Source: Thioploca sp. (lineage in GTDB: Bacteria; Pseudomonadota; Gammaproteobacteria; Beggiatoales; Beggiatoaceae). From it: 46,994 nt of DNA. Positions 1-46,994 of this stretch are shown one piece after another; within the stretch, counting starts at the first letter, position 1, and each line of letters opens with the position of its first letter. The stretch covers positions 1 through 46,994 of the forward strand of contig DAOUSL010000008.1 of NCBI GenBank assembly GCA_030627235.1, read 5' to 3'. A model generated the notes under the pieces. The model had not been told where the DNA came from and did no database searches. It saw nothing but the letters and a program-made list of their open reading frames with translations. The position numbers and the translations under genes were made by a program.

Positions 1-7
1 GATTTTA

Positions 8-124
8 TGTAGGATGTAATGAGTTTACGAATTACATCTTTCAAGTTGCATTAACACGATTGATGCAATTCACTTCGTTCATTGCATCCTACATTTATTT
101 AACCTCATTTAGGTAAGATGTCTA
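8..124 (+). repeat. MITE-like palindromic repeat, copy A
   Basis: An 86-base core (8-93) starts TGTAGGATGTAAT and ends ATTGCATCCTACA, so its ends are inverted repeats. Inside are two smaller hairpins, GATGTAAT/ATTACATC and GATGCAAT/ATTGCATC. After 13 bases comes the motif ATTTAGGTAAGATGTCTA (107-124). Related copies lie at 3313-3408 and, inverted, at 9127-9239. It has no coding capacity. It lies just downstream of the minus-strand gene ending at 149 and could fold at the end of its transcript. Confidence 0.8.
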
Positions 125-148
125 TTGGTATCAATATAGAGAATAAAA

Positions 149-1105
149 TTATTTGATAGAGGTTTTTTTGAAAATATTTTTTCCCAAAAGATAGCCTATA
201 ATTACTCCTAAACCTAATTCTGTTAAAACAGTCCACATACGAAATAATAAACTTAGAAAAATTGCTTGTTCTAATGGCATAATTTGTGACAAAATAATGC
301 TAGATATTGATTCTCTTACTCCTATACCAGCAGGTGTAAAAAATGCGAAAAATCCTACTGTTATGCTTATTGTATTGGCTAAAATCAGCCAAACGATTAT
401 TGTTAGATTAAATTCATTTTGGGTCATAAAAATAAAATATATTCCACTGAAAATACAACCAGATAAAATCCAGATCATCATATAAAAAATTAATAAACGA
501 AGATAATTACGCTGGGTTATTATTTCTTCTATTTCTAATATATTTTTTTCAAAATAATTCATTAAAAAGTTATATGTTTTAATTAAAAAAAGTTGAATAT
601 ATCTTCCTATAAATCCACTTAATAAAATTATAATTATGAGTATATAAATCCACTTTGTTTCTATTAAAAATACAATGGTTATAGAACTTACAACTACACT
701 TGCATGTATTAGTAATATCTGTTCTTGAATACTTATGACAAAAATTTTTTTAACATCAATCTTAAGTTCTTTTAATTGAGCACCACGAGCTATCATTCCC
801 CAAATTTTCCCTGGTATATATTTACCAACACTAACAAGCACTAATTGAGAAAAACCTTGAAAAAGAGAAATAGAAACATTAGAAGTAATTAACAGTAAAT
901 ATTTCCAGGTAAAACTAGCTGTAATCCAGAATAAAATAGTGAGAAAAATCGTCAAAAAGAAGAATATCCATGAAAAATAGAGTGGTTTTGAAACATGCGC
1001 TATTTGTTCAAGTAAATAATTTAGGATGAAAATAGAACTACAGATCAAAAAAGCTACCAGCCAAAATTTTTTGACCAAATTAAACAGGCTTGTTTTTATA
1101 TTCAA
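149..1105 (-). CDS. Flippase-like / LPG synthase TM-domain membrane protein
   Basis: A 318-residue integral membrane protein with about eight hydrophobic segments and no soluble domain. Motifs GKYIPGKIWG (near residue 94) and FTPAGIGVRE (near 256) are typical of the lysylphosphatidylglycerol synthase transmembrane / UPF0104 (YbhN, AglD-like) family. Members are inner-membrane proteins, some acting as lipid flippases or in surface-glycan assembly. The catalytic aminoacyl-transfer domain of MprF is absent, so lysyl-PG synthesis is not expected. The only available start is TTG, since an in-frame TAA lies four codons upstream and there is no internal Met near the N-terminus; no clear Shine-Dalgarno (SD) is visible. 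It lies 84 bases downstream of rnfC on the same strand, but no functional link is evident. Family is fairly sure, substrate unknown. Confidence 0.75.
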   Translation of the reverse strand: MNIKTSLFNLVKKFWLVAFLICSSIFILNYLLEQIAHVSKPLYFSWIFFFLTIFLTILFWITASFTWKYLLLITSNVSISLFQGFSQLVLVSVGKYIPGKIWGMIARGAQLKELKIDVKKIFVISIQEQILLIHASVVVSSITIVFLIETKWIYILIIIILLSGFIGRYIQLFLIKTYNFLMNYFEKNILEIEEIITQRNYLRLLIFYMMIWILSGCIFSGIYFIFMTQNEFNLTIIVWLILANTISITVGFFAFFTPAGIGVRESISSIILSQIMPLEQAIFLSLLFRMWTVLTELGLGVIIGYLLGKNIFKKTSIK

Positions 1106-1189
1106 TGGTTTTAATTATTATTTTTAGTGAGAAAATTTGGTAGAATATTAAAAGCCTCGTTTAATAAGACTTTTAATAATTACAAAGAT

Positions 1190-2530
1190 TTAAGTATATT
1201 TAATTTTTTCTTTACGAATTTCAGTTTTTCCAACTTTAATTAAATGTACGATTGGAATTCCAGATGGACAAGAAAAAGTACAAGCTCCACATTCGACACA
1301 ATCCATTGCCTTATGCTTTGCCATTTCTTCATACCATCTAACTTTTGCCAGTTTCGCTAGATGCGAAGGGTTTAAAAAATGTGGACAGGCTTCTACACAA
1401 CGACCACAACGAATGCAAGAATATTCCTGTGGTTTACCAGTTTCAGTTGCAGTAAAAGCTAATATTCCAGAACTACCTTTTAAAATAGGCACATCTAAAC
1501 TAGAAAGTGGCATTCCCATCATTGGTCCACCCATAATTACTTCACGAGTAGTTTCTTTTAAACCTCCACAAAAACGTAATACCTCACGGATTGGTGTTCC
1601 TAATGGTACAATTAAGTTAGCTGGTTGACTAATTCCTGGGCCAGATACAGTAACAATACGTTCAATAAGTGGCATACCAGTAAGAAAATAATCAGCAACA
1701 GCAACAAGAGTTCCAACGTTATTAACAGTTATGCCAATATCTCGTGGTAAACGCCCAGCAGGAACTTCTATGCCAAATAATGATTTTATTAGCATTTTTT
1801 CTGCTCCTTGCGGATATTTTACTCGTAATGCTACTACTTTAATATTTGGATATGGTTTTATATGAGAATTTAAAACTTTAATAGCATTGGCTTTATTAGA
1901 TTCTACTCCTATGGTTGCTAATTCTGCCCCAATTTTTTTACGAATAATTTCTACGCCTTGTAACACAGTTTCCGGACGTTCTAACATTAATCTATGATCG
2001 TTCGTTAGATATGGCTCACATTCTGCACCATTAACAACTAAATGTTTAATATGTATATTTTCTGGTACTGAATATTTAACATGGGATGGAAATGCTGCTC
2101 CACCTAAACCAACAATACCAGCTTGTTGAATATGATTAATAAAATCTTCACTGGATAAATTTTCCCAGTCTATAGCAGGTTTAGATTCAAAACGTTGAGT
2201 AGCATATGGATCAGCCTCAATTTCTATAGCAGGTTGTAATTTTCCACCAGGATAATGACGTGGAGCTATTGCTCTCACCCAACCTGTTATGGGACTATGT
2301 AATGAAGTGGAGACAAATGCACCAGGTTTAGCAATTAATTGTCCACGTTGCACTCGTTCACCAATTTTAACTATAGCACGAGCTGGAGCTCCTAAATGTT
2401 GTCCGAGCGGTAGAATGTAATGACTATAAAAAGGTATTCTTTGAATAGACAAATGTACTGTTTGTTCGGTATGATCACCAGGATGAACGCCATGAGCGAA
2501 ATTTCTCCTGAAGATTGGCAGGGATTTCAT
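1190..2530 (-). CDS. rnfC: Ion-translocating oxidoreductase complex subunit C (RnfC/RsxC)
   Basis: RnfC is the peripheral NADH-oxidising subunit of the Rnf complex, which couples electron transfer between ferredoxin and NAD to ion transport. The protein has 446 residues: an N-terminal lipoyl-like domain (HGVHPGDHTEQT), the nucleotide-binding core with GLGGAAFPSHVK and GAECEPYLT, an SLBB-like segment, and two C-terminal 4Fe-4S motifs, CIRCGRCVEACP (from about 372) and CVECGACTFSCP (from about 411). It lacks the long Ala/Lys repeat tail of the E. coli protein. AAGGAA about ten bases before the ATG supports the start. No other rnf gene is in the window: upstream is a divergent pentapeptide gene, downstream a flippase-like gene. 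It is therefore separated from the usual rnfABCDGE operon. Confidence 0.93.
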   Translation of the reverse strand: MKSLPIFRRNFAHGVHPGDHTEQTVHLSIQRIPFYSHYILPLGQHLGAPARAIVKIGERVQRGQLIAKPGAFVSTSLHSPITGWVRAIAPRHYPGGKLQPAIEIEADPYATQRFESKPAIDWENLSSEDFINHIQQAGIVGLGGAAFPSHVKYSVPENIHIKHLVVNGAECEPYLTNDHRLMLERPETVLQGVEIIRKKIGAELATIGVESNKANAIKVLNSHIKPYPNIKVVALRVKYPQGAEKMLIKSLFGIEVPAGRLPRDIGITVNNVGTLVAVADYFLTGMPLIERIVTVSGPGISQPANLIVPLGTPIREVLRFCGGLKETTREVIMGGPMMGMPLSSLDVPILKGSSGILAFTATETGKPQEYSCIRCGRCVEACPHFLNPSHLAKLAKVRWYEEMAKHKAMDCVECGACTFSCPSGIPIVHLIKVGKTEIRKEKIKYT

Positions 2531-2679
2531 ATTTTTGGGTTCCTTTCTAATCTATGAGAAAATATCAATATTTATAGCCTCAATTTAACATTTTTTATTA
2601 GCATAAATTTTGCCATAATGTCTACCTAAGGTGCAAGTGTAGTTTTAAAATTGATAAATTTTTAATACTGGAAATTATT

Positions 2680-3189
2680 ATGACGAATGTTGAAAAACTA
2701 AAAAATAGCAATGAATGTCAAGGTTGCGACTTAAGTGAAATGGATTTTAATAATGCAACTTTAAAAGATGCTAATTTACGAGGTGCTGATTTAAGCCGTT
2801 CTTTTTTGTTTGGAGCTAATTTAAGTGGAGCTAATTTAAGTGGGGTAGATTTACGCTGTGCTGATTTAAATAGTGCTGATTTAAGAAAAGCTGATTTGAG
2901 GGAGGCCGATTTAAGTGAAGCTGATTTAAGTGAAGCTGATTTAAGTGAAGCTAATTTGCAAGGTGCTATATTAGTTGATACAGATTTAAGGTGGGCAGAT
3001 TTATATAAAACTAATCTTAGTGAAACTAATTTAACAAAAAGTAATTTAAGCGGAGCAGATTTGACTGAATCTAATTTAACTAATGCTAATTTAACTGATG
3101 CTGATTTAAGTCGAGCTGATTTAACTGGTACGAATTTAACTAATACGAATTTAACTAATGCAATTACTACAGATACTATTGGTACTTAA
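2680..3189 (+). CDS. Pentapeptide-repeat protein
   Basis: A 169-residue protein built almost wholly of A(D/N)LXX pentapeptides from about residue 15 to the end, which should fold as a right-handed quadrilateral beta-helix. An N-terminal Cys pair (CQGCDLSEMDF) begins the helix. There is no signal peptide or membrane segment, so it is probably cytoplasmic. Known relatives include gyrase-protecting Qnr/MfpA proteins and many cyanobacterial proteins of unknown role; nothing here picks out a specific function. The DNA contains near-perfect 15-base tandem units around 2910-2960 (GCTGATTTAAGTGAA), a sign of recent unit duplication. The start is the first ATG, with only a weak GGAAA before it. It is divergent from rnfC. 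Confidence 0.9.
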   Translation: MTNVEKLKNSNECQGCDLSEMDFNNATLKDANLRGADLSRSFLFGANLSGANLSGVDLRCADLNSADLRKADLREADLSEADLSEADLSEANLQGAILVDTDLRWADLYKTNLSETNLTKSNLSGADLTESNLTNANLTDADLSRADLTGTNLTNTNLTNAITTDTIGT

Positions 3190-3258
3190 AGTATTGGTTA
3201 TATTATAAATAATTATTATGAAAAAATATGTAAATTTCTAAAGGAGGAAATTACTTAA

Positions 3259-3299
3259 GGTTTCGGGAAATCCGCTATGCTCCATTCCCGAAACAACCA
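3259..3299 (+). repeat. 41-base hairpin repeat, copy 1
   Basis: The stem GTTTCGGGAA (3260-3269) pairs perfectly with TTCCCGAAAC (3285-3294) around a 15-base loop. All 41 bases are identical to 45605-45645, and both copies follow ATTACTTA. It is more G+C-rich than its surroundings and not protein-coding. It could work as a transcript-end hairpin, but has no obvious T-run. Confidence 0.85.
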
Positions 3300-3312
3300 G
3301 CAACTAATTTTA

Positions 3313-3408
3313 TGTAGGATGTAATGAGTTTACGAATTACATCTTGATGCAATTCACTTCGTTCATTGCATCCTACATTTATATACTCTTATTTAGGAAA
3401 GATATCTA
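3313..3408 (+). repeat. MITE-like palindromic repeat, copy B (internally deleted)
   Basis: The same element as copy A, but the core is 65 bases (3313-3377) because the 21-base spacer between the two internal hairpins is missing. The ends TGTAGGATGTAAT and ATTGCATCCTACA are kept. The flanking motif ATTTAGGAAAGATATCTA occurs at 3391-3408, again 13 bases after the core. It lies just downstream of tsaE. Confidence 0.8.
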
Positions 3409-3419
3409 ATTAAGAATTA
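3407..3419. repeat. 13-base motif TAATTAAGAATTA, site 1
   Basis: It lies nine bases beyond the tsaE stop. The same 13-mer (last base A or G) follows three other minus-strand genes at 5128, 9527 and 12705. Function unknown. Confidence 0.5.
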
Positions 3420-3428
3420 AATCAAAAA

Positions 3429-3866
3429 CTACATCTCATTATATAACATACGTCCATGTTCTGTATGAGTTTGTATTTCTAAAATTCGGGCTGTTTTATG
3501 ATGGGATATATTGATTTGTATATCTGGTTTAGGAGTGAAATCCCTACCTATTTCTGGCCATTCAATTAAACAAATAGCATCTAAATAATCACGAATACCT
3601 AGATATTCTAATTCTTCTGGTTCACCTAAACGATACAAATCAAAATGATAAATAGTATGTTTATCAAATAAATAGGGTTCAACTATTGTATAAGTAGGAC
3701 TCTTTACAATACCTTGATACCCTAAAGTACGCAAAAACCCTCGGACAAATGTAGTTTTACCAGTACCTAAATCACCACAGAGATGTATAACACCTTGTCT
3801 ACCAAGGTATGAGTTGGCTAATTTACCACCTAACTCTTCCATGGCTGCTGTGGTGGAAATAATCAT
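3429..3866 (-). CDS. tsaE: tRNA threonylcarbamoyladenosine biosynthesis ATPase TsaE
   Basis: TsaE is the P-loop ATPase that works with TsaB and TsaD to install N6-threonylcarbamoyl on A37 of ANN-decoding tRNAs in the cytoplasm. The 145 residues match the usual length. Walker A is GDLGTGKTTF (31-40), followed by the family motifs KSPTYTIVEPY (from about 56), HFDLYRLGEPEELEYLG and LIEWPE. The ATG overlaps the TAA of the upstream copper chaperone gene by one base (TAATG), so the two are probably translationally coupled, although their functions are unrelated. Repeats fill the 3' side. Confidence 0.95.
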   Translation of the reverse strand: MIISTTAAMEELGGKLANSYLGRQGVIHLCGDLGTGKTTFVRGFLRTLGYQGIVKSPTYTIVEPYLFDKHTIYHFDLYRLGEPEELEYLGIRDYLDAICLIEWPEIGRDFTPKPDIQINISHHKTARILEIQTHTEHGRMLYNEM

Positions 3867-4321
3867 TAGTGATGGTGGTGAACTGGTTTTTCACTGGCAG
3901 AAGATTTTCGTACTGGAACTTTGATAATTAACTCTTCATCACTAGCAAATTTTAGCGTTAAATCTACTTCATCACCAGCTGTTAATTGACGTTTTGGTTG
4001 CATTAACATCAAGTGATAACTACCTGGTTTTAATATTACTTGTTGTTTAGAATTAATAATTAGCTGTTCTTGTTTTTTCATATGCATCATACCATCATGT
4101 TCAACAGTTTGATGAATTTCTATTGTACCGAAATCAGGACTTGTTACTGAAATAATGGTTTGGGATTCTGCTGATTGGTTGTCTATGAGCATAAAAGCTG
4201 CTAATACCTTGGCATTAGGTGGAGCTTCTCGTACCCACTGTTCACTTATTTGTACTGATTCAGCCCAAGCAATTTGACTGAATGAAATAGCAAGTACTAG
4301 CAAAAATTTTAGTAATCTCAT
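3866..4321 (-). CDS. Periplasmic copper chaperone PCu(A)C
   Basis: A copper metallochaperone that delivers Cu(I), usually with Sco, to the CuA centre of cytochrome c oxidase in the periplasm. I start it at the ATG at 4321 (151 residues), which has GGAAA eight bases upstream; a GTG 15 bases further out has no SD. A signal peptide runs MRLLKFLLVLAISFSQIAWA. The copper-binding signature is present: EIHQTVEHDGMMHMKK followed by KPGSYHLMLM. The C-terminus ends in HHHH, an extra potential metal ligand. The sco gene lies 93 bases upstream on the same strand, which supports the role. Confidence 0.92.
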   Translation of the reverse strand: MRLLKFLLVLAISFSQIAWAESVQISEQWVREAPPNAKVLAAFMLIDNQSAESQTIISVTSPDFGTIEIHQTVEHDGMMHMKKQEQLIINSKQQVILKPGSYHLMLMQPKRQLTAGDEVDLTLKFASDEELIIKVPVRKSSASEKPVHHHH

Positions 4322-4414
4322 TAAATGAATTTCCACAAATTAAGTTATAAATAAGTTCAAACTTGGTTTAAGATATATACTAATGTTTATTAAAAATAAA
4401 TGCAATGATTTAAA

Positions 4415-5038
4415 TTAATAAAGATTACGAATCAAATTATACTGTTCAGAAATAACTTCTGCAATATGAGGTTGAGAAAATCCAGCATGTAGTTCCATTT
4501 TAGGGTTAATAAGAAATATAGTACTGGTATGACTAATCTGATAATTACTATTGTCATCATTAGGAGAAGAACCTTTTATATATCCAGCTCCATTTTGTAA
4601 AGCTAATTTATTTATTTCAGTAACTTCTCCAGTTACACCAATAAAATCTTTATTGAAATAAGCAACATATTTAGCAATATGTTCTGGTGTATCACGTTCT
4701 GGGTCTACTGATACAAAAACTACTTGAGTATTTGCTAAAACTTGTGGTTCTAATTTATCATAAAATTGTTTTAATACAGTAAGTGTAGTTGGACATATAT
4801 CTGGGCAAAAAGTATAGCCGAAAAAAAGTAAAGTCCATTTATCCTTAAAACTTTCTAGATTAAAAACATTTTTATTTTGGTCAATAAGAGAAAATTCATG
4901 TAATGGTTTTGAATCTGGACGTAGTATGGCTTGTAATTCTACTGGAACAGTTGGACGTGGAAAAAACCAACCAACAACTCCAAAAGCAATTCCAAGCAAC
5001 ACTAACAAAGATACAATAATAGTCGTTTTTTGACTCAT
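4415..5038 (-). CDS. SCO1/SenC family copper chaperone
   Basis: A membrane-anchored thioredoxin-fold copper protein involved in CuA assembly of cytochrome oxidase. It has 207 residues: one N-terminal membrane anchor (about 7-26), then the Sco domain with copper ligands C78 and C82 in GYTFCPDICPTT and H170 in QISHTSTIF. VSVDPERDTPE is also characteristic. The PCu(A)C gene directly downstream is its usual partner. No clear SD precedes the ATG. No oxidase subunit gene is in the window. Alternative roles for Sco proteins, such as redox sensing or thiol reduction, cannot be excluded. Confidence 0.93.
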   Translation of the reverse strand: MSQKTTIIVSLLVLLGIAFGVVGWFFPRPTVPVELQAILRPDSKPLHEFSLIDQNKNVFNLESFKDKWTLLFFGYTFCPDICPTTLTVLKQFYDKLEPQVLANTQVVFVSVDPERDTPEHIAKYVAYFNKDFIGVTGEVTEINKLALQNGAGYIKGSSPNDDNSNYQISHTSTIFLINPKMELHAGFSQPHIAEVISEQYNLIRNLY

Positions 5039-5127
5039 AATATTTAGCTATATTGATTATAAAAACATATAATTATAGCATATTTCGATTGGATAAACTA
5101 TAGTATATAAGTAATTTATTTTGAATG

Positions 5128-5140
5128 TAATTAAGAATTG
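5128..5140. repeat. 13-base motif TAATTAAGAATTG, site 2
   Basis: It lies 11 bases beyond the pth stop on the minus strand and is the same motif as at 3407, 9527 and 12705. Confidence 0.5.
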
Positions 5141-5151
5141 CTATACACACC

Positions 5152-5715
5152 CTAGGAACTATGTAATTGTTGCATAGCTTTTTCTAACTGTTCCTCAACT
5201 ATCAAAGGAATAATCTGTAAAGCCAAATCCATTTTAGCAGTGATTTCAATATGTTCATCACGACTAGGATTGTTCAACACATAATTGCTTACATCATTTC
5301 CTCGTCCAGGATGTCCAATTCCTACTCGTAATCGTAAAAAATCATTACTTCCAAGGTGAGAAATAATGCTTTTTAATCCATTATGTTTACCATCACTACC
5401 ACCTTTTTTTAAGCGTATTATTCCAGACGGAAAATCTAAATCATCATGAATTATTAAAATTTTATTAATCATAATCTTATAATAATTTGCCAAAGCGACT
5501 ACTGCCTGCCCACTATTATTCATAAAAGTGTTTGGTTTAAGAAGCCAACAATTGCTGGAAGCAAGCTGAACTCGACATATCTGTCCATGAAATTTAGTCT
5601 CAGTGCGAAATTGTTCCGAACCAGCTATTTGATCAACTAGCCAAAACCCAGCATTATGACGAGTATTCACGTAACGGATACCAGGATTACCTAATCCTAC
5701 TATTAAAAAATCCAT
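5152..5715 (-). CDS. pth: Peptidyl-tRNA hydrolase
   Basis: Pth releases tRNA from peptidyl-tRNA that has dropped off ribosomes. The protein has 187 residues, near the usual ~190. The N-terminus FLIVGLGNPGIRYVNTRHNAGF carries N10 and catalytic H20; HDDLDFPSG (from 90) holds the conserved Asp, and GGSDGKHNGLKS (from 105) the conserved Asn. The usual partners rplY, prs and ychF are not adjacent; neighbours are sco downstream and a methyltransferase upstream. The SD is weak. Confidence 0.96.
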   Translation of the reverse strand: MDFLIVGLGNPGIRYVNTRHNAGFWLVDQIAGSEQFRTETKFHGQICRVQLASSNCWLLKPNTFMNNSGQAVVALANYYKIMINKILIIHDDLDFPSGIIRLKKGGSDGKHNGLKSIISHLGSNDFLRLRVGIGHPGRGNDVSNYVLNNPSRDEHIEITAKMDLALQIIPLIVEEQLEKAMQQLHSS

Positions 5716-5821
5716 TTTTTCTATTGATTTGTATGATATTGGAAAGGTAGTTTATAGAGAAGTGGATAACTCGTCAATCTTTATGTTAAATATTATTACT
5801 TAACGATTTGAATTTATATAA

Positions 5822-7381
5822 TTATCCAATTAAGTAAGCTTTCTTAGCTATATCTTGTAAGATATTTTCAATGTGTTTAAATAAATAATTTTGCAGTTCT
5901 TCGGTATCCACATTTTCTGGTTTATCTTTACCACGATATAAAATTAAATCCCCATTATCAATGCTTTTCTGCACTACTTGTAATAATAAATCCATATTAT
6001 GTTTGCCATCTAAATGTTGCAAAATATCTCTAGTGGCAAAATTAAGTGTAAAAACCTCGTAACGTAAATTAGTTACCTGTTTACTAGATTGACTTTGTAA
6101 ACGAGCTATGGAACTAGCTATAGGAAATTCATTGATTTTTAAGGTAAATTTTGGTGGATAAACAGATAACTCAACTATATTTTTTAAATAAAAATCTCGT
6201 AACATAGTTTTTACTTCATCCACATCTGCGGTTGAAATGACAGTATCTTTATCCATCATTGTCAGTAATTTTTGAACTTGTTGCATTAAATCATCGAAAG
6301 ATAAATTTTGTGGCCATGCTTCACCAAGGCATAAACAGACAGCTTTCAATAATGGTGATGTTACTGAAAGCACAGTTTCTCCATCTAAATTAGTGAATTT
6401 AGTAAATAATTCATCTGGTTTTGTATCTTCACTTTGGGCAGATGATTTTAGTGGAGCTGCAATATATAAATTCTCAATTGATGATAAACTTCTATTTAAA
6501 TTAATATCTTGATGACATAATAAAGTTTCCCGAAATGCTGTATTGCGTAAAAAATCAAAATATTGTTCTGTTTCAATCAAGTCAAATTGTAAAGAATCTT
6601 GGAAAGAAAAATTTTCGGTTGCTACAAAAGGAGTCCGCATATCGGTAATATATTGCAGATTATATTTGTTAGATTTTTCAATAAATTCGGTAAATAATAT
6701 TGGTTCATTATATTCTTCCAAATATTCATGAACTAAATAATGATCATCTAATTTATTTATGTATTCAAGTTCTTTTCTAAGCGATAGGCTATAAGAGTCA
6801 TATTTATTCTTGATAGTTTTTATAAAAAAATCAAGCAGTTCTTTCGCTGTTTCAAGTTTTGCTTGTGAGTCGGACAAATGTTTAGTACGATATAGCATCA
6901 TCTTACGTAACATATGGTCATTATGCCAACCCGGATAGGTATTATAGCTAATATAAGCGATTCCATTAGGTTGTAAATACTGTTGGCAAATTTGCATAAG
7001 CCTATCTTGTAAAACTGGCGATATCCATGAATAAATTCCATGTGCCACAATATAATCAAACTTACCTAAATCTGTTGTAATACCATCAAAATCCATTGCT
7101 TTCAAAGTAATATTCTTTAATCCTAACTGGTCAATATTTGCATTGCCTTCTTTAATTTGAACCGTAGAATAATCAATCCCGACAAACTGTCCGTTCGGAA
7201 TGTCTTGAGCCATTGCAATAGTGTTGATACCACTAGCACAACCTAATTCCAATACTTTACAAGTTGCTACTGTAGGTGGCTGCATACCAAATAATGTGGC
7301 GGCAGTTGCTATATAATTAGGCTGAGATTGTTGGTAAATATTTTTAGTATAAGGAATTTTATCGTAAATGTTAGTTTGCAT
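5822..7381 (-). CDS. SAM-dependent methyltransferase with regulatory domain
   Basis: A 519-residue cytoplasmic protein. Residues about 40-200 form a class I methyltransferase with motif I VLELGCASGINT (43-54), an acidic FVGIDYS after strand 2 and FDYIVAHGIYSWI. Residues about 210-310 resemble the methyltransferase regulatory domain (PF10119). The C-terminal 150 residues (LTIMMD..., LQHLDGKHNMDLLLQ) form a further helical domain. This architecture is shared with the Rickettsia outer-membrane-protein lysine methyltransferases and many uncharacterised bacterial proteins; protein methylation is therefore possible but not shown. It stands as a single gene between pth and the csrA hairpin. GGAAA precedes the ATG. 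Confidence 0.8.
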   Translation of the reverse strand: MQTNIYDKIPYTKNIYQQSQPNYIATAATLFGMQPPTVATCKVLELGCASGINTIAMAQDIPNGQFVGIDYSTVQIKEGNANIDQLGLKNITLKAMDFDGITTDLGKFDYIVAHGIYSWISPVLQDRLMQICQQYLQPNGIAYISYNTYPGWHNDHMLRKMMLYRTKHLSDSQAKLETAKELLDFFIKTIKNKYDSYSLSLRKELEYINKLDDHYLVHEYLEEYNEPILFTEFIEKSNKYNLQYITDMRTPFVATENFSFQDSLQFDLIETEQYFDFLRNTAFRETLLCHQDINLNRSLSSIENLYIAAPLKSSAQSEDTKPDELFTKFTNLDGETVLSVTSPLLKAVCLCLGEAWPQNLSFDDLMQQVQKLLTMMDKDTVISTADVDEVKTMLRDFYLKNIVELSVYPPKFTLKINEFPIASSIARLQSQSSKQVTNLRYEVFTLNFATRDILQHLDGKHNMDLLLQVVQKSIDNGDLILYRGKDKPENVDTEELQNYLFKHIENILQDIAKKAYLIG

Positions 7382-7447
7382 AAGGTTTTTTCCAAAGTAT
7401 AATTTATTTGTAAATAGTTAAATATTCTGTATAAAAAACTTTAAACT

Positions 7448-7465
7448 ATTTAGGAAAGATGGATA
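7448..7465 (+). repeat. Isolated copy of the MITE flank motif
   Basis: ATTTAGGAAAGATGGATA resembles the 18-base motif beside repeat copies A, B and C, but no hairpin core is attached. Confidence 0.45.
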
Positions 7466-7540
7466 TTGAAGACACAAAAGATGGCATTCCATTATGAAAG
7501 TGGAATTATATGAAAAGTTTAGGAAAATATTTGATTAGAT

Positions 7541-7581
7541 ATAAATTGTGAATTATTAATGGCTAATAATCCACAATTTAT
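7541..7581 (-). terminator. Hairpin downstream of csrA
   Basis: The left arm, ATAAATTGTG then ATTATTA, pairs with TAATAAT then CACAATTTAT; 17 of 18 positions match around a five-base loop. It starts 15 bases beyond the csrA stop. There is no long T-run, so it may be a terminator or an mRNA 3'-end stabiliser. Confidence 0.6.
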
Positions 7582-7596
7582 GTTCTAAATTATACC

Positions 7597-7797
7597 TCAA
7601 TAATCGTAATCTACTGGATCATCATTTTGAAATTTTTCTTGTTGAATACGATGATAAACTTCTTCACGATGAACAGCGATATCCTTTGGTGCGTTAACTC
7701 CTATTCTTACTTGATTACCTTTAACTCCTAATACAGTAACCACTACATCGTCACCTATCATAAGCGATTCACCAACACGCCTTGTCAAAATCAACAT
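7597..7797 (-). CDS. csrA: Carbon storage regulator CsrA
   Basis: A small RNA-binding dimer that controls translation and stability of mRNAs carrying GGA motifs, affecting glycogen, biofilm and motility. The 66 residues begin [20 protein letters not shown], with the conserved L4 and R6; R44 lies in [10 protein letters not shown]. The tail ([10 protein letters not shown]) is acidic. AAAGGAG precedes the ATG. It follows lysC at 75 bases, the order found in many gammaproteobacteria. The usual downstream tRNA-Ser is not seen. Glycogen synthase 2.7 kb away is a plausible regulatory target. Confidence 0.97.
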
Positions 7798-7872
7798 AGA
7801 TTTTCTCCTTTATTTCAAACTTATTGAGGCATCAAACGCATTTTAACATGCTTTAATAAAAATATCTTGATC

Positions 7873-9099
7873 CTAAGCAGGTTTTTGTGCCTCTTCTAAA
7901 CCAAAAGCAGTATGCAAAGACCTTACTCCTAACTCTAAATATTTCTCGTTAATAATTACCGAAATCTTAATTTCCGAAGTAGAAATCATCTGGATATTAA
8001 TGCCTTCATCAGCTAAAATTCTGAACATCGTAGTAGCAATACCAGCATGAGAACGCATTCCAACTCCAACCAGTGAAATTTTGACGATTTTATCGTCTCC
8101 TAATATTTCCTTAGTCTCTAATTCCTTTAAATCATTTAATATGTTTAAGGCCTTAGTATAGTCATTACGATGCACTGTAAAGGTAAAATCAGTGGTATTA
8201 TTCTCTCCTTTATTTTGGATAATCATATCAACTTCAACATTTGCTTCCGAAATAGGAGTCAAAATATGAGCTGCAATACCTGGTCTATCTTTTACTCCTA
8301 CCAAGGTTAATTTTGCTTCATCACGACTAAATGCTATACCTGAAATTAAAGCTTTTTCCATCTTATTATTCTCCATCGTAATTAATGTACCAGGCCCATC
8401 TTCAAACGAAGATAATACTCGTAATGGCACATTATATTTACTTGCAAATTCTACTGAGCGAATTTGTAATACTTTTGATCCTAAACTGGCCATTTCTAAC
8501 ATTTCTTCAAAACAAATCTGTTCAAGCCGACGTGCGTCCGGAACAACTCGAGGATCAGTTGTATAAACTCCATCAACATCAGTATAAATCTGACATTCAT
8601 CTGCTTTTAAGGCTGCTGCTAATGCAACTGCAGTAGTATCTGAACCACCACGACCTAAAGTAGTAATATTATTATCAGCATCAACTCCTTGAAAACCAGC
8701 CACTACCACTACTTTACCTTGATTCAAATCATTACGAATTTTCTGATCGTTAATCTCAAGAATACGAGCTTTATTATGAGTATTATCAGTTAAAATAGAT
8801 ACTTGTCCTCCAGTATAAGAACGAGCCGGACACCCTTGTTCTGTAAGAGCCATACTTAACAAGCTGATAGTAACCTGCTCACCAGTTGCTAACAAAACAT
8901 CAAATTCACGAGCATTAGGTGGTTCGGCAATTTCTTTAGCGAGATTTACTAAACGATTAGTTTCTCCACTCATAGCAGAGACTACTACAACAATATCATT
9001 ACCTTGTGATTTGGCTGCTATAATTTTTTTAGCAACAGCCATAATTCGTTCAGTTGAACCTACTGATGTGCCTCCATATTTTTGCACAATTAATGGCAT
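7873..9099 (-). CDS. lysC: Aspartate kinase (aspartokinase)
   Basis: It phosphorylates aspartate in the first step of Lys, Thr and Met synthesis (and diaminopimelate for peptidoglycan). The 408 residues match the stand-alone enzyme. The N-terminal kinase motif is VQKYGGTSVGS (5-15), with GRGGSDTTAVALAAAL (about 150) and TDVDGVYTTDPRVVPDAR (about 173). Two ACT regulatory domains follow (about 265-400; LVGVKDRPGIAAHI and ISLVGVGMRSHAGIATTMF), implying allosteric control by end product. AAGGAT lies before the ATG. It probably shares a transcript with csrA. Repeat copy C occupies its promoter side. Confidence 0.96.
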   Translation of the reverse strand: MPLIVQKYGGTSVGSTERIMAVAKKIIAAKSQGNDIVVVVSAMSGETNRLVNLAKEIAEPPNAREFDVLLATGEQVTISLLSMALTEQGCPARSYTGGQVSILTDNTHNKARILEINDQKIRNDLNQGKVVVVAGFQGVDADNNITTLGRGGSDTTAVALAAALKADECQIYTDVDGVYTTDPRVVPDARRLEQICFEEMLEMASLGSKVLQIRSVEFASKYNVPLRVLSSFEDGPGTLITMENNKMEKALISGIAFSRDEAKLTLVGVKDRPGIAAHILTPISEANVEVDMIIQNKGENNTTDFTFTVHRNDYTKALNILNDLKELETKEILGDDKIVKISLVGVGMRSHAGIATTMFRILADEGINIQMISTSEIKISVIINEKYLELGVRSLHTAFGLEEAQKPA

Positions 9100-9126
9100 A
9101 ACTTATCCTTTAAATTTATTAACTAT

Positions 9127-9239
9127 TAGACATCATTCCTAAATAAGGATATATGTAGGATGCAATGAATGAAGGGAATTGCATCAATCGTGTTAACGCA
9201 ACTTGAAATATGTAATTCGTAAACTAATTACATCCTACA
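9127..9239 (-). repeat. MITE-like palindromic repeat, copy C (inverted)
   Basis: The reverse complement of 9154-9239 is the same length (86 bases) as the core of copy A, with about five mismatches by direct comparison. The flank motif ATTTAGGAATGATGTCTA (reverse strand, 9127-9144) is nine bases away. It lies between lysC and its likely upstream promoter region. Confidence 0.8.
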
Positions 9240-9464
9240 GTCCGTAATTAACTGTATAGCTTTGGTAAATTTCATGTCGATAATAAAATCATACTTAGCT
9301 ATATTTCATTATTTAGGAAACGATGTATAGTTGGTTTTAGTGATTAAAATAATAGGTAGTCCTAAAAACTAATCAAATTATATCAGATTCATTTTTAGAT
9401 ATACAAATGGGATTTGTGAAAAACGTTTGAATAAGATTTAACGGGTTAAATGAATTGTATCAAG
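9240..9464. other. Non-coding stretch upstream of lysC
   Basis: AT-rich with no supported gene. It contains a forward match to the MITE flank motif at 9311-9329 (ATTTAGGAAACGATGTATA). I see no convincing promoter boxes. The whole gap between lysC and the next gene (9100-9548) consists of this and the repeats. Confidence 0.5.
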
Positions 9465-9494
9465 ATGTAATTCGTAAACTCATTACATCCTACA
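9465..9494 (-). repeat. Half copy of the MITE-like repeat
   Basis: GATGTAATTCGTAAACTCAT then TACATCCTACA is the TGTAGGATGTAAT-side hairpin of the element alone, ending in the same TCCTACA terminus. The other half is missing. Confidence 0.65.
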
Positions 9495-9526
9495 ATAAAT
9501 TCAGTTAATTAAGCATTAAGCATTCA

Positions 9527-9539
9527 TAATTAAGAATTA
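9527..9539. repeat. 13-base motif TAATTAAGAATTA, site 3
   Basis: It lies nine bases beyond the stop of the minus-strand gene ending at 9549 and is preceded by related short units (TTAATTAAGCATTAAGCATT). Same motif as at 3407, 5128 and 12705. Confidence 0.5.
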
Positions 9540-9548
9540 CTATAAAAA

Positions 9549-10196
9549 CTAATCAATATTTTCTTCAATAAAATCAGCAAAAGAATTATGTGCTAAAATT
9601 TGGGTCCCATCACAATTAAATGATAATGATACTGAGCTATTAAATAGACTTATATTAGCTACTCTCAGATAATAACCATCTAAATCTCGTAGTTTGGGTA
9701 AAGTTTCTAATAAATAACTAAGTTGTTTAATATTAGTTAATTCTTTCATTTCTTGATTACGATACCGAAAATTTTCTTGCCAATCTTCCGATAATTTCAT
9801 AAAAATTTCATCTCTAGGTAAAACTTGTTGATAAAATCTCTTAATAAAAGCATCTTTTTCGTCTAAACTAACTAATGGAAAACTAGTTTCTAAATATTCA
9901 TCGTCTAATAAATTTCGGGCTGTATGGATTTCCATATTTAATGGGTCAAAAACAGAAAAAGTGTCCACTTGTGAATTATTAAATCCAATATCTAATCGAT
10001 GTACACCTGTATTCAATAGTAAGTGGGAAAAAACTTGAAATAATGTTTTAGAATTCTCATCTAAAAAACTATAACAACGTTCCCTCGAATAAACTGTATC
10101 CCGCATACTTTTATCACCTCTCAAACTCCGCAGGAAATATGGATTAAATCCGAATCCAACTAAAGCTCTTTTTAAAATATTTTCTTTCGATAACAC
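9549..10196 (-). CDS. Hypothetical protein
   Basis: 215 residues that I do not recognise. It is soluble, without signal peptide or membrane segment, and rich in charged and aromatic residues. The N-terminus has ALVGFGFNPYFLRSLRGDKS, and the middle alternates strands (VHRLDIGFNNSQVDTFSVFDP) and helices. The start is GTG with a good AAGGA eight bases upstream, which argues it is a real gene. It is divergent from glgA and separated from lysC by repeats, so context gives no function. Confidence 0.65.
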   Translation of the reverse strand: MLSKENILKRALVGFGFNPYFLRSLRGDKSMRDTVYSRERCYSFLDENSKTLFQVFSHLLLNTGVHRLDIGFNNSQVDTFSVFDPLNMEIHTARNLLDDEYLETSFPLVSLDEKDAFIKRFYQQVLPRDEIFMKLSEDWQENFRYRNQEMKELTNIKQLSYLLETLPKLRDLDGYYLRVANISLFNSSVSLSFNCDGTQILAHNSFADFIEENID

Positions 10197-10519
10197 TATT
10201 GTTTCCTTATTATTTATATCGACATAATTAAATATTATGCTATTGTTTTTTTAATGTATAAAAATATTGGCCATAATCATTTTATTATAAATTAAAAAAA
10301 CCGATTTGGAAAACTTACTTTGTAACTGATAATAGGATATAATATTATAAATCTAAATAAATATTAATTGAACAGAATTGAGTTTAGGTGTATGACGCTT
10401 CGATTATACACCATACTAGATATTGCTGATTGTTAAAACAAACAATTAGAAATATATACGATAACGGTTTGAGGCGGACTATTTTTCAAATATTGAAAAA
10501 TTAACAAAGGAGAATAAAA
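10197..10519. other. Intergenic region upstream of glgA
   Basis: A 323-base divergent promoter region. TATAAT occurs at 10338-10343 but without a convincing -35 box. A hairpin GGTGTAT/ATACACC lies at 10387-10412. The glgA ribosome site is AAAGGAG just before 10520. No small gene was seen. Confidence 0.4.
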
Positions 10520-11992
10520 ATGTACATCATTATGGTAGCATCTGAATGTGCACCGGTGTCTAAAGTTGGCGGTCTTGCCGATGTCGTTTATGGTCTTAGC
10601 AGAGAACTAGAAATTCGTGGTAATCAAGTAGAAATTATTTTACCAAAATATGATTGTATGCGTTATGATCATGTTTGGGGACTACAAATTGTTTATCATG
10701 ATTTATATGTTTCTTGGGGAACTGGAACAATTAATTGTACAGTATGGTTTGGTATGGTTGATGGCCGTAATTGTTTTTTTATTGAACCTCATTCTCCCGA
10801 TAATTTTTTTAATCGTGACCAATACTATGGTTTTCATGATGATGCTATGCGATTTGCTTTTTTTAGTAAAGCAACATTAGAGTTTATGTTGAAAACTAAT
10901 AGACATCCAGACGTTATTCATTGTCACGATTGGCAAACTGGCTTAATACCGGTTTTATTATTTGAAATGTATCAGCAGCAAGGTATGACACATTCTAGAG
11001 TTTGTTATAGTATTCATAACTTTAGATATCAAGGTATTACTGGATCAGATATTCTATCAGTTACTAAGTTAGATCGGCCTGAATATTATCATAATCATCA
11101 CCGTTTACAAGATAATACCCATTCAGGGGCGTTGAACTTTATGAAGGCTGGCATCGTTTATTCTAACTATGTGACGACAGTATCGCCAAGACATGCTTGG
11201 GAAGCCTGTCATACTGATCAAGGCTATGGAATGAGTGATACTTTGCATGTGCATCAAAATAAATTTGACGGAATTCTTAATGGGTTAGATTACGAAGTTT
11301 GGAATCCAGAGATAGACCCATTAATTCCTCACTACTATAATATAACTGATTTAGAAGGAAAATATGCTAATAAAAATGTGTTATGCGATAAGCTATTATT
11401 ACGCAAACAATATAAACCAATAATTGCTTATATAGGTCGTTTAGATGTCCAGAAAGGAGTCCATTTAATCCGTTACGGTATGGACTATGCTCTTAAAAAT
11501 GACGCTCAATTTATCTTATTAGGATCAAGTCCAGAAACTAGTATTAATAATGAATTTTTACAGATAAAAGAAGAATTTAATAATAATGAAGATTGTCATT
11601 TAGAAATTGGTTTTAACGAAGAGTTAGCTCATTTAATTTATGCTGGTGCGGATATGATTATTATGCCAAGCATGTATGAGCCTTGCGGATTAGCCCAAAT
11701 GATTGCTTTACGATATGGTACTGTGCCAATTGTACGTTCAGTTGGAGGACTTGCTGATACTATTTTTGATCGTGATTATTCATATAAAGCACTTACAGCT
11801 CGGAATGGTTATGTATTCCATGAAGCCGATTATGTGGGGCTTGAATCAGCGATGCAACGAGCGATTGGTTTATGGCATAATTATCCAGACCAATTTAGAA
11901 AACTAATAATTCAAGGTATGCAATATAATTTCTCTTGGCATCGTTCTGGACAAAATTATTTAGATACTTATGAATTAATTAGGAAAAAATAA
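10520..11992 (+). CDS. glgA: Glycogen synthase (ADP-glucose, GT5 family)
   Basis: It transfers glucose from ADP-glucose to the growing alpha-1,4-glucan in the cytoplasm. The protein has 490 residues. The N-terminal signature is SKVGGLADVVYGLSREL with K15 of the KXGGL motif; VIHCHDWQTGLIPVLL is the starch-synthase catalytic region; the C-terminal GT-B domain has IAYIGRLDVQKGVHLI, PSMYEPCGLAQMIALRYGT and PIVRSVGGLADTIFD. The start has AAAGGAG. No glgB, glgC or glgP is nearby. It is convergent with the GrpE-like gene, only two bases separating the stop codons, so no terminator fits between them. Confidence 0.95.
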   Translation: MYIIMVASECAPVSKVGGLADVVYGLSRELEIRGNQVEIILPKYDCMRYDHVWGLQIVYHDLYVSWGTGTINCTVWFGMVDGRNCFFIEPHSPDNFFNRDQYYGFHDDAMRFAFFSKATLEFMLKTNRHPDVIHCHDWQTGLIPVLLFEMYQQQGMTHSRVCYSIHNFRYQGITGSDILSVTKLDRPEYYHNHHRLQDNTHSGALNFMKAGIVYSNYVTTVSPRHAWEACHTDQGYGMSDTLHVHQNKFDGILNGLDYEVWNPEIDPLIPHYYNITDLEGKYANKNVLCDKLLLRKQYKPIIAYIGRLDVQKGVHLIRYGMDYALKNDAQFILLGSSPETSINNEFLQIKEEFNNNEDCHLEIGFNEELAHLIYAGADMIIMPSMYEPCGLAQMIALRYGTVPIVRSVGGLADTIFDRDYSYKALTARNGYVFHEADYVGLESAMQRAIGLWHNYPDQFRKLIIQGMQYNFSWHRSGQNYLDTYELIRKK

Positions 11993-11994
11993 TG

Positions 11995-12633
11995 TTAAGA
12001 AATTTTATTTACTTTAACTTCAGCTGGTCGTAGAATCTCATTTTTCCAAAGAAAACCAGTGCGTAATTCCTCTGTCACAATGCCATTTTTTATATTTGGT
12101 AGCTGGTCTATTTCAATGACTCGCATATAATGTGGATTAAGAGGTTGATGTAATGTTTTAATTGATTGTACTTGATACTCTTCTAAAAATTGCTCAAACC
12201 GTCTTAATGTTATAGCTTGACCTGTTTGTAAACCTTGAATTAAATTTATTTCTTGCTTACGAAAATACTGCAAAATTGGTAATTTGTAAGCATTTAAAAT
12301 TGTTACACTGGCTTTAATTCGATCATAGGTTTCTAAATAAGCTAATAACATAGTACGAATTGTTTCATTACGTTGAACGGTTTGAGCTTCTCTACAACGG
12401 GTTAACTCAGAGCTAATCTGTTTATGGGAATCTTCCATAGTTGTAAACGTTGTTTGAAATATTTCTAAAGCATTCTTAACTTGTCTTGATTCCAATTTAA
12501 CTTCATTGCGTAATGCAGCTAGTTCAGTAAATAAGGAAAATAAATCAGGTTGTTGAGTTGTTGTTTCTATTATTTCGGATTCTAAATATTGATTAAATTG
12601 AGCTATTAATTTCTGTTTTGTGGATTCATTCAT
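11995..12633 (-). CDS. GrpE-like nucleotide exchange factor
   Basis: 212 residues. The N-terminal half (about 35-100) is a long, probably coiled-coil helix (LFTELAALRNEVKLESRQVKNALE). A helical part follows, then a C-terminal beta domain with HQPLNPHYMRVIEIDQLP and GFLWKNEILRPAEVKV, which parallels the GrpE C-terminus (a basic or hydrophobic stretch ending RPA-VKV). GrpE drives ADP/ATP exchange on DnaK. The sequence is divergent and no dnaK or dnaJ is near, so it may serve a specialised Hsp70 rather than be the housekeeping GrpE. SD weak. Confidence 0.7.
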   Translation of the reverse strand: MNESTKQKLIAQFNQYLESEIIETTTQQPDLFSLFTELAALRNEVKLESRQVKNALEIFQTTFTTMEDSHKQISSELTRCREAQTVQRNETIRTMLLAYLETYDRIKASVTILNAYKLPILQYFRKQEINLIQGLQTGQAITLRRFEQFLEEYQVQSIKTLHQPLNPHYMRVIEIDQLPNIKNGIVTEELRTGFLWKNEILRPAEVKVNKIS

Positions 12634-12682
12634 TATATAATTACTGACCTACCTTTAAAAAAAATTTTGCTAGTCTAATAAT

Positions 12683-12740
12683 CTGAGTTCGACATTGAAT
12701 AATTTAATTAAGAATTATTATATTTTTACATCGAACTCAG
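12683..12740. terminator. Nested inverted repeat downstream of haemagglutinin gene
   Basis: Outer arms CTGAGTTCGA (12683-12692) and TCGAACTCAG (12731-12740) are perfect complements, and inside them AATAATT pairs with AATTATT. It begins 21 bases beyond the minus-strand stop at 12762 and lies before the grpE-like promoter. It may be a terminator or a small palindromic repeat element. Confidence 0.5.
12705..12717. repeat. 13-base motif TAATTAAGAATTA, site 4
   Basis: It sits in the loop region of the nested inverted repeat and is the fourth copy of the motif at 3407, 5128 and 9527. Confidence 0.45.
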
Positions 12741-12761
12741 TTTTCAATACAGTAAATATTA

Positions 12762-15377
12762 TTAAATAATTAACTGTTTTCCAGATAAAGTACAAGAAGA
12801 TTTAACTTTATATATATTGGTTGGTGGTGTCCAGTTCATAGATAGTTGGGCTTTTAGGTCTAATTGTTCAGCCAATAATGGGCCACTTGGTAAATAATCA
12901 GCAAATGATGATGGAGTTCCCTCACTGACTTTAACTATAAAACTACTTAAGTTAGTAGCAATCCGATGACCGCAAGGTGTATTAAGTAATCCACTCGCAT
13001 CAGAAAAATTCGTTGACATTATATATAAACTTTCAGCCGAATTTTCATCTGGAGTATCAATAGCTACTATGCCATCTAACCCAAATTCTGAGGATGCACT
13101 AATAACATCTGAAATTGCCAGCATATTGAAATTATAAATTCCATTAGTTAGAACATTAATATTGCCACCAGCTCCCTGCTTTGCTTTGGCAAAAATTTTA
13201 CCTTTATTTAATACTATAAATTCTGGTCGTAAAGTTATATTACCACCATTACCAAAATTTTCATTTACACTAGTAGAAATTTGGCTATTAGATAGATAAA
13301 CATAACCCTGTGAATTTATAGACATATTACCACCATCAGCCTGAATAGCTGACGTTTCAATAATACTATCAGTTAGATATAATTTATTACCAACTGTTAA
13401 TTGAATTTGACCAGCATTACCAGAACCTTCACTACGAGCACTTATAAGACTGTTATTATTTAAACGTAGAGTTTCTGTTTGTATAGTTATATTGCCACCT
13501 GTTCCTGTTCCAAAAGTTTCAGCAGCTATCAAAGCATTGGCATCCAAATTTAAGCTATTTGCTGTTAATATAATAGTCCCAGCATTACCACTTTCTTCAG
13601 TTGCTGATTCAGTAAGAATACCACTACTATAACCATTTTCGCTTTGATCTTTACCAGAAATATTAGCTGTTTCTACATCAATCGTAATAATTCCACCTTG
13701 TCCAGGGCCAAAAGTAGTAGTTCCTATTTGAGCTCCATCTAATAATTGAAGATTTTTAGCCGATATTTTAATCGTACCACCATTACCGGCATTTATTGTA
13801 TTGCCTTGAGCGTTTGCTGATATTTTACTACCATTTTTTGCGGCATTGATACCTTCTAGTTTTAAATTATCAACCTGAATACTAATATTACCACCTTGAC
13901 CAGTTCCACCGCTCAAAGCATTGATATTAGTTCCATTTAAAACATTTAATTGTTTGGCTGTCAATGTGATCGTGCCACCATCACCAGAACTATAAGCTAT
14001 GCTTGAAATTCCACTATTAACTCCTCGTTTATCATTACCAGTCAAAGTAATACTATCAGCTTTCATTGCGATCTTACCACCTTGACCAGCTCCAATAGCG
14101 TTAGAACCTATTAAAGCGCCATCATCAAGTCGGATATGTTTGGCTTCTAATGTAATTTCACCACCAGTACCAGCATTGCTTATTTTACCTCTGGTATTTG
14201 CTGCAATAGAGCTACCTTGTTTTGCACTACCAGTACCAGAAATATCAATATTTTCAGTGGTTTTAATATAAATATTACCACCTTGGCCAGAACTATACAC
14301 AGTAGCATTAATAGAAGCACCATCAGCTAATTTTAAACTACCAGTTTCTATATTAACCTTACCAGCATTGCCACTACTTCTTGCCGACGCATTGATTCCA
14401 GAAGCTGAAAGAGAGCCATTTGCATTAATTTTATCACCAGAAAACTCGGTAATACCTTTAACATTAAGAATAATATTACCACCATTACCAGAAGCAGTAG
14501 TAGAACTCATCAATCTACTAGCTTCAGTTAATAAAAATTTATCAGCTTGGATATTAATATTCCCAGCATTATTAGCATCTCTAGTATTAGCAGCTATTAC
14601 GCTACCATTTTCGATTAATAGCTTTCCAGCTCGAATGAAAATGCCCCCAGAACCACTACCACCGCTGACAGTAATTATTGAATTATATATTGTGACATTA
14701 CCAGCTTGGTCAGATATTGGTGATAACGCAGAAATTCTGTCTTTACCAGCAACACTTACAATATTGATTTTTCCAGATGCAGCAGTTATTCCACTTTTAT
14801 TAATATTAATATCCCCACCAATAAGTGAAAAAGTTTCACCAATTGGAGTGGAAATTTTTCTATTATTTTCAATTGATAATGCGGCTGGCGAATTAGTTAA
14901 GAAACCAAAACTTGCTACTGGAGCGACAGTTAAATTACTATTTTTTGGATTGATAGCATTAAATTGTCCGCCATCTTGTAGATATAAGGTATCAGCACTA
15001 CTAGCATGAAAAGAACCTTGCATATCTAACACTGCATTTGGACCAAATATTAGACCAGCTGGGTTAATTAGATAAAAATTAGAATTTGGAATAGTATTTG
15101 TTAATGTGCCATCAATATTGGAAATCGAGCCTCCAGTAACTCTGCTAATGATATTATTAATATTATTAGGCCCAGAAAAGGTAGCGCTTTCATTAGCATT
15201 TAAACTAAATTCAGAAAAACTATGAAATAAATTGTTTCCATATTGTTGTCCTAATTCTGCTCCAATCGCATAGTCAGGGCCATCTAAAATATTATTATTA
15301 AAAGTGTTATCTAACGTAATTTCTGCATATAAATTTGTATTAAATAATATTAAAATGAGTAAATTTAAGTATTTCAT
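12762..15377 (-). CDS. Filamentous haemagglutinin-type secreted protein (TpsA-like)
   Basis: I place the start at the ATG at 15377 (871 residues), which has AAGGAG nine bases upstream; a start 12 codons earlier lacks this. A signal peptide (MKYLNLLILILFNTNLYA) is followed by the two-partner-secretion haemagglutination domain: ILDGPDYAIGAELGQQYGNNLFHSF, ISRVTGG, and NFYLINPAGLIFGPNAVLD (about 110-130). The remainder is a long right-handed beta-helix of degenerate repeats (GNGGNI, GQGGNI, DGA.I.A). A Cys-containing C-terminus with CGHR is typical of cyanobacterial and Beggiatoa versions. It probably acts as an exported adhesin or biofilm protein. No TpsB transporter gene lies nearby. It is expressed alone; a palindrome lies upstream at 15439. 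Confidence 0.9.
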   Translation of the reverse strand: MKYLNLLILILFNTNLYAEITLDNTFNNNILDGPDYAIGAELGQQYGNNLFHSFSEFSLNANESATFSGPNNINNIISRVTGGSISNIDGTLTNTIPNSNFYLINPAGLIFGPNAVLDMQGSFHASSADTLYLQDGGQFNAINPKNSNLTVAPVASFGFLTNSPAALSIENNRKISTPIGETFSLIGGDININKSGITAASGKINIVSVAGKDRISALSPISDQAGNVTIYNSIITVSGGSGSGGIFIRAGKLLIENGSVIAANTRDANNAGNINIQADKFLLTEASRLMSSTTASGNGGNIILNVKGITEFSGDKINANGSLSASGINASARSSGNAGKVNIETGSLKLADGASINATVYSSGQGGNIYIKTTENIDISGTGSAKQGSSIAANTRGKISNAGTGGEITLEAKHIRLDDGALIGSNAIGAGQGGKIAMKADSITLTGNDKRGVNSGISSIAYSSGDGGTITLTAKQLNVLNGTNINALSGGTGQGGNISIQVDNLKLEGINAAKNGSKISANAQGNTINAGNGGTIKISAKNLQLLDGAQIGTTTFGPGQGGIITIDVETANISGKDQSENGYSSGILTESATEESGNAGTIILTANSLNLDANALIAAETFGTGTGGNITIQTETLRLNNNSLISARSEGSGNAGQIQLTVGNKLYLTDSIIETSAIQADGGNMSINSQGYVYLSNSQISTSVNENFGNGGNITLRPEFIVLNKGKIFAKAKQGAGGNINVLTNGIYNFNMLAISDVISASSEFGLDGIVAIDTPDENSAESLYIMSTNFSDASGLLNTPCGHRIATNLSSFIVKVSEGTPSSFADYLPSGPLLAEQLDLKAQLSMNWTPPTNIYKVKSSCTLSGKQLII

Positions 15378-15696
15378 GATTATACTCCTTGTGATATTGA
15401 AATTTTTTAACAACTAAAAGTTTTAGAATAGTTAATACTATATTAGTTGACTAATATATATTTTTCAAGATAATAGATATTAGTAGTTTAAAATATTTAT
15501 TTATTTATAATTTAAGCTATTGAAATTATGTGTTTTATTGGTATTCTCTTATAGAATATATTGAAATCAAGAATTTTGATGGGATATTGCAAGAATTTTT
15601 TAACCAGCAGGAAGTTTAAGTTAAATCTTAGGAATATAATTTTCCACTAACCATAATTTATGCAGAAAGTAATTTTTACATAATATTAAATTATAT
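15378..15696. other. Intergenic region upstream of haemagglutinin gene
   Basis: 319 bases, very AT-rich. It contains the haemagglutinin ribosome site and a 20-base palindrome at 15439-15458. The other part is downstream of lpxA, with no clear terminator. No gene was seen. Confidence 0.45.
15439..15458. promoter_or_regulatory. Operator-like palindrome upstream of haemagglutinin gene
   Basis: TATATTAGTTGACTAATATA has two perfect nine-base arms around TG. It lies 61 bases before the start codon at 15377, a position suited to a dimeric regulator. No regulator gene is adjacent. Confidence 0.4.
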
Positions 15697-16470
15697 CTAA
15701 CGCACAATTCCACGAGTAGATTTCTGTAAAAAATTTGTTAATTGACGAACTTCCGGATATTTAGTGCTTAATTCTATTAAATTTTTAATAGCTTGTTCAG
15801 TAGTCAATTGTTGTTTATAAATTATCTTATAGGCTTGATGTAGAACTTGAATCAATTCATTACTAAAATCTCTGCGTTTCAAGCCTTCCTTGTTAATACC
15901 ATAAGCTTTAGCACGATTACCCCACACAGTTACAAAAGGAGGAACATCTTTAAAAATCAAAGAATTAGCACCAGAAAAACTATGTTCACCCATCATGCAA
16001 AATTGATGCACCAAGGTAAAACCACCTAAAATAACATGATCAGCAATTTGCACATGACCAGCCAAAGATGCACCGTTAGCAAAAATAGTATTATTACCAA
16101 TTTGACAGTCATGGGCAATATGACAATAAGCCATGATCCAATTATCATCACCAATTCGAGTAGTATGGCCACCTTGAACTGTACCACGATTCATAGTACA
16201 GTATTCTCGAATTTCATTACGATTCCCAATTTCTAAATAAGTGACTTCATCATCATCATATTTTTTATCTTGTGGAATCTCTCCCAATGAAGCAAACTGA
16301 TAAATGTTATTATCATAGCCAATTGTGGTTGGGCCTTTAATTACTACATGTGAGCCTATTTTAGTACCAGCAGCAATTTTTACATTGGCATCAATAACAG
16401 AAAATGGACCAACTTGCACATTGGAATCAAGTTCTGCTTTGGGATCAATCAGGGCGTGAGGTGAAATCAA
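15697..16470 (-). CDS. lpxA: UDP-N-acetylglucosamine O-acyltransferase
   Basis: LpxA catalyses the first step of lipid A synthesis, moving a 3-hydroxyacyl chain from ACP to UDP-GlcNAc. The 257 residues (E. coli 262) consist of left-handed beta-helix hexapeptides ([34 protein letters not shown]) and a helical C-terminus. AYCHIAHDC carries H120, equivalent to the catalytic His125 of E. coli. The start is TTG, overlapping the fabZ stop in TTGA, so it depends on translational coupling. It is the last gene of lpxD-fabZ-lpxA; no lpxB follows. Confidence 0.96.
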
Positions 16471-16916
16471 TCTTCAATATCTCTTTTCATACACATAATA
16501 TCCGCACTGGCCACTATTTTATCATCAACTTTAGTTGTGCCAGTATATTTCCAAATTCCACGCACTACTCGAGTTAATTTAACCTCAATCAATAATTGGT
16601 CACCGGGTTCAACTGGTTTCTTAAAACGAGCTTTATCTACGCCTACTAAATAATATAATGAATTACCTTCTGGTTGTAATTCTGCGGTTTTAAAAGATAA
16701 TATACCAGTAGCTTGAGCCATTGCTTCAACTAATAAAACTCCGGGCATAACTGGTCGATGAGGAAAATGGCCTTGAAAAAATGGTTCATTAAAGGTAACG
16801 TTTTTAATAGCTATCAAGTATTCACCAACTTCATAATCAAGAACCCGATCTATCAATAAAAATGGGTAACGATGATGTAAATGTTTAAAAACTTGATGGA
16901 TATCCATACTATTCAT
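16467..16916 (-). CDS. fabZ: 3-hydroxyacyl-ACP dehydratase
   Basis: A hot-dog-fold enzyme of type II fatty acid synthesis that dehydrates 3-hydroxyacyl-ACP. It competes with LpxA for the same acyl-ACP substrates. It has 149 residues, with [12 protein letters not shown], the catalytic H50 in [14 protein letters not shown] and E64 in [11 protein letters not shown]. It begins three bases after the lpxD stop and overlaps lpxA by four. A second in-frame ATG three codons in is an alternative start. Confidence 0.97.
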
Positions 16917-16919
16917 AAA

Positions 16920-17924
16920 TTATTTTCCAAGTTCTTTTAAGCGTTGAGCCATTTCATTAAGTTGTTTAAATCTAAGGTAATTTCTATGCCAATGTTGATT
17001 AGTTTCAATTGGTGTTCCCGAAGAATAAACTCCTGAATTTTTGATTGATCTAAGAACTATCGAACCACCAGTAACACAAACATTATCAACTATTTCCAGA
17101 TGACCAGAAATACCAACTCCTCCACCAATTAAACAATTTTTACCTATTTTAGTGCTACCAGCAATTCCGACACAGCCAGCGATAGCAGTATTTTCCCCGA
17201 TTTGGACATTATGAGCTATTTGAATTAAATTGTCCAGTCTAGCTCCATTAGCTATTATGGTATCCTCCAATGCACCTTTATCCACTGTAGTATTAGAACC
17301 AATTTCTACATCATCACCAATTACAACTCCACCAAGTTGCGGAACTTTGACCCATTTACCATTATCATTGGCGTTGCCAAATCCATCTGAACCAATAACA
17401 GCTCCTGGATGAATTATAGTTCGTTGCCCAATTTTAGTTCCTGAACATAAAGTTACATTAGCTTTTAGTTGGCAATTATCACCAATTTCAACCTCAGATT
17501 CGATGACGCAACCAGAATTAATTTCAACTCCTTTTCCAATTTTAGCCCCAGCTTCAATTACAACTTGTGGACCTATATATACGCTATTATCTAAAATTGC
17601 ATCTGGACTAATATAAGCACTAGGATGGATTCCGGGAGGCTTAGGAATTATGGGATTAAATAGAGCGGCAGCTTTGGCGTAACCTAAATAAGGATTATCC
17701 ATAACTAACTTAGCCATTTTACAAAATTCTCTATCTTTTTCTGTTAAAATTACAGCCGCAGCTTGGGTTTTGCTGAGTTCATTGCGGTATTTACTGCTAG
17801 AAAAGAAGCTAATTTGTTGTTGGTTAGCTTTATTTAATGGTGCAATTCCAGTAATTATTGCTGAATCCGAAGCTATTAATTCTGCTCCGATTTTAGTTGC
17901 TAGTTCTGTTAGGGTTATTTGCAT
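16920..17924 (-). CDS. lpxD: UDP-3-O-(3-hydroxyacyl)glucosamine N-acyltransferase
   Basis: LpxD adds the second 3-hydroxyacyl chain, to the amine of UDP-3-O-acyl-GlcN, in lipid A synthesis. The 334 residues have the usual N-terminal uridine-binding domain ([22 protein letters not shown]), a left-handed beta-helix from about 98, and H238 in [13 protein letters not shown], equivalent to catalytic His239 of E. coli. Most gammaproteobacteria have bamA-skp upstream; here the upstream gene is a DUF4435 protein whose stop codon directly abuts the lpxD ATG. The lpxD start therefore relies on initiation at the end of that gene or on a promoter inside it. Confidence 0.96.
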
Positions 17925-18929
17925 TTATTCAAGCTCTTTGAGTTTAATATATTGTGTTATATCACGTTCAATATATTTAAGCGTTGGACAACAATTAAAT
18001 GCTAGACAATCAAGGTGGTTATTATCTAAAAGAGTTTTCCAATCAGTATTTTTTACTTTATTATTGTATTCTTTTAATTTTGTTTCATCATTATTTTTAT
18101 ACCAATCTCTAGTGTCTTTACAATAAGTTTTAATCAATTTTTGCATAATAATAGTTATTACAGAATTATATAGTAAATGCCCCCTAATGTACCAAAATAT
18201 TTCTGAGTTGGATATGTTCTTTAATTTAAGATTCTGTTCAATATCATTGATTTTTATTTCTGGATATTTTTCTTCTAATTCTGCTAATAAAATTGTTACA
18301 TTATTTTTAATGAATTCAATACAAGATATATAATCATCTGATATATTTTTTACTTGTGATGATTGTAACCCTAATTTTTCATTTAAATTCTTGTTTGTTA
18401 GCAGAGATTCAGTTTCAATTGATTCTAATCTTGATTCAATATCATTTAATTTCTTTTTTTCAAAATATAATATATATAGAAAAAGAGGATAAATACATTT
18501 TGAATATTCAGTTAAAAAAATATCAAACGGGAAAATTTTTATTTTATCATATGGTCTGGATGATTTTTGTATTATGGATAGTAATCCTTGAGGTGATAAT
18601 TTATAATTTTCAATTGAATTAACATAGGTATGAAATACAAATTTATTAGAAAGTTTTTTATTATCAATTAAATAATCATAATCGCTATCAACACATAAGA
18701 TTAAGCTTTTCCCAGCATTTATTAGATTTTGCTTATTTAACACATATTTTTTTCCAGTTTTTTGTTCTCTAGAATATGAAGAAAATAAAATTTGTAAAGA
18801 AGGTGCGTACTTTCTAAATATATCTCTCCAAAAATCTTCATCATCAATTCCTTCAACATAGGCTGTTACATCTTTATTAAGAATAATATTAAATGCTTCC
18901 CAATAATCAGAGTCTAAATTTTCTTCCAT
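17925..18929 (-). CDS. DUF4435 TOPRIM protein, AriB-like (putative PARIS effector)
   Basis: 334 residues. The N-terminal part shows a TOPRIM-like pattern: VTAYVEGIDDEDFW with E26, KSLILCVDSDYDYLI with D81, D83 and D85, and FHTYVNSIENYKL with the SIENY motif typical of DUF4435. The rest is helical and Lys/Asn-rich. In PARIS systems the DUF4435 protein (AriB) is a TOPRIM nuclease held inactive by its ATPase partner AriA and released on sensing a phage anti-restriction trigger, then attacking tRNA. Here a P-loop ATPase gene lies three bases upstream, matching the AriA-AriB order. Downstream it abuts lpxD with no gap. The PARIS assignment is inferred from domains and order; other ATPase/TOPRIM pairs (OLD-like) are alternatives. 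Confidence 0.7.
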   Translation of the reverse strand: MEENLDSDYWEAFNIILNKDVTAYVEGIDDEDFWRDIFRKYAPSLQILFSSYSREQKTGKKYVLNKQNLINAGKSLILCVDSDYDYLIDNKKLSNKFVFHTYVNSIENYKLSPQGLLSIIQKSSRPYDKIKIFPFDIFLTEYSKCIYPLFLYILYFEKKKLNDIESRLESIETESLLTNKNLNEKLGLQSSQVKNISDDYISCIEFIKNNVTILLAELEEKYPEIKINDIEQNLKLKNISNSEIFWYIRGHLLYNSVITIIMQKLIKTYCKDTRDWYKNNDETKLKEYNNKVKNTDWKTLLDNNHLDCLAFNCCPTLKYIERDITQYIKLKELE

Positions 18930-18932
18930 ACT

Positions 18933-20027
18933 TTATTCCGTTATAATATCTTCCATTTTAGTTATTTTATCTTTCCATCCTTTAGTAAAAACTCCTGGAG
19001 AATGGGTAACAATGATAAGTTGGCAATTGGGGTTAAGATTTTGAATTATATCTATAAGGTCTAATTGCCAAGATAAATGGAGAGAAATTTCAGGTTCGTC
19101 CATGAGTATAATACATGGTTTATTTTCCTGAAGTATTACTGTTAATAAAATAATAAGTAACTGTTTTTCTCCTGATGATAGATGATATGGAGTTACATAT
19201 TTTTCATTTTTCTTAAAAATAAGAGAATTCTCTTTATCAAATTCCAATTTTTTTCCAGAATTAGAAAATAAAAAATCAATTTGCTTTATAAATTCATGTT
19301 TTTGCTTGTATATATCGGTTATTTTTTTCTCTTTCTTTACAATTAAAGTTCTAAGCTCATTTAAGTCTTCTTTTTTAGCAGTATCTTTCGATGAAAGTTC
19401 TTTTATTTTTTCATCCAAAACAGCAGTTTCATCTTTTTCTAAGTTTCTTAATTTAAGTTGATAGCCTTTAAAATCATCTATTAATTGTGCAAGAACAATA
19501 TCAAGCTCTGTTCTGATACTTGAACTTTGTTTGTTTTGTGTTTGTTTTAAGTCACTCAATGATAATTCAAATGTACTAATTTTGGAAAAATTTATAACTT
19601 TGGAAAAATTAGAACCATTCATATCTTCTTTTTCAGAAATCATATTTGTATTCATATTAAAACCACTAATAAATTTACTATCTTTTATATCTGATAAAAT
19701 AAATTTCTGTATTAAATCAAAATGTTCTTCTTGTGTATTTTTATTTTCTTTAAGTATTTTTGTAAAAGCAGATGAATCATTGGTTTTATTGACGGTTATA
19801 TATTTATCTAGGTTGAATGATAATTTAATAGATACAAATTCACTATCGTTAAAATTTAACGTTCCTATTATAGTTGCCTCTAACAAATTCAATAATGTGG
19901 TTTTCCCAGTCCCATTTTTCCCAATTAAAATATTAACTTTAGGATCAAGCTCCCAATTAATATTGGTTTCATCCCATAATTTTTCTACTTTTATGGAAAC
20001 AATATGAGTAATGTTTTTATCTACCAT
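18933..20027 (-). CDS. ABC/SMC-type AAA ATPase, AriA-like (putative PARIS sensor)
   Basis: 364 residues of a compact RecF/SMC-type ATPase. Walker A is GKNGTGKTT (36-44); the centre (about 170-255) is a Lys/Glu-rich probable coiled coil; signature LSSGEKQ is at 283-289; Walker B ILMDEPE has D310 and E311; the switch His is H342 in VTHSP. It lacks a fused TOPRIM domain, which is supplied by the DUF4435 gene three bases downstream. That is the AriA/AriB arrangement of the PARIS anti-phage system. GGAAT seven bases before the ATG is a weak SD; the same pattern precedes the partner gene. A truncated ATPase N-terminus overlaps its start. Residues between the Walker motifs are too divergent for me to be certain of the subfamily. 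Confidence 0.7.
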   Translation of the reverse strand: MVDKNITHIVSIKVEKLWDETNINWELDPKVNILIGKNGTGKTTLLNLLEATIIGTLNFNDSEFVSIKLSFNLDKYITVNKTNDSSAFTKILKENKNTQEEHFDLIQKFILSDIKDSKFISGFNMNTNMISEKEDMNGSNFSKVINFSKISTFELSLSDLKQTQNKQSSSIRTELDIVLAQLIDDFKGYQLKLRNLEKDETAVLDEKIKELSSKDTAKKEDLNELRTLIVKKEKKITDIYKQKHEFIKQIDFLFSNSGKKLEFDKENSLIFKKNEKYVTPYHLSSGEKQLLIILLTVILQENKPCIILMDEPEISLHLSWQLDLIDIIQNLNPNCQLIIVTHSPGVFTKGWKDKITKMEDIITE

Positions 20028-20124
20028 TTTGATATTCCGAAATTATCATAAAGTTCTGCTCAAACTGTAAATCCACATTCTCCAAAACCCGAAATTTTTC
20101 TATTTGTGCTCTTTTTAAAAACAT
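20017..20124 (-). pseudogene. Remnant N-terminus of a second ATPase, or leader peptide
   Basis: A 35-codon frame beginning MFLKRAQIEKFRVLENVDLQ and ending at a TAA that overlaps the AriA-like start by 11 bases, in another frame. The sequence closely resembles the first beta strands of RecF/SMC/AAA_15 ATPases, which normally run on into Walker A; here it stops before it. It is most simply the stump of an older ATPase gene. A translated leader coupled to the downstream ATPase is the alternative. Confidence 0.45.
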
Positions 20125-20202
20125 ATTAATATCTCGCTAACTTTTTGATAAAGAATTATACAACTATTTTATTGGTAAAGTAAAATTTTTAATTTAACAA
20201 AA

Positions 20203-21549
20203 TCAATATGGTAAACTAATCACAGCTTCTAAACCACCTTCAGTTCTATTTCGTAAAATTACATCACCACCATGAGCTCTAGCAATATTTCTTGCAATAC
20301 TCAATCCTAAGCCAGTTCCACCAGTCTCACGATTTCTAGATTTTTCTAAACGAAAAAATGGCTCAAATACAGTGTCTAACGCTATTTCAGGGATTCCTTG
20401 ACCTCGGTCAGCGATAATTATATATAACTGTTCATCTTCTGTTATTAAACTAATTGTTATCTGTTCAGCATACTTATAAGCATTATCAAGCAAATTTACT
20501 AAACAACGTTTAAGAGATTGTGGATTGGATGGATAAGGCGGTGGAGAATAATCGGTTGTAATTGTCAATGGTAAGCCCATTTCCTCATAATCAGCTTGTA
20601 AACTTTCTACCAAAGCTAATATATCTAAAGGTTGAGAAGTTTCCACAGTATTTAATCCTCGCATAAAATCTAGAGTCGCATCTATCATAGTTTTCATCTC
20701 ATCTAAATCTCTGATAAAAGGTTTTTTTTCATCATCAAACTGTTCTATGCGTAATCTTAATCTAGTAATAGGAGTTTTTAAGTCATGAGAAATTGCAATC
20801 ATAACTCGAGTTCGATCTTCCAAATAACGAGTTAATCTAATTTGCATTTGATTAAAAGCTCGAATAGCTCGGCGTAATTCAATTGGGCAATTTTCTGACA
20901 GAGGTGGATGATGAATATTGCGACCTAAATGTTCGGCAGCTTCGGTTAAAAAAGCTAAAGGTCGAGTTACCCAATGGACAGCTAATAAAGATAAGGCTAG
21001 TACAATACCTAGCAATACAACTAAAGATAATATTAGTCGCCAAGGAGTAGCCATATCTTCTCTTATTGGATGAGTGTGTTCAAAGGTTACCCAATTACCA
21101 TCTTTTAACTGAATATTGGCATAAAATGGCTTATGCAAATTAATTTCTAAACCCATGGATTTTAATAAATTATTAGCGGAGTAAATATTTTTTTCTACCA
21201 TACATAAAGAACGTTTACCTATTTTAAAATGTAAATAAGTAACTATATATTCAAGGTTGGGAGTATAATTACCAGGTATACAATCAGGAGAAGGTTCTGC
21301 TTGCCATGATACTTTTAAATGTAGAGTATTTAATATTACCAATAATTCATTACGTTTCTTGGCAGGCAAGGAATCTAACATCCGCATGGCTTCAACCATA
21401 TGTAAAGTTAAATGTTTTTCTTGTAATTTAGCTATTTGCCAATGCCGATCTTTGAATAAGATAAGGGTACTTAATATCTGGGCTAAGACCAAACCTACCA
21501 ATAATACTAAAACTAATCTTCCAAATAAAGATGATGGTAAAATTTTCAT
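20203..21549 (-). CDS. EnvZ-type sensor histidine kinase
   Basis: A 448-residue inner-membrane kinase. TM1 is at about 9-31, a periplasmic sensor domain at 32-168, and TM2 at about 171-193. HAMP follows (TRPLAFLTEAAEHLGR), then HisKA with phosphoacceptor H255 in AISHDLKTPITR, and an HATPase domain with NLLDNAYKYA, DRGQGIP and GGTGLGLSIA. The TRPL, SHDLKTPITRLRLR and DLDEM features match the EnvZ group. Its ATG overlaps the stop of the response regulator gene (ATGA), so the two are one operon. The signal is unknown; the periplasmic part contains Cys90 and Cys116, which could form a disulfide. Confidence 0.93.
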   Translation of the reverse strand: MKILPSSLFGRLVLVLLVGLVLAQILSTLILFKDRHWQIAKLQEKHLTLHMVEAMRMLDSLPAKKRNELLVILNTLHLKVSWQAEPSPDCIPGNYTPNLEYIVTYLHFKIGKRSLCMVEKNIYSANNLLKSMGLEINLHKPFYANIQLKDGNWVTFEHTHPIREDMATPWRLILSLVVLLGIVLALSLLAVHWVTRPLAFLTEAAEHLGRNIHHPPLSENCPIELRRAIRAFNQMQIRLTRYLEDRTRVMIAISHDLKTPITRLRLRIEQFDDEKKPFIRDLDEMKTMIDATLDFMRGLNTVETSQPLDILALVESLQADYEEMGLPLTITTDYSPPPYPSNPQSLKRCLVNLLDNAYKYAEQITISLITEDEQLYIIIADRGQGIPEIALDTVFEPFFRLEKSRNRETGGTGLGLSIARNIARAHGGDVILRNRTEGGLEAVISLPY

Positions 21550-22268
21550 GCTGATTTTACCTCTGTTGCTAATTTATAGCCAATACCACGAGAAGTTTGG
21601 ATAATTTCTGGTTGTTTAGCATTCTCACCTAAATGACGACGCAAACGTCCTACTAATACATCAACACTTCTATCAAAAGCTAATGCTTCTCTTCCTTGAC
21701 TTAATTCTAATAATTGATCTCGTGTCAATACTCTTTTAGGATGCTCTAAAAATACTCGTAATAAACGAAACTCTCCAGCACTCAGAGGAATGACTACCCC
21801 TTGTGGTGAAATTAGATGATTAGAAGTTAAGTTTAATGTCCAATCAGAAAACAATAATTTAGTTTTAGATTCTGTTTCATCATGGCCTGGTAAAGTACGA
21901 CTTCTACGTAAAATCACTTTAATTCTTACTAATAATTCTCGTGGATTAAATGGTTTTGGTAAATAATCGTCAGCTCCCATTTCTAATCCAATAATACGAT
22001 CAGTTTCTTCCCCAAAAGCACTTATTATAATTATAGGAATATTATGTCGAGCTCGTAGATTACGACATATTTCTAAGCCGTCTTCACCAGGTAACATTAA
22101 ATCTAGTATTACTATATCTACTTTTTTCTCATCAATAATTTTCCATAAGCCTTTACCATTATTAACAGATGTTACTCGAAAGTTATTTTTTTCTAAGTAG
22201 TTTTGCAATAAATTACGAATTTCTGAATCATCATCAACAATCAGAGCGTGATCAGGTAGTTTTGTCAT
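21546..22268 (-). CDS. OmpR-family response regulator
   Basis: A DNA-binding response regulator paired with the downstream kinase. I use the ATG at 22268 (240 residues, MTKLPDHALIVDDD); a longer frame begins at a TTG 63 bases upstream and adds a hydrophobic tail foreign to the family. The receiver has D56 in VILDLMLPGEDG, plus conserved K in YLPKPFNPREL. The C-terminal winged helix contains LSAGEFRLLRVFLEHPKRVLTRDQLL and RSVDVLVGRLRRHLG, typical of OmpR. The divergent small gene at 22460 and the intervening GTTTACA-like sites suggest a local target. Confidence 0.93.
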   Translation of the reverse strand: MTKLPDHALIVDDDSEIRNLLQNYLEKNNFRVTSVNNGKGLWKIIDEKKVDIVILDLMLPGEDGLEICRNLRARHNIPIIIISAFGEETDRIIGLEMGADDYLPKPFNPRELLVRIKVILRRSRTLPGHDETESKTKLLFSDWTLNLTSNHLISPQGVVIPLSAGEFRLLRVFLEHPKRVLTRDQLLELSQGREALAFDRSVDVLVGRLRRHLGENAKQPEIIQTSRGIGYKLATEVKSA

Positions 22269-22288
22269 AAATAATATAAATTGTAAAT

Positions 22289-22360
22289 GAATGTAAACAA
22301 ATCCTGTTTTAGACACATTTGTTAACAACAAAGTGTTTTCTAGACATAAACAGTTTACAA
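22289..22360. promoter_or_regulatory. Candidate response-regulator sites
   Basis: In the divergent promoter region, TGTAAAC (22292-22298) and GTTTACA (22353-22359) form a wide inverted pair, with the palindrome TTGTTAACAA (22319-22328) between them. The spacing is not that of known OmpR boxes. They are reported as candidates because they sit between the regulator gene and a divergently transcribed gene. Confidence 0.3.
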
Positions 22361-22459
22361 AGTAATGTTTTAATGAAATTAAGAATATACTAATATACTA
22401 ATATTGTTAATAACTGAATAGTATAACATTGAATTATTTTAATAAAAGGAAAATTTATT

Positions 22460-22612
22460 ATGAAACATGTAATCGTATTTTTAGGTGTAGTTGGTATGTG
22501 TTTAGCAATATTTGCTTGGGTAGAAAACGATAAAATTGAACAAATCGCTGCTCATAAGAAAGCACAACAAAATATGACTGTTCAGGTTGGAGAACTTTCT
22601 GAAATTAAATAG
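22460..22612 (+). CDS. Small single-pass membrane or exported peptide
   Basis: A 50-residue protein. The start has a good ribosome site (AAAAGGA ten bases before the ATG). The N-terminus KHVIVFLGVVGMCLAIFAWV is one hydrophobic segment with no charge after K2, and the rest is a polar, Gln/Glu/Lys-rich tail (NDKIEQIAAHKKAQQNMTVQ). That fits a single membrane anchor with a periplasmic or cytoplasmic tail. It matches no family I know. It is divergent from the EnvZ/OmpR-type pair, 191 bases from the regulator start, and is followed by a strong hairpin, so it seems to be a monocistronic unit possibly controlled by that system. Confidence 0.65.
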   Translation: MKHVIVFLGVVGMCLAIFAWVENDKIEQIAAHKKAQQNMTVQVGELSEIK

Positions 22613-22732
22613 AACTAATCGTTTTGATAGATATCTTTTAAAGAGGATTAATTATGTCAATAATAGCTTTTACATATAAACTCGTAAAGGTCGAAAATAA
22701 GTTATTACCAAATCATGTGTTTTAATTCAATC

Positions 22733-22762
22733 ATATAGGTAAGGAATAATCCCTACCTATAT
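22733..22762 (+). terminator. Strong hairpin after the small membrane gene
   Basis: ATATAGGTAAGGA pairs with TCCCTACCTATAT at 12 of 13 positions around the loop ATAA. It lies 120 bases downstream of the small gene. There is no good T-run, so a repeat hairpin is an alternative to a terminator. Confidence 0.5.
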
Positions 22763-22781
22763 CGTATTTAACCGCTGCGCT

Positions 22782-22979
22782 AAACCAATTCCACAATTTG
22801 CAATTTTACTCCAAAAAATCCCATTTCATGTAAAATTTTAGCAAAACTTTCTAATTTAAATCATTTTACTAGCAAATCTTTCTAAAAAAAAAATCAGCGT
22901 CTTCCTTAACATTTACTTCGATATTCTGTCGTTGTGAAAATATTAATTCATATGTTTCAGAACCAAACAAATTATCCAT
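22782..22979 (-). pseudogene. Probable decayed small gene with A10 run
   Basis: A frame starting at 22979 (MDNLFGSETYELIFSQRQNI) runs 36 codons and stops soon after a run of ten A on the plus strand. Removing one base from the run gives FFLERFASKMI before another stop, and a third-frame piece further on reads FKLESFAKILHEMGFFGVKL. This looks like one short protein broken by indels, or by a homopolymer reading error. I cannot name a family. The gap 22613-22988 otherwise holds only the hairpin at 22733. Confidence 0.35.
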
Positions 22980-22988
22980 GATTGTCTA

Positions 22989-24350
22989 TTACATTACCTG
23001 TAATGTTAAGTTCTTTCCAGTAGAAAAGTTAATAAAGTATACTATAGCAGATGCAAATAATTTAGCATTTTCATCGGTAAACTTAGACAAGATTATATCT
23101 TGAGTTCCATTTAATCTAAGTTTCCATGTGTTAATAAATTTAAGATTTTGCTCAGATACTAATTTAATTTCAAATATTTCATCAAAAGACAAACGCTGTG
23201 TAGTACCTGATATATTTTTCCAGTCAATTGATTTAGATAATAAATTTTTCCATATAATGGCTTGATCTGTCAATGCAATACCTCTAGAATTAGATAATAT
23301 ATATCCAGTATCAAAATAAAACTTGTAAAGCTCATCTTTATTACGAGATGATTCGAATAATTTTATATCAGCTTTTAAGTTACTACCAGCAAATTTAAAA
23401 CCTAAATTACGAAATAAATGAGTAGAAAGTACTATCTTAAAATTACGATAACTATCTGATTTATTTTCTGGATGAGAAAATATTTGAGTTACCAATTTAT
23501 TTAATAATTTATTATCTTCTTTTGATATTTCTAAATTACTACAATTAGATACAGATTTAGATAAACAAGCATCCAATAATTGTAATGATGTTATTGATGA
23601 TTGCTTTACGTTTTGATTATTACATAAAGTAATCCAGCCTGCTAAAATGGATTGTTCTTTTTCTGGGATAATCAATTTTATTGGTTCTGAACCAATTTGA
23701 TTAAAATTAATAAAATAGATTATCGCTTTAGCTAAAGTTGTGATAGCTTTTTCAGAAATTTTTGACAAACGAATATCATGATCATTATTAATTCGTAACT
23801 TCCAACCAGTTAAAGATAAACCTCGTTCATAAATTAAAGCAATACTGTTTATTTGGTCAAAAGATAATCGCTGGGGTTTGTTTGCAATATTTTTCCATAA
23901 AATAGCTTTGTTCGTTAAGGCAATACCACGTGAAAATGGTAATATACGTCCAGTATCATAGTAAAAATAATATTTTTCTTCTGCCTTGTATAATTTAGGA
24001 AATAATTTATTTTTGGGATGTTGAAAATAATCAGCAAATTTAAATTCTAAACCTTGTAAATAATAGTAGTTTTCAATTACACTTTGAAAATTACGATAGC
24101 TATCTTCAAATGTCGATACATCATCCAATACTAATACTTGTTCAATTATTTCATCTAAAGCTAATAAATCTTCTGACAATGGTTGTGGCTTAATTTTTGT
24201 CAAACAACTACCCATCAATTGTAATGCACTTCTATAATTACCTTGGTCTTTGAATGTTTGTAAGGTTCGTAAATCATTGCATAATACAGTAGCAGAAATA
24301 TTCATTGGTAACCATAACAAGATAAACCAATATTTATACAACTTATCCAT
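22989..24350 (-). CDS. Exported protein with full-length internal duplication
   Basis: 453 residues of unrecognised family. The N-terminus (LYKYWFILLWLPMNISATVLC) looks like a signal peptide, possibly with Cys24 as a disulfide or lipid site. The mature part is two copies of about 200 residues. Each begins with a Cys-bearing helical stretch (CNDLRTLQTF at 24; CNNQNVKQSS at 243), then DSYRNF (83, 299) and a domain with YYDTGRILPFSRGIALTNKA (from 130) or FYFDTGYILSNSRGIALTDQ (from 344), RLSFD(Q/E)I, W.LR.N and (I/V)YFINF. The second part of each unit, with its beta pattern and terminal helix, recalls bacterial PH-like domains; that is inference. It lies 47 bases downstream-strand from a c4-type cytochrome gene and may share its transcript. 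Confidence 0.75.
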   Translation of the reverse strand: MDKLYKYWFILLWLPMNISATVLCNDLRTLQTFKDQGNYRSALQLMGSCLTKIKPQPLSEDLLALDEIIEQVLVLDDVSTFEDSYRNFQSVIENYYYLQGLEFKFADYFQHPKNKLFPKLYKAEEKYYFYYDTGRILPFSRGIALTNKAILWKNIANKPQRLSFDQINSIALIYERGLSLTGWKLRINNDHDIRLSKISEKAITTLAKAIIYFINFNQIGSEPIKLIIPEKEQSILAGWITLCNNQNVKQSSITSLQLLDACLSKSVSNCSNLEISKEDNKLLNKLVTQIFSHPENKSDSYRNFKIVLSTHLFRNLGFKFAGSNLKADIKLFESSRNKDELYKFYFDTGYILSNSRGIALTDQAIIWKNLLSKSIDWKNISGTTQRLSFDEIFEIKLVSEQNLKFINTWKLRLNGTQDIILSKFTDENAKLFASAIVYFINFSTGKNLTLQVM

Positions 24351-24397
24351 AAAATTTTCCTATTTATAAAATGCTAACTGTTAATATTTTTAAACTA

Positions 24398-24982
24398 TTA
24401 TTTACAAGTATTAGATTTTTGAGCGGCAAAATAAGCGGCAATATTTTCAATATCAGTATCATCACTAAATAATAAAGCCATTTGAGACATTTGTGATTCT
24501 TGTCTACTACCGTTTTTATAAGCCTGCATAGCTTTGATCAAATATGTTTTATGTTGTCCAGCCAGTTTTGGGAAAAAAGGTAATGTGCTATTACCATCTG
24601 GTTCATGACATACTGCACAAGATTCAATTTTTCTTCTGCCTGCTTTTACTTGAGGAGTTTGAGGTTGTTGAATACAAATATCAGACTTTTGGGAAGCAAA
24701 ATGAGCAGCCAAATCTTCAATATCATTATCATCATTAAAATATTTTTTTGCTATCGTATACATTGTAGGCACATCTCTAACTTTATCTCGATAATCTTTC
24801 ATAATTTTAATAAGATATAATTCATGTTGCCCTGCTAACTTTGGATATATCGGAATTTTACTATTACCATCTATAGTATGACAACTAATACAATGAATTG
24901 CTTTAGTTTTACCAACTATAGGGTCTCCAGCGGCATAGACAGTATTCAATAACAATAAGCTTATTATAACAAAAATTTTCAT
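24398..24982 (-). CDS. Di-haem cytochrome c, c4-like
   Basis: A periplasmic electron carrier. I start it at the ATG at 24982 (194 residues, MKIFVIISLLLLNTVYAAG as signal peptide); a start seven codons earlier adds HGYPKH before the signal and sits in a hairpin. Two class I haem domains have CISCH and CAVCH, each followed by YPKLAGQHELYLI or FPKLAGQHKTYLI, and a distal Met lies in each half (MYTIAKKYF; MSQMALLF). The two halves are homologous, as is usual for c4. It follows another c4 gene by 46 bases; together they could pass electrons from the quinol pool to oxidases. Confidence 0.88.
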   Translation of the reverse strand: MKIFVIISLLLLNTVYAAGDPIVGKTKAIHCISCHTIDGNSKIPIYPKLAGQHELYLIKIMKDYRDKVRDVPTMYTIAKKYFNDDNDIEDLAAHFASQKSDICIQQPQTPQVKAGRRKIESCAVCHEPDGNSTLPFFPKLAGQHKTYLIKAMQAYKNGSRQESQMSQMALLFSDDTDIENIAAYFAAQKSNTCK

Positions 24983-24997
24983 ATGTTTTGGATAGCC

Positions 24998-25014
24998 GTG
25001 CATAAAATATGCAC
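24998..25014. promoter_or_regulatory. Hairpin between two cytochrome genes
   Basis: GTGCAT and ATGCAC pair around AAAAT in the 46-base gap between the cytochrome genes. It may stabilise or separate the two messages. Confidence 0.3.
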
Positions 25015-25028
25015 AGCATTATCTAACT

Positions 25029-25625
25029 TTATTTAGCTATTGCTTCTGCTACAGCTTTTATATCAGCTTCAGTTATAGCTTTAACATCTGCATGTCCAGC
25101 CATCTCTGCTGCGTTACCATTAGTACGTTTTCCATCTTTAATATCTTTAGTTTGAGCAATTATATATTCTGCATTTTGCCCAGCTAATTTAGGAGCTATA
25201 CCTTTAGCTTCTGCACCTTGAGACTGACCGTCTGCACCATGACATTTAACACAACCTTTATCAACAAATGCTCCACCAATATCTCCTTCTTTAGCATCAG
25301 ATGGTTGAGCAGCTATCCATCCTGAAATAGCTGTTATATCGTCATCATTAAGGCTCATTGTGAAAGGAAACATAGTTCCAGTTTGGCCATTGCTACGTGA
25401 TTTATCTTTAATATGCTTAGTTTGGGCAGCAAGATATTCTGCGTTTTGACCAGCTAACTTAGGGTAAATAGGTTGAATTGGAGTTTTAGCATCAGCACCA
25501 TGACAAGTATTACACAATTTTTGTGTATATAAAGTTCCGCCATCAGCAGCAACTGTTACATTGCTAATAGCCAAACCACTAACTGCAACTAAACCAATAC
25601 TTAAAGTTTTTAAAATGGATCGCAT
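25029..25625 (-). CDS. Cytochrome c4
   Basis: A 198-residue periplasmic di-haem cytochrome, starting at the ATG at 25625 with AAGAGAG eight bases before it; a TTG seven codons upstream is less likely. The signal peptide ends near VTVAADG. Haem sites are CNTCHGADAKTP and CVKCHGADGQSQ, each followed by PKLAGQNAEYI/L. Axial Met candidates are in GTMFPFTMSL and AAEMAGHADV. The length and two-fold pattern fit c4, which feeds electrons to terminal oxidases such as cbb3. It is the first gene of a likely two- or three-gene unit. Confidence 0.93.
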   Translation of the reverse strand: MRSILKTLSIGLVAVSGLAISNVTVAADGGTLYTQKLCNTCHGADAKTPIQPIYPKLAGQNAEYLAAQTKHIKDKSRSNGQTGTMFPFTMSLNDDDITAISGWIAAQPSDAKEGDIGGAFVDKGCVKCHGADGQSQGAEAKGIAPKLAGQNAEYIIAQTKDIKDGKRTNGNAAEMAGHADVKAITEADIKAVAEAIAK

Positions 25626-25992
25626 TAATAAATCTCTCTTAATCAATATGGGGTTGTTAAAATATAAGTTTGGAGCAAAACTCGCTCTAATACTATTTTA
25701 CAATGTAAGTTGCTTATTGCAAAATTTATATTAAATATTATGATCATTAATGATATTAAAGTTGTGATATGATATGTAGTTTTAATATTTGAATTATACT
25801 AAATTTTTTATTTATAACATGGTATTATATTTTTAATATACTTAGCTTTAAACGGTCATTATCTAAATGTGATTTATTATTTAAAAACAGTATATGAGTA
25901 AAAATTTTGTACTAAAAAGCACTAAAAAATTAGTTATTATTGACTATTATCAAGCAATCTTTAGATTCATTTCACAAAATATATGAATTACT
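25626..25992. other. Intergenic divergent promoter region
   Basis: 367 AT-rich bases between cytochrome c4 and the DUF4173 gene. A 30-codon frame at 25894-25986 (MSKNFVLKSTKKLVIIDYYQ) has no ribosome site and is probably chance. I see no clear repeat or paired promoter boxes. Confidence 0.4.
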
Positions 25993-27507
25993 ATGAATTA
26001 CTTAGAAACCGAAATAACCAATCAAACAATAATTGGCTTAATTATTTTAATAACTAGTTTATTAATGGGAATTATAGGAATATTTTTATTTGATGGCAAG
26101 ATTTTAGGATTTAATATTACTCTATTTGGTTTATTATTAATCACTTTTATATTAATTATTAGAATTCTTAGCCAGTTATATATGGATTATCGAGAATATA
26201 TCTTGATAATAACTGGGATATTTTTCACTCTATCCTTAACTTGGAGAGATTCGTTAGTATTAAATAGTTTGAGTTATTTAGGATTACTATTAACAATTAG
26301 TCTAGCTTTTAATGCTGGTACTAGACCAAAGTTACGTCATCTTGAAATTTCTCAGATACTCCAAGATTTTTTATTATCTATTCAATATGGTATTCGTAGT
26401 TATCGTGAGTTAATACATGAAGATATACAATGGAATGAAGTTGAGAATCGGTGGGGAGAAAATGTTCATTCCATTTTTAGAGGATTAATGGTTACTATCC
26501 CAATGTTGTTAATTTTTGGATTATTATTGGTAGGCTCTGATGCTAGATTTGAGCAAATAGTTTATGATTCATTAGATTGGGGATTAAGTGAAGAAGCTGT
26601 ATTACGTTTTGGAGCAATATTTATTATATGTTGTTGGTTTTCCATAGCTATATTACGTGGCACTGTGTTAACCAATAGTTTAATTGATGAACCCAAAAAA
26701 TTATATTTACCAATTTGGCGACTTGATTGTATTGAAACTGGAATGATACTTGGGGCAGTTAATTTATTATTTTTAAGTTTCATCGTAATCCAATTTACTT
26801 ATTTTTTTGGTGGAGATATTTTAGTACAATCTTCAGATGGATTAACATATGCTACATATGCTAAACGTGGATTCATACAATTGATATCAGTGACTTTATT
26901 GGTAATAATCTTGTTGATATTTACTCATTGGTTATATCGACCATATAGTCAATTTGAAAAAACACTTTATCAATCTTTATCCATAATAATGATAATCATG
27001 AGTATAACTATAACGGTTTCAGCGGCACATAGAATGTACTTATATACCAGTGCTTATGGATTTACCGAGTTGCGTTTTTATACCAGTTTTTTTATGTTAT
27101 GGCTAATAGTACTATTTATTTGGTTTAGTTTTACCGTATTACGTGGTAAACGAACCCAGTTTATTTTTGGAGCTATTGTAAGCGGCATGTTTTTTATAGC
27201 CTCATTACATGTTATAAATCCTGATGCTCGAATTGCAGAATTTAATTTAGATAATTTACAAATTGAACAACGTTTTGATGTTCCTTATCTAGCTTCTTTA
27301 AGTACAGATGCAATTCCCGTAATATTAGCTAATATAGCATATATCGAAGAAAAACCACGTTGCCAATTATGGAGCTATTTAAATAAGTTGCCTGTTTTAC
27401 AAATAAATAAAGATTGGCGAGCATTCAATTGGTCTCAATATCAAGCTCAAATATTATGGTCAGAACAATTGAAACCAAATTGTAGAATTACATATAGTTC
27501 TTTATAA
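25993..27507 (+). CDS. DUF4173 (DUF4153-like) multi-pass membrane protein
   Basis: 504 residues with about eleven hydrophobic segments. Family signs are a first loop after TM4-6 (NAGTRPKLRHLE), and the C-terminal half with SAAHRMYLYTSAYGFTELRF, TVLRGKRTQFIFGAIVSG and HVINPDARIAEFNL, which match DUF4173. The last 120 residues are a soluble tail with DVPYLASLSTDAIPVILANI. Function is unknown for the family; it is usually an inner-membrane protein next to regulators. It stands alone and converges on the 1402-residue membrane protein. No good SD precedes the ATG. Confidence 0.8.
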   Translation: MNYLETEITNQTIIGLIILITSLLMGIIGIFLFDGKILGFNITLFGLLLITFILIIRILSQLYMDYREYILIITGIFFTLSLTWRDSLVLNSLSYLGLLLTISLAFNAGTRPKLRHLEISQILQDFLLSIQYGIRSYRELIHEDIQWNEVENRWGENVHSIFRGLMVTIPMLLIFGLLLVGSDARFEQIVYDSLDWGLSEEAVLRFGAIFIICCWFSIAILRGTVLTNSLIDEPKKLYLPIWRLDCIETGMILGAVNLLFLSFIVIQFTYFFGGDILVQSSDGLTYATYAKRGFIQLISVTLLVIILLIFTHWLYRPYSQFEKTLYQSLSIIMIIMSITITVSAAHRMYLYTSAYGFTELRFYTSFFMLWLIVLFIWFSFTVLRGKRTQFIFGAIVSGMFFIASLHVINPDARIAEFNLDNLQIEQRFDVPYLASLSTDAIPVILANIAYIEEKPRCQLWSYLNKLPVLQINKDWRAFNWSQYQAQILWSEQLKPNCRITYSSL

Positions 27508-27562
27508 ATATTGTTAGCAAGCAAATCCAATGGTGATTTTTTTCATAACCTATAGATTTTAA

Positions 27563-27589
27563 GGACAGACACATAGGTCTGCCCCTACA
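27563..27589 (+). repeat. Short dispersed hairpin repeat (GGTCTGCCCCTACA type)
   Basis: GGACAGACACATAGGTCTGC followed by CCCTACA. The arms CAGAC/GTCTG pair. This wording is a common intergenic repeat in cyanobacteria and several other phyla as I recall it; only one copy is here. Confidence 0.5.
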
Positions 27590-27610
27590 GAATATATTTC
27601 AATATGGTAG

Positions 27611-27640
27611 TGGCGAACCTGTGGGTTCGCCATTTTGTTT
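27611..27640 (+). terminator. Rho-independent-like terminator
   Basis: TGGCGAACC and GGTTCGCCA form a perfect nine-base stem with loop TGTG, followed by TTTTGTTT. It serves the plus-strand DUF4173 gene ending at 27507, although the stem sequence also resembles a dispersed repeat. Confidence 0.6.
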
Positions 27641-27652
27641 ATGATTTATTCG

Positions 27653-27698
27653 TTCCCAACGGCTTCGTTGGGAATGCATTCATGACGCACCAGCGTCA
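27653..27698 (+). repeat. Double hairpin repeat (CGTTCCCAACG type)
   Basis: TTCCCAACG/CGTTGGGAA with loop GCTT, then GCATTCA and a second hairpin TGACGC/GCGTCA with loop ACCA. The same two-hairpin plan is a widely dispersed repeat in several bacterial genomes as I recall. It may also end transcription of the opposing gene. Confidence 0.55.
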
Positions 27699-27864
27699 AG
27701 TAGAAGAAAGCTTTAGTGTTAATTTTTGTCCTCACCACATCTTACATTGCAGATTATGAGTTAACACTATCCAAAATTTTACCAATCATTATAAATTACA
27801 AAGTTCAGTAGAACTATTGAGAATAAGTGATAGAGCTTTCCATCACCTATTTTCAATCAAATCA

Positions 27865-30800
27865 TCAAGCTTTTTTCATTGGAGCGGATTCTCTAAACCG
27901 AAATTTTGTATTTTTCCATAATCCACCACTACTGAAACATTTCCATCCCCAACTAAACCAACGTACTAAAGCAAAAGATAACCATAAAGCCCACAATAAC
28001 ATAGCTATCCGGTACACCCACATAGATAAGGAAAATACCCATACTTGTGGCAAAGTTCCATTAGTACGGTCTTCATACCATAATAAAGAATAAGCATCAG
28101 AACCATTACCAGCAATGTGCATATCTGGATGACCTAATAAACCTTGTTCAATCGCTGCTAACATGATACCCATAGTAGTTAACGTTAAAAAAACTAAACT
28201 TATTTGAGTCAAATTAAATTTCCATGTATTAGTATTTTCGATAGACATTTTTTGGCGTAAACCCAAGGTCATAAACCAACTTACTACTATTAATAATGCT
28301 ATAATATTTACTTGACTTAGCACTATTCCTAATAATAACCAATGCAAGGTATTTAACGGAGTCAAGGTAACTTTACCTAACCCAAATGCTGCTAGAGCTA
28401 TTACAATTAAAAATCCCCATACCATTACGGCTGGCCCTATTAAACCACCACCCGTAAACAATATCCATCTTTCAGGCATATTAAGCTTAATATTAGTGTT
28501 AACACTGTCCATACCAAGTTCAACTTGTGGCGTTTTAAAAATATTCATCATGCCAGTTGGCTGTTGAAACTGTAATTCAATTTTTTGGACACCAGGGTTA
28601 ATTGGAATAATTACTGAACTTCCATCTTGGCGAACTGGTTGCACTACATCATTAATTTTAACTAATTGTAAATTAGCATCATCTGGTAAAACTAACTTAT
28701 GTTGCATTCCACGACTACTTCGTAGATTTAATGATAAAATACTATTAGTAGTGCGTTGGCCTGGGTTTATCACTAATTCACTGCGATCAATAGTTGCTAT
28801 CTGTCCACTCATACCTTCTGGACGAGTAAGATGTAAAGTTACTTTTTCATTTGGCCAAGGTCGCCATTCTGGTAACCAACGTCCGTCATTTTGATGTTGG
28901 ATCACCGGAATTCCTTCAATTTTAACATGCCATATTGCACTTGCATCCAACCGCCACACTTCATTACTAAAAGCATTATTTATAGCAATCAACGTTATAT
29001 CGTTTTGTTTATCAAATATGGAACTCCAACTAATTTCCTGTTGGTTTGGAGATAAATTAATTAAAGCTTTACCATTAGCAACTCGAATTTTTTCACTAGT
29101 CACCGATTCTCCATCCAACAATGGAATTTCCAACACAATTGCACTACCTAAAGCAGTTTGTCGGATTACTTGAGTTAATATTTGCCAGTCTAAACCCAAT
29201 AATAAAGTTCGTTCAATTTGCACAAATGGTGGCAACTCACCCATTTCCAATTCAGCTAAACTATCATCTTGTTCACGAGTAAATTGTAATTGTTTATCTA
29301 CAACTCCATTTTCATGCAGACCTTCAATTCGCCAACCATTATTCGTTGTTACAGTTACAGAATGAGGTCTTAATGGCAATGCTAATTGAATGGTATTACG
29401 TTTTGGTAAAGTACCAACTATTTGGATTTGATGAATACCTTGTTTAACATCTAGCCATAATTGACCATTATTATCCCTTAATAAGCTTTGAGCTGACTTA
29501 CCATTTAGCCAAACTTGTTCTGGTAGCCATTGTTTAGCAGTACCTGGCAAAGGAATTGCCGTATCTGCCAAACTGTGAAGTTCCATGCGAATATGTAATT
29601 GAGCTGGGTGTAATTCCATTGATAAACGTGGCAAACTAGCACAATAAGGCAGACATTCTGGTGGTTTTGCTAAACGTTTTTTTAATTCATCTAACATATT
29701 TTGAGGTGGAAAATTATTGATAACTAAACTTTTATTATTATCCGATTTGTCTAAATCATCTGCAATAACGTTAGGTTTTTCAAATAACTCGTTCATTTCC
29801 TCTTCTTCCATTTCCTCTGTGCTTTCTTCTGAACCAATTAATAAACTATTCATATCATCAGCTTGACTAGTGAGAGGTAAAAGTAAGAATAAACCTACGC
29901 TTAAGATAGCTATACTACTAAATCCTTTAAAATTAAACCTAAATTTAGTTTTAGAACCCCAAGCTATCCATAAAAAGAATACTGTTAATAAAGTTAATAA
30001 GATCACACGCATTATTCCTAAAAAACTATTGATAGTTGGAGATAATAACCATAATTTTACGGATTGATTTTTTTGTACTGGTCCACTCCAACGCATATTT
30101 ATACCCTGCCATTTCCATTGCGGTAATCCAGGCCCAGTTTGAACTTGGGCATTAGGATCAATTTGTAACAGTTTTTTCCGTGATTTTTCTTTATAATAGG
30201 ATTTAGAATAACCACTTATGCTATTTTCTAACATTGGCTTATATGCTAATTTTTGTCGTGCTGAACTGGCAATATCACTTGTTGTCGGAATAGGATATGC
30301 ATGTGGTAGATTAGCAAAATTAGGATATGAAAAATTTTCTTCTAAATTAATATGAGGCCGTTCTAATTGTGGATAAATACTCTGTCGCACTTGTTGCATC
30401 ATAAATGGTAATATAATAATAATTAAGCCAATTAAACTAATATTGCGATATAGACGGATAAAACGAGTAAAAATTCCCAAACTTGGTAACACTTTTAATA
30501 AAGCTAAAGAAGCAATAATGTGTAACCAAATCCAGTGCGGAGCTTTAGTTTCATGGTAAATTAATATCATAGTTACTAAAGTTAATATTCCCCAGCGCCA
30601 ATGCCATAATTTACTTACTGCTACTGCCATTATTAATACTATAAATAAATCTAGCAATGTCCAACGTTTTAACCAAGTTTTTGGAATATTATCTACTCCA
30701 GTAGCGTTCCATAATCTCCAACCAGGCGGTAAATGTAGAACGGCACTAACTTTCTGAAAATCATGATCCCAACCAACAGCTGGTAATTGACTCAAATTAT

Positions 30801-32073
30801 GTTCTAAGCGACTATCGGCAACTAAATCAATTTCGCCACGTCGTACTTCCACTCCAGTATTGCTATTTTTATCCAGACGAGTGATAAACTGATCTTTACC
30901 ATTAACTGCCACTCTTCCTAACACTGCTGGTTCATCCATCTCTAATCTCCAACCACGAGTCATCGTGCCACTAATACGATCTTGAACACTATAACCTTCT
31001 CCATCAAAATCTAACCAAAAATTACGTTCCAAAGTTAATTGATCTGGAACTGGATCGGGATCACCACGTCGTTTTTCGATAAATTTTAAAGTATCACCAC
31101 TTCGCACCTGATAAGCTGGAAATTTACGCCATTCTGTAGGTAATGAAGTTTGTTGTGGATCAATTGCTGTTACTCCAGTTATTTCTACTAATCGTAAATC
31201 TCTTTTAGATTCGAAAGTCCATATTTCTGTATCAACCCATTGAGAATCAGCAGGAGTTAAGGTGATTTTATCTACCATACCGAGTTGCCGAGTTTGTAAA
31301 TTTAACACCCAAGAACCAGGCCGTACTTGAATTCTTAAATGACCATCAGTTTCTAATCTAGTTGGTAATGGGCTATTTAAAAACATAGCTTGTTGTTGTT
31401 TTAAGATAATCGGGCCTAACACAACTTCACGATGCCGACCTGATACATCTAGTTCTATACGGGTATTAATTTTTAATGGAATATCATCAGTTATATGCCT
31501 ATAAACTCTTAAATCCAAACGATTTTCTTCGGATATATTACTAGAATAACTCCCAGTCTGACTTAACCATAAACGTCCTTTAGCATCAAATTGTGGTATA
31601 GTTATAGGAGAATTATTAAGAGTTAAAGTGATTAAACCAGTATTAATTGGAATCGTTAAATATTCTGGTCTGTGTTGCCAATCAAATTGACCTTGAATAT
31701 TTATTTTGCCTTTTGTTACAAATAAACTAGGAATATCATTACGATCTGCTACTATGGCATCTTTACCATTTATTTTGACATTTTGTGGCCAATATTTAGC
31801 GTCTCCTGGTAATTGTATCCAACCATTTTTATAAATTTGCCATTGTTGACTAAACTTAGCTTGTTTAGATTTAACATCTAATAATAAATTTGATGGCCAA
31901 ACACAAATTGCCGATTGCTTATTATTTAACTGATTATAATAAACTGGACAGTCTGCCATATCGCTCGTTACCCAATCAACCCAAGGTTGTAATGGTGATG
32001 GAATATCATTAGGCTGTAATGCCCAAGTTGATAAACTTATTAAATATAATCCTAATAAACTGTGTTTTAACAT
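27865..32073 (-). CDS. Very large membrane protein of unknown function, two related halves
   Basis: 1402 residues; I do not recognise the family. A signal peptide (MLKHSLLGLYLISLSTWALQ) leads to a periplasmic beta-rich region (about 20-465), then a membrane block of about five segments (472-560), a linker, two more segments (683-705, 719-737), an acidic linker (741-780, EESTEEMEEEEM), a second beta-rich region (about 800-1215) and six or so C-terminal segments. The second half opens like the first: C..Y....C, then LPGDAKYWPQNVKINGK (88-104) against LPGTAKQWLPEQVWLNGK (842-859), with RLWL/QLWLDV following. Just before the second half lies LFLLLPLTSQADD, which resembles an internal signal peptide. 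It may be an ancient fusion or duplication. It is transcribed alone, with GGATTT before the ATG. Confidence 0.75.
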   Translation of the reverse strand: MLKHSLLGLYLISLSTWALQPNDIPSPLQPWVDWVTSDMADCPVYYNQLNNKQSAICVWPSNLLLDVKSKQAKFSQQWQIYKNGWIQLPGDAKYWPQNVKINGKDAIVADRNDIPSLFVTKGKINIQGQFDWQHRPEYLTIPINTGLITLTLNNSPITIPQFDAKGRLWLSQTGSYSSNISEENRLDLRVYRHITDDIPLKINTRIELDVSGRHREVVLGPIILKQQQAMFLNSPLPTRLETDGHLRIQVRPGSWVLNLQTRQLGMVDKITLTPADSQWVDTEIWTFESKRDLRLVEITGVTAIDPQQTSLPTEWRKFPAYQVRSGDTLKFIEKRRGDPDPVPDQLTLERNFWLDFDGEGYSVQDRISGTMTRGWRLEMDEPAVLGRVAVNGKDQFITRLDKNSNTGVEVRRGEIDLVADSRLEHNLSQLPAVGWDHDFQKVSAVLHLPPGWRLWNATGVDNIPKTWLKRWTLLDLFIVLIMAVAVSKLWHWRWGILTLVTMILIYHETKAPHWIWLHIIASLALLKVLPSLGIFTRFIRLYRNISLIGLIIIILPFMMQQVRQSIYPQLERPHINLEENFSYPNFANLPHAYPIPTTSDIASSARQKLAYKPMLENSISGYSKSYYKEKSRKKLLQIDPNAQVQTGPGLPQWKWQGINMRWSGPVQKNQSVKLWLLSPTINSFLGIMRVILLTLLTVFFLWIAWGSKTKFRFNFKGFSSIAILSVGLFLLLPLTSQADDMNSLLIGSEESTEEMEEEEMNELFEKPNVIADDLDKSDNNKSLVINNFPPQNMLDELKKRLAKPPECLPYCASLPRLSMELHPAQLHIRMELHSLADTAIPLPGTAKQWLPEQVWLNGKSAQSLLRDNNGQLWLDVKQGIHQIQIVGTLPKRNTIQLALPLRPHSVTVTTNNGWRIEGLHENGVVDKQLQFTREQDDSLAELEMGELPPFVQIERTLLLGLDWQILTQVIRQTALGSAIVLEIPLLDGESVTSEKIRVANGKALINLSPNQQEISWSSIFDKQNDITLIAINNAFSNEVWRLDASAIWHVKIEGIPVIQHQNDGRWLPEWRPWPNEKVTLHLTRPEGMSGQIATIDRSELVINPGQRTTNSILSLNLRSSRGMQHKLVLPDDANLQLVKINDVVQPVRQDGSSVIIPINPGVQKIELQFQQPTGMMNIFKTPQVELGMDSVNTNIKLNMPERWILFTGGGLIGPAVMVWGFLIVIALAAFGLGKVTLTPLNTLHWLLLGIVLSQVNIIALLIVVSWFMTLGLRQKMSIENTNTWKFNLTQISLVFLTLTTMGIMLAAIEQGLLGHPDMHIAGNGSDAYSLLWYEDRTNGTLPQVWVFSLSMWVYRIAMLLWALWLSFALVRWFSWGWKCFSSGGLWKNTKFRFRESAPMKKA

Positions 32074-32279
32074 ATTTTAAATCCTATTTAAAAATAGTAT
32101 AAATTTCATTATCATGGTATAAATATAACATATTTTGTAATCTAATAGCTTAACATTATATAATTATACATAAATATTATAATTAATTATAAACAACAAA
32201 TAGTTAATAATTTATATTTACTTTTAAAAAATATGCACAGCAAAAATTATTCCTATTATAAATAACAATTCAATAAATT

Positions 32280-33239
32280 ATGTCTATACAAGTTAATTTA
32301 TCTTTAATTGAAGATAACCCCCAACAAATACCAGAAGAAATTGAACGTCTTGGTAAAGATACTCTAGAAATTATTTGGGAAGCATCCCAAGATATTGCAG
32401 AAAAAGAAATAGAGTTAATAAAAGTCCGTTACCAACAGTATAAAAATGAAATTATTTACCAACGTCAAGAAACTTTGAATAAAATTGAGGTAGTTAATGA
32501 TGAATTGACTATTGCTAATAAATTTATTGGTGGCTTAAAACGGGAAACTAAATCCTTAAAAGTTGACCTTGATAGCAAAATTTCTGAACTAAAAAGTGCT
32601 GCTGATCAAGTAGATATTTTAAAAGAAAAACTGGCTCAATTAGAACAAGAAAACCAACATTTAAGTGAAGAAGTTGGCAGATTGCGAGAAAGCAACGATA
32701 ATATGCAAAGGCGTTTGTATGAGTCTAATCGTTTAGCTGAACAAAATAGTGCTGCCCTTAAAGAAACTAGAGAAGAATTAGTTGTTATTCAACATAACAG
32801 TGAACGCTTAGAAAAAGAACTTAAAATTTCAATTAGTGAAGCACAAGATGCTTGGCAAAAGCTTAAACAAGAAGAAAGACGTTCGGCTGTGGCTGAAGCA
32901 TTAGTACAAGAAATGCGAGAAACAGTACAGAAATCTGAAAAAACTATAAAATTTTTAAATGAAGAAAAACAAGATACTAAATCTAATTTAACTACTGAAA
33001 ATAAGGCTAGAATGGAATTAGAGAAAAAAATTTCTACGGTAACTGCTCACTCTGATTCTCAGGAATGGGCTTACAAAGAAATGCTATCTAAAGTAGAACA
33101 TGATTTAAGTATGAGTCGTAGTGAATCTGCTGGTGTAAGAAAACGTATGATTAGTGCTGAAGCTGGTTTAGAACGGGAACAAAAAATTAGGGAAAGTTTG
33201 GAGACTAAACTAATTGCAAGTCATGAAAATAAATTATGA
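32280..33239 (+). CDS. Coiled-coil protein
   Basis: 319 residues, with a short N-terminal domain (about 1-50, IPEEIERLGKDTLEIIWEAS) followed by an almost continuous heptad-rich coiled coil to the end (LAQLEQENQHLSEEVGRLRE and onward). There is no signal peptide or membrane segment. The plan (small N-terminal domain plus long coiled coil) recalls plasmid KfrA-like or cytoskeletal proteins, but no DNA-binding motif is clear, so I leave it unnamed. No SD precedes the ATG. It lies 29 bases before the phosphoesterase gene on the same strand and may be co-transcribed. Confidence 0.65.
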   Translation: MSIQVNLSLIEDNPQQIPEEIERLGKDTLEIIWEASQDIAEKEIELIKVRYQQYKNEIIYQRQETLNKIEVVNDELTIANKFIGGLKRETKSLKVDLDSKISELKSAADQVDILKEKLAQLEQENQHLSEEVGRLRESNDNMQRRLYESNRLAEQNSAALKETREELVVIQHNSERLEKELKISISEAQDAWQKLKQEERRSAVAEALVQEMRETVQKSEKTIKFLNEEKQDTKSNLTTENKARMELEKKISTVTAHSDSQEWAYKEMLSKVEHDLSMSRSESAGVRKRMISAEAGLEREQKIRESLETKLIASHENKL

Positions 33240-33268
33240 AGATTAACATGCAGTAAATCATAATAACT

Positions 33269-35158
33269 ATGAACACAATAATCCTCATGTCTATATGGCT
33301 CAGTAGTGTGACTATTCCAGCTTTACATCCAAATATTATTGAACAAGATGGTAAGCTGGTTTTAATCAATGGCTCTAATCAATATCCTCTAGCGCCTTCA
33401 AAACCACCATATACCTTACAAAAATTAATTGGTAATCCTGTTGGTAATGAGAATGGGATTAAGTTCAAGTTTAGTAGTATTAATGGCAAATTACACTATG
33501 GTTTTGTGAAAAATAGCCGTTATCCACAAACAATATTTTTTAAAAAAAATGAAGTTGTTGATAATGGTAAAGTTAGTATTAATATTTTAACCAAATTATC
33601 CAATGAATACGACATGGTTAATTGGAAAAAAAATGGTTTTGCTACACTTGGTTATCGGTTGGTAACTGGCAAAGGTGATATATTATATGATGGTAAAGTA
33701 GCTTTTATTTGGAAAAATCGGTTTATAATCAATTCTGCTTCTATTATATCTGGACCATTTGTCAATCTTGCTGAAGATGGCAATTTTCATACTGGGATTC
33801 GGATTTCTTTTGATACTCTGCAACCAACCAATGCAGTTGTTTTCACAAGTTCTAGTAATAAAGCAACTCAGAGTTTTACAGATAATAATTTTAGTAATCA
33901 TCATGAAATAAATCTTAACAACCTAACTCCTGATACTAAATATGCTTATGCTGTACAAACTAAAACTGATAAACACTCCTATGAGGAAACCTATTCTTTC
34001 AAGACAGCTCCAACTCCTGGTAGTAGAAAGCCATTCAGTTTCGCCTATACCAGTGATTCAAGAGAAGCTATGGGTAGTGGAGAAAGAAATATTGTTGGAG
34101 TTAATAGTTATATTATGAAAAAAGTGGCAGCATTAGCTAGTTTTAAAAATGTTGCTTTTGTCCAGTTTAGTGGTGATATGATTAATGGCTATTTGAATAA
34201 TATAGAACTAACTGAAATCCAATATAATAGCTGGAAAAAAACTATCGAACCTTTTGCTCATTACACTCCTTTCATTACCACGATGGGAAATCATGAAGCA
34301 TTGTTGCATGTATTTTTACGGCCTGGTTTACCTAGTATAAAGATAGATAGATTTCCATATGCAACTGAATCTGCTGAAGCCATATTTGCTCAACAATTCG
34401 TAAATCCAACCAACGGACCAATTAGTGAAGATGGTGCAATTTATGATCCAAATCCAAATCAGCAGGACTTTCCAAGTTATAAAGAAAATGTGTTTTACTA
34501 TATTTATGATAATGTTGCGATGGTAGTGTTAAATTCTGATTATTGGTACTCTCCAACCATCCAAAATGAACCAGATGTAGGAGGCAATCTACATGGTTAT
34601 CTGATGGATAAACAATTAGAATGGTTACAAGCTACATTAAGTAAATTAGATAACAATATTAATATTGACTTTATATTTGTCACTCAACACACTCCAGCAT
34701 TTCCAAATGGAGGACATGTAAGAGATGATATGTGGTATAAAGGTGATAATAAAGTTAGAGCAGTTGTAAAACATGCTGATAATAATTTGATAAGCAAAGG
34801 AATTATTGAACAACGAGATGAATATTTACGAATTTTAATGCAAAGTAAAAAAGTAATTGGTATGTTAACTGGTGATGAGCATAATTTTAATTGGTTACAA
34901 ATTACTAAAAATGTTAATATTTATCCAAAAAATTGGGATAAAGCAGATATAAGACAATTACCAGAATTTAGAACATTATATCAAATTAATAATGGTACTG
35001 CTGGAGCTCCTTATAGCTCTCAAGAAAGCACTCCTTGGAGCCAACATGTACAAAATTTTACCACTCAAAATGCACTAGTCTTTTTTCATATCAATGGAAA
35101 ATCTATTAAAATAGAAGTTTTGAATCCAGATACTCTTGATACAATTTTACAGTTTTAA
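33269..35158 (+). CDS. Exported purple-acid-phosphatase-like metallophosphoesterase
   Basis: 629 residues. The N-terminus (MNTIILMSIWLSSVTIPALH) is a probable signal peptide. A novel beta region (about 25-155) precedes a fibronectin-III-like domain (about 160-248, ending SFKTAPTPGSRKPF) and a calcineurin-like catalytic domain from about 256. Metal motifs are FAYTSDSRE (D263; usual GD-x-Q is altered to SDSRE), QFSGDMING (D303), TTMGNHEA (N341, H342), VTQHTPAFP and MLTGDEHNFNW. This is a plausible dinuclear metal site, so it should hydrolyse phosphate esters or anhydrides in the periplasm. Substrate unknown. It precedes the PP0621-pilS-pilR genes by 46 bases. Confidence 0.85.
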   Translation: MNTIILMSIWLSSVTIPALHPNIIEQDGKLVLINGSNQYPLAPSKPPYTLQKLIGNPVGNENGIKFKFSSINGKLHYGFVKNSRYPQTIFFKKNEVVDNGKVSINILTKLSNEYDMVNWKKNGFATLGYRLVTGKGDILYDGKVAFIWKNRFIINSASIISGPFVNLAEDGNFHTGIRISFDTLQPTNAVVFTSSSNKATQSFTDNNFSNHHEINLNNLTPDTKYAYAVQTKTDKHSYEETYSFKTAPTPGSRKPFSFAYTSDSREAMGSGERNIVGVNSYIMKKVAALASFKNVAFVQFSGDMINGYLNNIELTEIQYNSWKKTIEPFAHYTPFITTMGNHEALLHVFLRPGLPSIKIDRFPYATESAEAIFAQQFVNPTNGPISEDGAIYDPNPNQQDFPSYKENVFYYIYDNVAMVVLNSDYWYSPTIQNEPDVGGNLHGYLMDKQLEWLQATLSKLDNNINIDFIFVTQHTPAFPNGGHVRDDMWYKGDNKVRAVVKHADNNLISKGIIEQRDEYLRILMQSKKVIGMLTGDEHNFNWLQITKNVNIYPKNWDKADIRQLPEFRTLYQINNGTAGAPYSSQESTPWSQHVQNFTTQNALVFFHINGKSIKIEVLNPDTLDTILQF

Positions 35159-35204
35159 ACTGTCCCAACCTATTTAAACCATTACAACACATGAGAAAAT
35201 AATT

Positions 35205-35423
35205 GTGAATATAATACGTCTAATTTTATTATTATTATTAATTTGGGTAATTTGGAGCTTGTTTAACCGAAAAAATAAAAAAGCTCTAAAAATTCAGGAT
35301 AAACCAGTTATAAAACAAGGTGAAATGGTGTCTTGTCAACATTGCGGTTTACATGTTCCAACTGAAGAAGCCATTAAAATAGATGATACTAATTTTTGTT
35401 GTAAAGAACATAGTAAATTATGA
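35205..35423 (+). CDS. PP0621 family protein
   Basis: A 72-residue protein with one N-terminal membrane segment (IIRLILLLLLIWVIWSLF) and a small metal-binding knuckle at the C-terminus: VSCQHCGLHVPTEEAI and NFCCKEH. Cys residues spaced CxxC...CC suggest zinc binding. The PP0621 family is typically encoded directly before pilS, as here; function unknown. The start is GTG with a weak GAGAAAA. Its TGA overlaps the pilS ATG by four bases, so translation is coupled. Confidence 0.85.
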   Translation: MNIIRLILLLLLIWVIWSLFNRKNKKALKIQDKPVIKQGEMVSCQHCGLHVPTEEAIKIDDTNFCCKEHSKL

Positions 35424-37003
35424 CTTCTGCCTCAAACCAACGTTGGAAACCATTATTTATCTTTAATGTTTACCGACTTATAATAGCGGTTTTTTTTGTT
35501 GGTATTGTTTTTATCAATATTACTCCGGATTTTTTAGGTCCATTTGACGGACGTTTGTTTTTAGTAACTGGTTGGCTATATTCTAGTTTTGCTATTTTTA
35601 GTATTTTCACTATTCAACGTCGTTGGCCGTCTTTTCATCTACAAATTACAGTACAAATCCTAGTAGATATTTTTGCTATAATAATATTAATGCATGCTAG
35701 TGGTGGAGTTCGCAGTGGTTTAGGAGTATTGTTGGTAGTTGCTATAGCTGGTGGTAGTTTACTTTCTGAAGGAAATACTGCGGGGCGTACTGCCTTTTTC
35801 TTTGCTGCAATCGCTAGTTTAAGTATGTTAATCCAAGTTGCTCTGGCTGATATTTATTATTGGTCGGTTTATATAAATTATACCTATGCTGGAATGTTAG
35901 GTATTAGCTTCTTTGCCACCGCATTTTTGACCCATACTTTGGCTCGAAGAGTTAGAACTAGTGAAGATTTAGCTAAGCAACATGGGGTTAATTTACGCTA
36001 TATGGAACAACTCAATGATCAAATTGTACAGAATATTAGTTCTGGAATTATGGTTGTTGATGTTTTAAGACGGATTTGCCTTTTTAATGAAACTGCTTCT
36101 AAATTATTGGGATTAAAAGAACAACGGAATGGACAACCTTTAAAATCAATAGCCCCAAAATTAGCTAAACAACTGACTTATTGGAAACAAAGTGGCAAAC
36201 TTACCTCAGCGACCTTTCGGCCTACTAATGGTAATGTTGATGTTATTGCAACTTTTACTGAATTAAAACAAGGAAATAAGGCTAATATTTTGATCATGTT
36301 GGAAGATGCAACTTTGACTACACAGAGAGCCAATCAACTTAAATTAGCTTCTTTAGGCCGTTTAACCGCTAGCATTGCTCATGAAATTCGTAATCCCCTA
36401 GGAGCGATTAGCCATGCGGCTCAACTATTAGAAGAATATCCACATATTTCCGAAAGTAATTCTCGTTTAACTCATATAATTAACAAGAATTCACAAAGAG
36501 TTAATACTATAATTGAAAATGTATTACAATTAAGCCGTAACAAACCGCCAAATATATCAATTTTTAATTTATCCGTTTGGTTACGGGACTATATTAATGA
36601 ATTTATTAGCCAACATTCTTTATCAGCTTCTTCTATAATTTTACTAAATGCAGATGATTTATTACAAGTATCTTTTGATCAAGAACAACTCTATCAAGTT
36701 ATAGATAATTTATGTGATAATGGATTACGTTATAGTCAAGGAGAGCCTTCATTGCAATTAACTATTGGCATAGAATCGAAGCATCCTTATCTTGATATTC
36801 AAGATTATGGAATGGGAATGACTGACAAAACTAAAAATCAAATTTTTGAACCTTTTTTTACAACTGAACCAAAAGGGACTGGATTAGGATTATATTTAGC
36901 AAGAGAAATATGTGAAGCCAACCAAACAACTCTAGATTTATGTTCTAATAATGATAAAGGATGCTGTTTTCGGATTAGCTTTCCGCAATTAATCAAAAAT
37001 TAA
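35420..37003 (+). CDS. pilS: Sensor histidine kinase PilS
   Basis: The membrane kinase of the PilS-PilR system controlling type IV pilin expression. It has 527 residues, six N-terminal membrane segments (about 15-180), a PAS domain (about 195-290), HisKA with phosphoacceptor His in LGRLTASIAHEIRNPLGAIS, and HATPase with DNLCDNGLRYS, QDYGMGMT and GTGLGLYLAREI. Overlap with the PP0621 gene and one-base gap to pilR confirm an operon. No pilA gene is in the window. Confidence 0.93.
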   Translation: MTSASNQRWKPLFIFNVYRLIIAVFFVGIVFINITPDFLGPFDGRLFLVTGWLYSSFAIFSIFTIQRRWPSFHLQITVQILVDIFAIIILMHASGGVRSGLGVLLVVAIAGGSLLSEGNTAGRTAFFFAAIASLSMLIQVALADIYYWSVYINYTYAGMLGISFFATAFLTHTLARRVRTSEDLAKQHGVNLRYMEQLNDQIVQNISSGIMVVDVLRRICLFNETASKLLGLKEQRNGQPLKSIAPKLAKQLTYWKQSGKLTSATFRPTNGNVDVIATFTELKQGNKANILIMLEDATLTTQRANQLKLASLGRLTASIAHEIRNPLGAISHAAQLLEEYPHISESNSRLTHIINKNSQRVNTIIENVLQLSRNKPPNISIFNLSVWLRDYINEFISQHSLSASSIILLNADDLLQVSFDQEQLYQVIDNLCDNGLRYSQGEPSLQLTIGIESKHPYLDIQDYGMGMTDKTKNQIFEPFFTTEPKGTGLGLYLAREICEANQTTLDLCSNNDKGCCFRISFPQLIKN

Positions 37004-37004
37004 A

Positions 37005-38315
37005 ATGTCGAAACCACTTTGTTTACTAATAGATGACGAACAGGATATTTTGGATTTATTGGTAATGACTTTAGAGCCAATGGGAATTGCTTGTTTCTGT
37101 GCTACAAGTTTTACTGAAGCTAAAAAATATCTAACTTTACATAAATTTAATTTATGTTTAACTGATATGCGATTACCAGATGGAAATGGTTTGGATATTA
37201 TTGATATAATTGCAAAAAAATACCCCACTACTCCAGTAGCAATGATTACTGCTCATGGCAATATGGAAACTGCAATTAAAGCCATGAAGACTGGAGCTTT
37301 CGATTTTATTTCTAAACCATTTAAGGACTTAAAAGAATTACGCAATCTAGTTAGTTCCGCATTAAAATTGCCAGAAACTTCTGCTAGAGATAAATTAGAT
37401 TTAATTGGTAATTCCAATGTAATGCAAAATGTTAGGAATAAAATTGACAAGTTAGCTAGAACCCAAACTCCGGTTTATATCACTGGTGAATCTGGCACTG
37501 GTAAAGAAATTGTAGCTCGGATGATTCATAATAACGGAGTTAGAACTAAAAAGCCTTTTGTTGCCATTAATTGCGGAGCTATCCCACAAGAATTAATGGA
37601 AAGTGAATTTTTTGGCCATAAAAAAGGGAGTTTTACTGGTGCAAATACCGATAAATTAGGTTTATTTCAAGCTGCTTCTGGAGGAACTTTATTTTTAGAT
37701 GAAGTGGCTGATTTACCGTTGTCAATGCAAGTTAAATTATTAAGAGCTATTCAAGAAAAAACCATTCGTCCTGTTGGAGCTAACGAAGAAATCCCAATCG
37801 ATGTACGGATATTAAGTGCTACTAATTATGATTTGGCTGAATTAGTAAAATTAGGCAGATTTAGGCAAGATTTATTTTATCGGATTAACGTGATTGAGCT
37901 ATCTATCCCCCCATTGCGGCAACGTACTGAAGATATTCCTGATTTGGTTGAATATTTTATAAACAAATTTACAATTAATGAAGAAATTTATGTTCCATTA
38001 GAAACAATGGTCGCATTAACTAAGCATTTTTTTTCCGGTAATGTGAGAGAATTAGAAAATATTTTGGAACGTGCAATAACTCTTTGCGAAAATAATAAAA
38101 TTACAATTGCAGATTTACAATTACCAAAAGATAAAATTGTACAAACTAATAATTTAACTGACGATGAATTTCTTGATCCACTACTACATGAAATTGAACG
38201 AGAAACACTTTTTAATGCTCTAAACCAAGCCAATAATAATAAAACCAAAGCTGCCGAATTATTGGGTATGAAAATTGGTGCTTTTCGTTATCGCTTTAGT
38301 AAGTATAAAAAATGA
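37005..38315 (+). CDS. pilR: Sigma-54-dependent response regulator PilR
   Basis: 436 residues. The receiver has D54 in NLCLTDMRLPDGNG; the AAA+ domain has Walker A GESGTGKE (161-168), sigma-54 contact loop GSFTGA (208-213, a common variant of GAFTGA), and GGTLFLDEVADLP; the Fis-type HTH is at the C-terminus (LNQANNNKTKAAELLGMKIG). It activates sigma-54 promoters, classically pilA. Context with pilS fixes the name over generic NtrC-type proteins. A weak ATGATT/AATCAT hairpin overlaps its stop. Confidence 0.92.
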   Translation: MSKPLCLLIDDEQDILDLLVMTLEPMGIACFCATSFTEAKKYLTLHKFNLCLTDMRLPDGNGLDIIDIIAKKYPTTPVAMITAHGNMETAIKAMKTGAFDFISKPFKDLKELRNLVSSALKLPETSARDKLDLIGNSNVMQNVRNKIDKLARTQTPVYITGESGTGKEIVARMIHNNGVRTKKPFVAINCGAIPQELMESEFFGHKKGSFTGANTDKLGLFQAASGGTLFLDEVADLPLSMQVKLLRAIQEKTIRPVGANEEIPIDVRILSATNYDLAELVKLGRFRQDLFYRINVIELSIPPLRQRTEDIPDLVEYFINKFTINEEIYVPLETMVALTKHFFSGNVRELENILERAITLCENNKITIADLQLPKDKIVQTNNLTDDEFLDPLLHEIERETLFNALNQANNNKTKAAELLGMKIGAFRYRFSKYKK

Positions 38316-38452
38316 TTAATATTTATAACAATCATATTTTCCTAAGTAAACTTTCTGTTTGTTAAGAACAATAACTAGTTAATACAATGATTTATTAAAA
38401 TAATTTTATATAAATATCGAACGTTTAATCGATAGTATATACTTAAGGATGA

Positions 38453-38498
38453 TTATAACTAAAAATTTATAGTTATAAGATTCCATTGCAGTTATAAC
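38453..38498 (+). promoter_or_regulatory. Repeated AGTTATAA sites before the chemoreceptor gene
   Basis: TTATAACT (38453-38460) and AGTTATAA (38471-38478) form an inverted pair, and AGTTATAAC recurs at 38490, just 18 bases before the ATG. They might be a regulator or promoter element; no known box fits. Confidence 0.3.
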
Positions 38499-38515
38499 AG
38501 TTTTAGAATATTATT

Positions 38516-40738
38516 ATGAATATTTTTAACAATCTTAAAGTAGGCACAAAAATTGTCTTTGGTTTTACCGTTATCTTAATACTTATGATTGGTATGGGAA
38601 CAATATTGTCATTTAGTTTAGATGATTTAAAAGATGATTTTATTTTTTTAGTTGAACATGACCAACCTGTTTTGTCAAACGCTCATGAACTTGCTAAATT
38701 AGTTGTTGATATGGAAACTGGTGAACGTGGATTTTTAATCACTGGTAAAGATGAATTTTTAGAACCATTTTATGCTGGTATAAAACAGTTTGACTCTTTG
38801 CTTGAAATAGAAAAACAATTAGTCAGCGATAATCCAATCCAGATGGCATTGTTGGAGAAAATTGCTAAATTGCGTAATGAGTGGTTGAAAAAATCTGGAG
38901 AACCTGCAATTGCCAAACGACGTGATGCAAATCAAACTAATATTAATGCTGAAAAATTACAGAAAATATTAAAAGCTGAAGTAGGTAAAAATATTTTAGA
39001 TAGTTTACGTGATATATTAGCACAATTAGAGATTAAATTGAATACTAAAAATGACTTAGAAAGTGTTATTTTAACTATTAAAATTGCTAAAAATATGGTT
39101 GATCAAGAGACTGGTGAAAGAGGTTTTATTATTACTGGAAAAAATAATTTTCTAGAACCTTATAATACTGGTATTAAACAGTTAAAAATAAATCTAGCTG
39201 CTTTACAATCTCGATTAACTGATGCTAACGATTTAGCATTATTAGAACAAGTTAAATCTCTTTCTGAACAATGGACAGAACAGGCCGCTAAACCAGAAAT
39301 TGCTGCCAGACATGAAATGAATAATAACTCTGTAACTGTGGATGATATAACCACTATGATTCAATCTGGAATTGGAAAAAATATTTTAGATGAAATACGA
39401 ATCCAATTTCACAATTTTATTCAAACCGAAAAACAATTGAATATTAATCGTTCTAATGAAGCTAAAAATAATGTTATATTTATAAATAATTTAACTATAT
39501 GGTTGACTGTAATTAGTATAATAATTGGTTTTTTACTTAGTATATATATTTCTCGCAGTATTACTTATCCGCTTCAAAAATTGACTCTTATGGCTAATAA
39601 TATGGCTGTTGGAAATATGCAACAAATAGTTGAGTTACAAAACAGAGATGAAATAAGTCAAATTAAAAATAGGCAAGATGAAATGGGTGATATTGGACGT
39701 TCTTATGATGCGATGGCTAATTATTTTAGACTAATTATTGAAGATATTGTATGGATTTCGCAAGGTTTGGCCAATGGAAATTTAAGAGATATCCCAAAAG
39801 CTGAATATAAAGGCGATTTTATCAAAATTAAAGATGCTTTAGAAATAGCTTTGACTGGATTAAATAATACTATCTTGCAGACAAAAAATGTTGCAATTCA
39901 AGTAACAAAATCAATTATAGAAATACGTTCTATTGGACAAAGTTTATCTTCGAGTAGTGAACAGCAATCTGCCGCTACAGAAGAAGTAACTTCTAGCTTA
40001 GAAGAAACTGATGCTCAGGTAAAGAGCAATGCTGAAAATGCTAATATAACTAGTGAATTAGTAAATAATACAACTAATTTAGCTAATATTGGCCAAAGTA
40101 AAATGACAAATATGATTGATTCTATGAATGCCATTGCTAGTTCTTCTCAAGAAGTTAGTAAAACTATAAAAGTTATTGATGAGATTGCTTTTCAAACTAA
40201 CTTATTAGCTTTAAATGCAGCAGTAGAAGCAGCTCGAGCTGGAGAACATGGACGAGGTTTTGCGGTAGTAGCTCAAGAAGTACGTAATTTGGCTGGACGT
40301 AGTGCTAATGCAGCTCAAGAAACTTCTGAACTAATTGAAAATGCAAGAATTCAGGTACAAGAAGGTGTCAAAATTGCTAATGATACTGCAACTGCACTTA
40401 GTGAAATTGTGCAAAATGTGGTAAGAGCTAGAGATTTAATTGAAGAAATTGCAGCTGCAAGTAAAGAGCAATCATCTGGTATTTCCCAAATTAATATAGC
40501 TATGGGACAGGTCAGTGAAGCGGCATATAATGGTAGCCAACAAATGGATAAAATGGCTATTATGGCAGATGATCTAACTACACTATCAACTAAGTTACAA
40601 AATGAAACCGCCAGATTTAAATTAAAAAATAGTGTTAAAGATATAACATCTGTTATGCCAAATATAAAAAATCCTAGTGACAATCTTTCTTTAGATATAA
40701 ATTCTAAACAGATAGAATATGAATATAAAGATTTTTAA
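38516..40738 (+). CDS. Methyl-accepting chemotaxis protein with tandem CHASE3 domains
   Basis: 740 residues. TM1 is at about 12-32. The periplasmic part has two related CHASE3-like units, each with METGERGFLITGKDEFLEPF or QETGERGFIITGKNNFLEPY, separated by about 135 residues. TM2 lies at about 325-347, then HAMP and a long linker, and the cytoplasmic signalling tip with IDEIAFQTNLLALNAAVEAARAGEHGRGFAVVAQEVRNLA. SSSEQQSAATEEVTSSLEET is a likely methylation helix. It is the first gene of a cheY-cheA-cheW cluster, implying control of pili or gliding rather than flagella (none here). Confidence 0.9.
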   Translation: MNIFNNLKVGTKIVFGFTVILILMIGMGTILSFSLDDLKDDFIFLVEHDQPVLSNAHELAKLVVDMETGERGFLITGKDEFLEPFYAGIKQFDSLLEIEKQLVSDNPIQMALLEKIAKLRNEWLKKSGEPAIAKRRDANQTNINAEKLQKILKAEVGKNILDSLRDILAQLEIKLNTKNDLESVILTIKIAKNMVDQETGERGFIITGKNNFLEPYNTGIKQLKINLAALQSRLTDANDLALLEQVKSLSEQWTEQAAKPEIAARHEMNNNSVTVDDITTMIQSGIGKNILDEIRIQFHNFIQTEKQLNINRSNEAKNNVIFINNLTIWLTVISIIIGFLLSIYISRSITYPLQKLTLMANNMAVGNMQQIVELQNRDEISQIKNRQDEMGDIGRSYDAMANYFRLIIEDIVWISQGLANGNLRDIPKAEYKGDFIKIKDALEIALTGLNNTILQTKNVAIQVTKSIIEIRSIGQSLSSSSEQQSAATEEVTSSLEETDAQVKSNAENANITSELVNNTTNLANIGQSKMTNMIDSMNAIASSSQEVSKTIKVIDEIAFQTNLLALNAAVEAARAGEHGRGFAVVAQEVRNLAGRSANAAQETSELIENARIQVQEGVKIANDTATALSEIVQNVVRARDLIEEIAAASKEQSSGISQINIAMGQVSEAAYNGSQQMDKMAIMADDLTTLSTKLQNETARFKLKNSVKDITSVMPNIKNPSDNLSLDINSKQIEYEYKDF

Positions 40739-40836
40739 ATTTTAAAAAATTATTTATAAATAATAAAAACAATTAAGTAATTAGATATAAATTTAGCACA
40801 TGTAATCCATTCCTAATATTTTGGAGTTGTCAGTAA

Positions 40837-41202
40837 ATGGTACATAAAATTTTAATTTGCGATGATTCAGTTTCTATTCGACAAATGTTGGCATTAACTT
40901 TGAACGATGCCAAATATAATGTTACTGAGTCAAAAAATGGTATGCAAGCATTAGAATTAGCCAATCAACAGAATTTTGATTTGATTATCACCGATATCAA
41001 TATGCCTTTGCTTGATGGATTATCTCTAGTGAAAAAATTAAGAGTTTTACCTGAATATCGTTTTAAACCAATTTTATTATTAACGACTGAAACAGATCCC
41101 AAAAAGAAAAAAGAAGCCAAAGCTGCTGGTGCAACTGGTTGGATTATTAAACCTTTTGACCCAGATAAATTATTAGCAGCAATTAGAAAAGTGTTGAGGT
41201 AA
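40837..41202 (+). CDS. CheY-like single-domain response regulator
   Basis: 121 residues, a lone receiver. ILICDDSVSIRQML carries the acidic pair; phosphoacceptor is D53 in LIITDINMPLLDG; T85 is in LLLTTETDP and K107 in WIIKPFDPDKL. Both match CheY. GGAG precedes the ATG. Two bases separate it from cheA, so CheA is the likely kinase. Confidence 0.93.
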   Translation: MVHKILICDDSVSIRQMLALTLNDAKYNVTESKNGMQALELANQQNFDLIITDINMPLLDGLSLVKKLRVLPEYRFKPILLLTTETDPKKKKEAKAAGATGWIIKPFDPDKLLAAIRKVLR

Positions 41203-41204
41203 TA

Positions 41205-43322
41205 ATGACAATCGATCTGACTCAAGTACGTGGTTTATTTTTTGAAGAAAGTTTTGAAAATCTTGATATTATGGAGTCTAGTTTGTTAGATTTGGAGATT
41301 GGAACTTTCAATGAAGAACTGGTTAATAATATTTTTCGAGCCGCTCATTCTATTAAGGGAGGAGCTGGAATATTTCAACTTGATGATATAGTTGCTTTTG
41401 CGCATAATGCAGAAACATTTTTAGATGAGGTTCGTGATAGAAAACATTCTATCGATCAAGCATTAATTGATTTATTGTTGCGGGCTGGGGATATATTACG
41501 CATGATGCTATCGGCATCTAAAGACGAAATTGAATATGACACCCACTTAGCAGAAACTTGTCAAACTGAATTACAACAAGCATTAGCAGAAACTACGGAA
41601 TTTGTAGAAGAAATAATAGCAGAAGAAATAATAGCAGTTCCTGCAGTTTTGAGAGAATGGCATATAGAATTTAAGCCTGATTTACCAATTTTAAAAACTG
41701 GCAATGATCCAATAAATTTATTTAGAGAATTAGAAGAATTAGGTGAATTAACTGTTATCGCAAATATAGATGCAATACCTGATTTTGCTGATCTTGATCC
41801 TCAATCTTGTTATTTAAGTTGGGAGCTTATTTTACGAAGTGAGGCTAATGATACAGATATTGAAGAGATTTTTGAATGGGTTATAGATGAATGTGAACTA
41901 AACATTACTGTTAATAATTTAGAGGATACTGAATTATCAATAAGTGAGCAATCAATAGAAGAACTAGAAATAACTCCTGAAATAATTGTTCCAAAAGAAG
42001 TAATTCCTCAAAATATAGAAACTATAAAATCTATAAATAATAAGGTAATAGAAGCTCATGAAGAAATATCTGAAGATATAGTAAATAAGCATATTAATAC
42101 TCAGGGTAATACTAATTCTATCAGGGTTGGAATAGATAAAATTGATAATTTAATCAATATGGTAGGTGAATTAGTAATCACTCAATCTATGTTGGATCAA
42201 ATCGGAGAAAATTTTGATAACTCAGATATTATGCAATTACGGGATGGCTTGTCCCAACTAGAACGTAATACTCGAGAATTACAAGAAAATGTAATGCGGA
42301 TTCGGATGTTACCGATCAGTTTTTCCTTTAATCGATTCCCACGTTTAGTCCATGATTTAAGTACTCAATTGGGTAAAAAAGTTGAGCTTATTTTATCGGG
42401 TGAAAGTACTGAATTGGATAAAACTGTATTGGAAAAAATGAGTGATCCATTAGTACATTTAGTGCGTAATTCTCTGGATCATGGAATTGAGTTACCAGAG
42501 CAACGTAAGCAAGTTGGTAAGCCTGAAGTTGGACAATTACATCTTAACGCATTTCATCAAAGTGGTAATATAGTTATTCAAATTAGTGATGATGGAGCGG
42601 GATTTGATACAGAAAAAATCCGAGCTAAAGCAATTCAAAAAGGTTGGATAACTCCAGACGAAAATTTAGTCGATGAACAATTATATGAATTTATCTTCCA
42701 GCCTGGATTTTCCACTTCCGAAGAAGTAAGCGATGTATCTGGACGTGGAGTTGGCATGGATGTAGTACGTCGTAATATAAGAGATTTAGGTGGCTCAATT
42801 GAAGTAAAATCTGAAGCTGGCAAAGGTTCAAAATTTAGTATTCGCTTACCATTAACCTTAGCAATTTTAGATGGACAACTAGTACGAGTGGGTGAAGAAA
42901 TCTTTGTATTACCTTTGCTTTCCATTATGGAATCATTACGAATACAGACTAAATTAGTTAATTCTTTCACTGGAACTTTGGAAATTTACAAGTTGCGAGA
43001 TGATTATATTCCAATTTTTCGATTGTATAAATTATTTAATATTAAAAATACAGCTACCAAATTAGAACAAGGATTATTAGTTATCGCTGAAGGTGATGGA
43101 CAAAAAATTGGTTTATTTGTCGATGAATTATTATCTCAACAACAGATAGTAATCAAAAGTTTAGAAAATAATTATAAAAAAGTACAAGGTGTTTCTGGAG
43201 CAACAATTTTAGGCGATGGTAACGTAGCTTTAATTTTGGATATTACTGGTTTGATTCAACTTTTTCGTAATCAAACTAAATCTCCTTCTTACTTACCTTT
43301 AGGGACGATTCGTTATGAGTAG
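41205..43322 (+). CDS. cheA: Chemotaxis histidine kinase CheA
   Basis: 705 residues. The Hpt domain has phosphoacceptor H48 in FRAAHSIKGGAGIF. A second domain (about 145-235) with EFKPDLPILKTGNDPINLFREL resembles the CheA P2-type docking domain. A Glu/Ile-rich linker precedes dimerisation (about 305-365), then the kinase with HLVRNSLDHGIELPEQR, SDDGAGFD and GRGVGMDVVRRNI, and a CheW-like C-terminal domain (about 565-700). It couples to the upstream MCP through CheW and phosphorylates the adjacent CheY. Its stop overlaps cheW by eight bases. Confidence 0.96.
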   Translation: MTIDLTQVRGLFFEESFENLDIMESSLLDLEIGTFNEELVNNIFRAAHSIKGGAGIFQLDDIVAFAHNAETFLDEVRDRKHSIDQALIDLLLRAGDILRMMLSASKDEIEYDTHLAETCQTELQQALAETTEFVEEIIAEEIIAVPAVLREWHIEFKPDLPILKTGNDPINLFRELEELGELTVIANIDAIPDFADLDPQSCYLSWELILRSEANDTDIEEIFEWVIDECELNITVNNLEDTELSISEQSIEELEITPEIIVPKEVIPQNIETIKSINNKVIEAHEEISEDIVNKHINTQGNTNSIRVGIDKIDNLINMVGELVITQSMLDQIGENFDNSDIMQLRDGLSQLERNTRELQENVMRIRMLPISFSFNRFPRLVHDLSTQLGKKVELILSGESTELDKTVLEKMSDPLVHLVRNSLDHGIELPEQRKQVGKPEVGQLHLNAFHQSGNIVIQISDDGAGFDTEKIRAKAIQKGWITPDENLVDEQLYEFIFQPGFSTSEEVSDVSGRGVGMDVVRRNIRDLGGSIEVKSEAGKGSKFSIRLPLTLAILDGQLVRVGEEIFVLPLLSIMESLRIQTKLVNSFTGTLEIYKLRDDYIPIFRLYKLFNIKNTATKLEQGLLVIAEGDGQKIGLFVDELLSQQQIVIKSLENNYKKVQGVSGATILGDGNVALILDITGLIQLFRNQTKSPSYLPLGTIRYE

Positions 43323-43809
43323 TGATATAAATAGTGATATTTCCAATAAATATTTAACTTTTGTATTAGCAACGGAAGAATATGCAATAGATATTTTACG
43401 GGTGCAAGAGATAAAAGGTTGGTGCAAAGTTACTCAAATTCCGAATACTCCAAGCTATGTTTGCGGAGTGATTAATTTACGGGGTACGATTGTACCAATT
43501 GTTGATTTACGGTTACGATTTAATCTTGATTATCAAGAATATGGTTCGATGACAGTGGTGGTAGTGGTAAACGTTATTTCTCAAAATGGCAAAGAACGAA
43601 TTATGGGAGTTGTGGTTGATGGAGTCTCAGATGTGTATGATGTAATTGAAACTGAAATTAAACCGCCACCTGATTTTGGTAGTGTTATTAATACTGAATT
43701 TGTCAAGGGTTTATCTACTGTAAGTGATAAGATGGTGATTGTATTAGATATTGATAAGCTGCTTAATTCTAATGAGTTGGCTATTATTGATGGATTAAGT
43801 CAAGGTTGA
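43315..43809 (+). CDS. cheW: Chemotaxis coupling protein CheW
   Basis: A 164-residue adaptor linking receptor and CheA. KYLTFVLATEEYAIDILRVQEI, the arginine motif VCGVINLRGTIVPIVDLRLRF, and GVVVDGVSDVYDV are typical. It overlaps the cheA stop, so the genes are translated together. No cheR, cheB, cheD or cheZ follows before the next gene. Confidence 0.96.
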   Translation: MSSDINSDISNKYLTFVLATEEYAIDILRVQEIKGWCKVTQIPNTPSYVCGVINLRGTIVPIVDLRLRFNLDYQEYGSMTVVVVVNVISQNGKERIMGVVVDGVSDVYDVIETEIKPPPDFGSVINTEFVKGLSTVSDKMVIVLDIDKLLNSNELAIIDGLSQG

Positions 43810-43862
43810 GCTACTTACTAATAATATTTGCCAAACTTTAATCATATAATAGAGAAAAAATA

Positions 43863-45038
43863 ATGTCTTATACTGAAATTACTACTGAATCTTGGTGGAG
43901 TCGAATAAAAAGTTCTTTTAAAAATATTATACTAGGCTTAATTTTATTTTTAGTGGCATTTCCATTATTATTTTGGAATGAAGGCAGAGCTGTATATCGA
44001 GCTCAAACTTTAGAAGAAGGTATTCGTGTCGTTACTTCTATTGAGGCTAATCAAATAAATAAAAAAAATGAAGGTAAATTAATTCATTTAACTGGTAATA
44101 CTGAATCAAATGAAACTTTATCTGATATTCGATTTGGGATTAGTCAGGATAATATTATTAAATTACGCCGTTTAGTCAAAATGTACCAATGGCAGGAACA
44201 TCAAGATTCAGAAACTACAGAAAAACTTGGTGGAAGCACAGAAACAGTAACAACTTATAATTACAGTAAAAATTGGGATAGTAGTATAGCTAATTCTAAT
44301 AATTTCAAACAATCAGAAGAGCATCAAAATCCATCTACAATGCTATTTAATTCAGGTATTTTTCAAGTAAAACAAGTAACCATTGGTGCTTTTACTTTAC
44401 CATCTAGTTTAGTAAGTCGAATTAATAATTATCAAAAATTACCAATAACAACACTTGAATTAGTTTCAGAAGAGATTAGAGATAAGTTACAAATTTATGA
44501 TAATGCTTATTATATTGGAGAAAATCCTGCCCAACCACAGATTGGTGATTTAAAAATAAGTTTTGAGATTGTCACACCAAGTATGATAAGTATTATTGTT
44601 AAACAGGTTGGTTCAACTTTTAGTTCTTATACTACTAAAATTGGTGGAAAAATTGAATTATTTGAGTATGGTAATGTTTCGGCTGAGAATATGTTTCAGC
44701 ATGAGCAAGAATTTAACGTTATGCTAACTTGGATACTTCGAGCAGTAGGTTTTTTGATTATGTTTATTGGCTTAAGCCTTATGTTTGGGGTATTAAGAAC
44801 CCTAGCTGCTGTTATACCATTTATAGCAAATATAGTTGGTTTTATTGGTGGCTTCGTTGCTTTTTTAATAGCGCTAATATTATCCTTAATTACTATTGCA
44901 ATCGCTTGGTTTGTCTATCGTCCTTTGCTAGGTATATTTTTATTAATTATTGCTGGTAGCTTGTTATATGGCTTGTTATATTTCTCAAAATCTGCTGGTA
45001 CAGAAGAAACTATAACTATTACGGAAACAGTTGGTTAA
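43863..45038 (+). CDS. TMEM43 family membrane protein
   Basis: 391 residues. The N-terminal segment (LGLILFLVAFPLLFWNEGRAV) and the following soluble region with LIHLTGNTESNE and FGISQDNIIKLRRLVKMYQWQE match the TMEM43 family (LUMA in animals). Three to four C-terminal segments (about 285-385) complete it. Bacterial members are uncharacterised. It lies 53 bases after cheW with its own AGAGAAA site and may or may not belong to the chemotaxis transcript. Confidence 0.85.
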   Translation: MSYTEITTESWWSRIKSSFKNIILGLILFLVAFPLLFWNEGRAVYRAQTLEEGIRVVTSIEANQINKKNEGKLIHLTGNTESNETLSDIRFGISQDNIIKLRRLVKMYQWQEHQDSETTEKLGGSTETVTTYNYSKNWDSSIANSNNFKQSEEHQNPSTMLFNSGIFQVKQVTIGAFTLPSSLVSRINNYQKLPITTLELVSEEIRDKLQIYDNAYYIGENPAQPQIGDLKISFEIVTPSMISIIVKQVGSTFSSYTTKIGGKIELFEYGNVSAENMFQHEQEFNVMLTWILRAVGFLIMFIGLSLMFGVLRTLAAVIPFIANIVGFIGGFVAFLIALILSLITIAIAWFVYRPLLGIFLLIIAGSLLYGLLYFSKSAGTEETITITETVG

Positions 45039-45054
45039 GCAGTATTATTTATCC

Positions 45055-45082
45055 ACGTTCTTAACTAAGCCATTAAGAACGT
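45055..45082. terminator. Bidirectional hairpin between convergent genes
   Basis: ACGTTCTTAA and TTAAGAACGT form a perfect ten-base stem around CTAAGCCA, 16 bases after the TMEM43-family stop and nine bases from the opposing rhodanese stop. No strong T-run. Its position between two stop codons fits a shared terminator. Confidence 0.6.
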
Positions 45083-45090
45083 TGGAGATA

Positions 45091-45510
45091 TTAAGGTTTA
45101 ATATCAGGTTTAATTACAGCATTATTCTCTTTAATCCATTTTGTAATACCATGAGTTACATTATAAACTTTATTGTAACCAAAATTATCACTCAAATGCT
45201 TGCCTACGGAATTGGTACGGCTACCAGTACGACAGATTAAGATAAATGGACTTTCTTTATTATCAGTAATTTTAGATAATTTATCTAACCATTCATCTAT
45301 ATTGTAATTACCTTTTTCATCAAAAAACATAATCAAATGACTGTCTTTAACAACTCCTGTTTGTTGCCATTCTTTAGGAGTACGAATATCTATGATAGGA
45401 ACATTCTGTTCTACCATCTTTTTAAGTTCATTGTTATCTATATTTATCATATCTGCAAATAATGTTGTATGAAAAAAACTAAGTATTATAATAAATTGTT
45501 GAATATTCAT
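45091..45510 (-). CDS. Exported rhodanese-like protein
   Basis: 139 residues with a signal peptide (MNIQQFIIILSFFHTTLFAD) and one rhodanese domain. VPIIDIRTPKEWQQTGVV leads to active-site C93 in ILICRTGSRTN, and YNVTHGITKWI ends the domain. The CRTGSRT loop fits a sulfurtransferase acting on thiosulfate or persulfide in the periplasm, which would suit a sulfur oxidiser; substrate is not shown. It is a single gene, upstream of the 41-base repeat and the mono-haem outer-membrane protein gene. Confidence 0.88.
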   Translation of the reverse strand: MNIQQFIIILSFFHTTLFADMINIDNNELKKMVEQNVPIIDIRTPKEWQQTGVVKDSHLIMFFDEKGNYNIDEWLDKLSKITDNKESPFILICRTGSRTNSVGKHLSDNFGYNKVYNVTHGITKWIKENNAVIKPDIKP

Positions 45511-45604
45511 TTATATTAAAAAAATATTATTAACCTTCATCTTAAAACGGAATGATTCAAATAAAAATCATAGCCGATAGTGAAGCATTATATGTTATTA
45601 CTTA

Positions 45605-45645
45605 GGTTTCGGGAAATCCGCTATGCTCCATTCCCGAAACAACCA
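45605..45645 (+). repeat. 41-base hairpin repeat, copy 2
   Basis: Identical over all 41 bases to 3259-3299. Stem GTTTCGGGAA (45606-45615) with TTCCCGAAAC (45631-45640). It lies 12 bases beyond the stop of the minus-strand gene ending at 45658 and could end its message. Confidence 0.85.
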
Positions 45646-45657
45646 TTGGCGAAAGTA

Positions 45658-46869
45658 TTATATAATAGCATCATTTTCATAGTTTGTTTCTATACCAACA
45701 GTTGTTAATGTCAGCATAAACATATTACCAAACATTTTGCTATAACTGAGCGAATATCCATAATTATTATTTTCTTCTTCATCAATATCAGCATTTACAA
45801 TAACTTTAATGAATTCAGAACTTTTCAATGGAATCGTAAAAGCATTTTCAAGCCCATAGTAATCATTTTCAGCAGAACTGTTTTTATATACTAAAGATGA
45901 ATTAAACCTAAAACTATTAAAGTTATTTTCAAATGGTAAGATAAAAGAATATTGATTATTTCCTTTTGTTTTAAAACGATTATAAATTAAACCTAGTTTA
46001 TACCCAGACCTTGTTGTATAACCGACAGAAGCAACAAAATTATAGTCATCATCACTATTATTACCACTAGAACCCGATCCTGAATTATTTCCAGAACCTG
46101 ATCCTGAATTATTTCCAGAACTTAATTCTCCATCATCTCCAAAACTCAATCCATTACTGTTTCCTGTACCAGTATGATTTCCAGAATTAGAATTTGAAAT
46201 ATTAATTGTATTACCGTAAGCAATCCCAAACAGAATATTATTACGCAAATATGAGTAATCGAATCCTCTTACCTTCTCTACACCAGAATTTTGTAACGGA
46301 CTTTTATACTTGTTTGATCCTTGTATTGCTTCATCACTGTTTAATCCTGCTAAAGCTCCAGCTCTTTTTACATTTCCTAATTGAGTTAATGGTGATAATA
46401 ATCCGGCTCTTAATACATGAGTATTCCCTTGTGGATTATACTGCAAATAATATCTAGAACCTTTATCATCAAAAAATTCTGGACTATTTTGACCTGAATT
46501 ATTAGATATTTCCTTTATAATGCCATAAAAAGAAAGTGTTTTTGTAAGTGAACCAGTTAAAAATAACTTAGTTTCTGTCTGGAATTTATCATCAGAATCA
46601 TAATTTAACCCAACAACTGCACCAACAGGATAATGCCTATCTTCATTAGCTGAAGATTTATCCAAAGCCGTTATTTCATCTTTAGATAGTCTAAATCCAT
46701 TTCTCAAGAACATCATCCCAAATTCATTTAATGCTGGTTGTCTTGTATGACAAGTAACACATTGCAATGAATATTGTCTAGCAAACACGGGAGTTGCATT
46801 GACGCTCTGTAAAAATAGTAACAATACTAATATTATACTTATTTTTAAGCTGTTTTGTATATTTAACAT
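45658..46869 (-). CDS. Mono-haem c-type outer-membrane (porin-like) protein
   Basis: 403 residues. The signal peptide (ILVLLLFLQSVNA) is followed by one haem site, CVTCH (37-41), in the phrase PVFARQYSLQCVTCHTRQP then LNEFGMMFLRNGF, a known N-terminal module of exported mono-haem proteins. The rest alternates amphipathic strands (YGIIKEISN, YYLQYNPQG, FNSFRFNSSLVYKN), consistent with an outer-membrane barrel. A Gly/Ser/Asn-rich insert lies at about 222-270. It could place a haem at the cell surface for electron transfer; that is inference. No SD is visible before the ATG. Confidence 0.75.
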   Translation of the reverse strand: MLNIQNSLKISIILVLLLFLQSVNATPVFARQYSLQCVTCHTRQPALNEFGMMFLRNGFRLSKDEITALDKSSANEDRHYPVGAVVGLNYDSDDKFQTETKLFLTGSLTKTLSFYGIIKEISNNSGQNSPEFFDDKGSRYYLQYNPQGNTHVLRAGLLSPLTQLGNVKRAGALAGLNSDEAIQGSNKYKSPLQNSGVEKVRGFDYSYLRNNILFGIAYGNTINISNSNSGNHTGTGNSNGLSFGDDGELSSGNNSGSGSGNNSGSGSSGNNSDDDYNFVASVGYTTRSGYKLGLIYNRFKTKGNNQYSFILPFENNFNSFRFNSSLVYKNSSAENDYYGLENAFTIPLKSSEFIKVIVNADIDEEENNNYGYSLSYSKMFGNMFMLTLTTVGIETNYENDAII

Positions 46870-46994
46870 ATTTTTTAATACGATTTGAGTAATGAATTAT
46901 ATTAAATCATAAATTTGTAAATAATTCATGTCTAAAAGAAATAGTGGTGTATAAAATATAATAATATCAAGCATTGTAATGCCTGTATTATACA
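46870..46994. other. Right-edge intergenic sequence
   Basis: 125 AT-rich bases. GCATTGTAATGC at 46971-46982 is palindromic, and TGTATTATACA follows at the edge. No gene is visible; the window stops here. Confidence 0.3.

Follow-up and report, generated by a model that had tools for sequence, protein, structure and literature searches.

A two-halved bacterial membrane protein gene with a putative internal signal peptide and a predicted Ost1-like fold plan

FbcH of Bradyrhizobium is a cytochrome b/c1 precursor that is cut at an internal signal peptide. In the inner membrane protein CreD (PF06123), a beta region in the periplasm precedes the membrane helices. Ost1/ribophorin I, a subunit of oligosaccharyltransferase, assists protein glycosylation in eukaryotes and is itself non-catalytic. 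In a published description, Ost1 has a single membrane helix and a luminal part with two beta domains that resemble each other (PMC7226087), and a sequence survey reports OST1 only from eukaryotes and from the TACK and Asgard archaea (PMC11417166). Here we describe a gene from Thioploca sp. that can be compared with each of these systems.

The gene starts with ATG, and its 1402-residue product is the longest among those of the 41 ORFs with 100 residues or more in the window, the 46,994-nucleotide stretch of contig DAOUSL010000008.1 that was analysed. It had been predicted to be the largest gene of the window, to lack a name and to result from the fusion of two related exported membrane proteins. 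The first two points proved correct: none of the Pfam, NCBIfam, PHROG and PADLOC libraries contained a model covering the protein, and the family was not described in the literature searched. We also looked for a described full-length family without duplication and found none. A defence or phage origin was rejected, as the protein has no PADLOC or PHROG match and there is no phage record. The parts of the protein are listed in Table 1.

Table 1 Features of the gene, its predicted product and the adjacent gene
Feature	Positions	Strand	Basis
Whole gene, probable two-chain membrane protein precursor (1402 aa)	27865..32073	minus	ORF, coordinates including stop
N-terminal signal peptide, residues 1-19	32017..32073	minus	hydropathy; small-x-Ala after the core in 70 of 73 alignment rows
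Half 1 periplasmic region, residues 20-460: N-terminal helix, Cys42/Cys57, three predicted beta domains	30694..32016	minus	AlphaFold model
Half 1 membrane helices 1-4, residues 470-566, within the third beta domain	30376..30666	minus	model secondary structure
Half 1 beta hairpin, residues 656-677, completing the third beta domain	30043..30108	minus	model
Half 1 membrane helix 5, residues 679-705	29959..30039	minus	hydropathy and model
Putative internal signal peptide, residues 713-738	29860..29937	minus	motif counts, row inspection, conservation
Half 2 from the putative mature N-terminus, residues 739-1206: acidic linker, Cys807/Cys811, beta domains	28456..29859	minus	model
Half 2 membrane helices 1-4, residues 1212-1312, inserted at the corresponding place	28138..28440	minus	model and fold match
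Half 2 beta hairpin (1329-1350) and fifth membrane helix (1351-1381)	27931..28089	minus	model
319-aa coiled-coil protein, divergently transcribed	32280..33239	plus	tblastn

The two halves are almost certainly the products of a duplication. Profile-profile comparison with hhalign aligned half 1 with half 2 at E 3.9e-13 over 485 columns using a 27-row alignment, and at E 3e-8 over 513 columns using 72-row alignments, while two reversed and ten column-shuffled controls gave E 0.05-0.54. (Three of 75 relatives had been removed for length before the 72-relative alignment; alignments A2 and A3 are without L087, and the long branch in the tree is L131, represented by a wrongly chosen ORF.) This significance comes from the beta regions, which alone gave E 5.5e-8, compared with E 0.038 for the membrane parts alone; the helix-hairpin-helix order of the membrane parts is nevertheless predicted to be identical in both halves. 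The two halves follow one common plan: after an export signal and a Cys pair come beta domains spanning approximately 450 residues, then four membrane helices, and last a beta hairpin and a fifth helix, the order from the beta domains on being predicted by the AlphaFold models. Thus the repeated halves seen in the original prediction, for which structure prediction had been suggested as a check, were confirmed both in the profiles and in the models. The shared opening motifs that had been named are also largely present: the cysteines of the protein are Cys42, Cys57, Cys807, Cys811 and Cys1379, and LPGDAKYW (residue 88) with NGK (102) in half 1 corresponds to LPGTAKQW (842) with NGK (857) in half 2. 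The proposed (R/Q)LWL motif did not hold up, since hhalign pairs QLWL of half 2 with PSLFV of half 1; LWL is present four times in the protein.

Between the two exported domains lies a segment containing LFLLLPLTSQADD at residue 728, in which a basic stretch is followed by a hydrophobic core and then by small-x-Ala. Small-x-Ala together with a polar residue was found here in 66 of 73 rows by a strict count and in 72 of 73 by a loose one, compared with 11 of 292 for the control in-to-out helix ends (1, 0, 6 and 4 of 73 each), counts that are not independent events because the rows are related. The same pattern also occurred at helix 1 (27/73) and helix 5 (21/73), whose ends are placed in the cytoplasm. 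Mean column identity in the segment was 0.228, compared with 0.489 and 0.488 in the beta regions. The signal-peptide-like character noted originally therefore holds across the 73 rows, and, together with the homology of the halves, it supports the fusion of two related exported membrane proteins. Judged by its sequence pattern, the segment is very probably a signal peptide, with a putative signal peptidase I site after Ser-Gln-Ala738, and it is likely to be cleaved; if uncleaved, it would act as a membrane helix. Since the segment is weakly conserved and has still kept its signal-peptide grammar, the gene product is probably a two-chain precursor. In its use of a single bacterial gene for two exported membrane proteins by means of an internal signal sequence, this arrangement would resemble FbcH; the proteins are unrelated, and the FbcH products differ from each other, whereas the products here would be duplicates of each other.

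Relatives of the gene were found at no fewer than 528 genome loci in Gammaproteobacteria, Desulfobacterota, Myxococcota, Nitrospirota, Acidobacteriota and Magnetococcales, with identities between phyla mostly of 41-50% over about 1400 residues. Among 57 related genomes, 31 carry the gene, the window's own counted, and a single ORF of more than 1300 residues is present in the window and in 26 of the 30 other carriers. This constancy would also be expected of a single uncleaved polytopic protein in which the middle segment is an eleventh helix and the repeats form a pseudo-symmetric transporter or channel; parallel repeats, each of a periplasmic domain and five helices, would fit a transporter. 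We consider this reading rather unlikely: a packed helix should conserve its packing residues, but the middle segment is the least conserved hydrophobic element (the other helix groups have column identities of 0.375-0.655) while retaining small-x-Ala, and the AlphaFold confidence is low there (mean pLDDT 43-76 per block of ten). Furthermore, one genome (G025) lacks a covalent link between the halves. A search for genomes with separated halves, as had been proposed, identified it: half 1 and half 2 are separate intact genes on different contigs, the half 1 gene stops directly past helix 5, and the half 2 gene has its own Shine-Dalgarno-like GGAG and its own N-terminal signal peptide. Because the one-gene state is the rule in all lineages sampled, the split in G025 is probably a later fission and not the ancestral state. 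It was the only clean split among the genomes that looked split; of eight others (G265, G063, G332, G335, G144, G220, G389 and G019), most were read as contig ends from their coordinates, whereas in G265 and G063 the reading frame was judged to change at a distance from the internal signal peptide. In G023 (L041) an ORF that encodes a DDE_3 transposase domain interrupts the gene, which is therefore uninformative on the junction between the halves. The one plasmid record of a relative, on Azoarcus pAZKH, is annotated as a hypothetical protein and has an internal segment with the same signal-peptide pattern.

To return to the probable two-chain precursor, each half quite likely has an Ost1-like fold plan according to the AlphaFold models. 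The periplasmic region of half 1 (pLDDT >85 in most blocks), which we read as three beta domains, belongs to a model whose top match was yeast Ost1 (Foldseek E 6.6e-7; VIA Z 12.6, rmsd 5.7, 299 residues aligned). The eight best Foldseek matches of half 2 were all ribophorin I/Ost1 entries (best E 2.7e-9), and VIA gave Z 15.6 with 306 aligned residues at an rmsd of 26 Å, which in our reading of the model reflects a different arrangement of the domains. Whole-chain TM-scores were low: half 1 scored 0.34-0.35 (by target length), and the eight best rows of half 2 scored 0.17-0.29. What each predicted half has in common with Ost1 is a series of beta domains that leads into a membrane helix. In contrast to Ost1, the protein is bacterial, with two modules per precursor; each half has an additional N-terminal beta domain with a Cys pair, its last beta domain is interrupted by four helices, and the cytosolic helical C-terminal domain is missing, with about 20 residues past the last helix.

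The third beta domain also resembles, at the level of fold only, the N-terminal saddle-type beta domain of M1 aminopeptidases, with Z of about 11 for half 1 and about 14 for half 2, and an rmsd of about 3 Å over 144-151 residues in the best rows. For half 2 the match (Z 14.1, rmsd 3.1, 151 aligned) spans model residues 381..642; for half 1 it spans 341..678 and flanks the inserted helices 1-4 on both sides. The domain differs from that of M1 aminopeptidases in being split by four membrane helices, and Pfam scans of the window protein and 22 members of A1 detected no Peptidase_M1 catalytic domain. Profile-profile comparison was not significant with M1 N-terminal regions (E 0.034-0.61; 22 of 30 fetched loci), and gave E 0.47-0.9 with CreD, whose profile came from 5 loci only. 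Sequence-only matches to PDB chains (a toxin chain and acyltransferases, E 0.56-1.4) were discarded as chance.

As Ost1/ribophorin I outranks all other PDB chains for both halves, the protein could be a true Ost1 homologue serving as an accessory subunit of a bacterial oligosaccharyltransferase of the PglB/STT3 type. We regard this as highly unlikely. A PDB search with sequence profiles brought up no Ost1 chain even at E values as high as 10, Ribophorin_I (PF04597) had no Pfam match to the protein and is absent from the window's genome, and the Ost1-like cytosolic domain is lacking. STT3 (PF02516) was detected in one of 40 carriers and one of 40 non-carriers (drawn from 54 and 315, respectively) and not in the window's genome; a general role as an OST partner was rejected on this equal rarity. 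The same samples bear on a role in exosortase/PEP-CTERM surface sorting or exopolysaccharide, prompted by the spread of the gene in environmental Gram-negatives: EpsH (PF09721) was commoner in carriers (23/40 versus 12/40; Fisher p 0.024, uncorrected and not phylogenetically independent), but no EpsH match was obtained in 17 of the 40 carriers, including the window's genome, and no exosortase was among the 25 commonest neighbour families listed. The link is weak and such a role very improbable.

No neighbour family that would indicate a pathway recurs widely across the loci. The divergently transcribed coiled-coil protein had a tblastn match at 19 of 113 loci, in 14 different genomes by collation (window's included), and is conserved in close relatives only. 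Methyltransferases were the commonest Pfam group (8) among 104 neighbour proteins selected from 247, two of them from the window, and came mostly from a single group of methanotroph loci. When 20 nearby proteins were scanned one by one, each proved generic or had no family.

Taken as a whole, the best explanation, which we favour with some reserve, is a cleaved polyprotein-like precursor whose products have an Ost1-type fold plan and form a heterodimer, perhaps a scaffold. The N-terminal signal peptide would export half 1, which would be anchored by five membrane helices with the last end in the cytoplasm. The internal signal peptide would then re-enter the Sec pathway, and signal peptidase I would cut past Ser-Gln-Ala, freeing the N-terminus of half 2, a second protein of beta domains and five helices. 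Each half would follow the plan of the Ost1/ribophorin I luminal region and anchor, except that its last beta domain would hold four additional helices. Made 1:1, the two chains would most likely remain paired in the inner membrane and form a pseudo-symmetric heterodimer there. By analogy to non-catalytic Ost1, the large periplasmic beta domains may hold or bind a substrate or partner enzyme in envelope biogenesis, a role that we propose only tentatively. The broadest formulation seems doubtful at present: a widespread bacterial family of Ost1-like proteins, derived from a duplicated precursor that signal peptidase I splits internally into two chains, would form a non-catalytic two-module inner-membrane complex, a counterpart of the Ost1 module by descent or convergence.

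None of the curated libraries searched has a name for this large and strongly conserved family, so methanotrophs, sulfur bacteria and other carriers have an envelope function that still awaits assignment. If the internal signal peptide is cut, a conserved bacterial precursor would yield two duplicated membrane proteins, and the fold match allows a test of whether bacteria possess a relative or a look-alike of ribophorin I.

The two-halved membrane protein is encoded on the minus strand by a single open frame of 1402 codons that starts with ATG and has TAGGAT upstream, while the frame read on the plus strand across the same interval is closed by stops. It is the longest open reading frame of the window, as originally predicted, and its lack of a family name persists, since searches of family libraries found no curated family covering the protein.

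The gene was also predicted to combine two related exported proteins. Indeed, half 1 (residues 20–712) and half 2 (738–1402) aligned in hhalign with a probability of 97.9 and an E value of 3.9e-13 over 485 columns, using an alignment of the carriers among 57 related genomes. The larger 72-row alignments gave a probability of 95.1 and E 3e-8 over 513 columns, compared with E 0.05–0.54 for two reversed and ten column-shuffled controls, showing that the repeat is real. The signal is carried by the beta parts, which gave E 5.5e-8 when compared alone, against 0.038 for the membrane parts. Among the shared openings proposed for the halves, the Cys pair and LPG.AK.W...NGK proved equivalent in hhalign, whereas the LWL openings did not.

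The signal-peptide-like segment proposed between the halves was confirmed in 73 aligned rows (the window protein and 72 relatives; the rows are related, so the counts are not independent). The stretch past the fifth helix contains basic residues, a core of hydrophobic residues and the motif small-x-Ala. A strict pattern ([AVGST]-x-A and then a polar residue) was found here in 66 of 73 rows, at the N-terminal signal peptide in 40, and at four other helices predicted to end outside in 1, 0, 6 and 4. With the looser [AVGSTLI]-x-A, the internal and N-terminal segments scored 72/73 and 70/73. Where the linker is short (50 rows), a conserved Pro has Ala three residues ahead of it in 42. Conservation of the segment was low (0.228, versus 0.49 in the beta regions and 0.375–0.655 in the other helix groups), and the layout recurs in a more distant relative from Azoarcus. 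Sequence drift combined with retention of the cleavage grammar is what would be expected of a signal peptide that is removed; FbcH is a precedent for a bacterial precursor cut at an internal signal peptide.

Counting the window's own genome, relatives occur in 31 of the 57 related genomes, and one open reading frame of more than 1300 aa is present in the window and in 26 of the 30 other carriers. A scan of the genome collection confirmed at least 528 loci, of which 80 are listed; the loci span Thiotrichaceae, Methylococcales, Oceanisphaera, Desulfobacterota, Nitrospirota, Myxococcota, Acidobacteriota and Magnetococcales. The gene was found in 54 of 369 sampled genomes of the window's class and in 9 of 198 of the phylum of Desulfonema magnum. 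Full-length rows are 41–88% identical to the window protein, and a quick tree agreed fairly well with taxonomy, with the deep phyla partly mixed.

A search for separate half-genes succeeded in one related genome, G025, where the halves lie on two contigs with other genes around each, so one lineage manages without the covalent link. Its half 1 (713 aa) ends just past the fifth helix and retains the divergent coiled-coil neighbour; its half 2 (685 aa) starts with its own signal peptide and has GGAG upstream. We take this split to be a probable fission of the one-gene form, because deep phyla hold fused forms and all 72 full-length relatives in the alignment have one gene, although these were chosen by length and could not include a split form. 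In another genome, G023, a DDE_3 transposase-domain ORF breaks up the homologue close to membrane helix 1.

Coordinates of the genes and features (window positions unless a locus is named)
Feature	Position	Strand	Observation
Two-halved membrane protein	27865-32073	-	1402 codons
Coiled-coil protein	32280-33239	+	319 aa; divergent from the main gene; no curated family over cut-off
DUF4153 membrane protein	25993-27507	+	converges on the main gene
Cytochrome-c-like pair	24398-25646	-	adjoining genes with duplicated heme motifs; scan covered the 24398-25003 gene only
Exported-looking protein	22989-24350	-	453 aa; FYFDTG...SRGIALT...IWKN twice (by eye); no Pfam family found over cut-off
TMEM43-family protein	43863-45038	+	PF07787, E 1.3e-81; behind a chemotaxis-type gene cluster
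CxxCH protein	45658-46869	-	403 aa; motif N-terminal; low-complexity SGNNSGSG stretch; no Pfam family found
Interrupted homologue	8756-11368 (G023, locus L041)		broken up by an ORF with a transposase domain (DDE_3)

The AlphaFold models (mean pLDDT 82.4 for half 1 and 84.4 for half 2) share one order of elements: the beta domains come first, then four helices, then a two-stranded hairpin and finally a fifth helix. In Foldseek, the four best matches of half 1 were all yeast Ost1 (best E 6.6e-7) and the eight best of half 2 all ribophorin I/Ost1 (best E 2.7e-9). For these matches, VIA-align gave Z 12.6 (rmsd 5.7, 299 aligned) and Z 15.6 (rmsd 26.3, 306 aligned), respectively. The match rows carry the titles of complexes, and we take the matched chains to be the Ost1/ribophorin I subunit from the entries and chain names. 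The N-terminal domain of M1 aminopeptidases also matched both models, at 341..678 in model 1 (Z about 11) and at 381..642 in model 2 (Z 14.1, rmsd 3.1, 151 aligned), flanking the four helices on both sides in each. We read these helices as an insertion in the last beta domain; since its place is equivalent in both halves, it would be older than the duplication. Whole-chain TM-scores to Ost1 were low, and the predicted likeness is therefore a shared domain plan and not a close match, with descent from a shared Ost1-like ancestor only a possibility. Literature searches found no description of a bacterial family with a duplicated Ost1 fold plan joined by an internal signal peptide. A sequence survey assigns OST1 to eukaryotes and, among archaea, to the TACK and Asgard groups (PMC11417166).

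The genes adjoining the main gene are generic and vary between loci. The coiled-coil neighbour stands beside it in 19 of 113 loci, duplicates counted (14 different genomes by our collation), and is conserved only among close relatives; for the DUF4153 protein, the 113 loci searched yielded only the window's own copy. STT3, the natural partner for an OST subunit, was as rare in carriers as in non-carriers (1 of 40 genomes each). Exosortase was somewhat commoner in carriers (23/40 versus 12/40), an association too weak to build on. In yeast OST, the Ost1 subunit is not catalytic and is believed to hold on to the glycosylated peptide (PMC7226087). By analogy, the two matched chains might tentatively be seen as a scaffold or substrate holder that faces the periplasm and is not itself catalytic.
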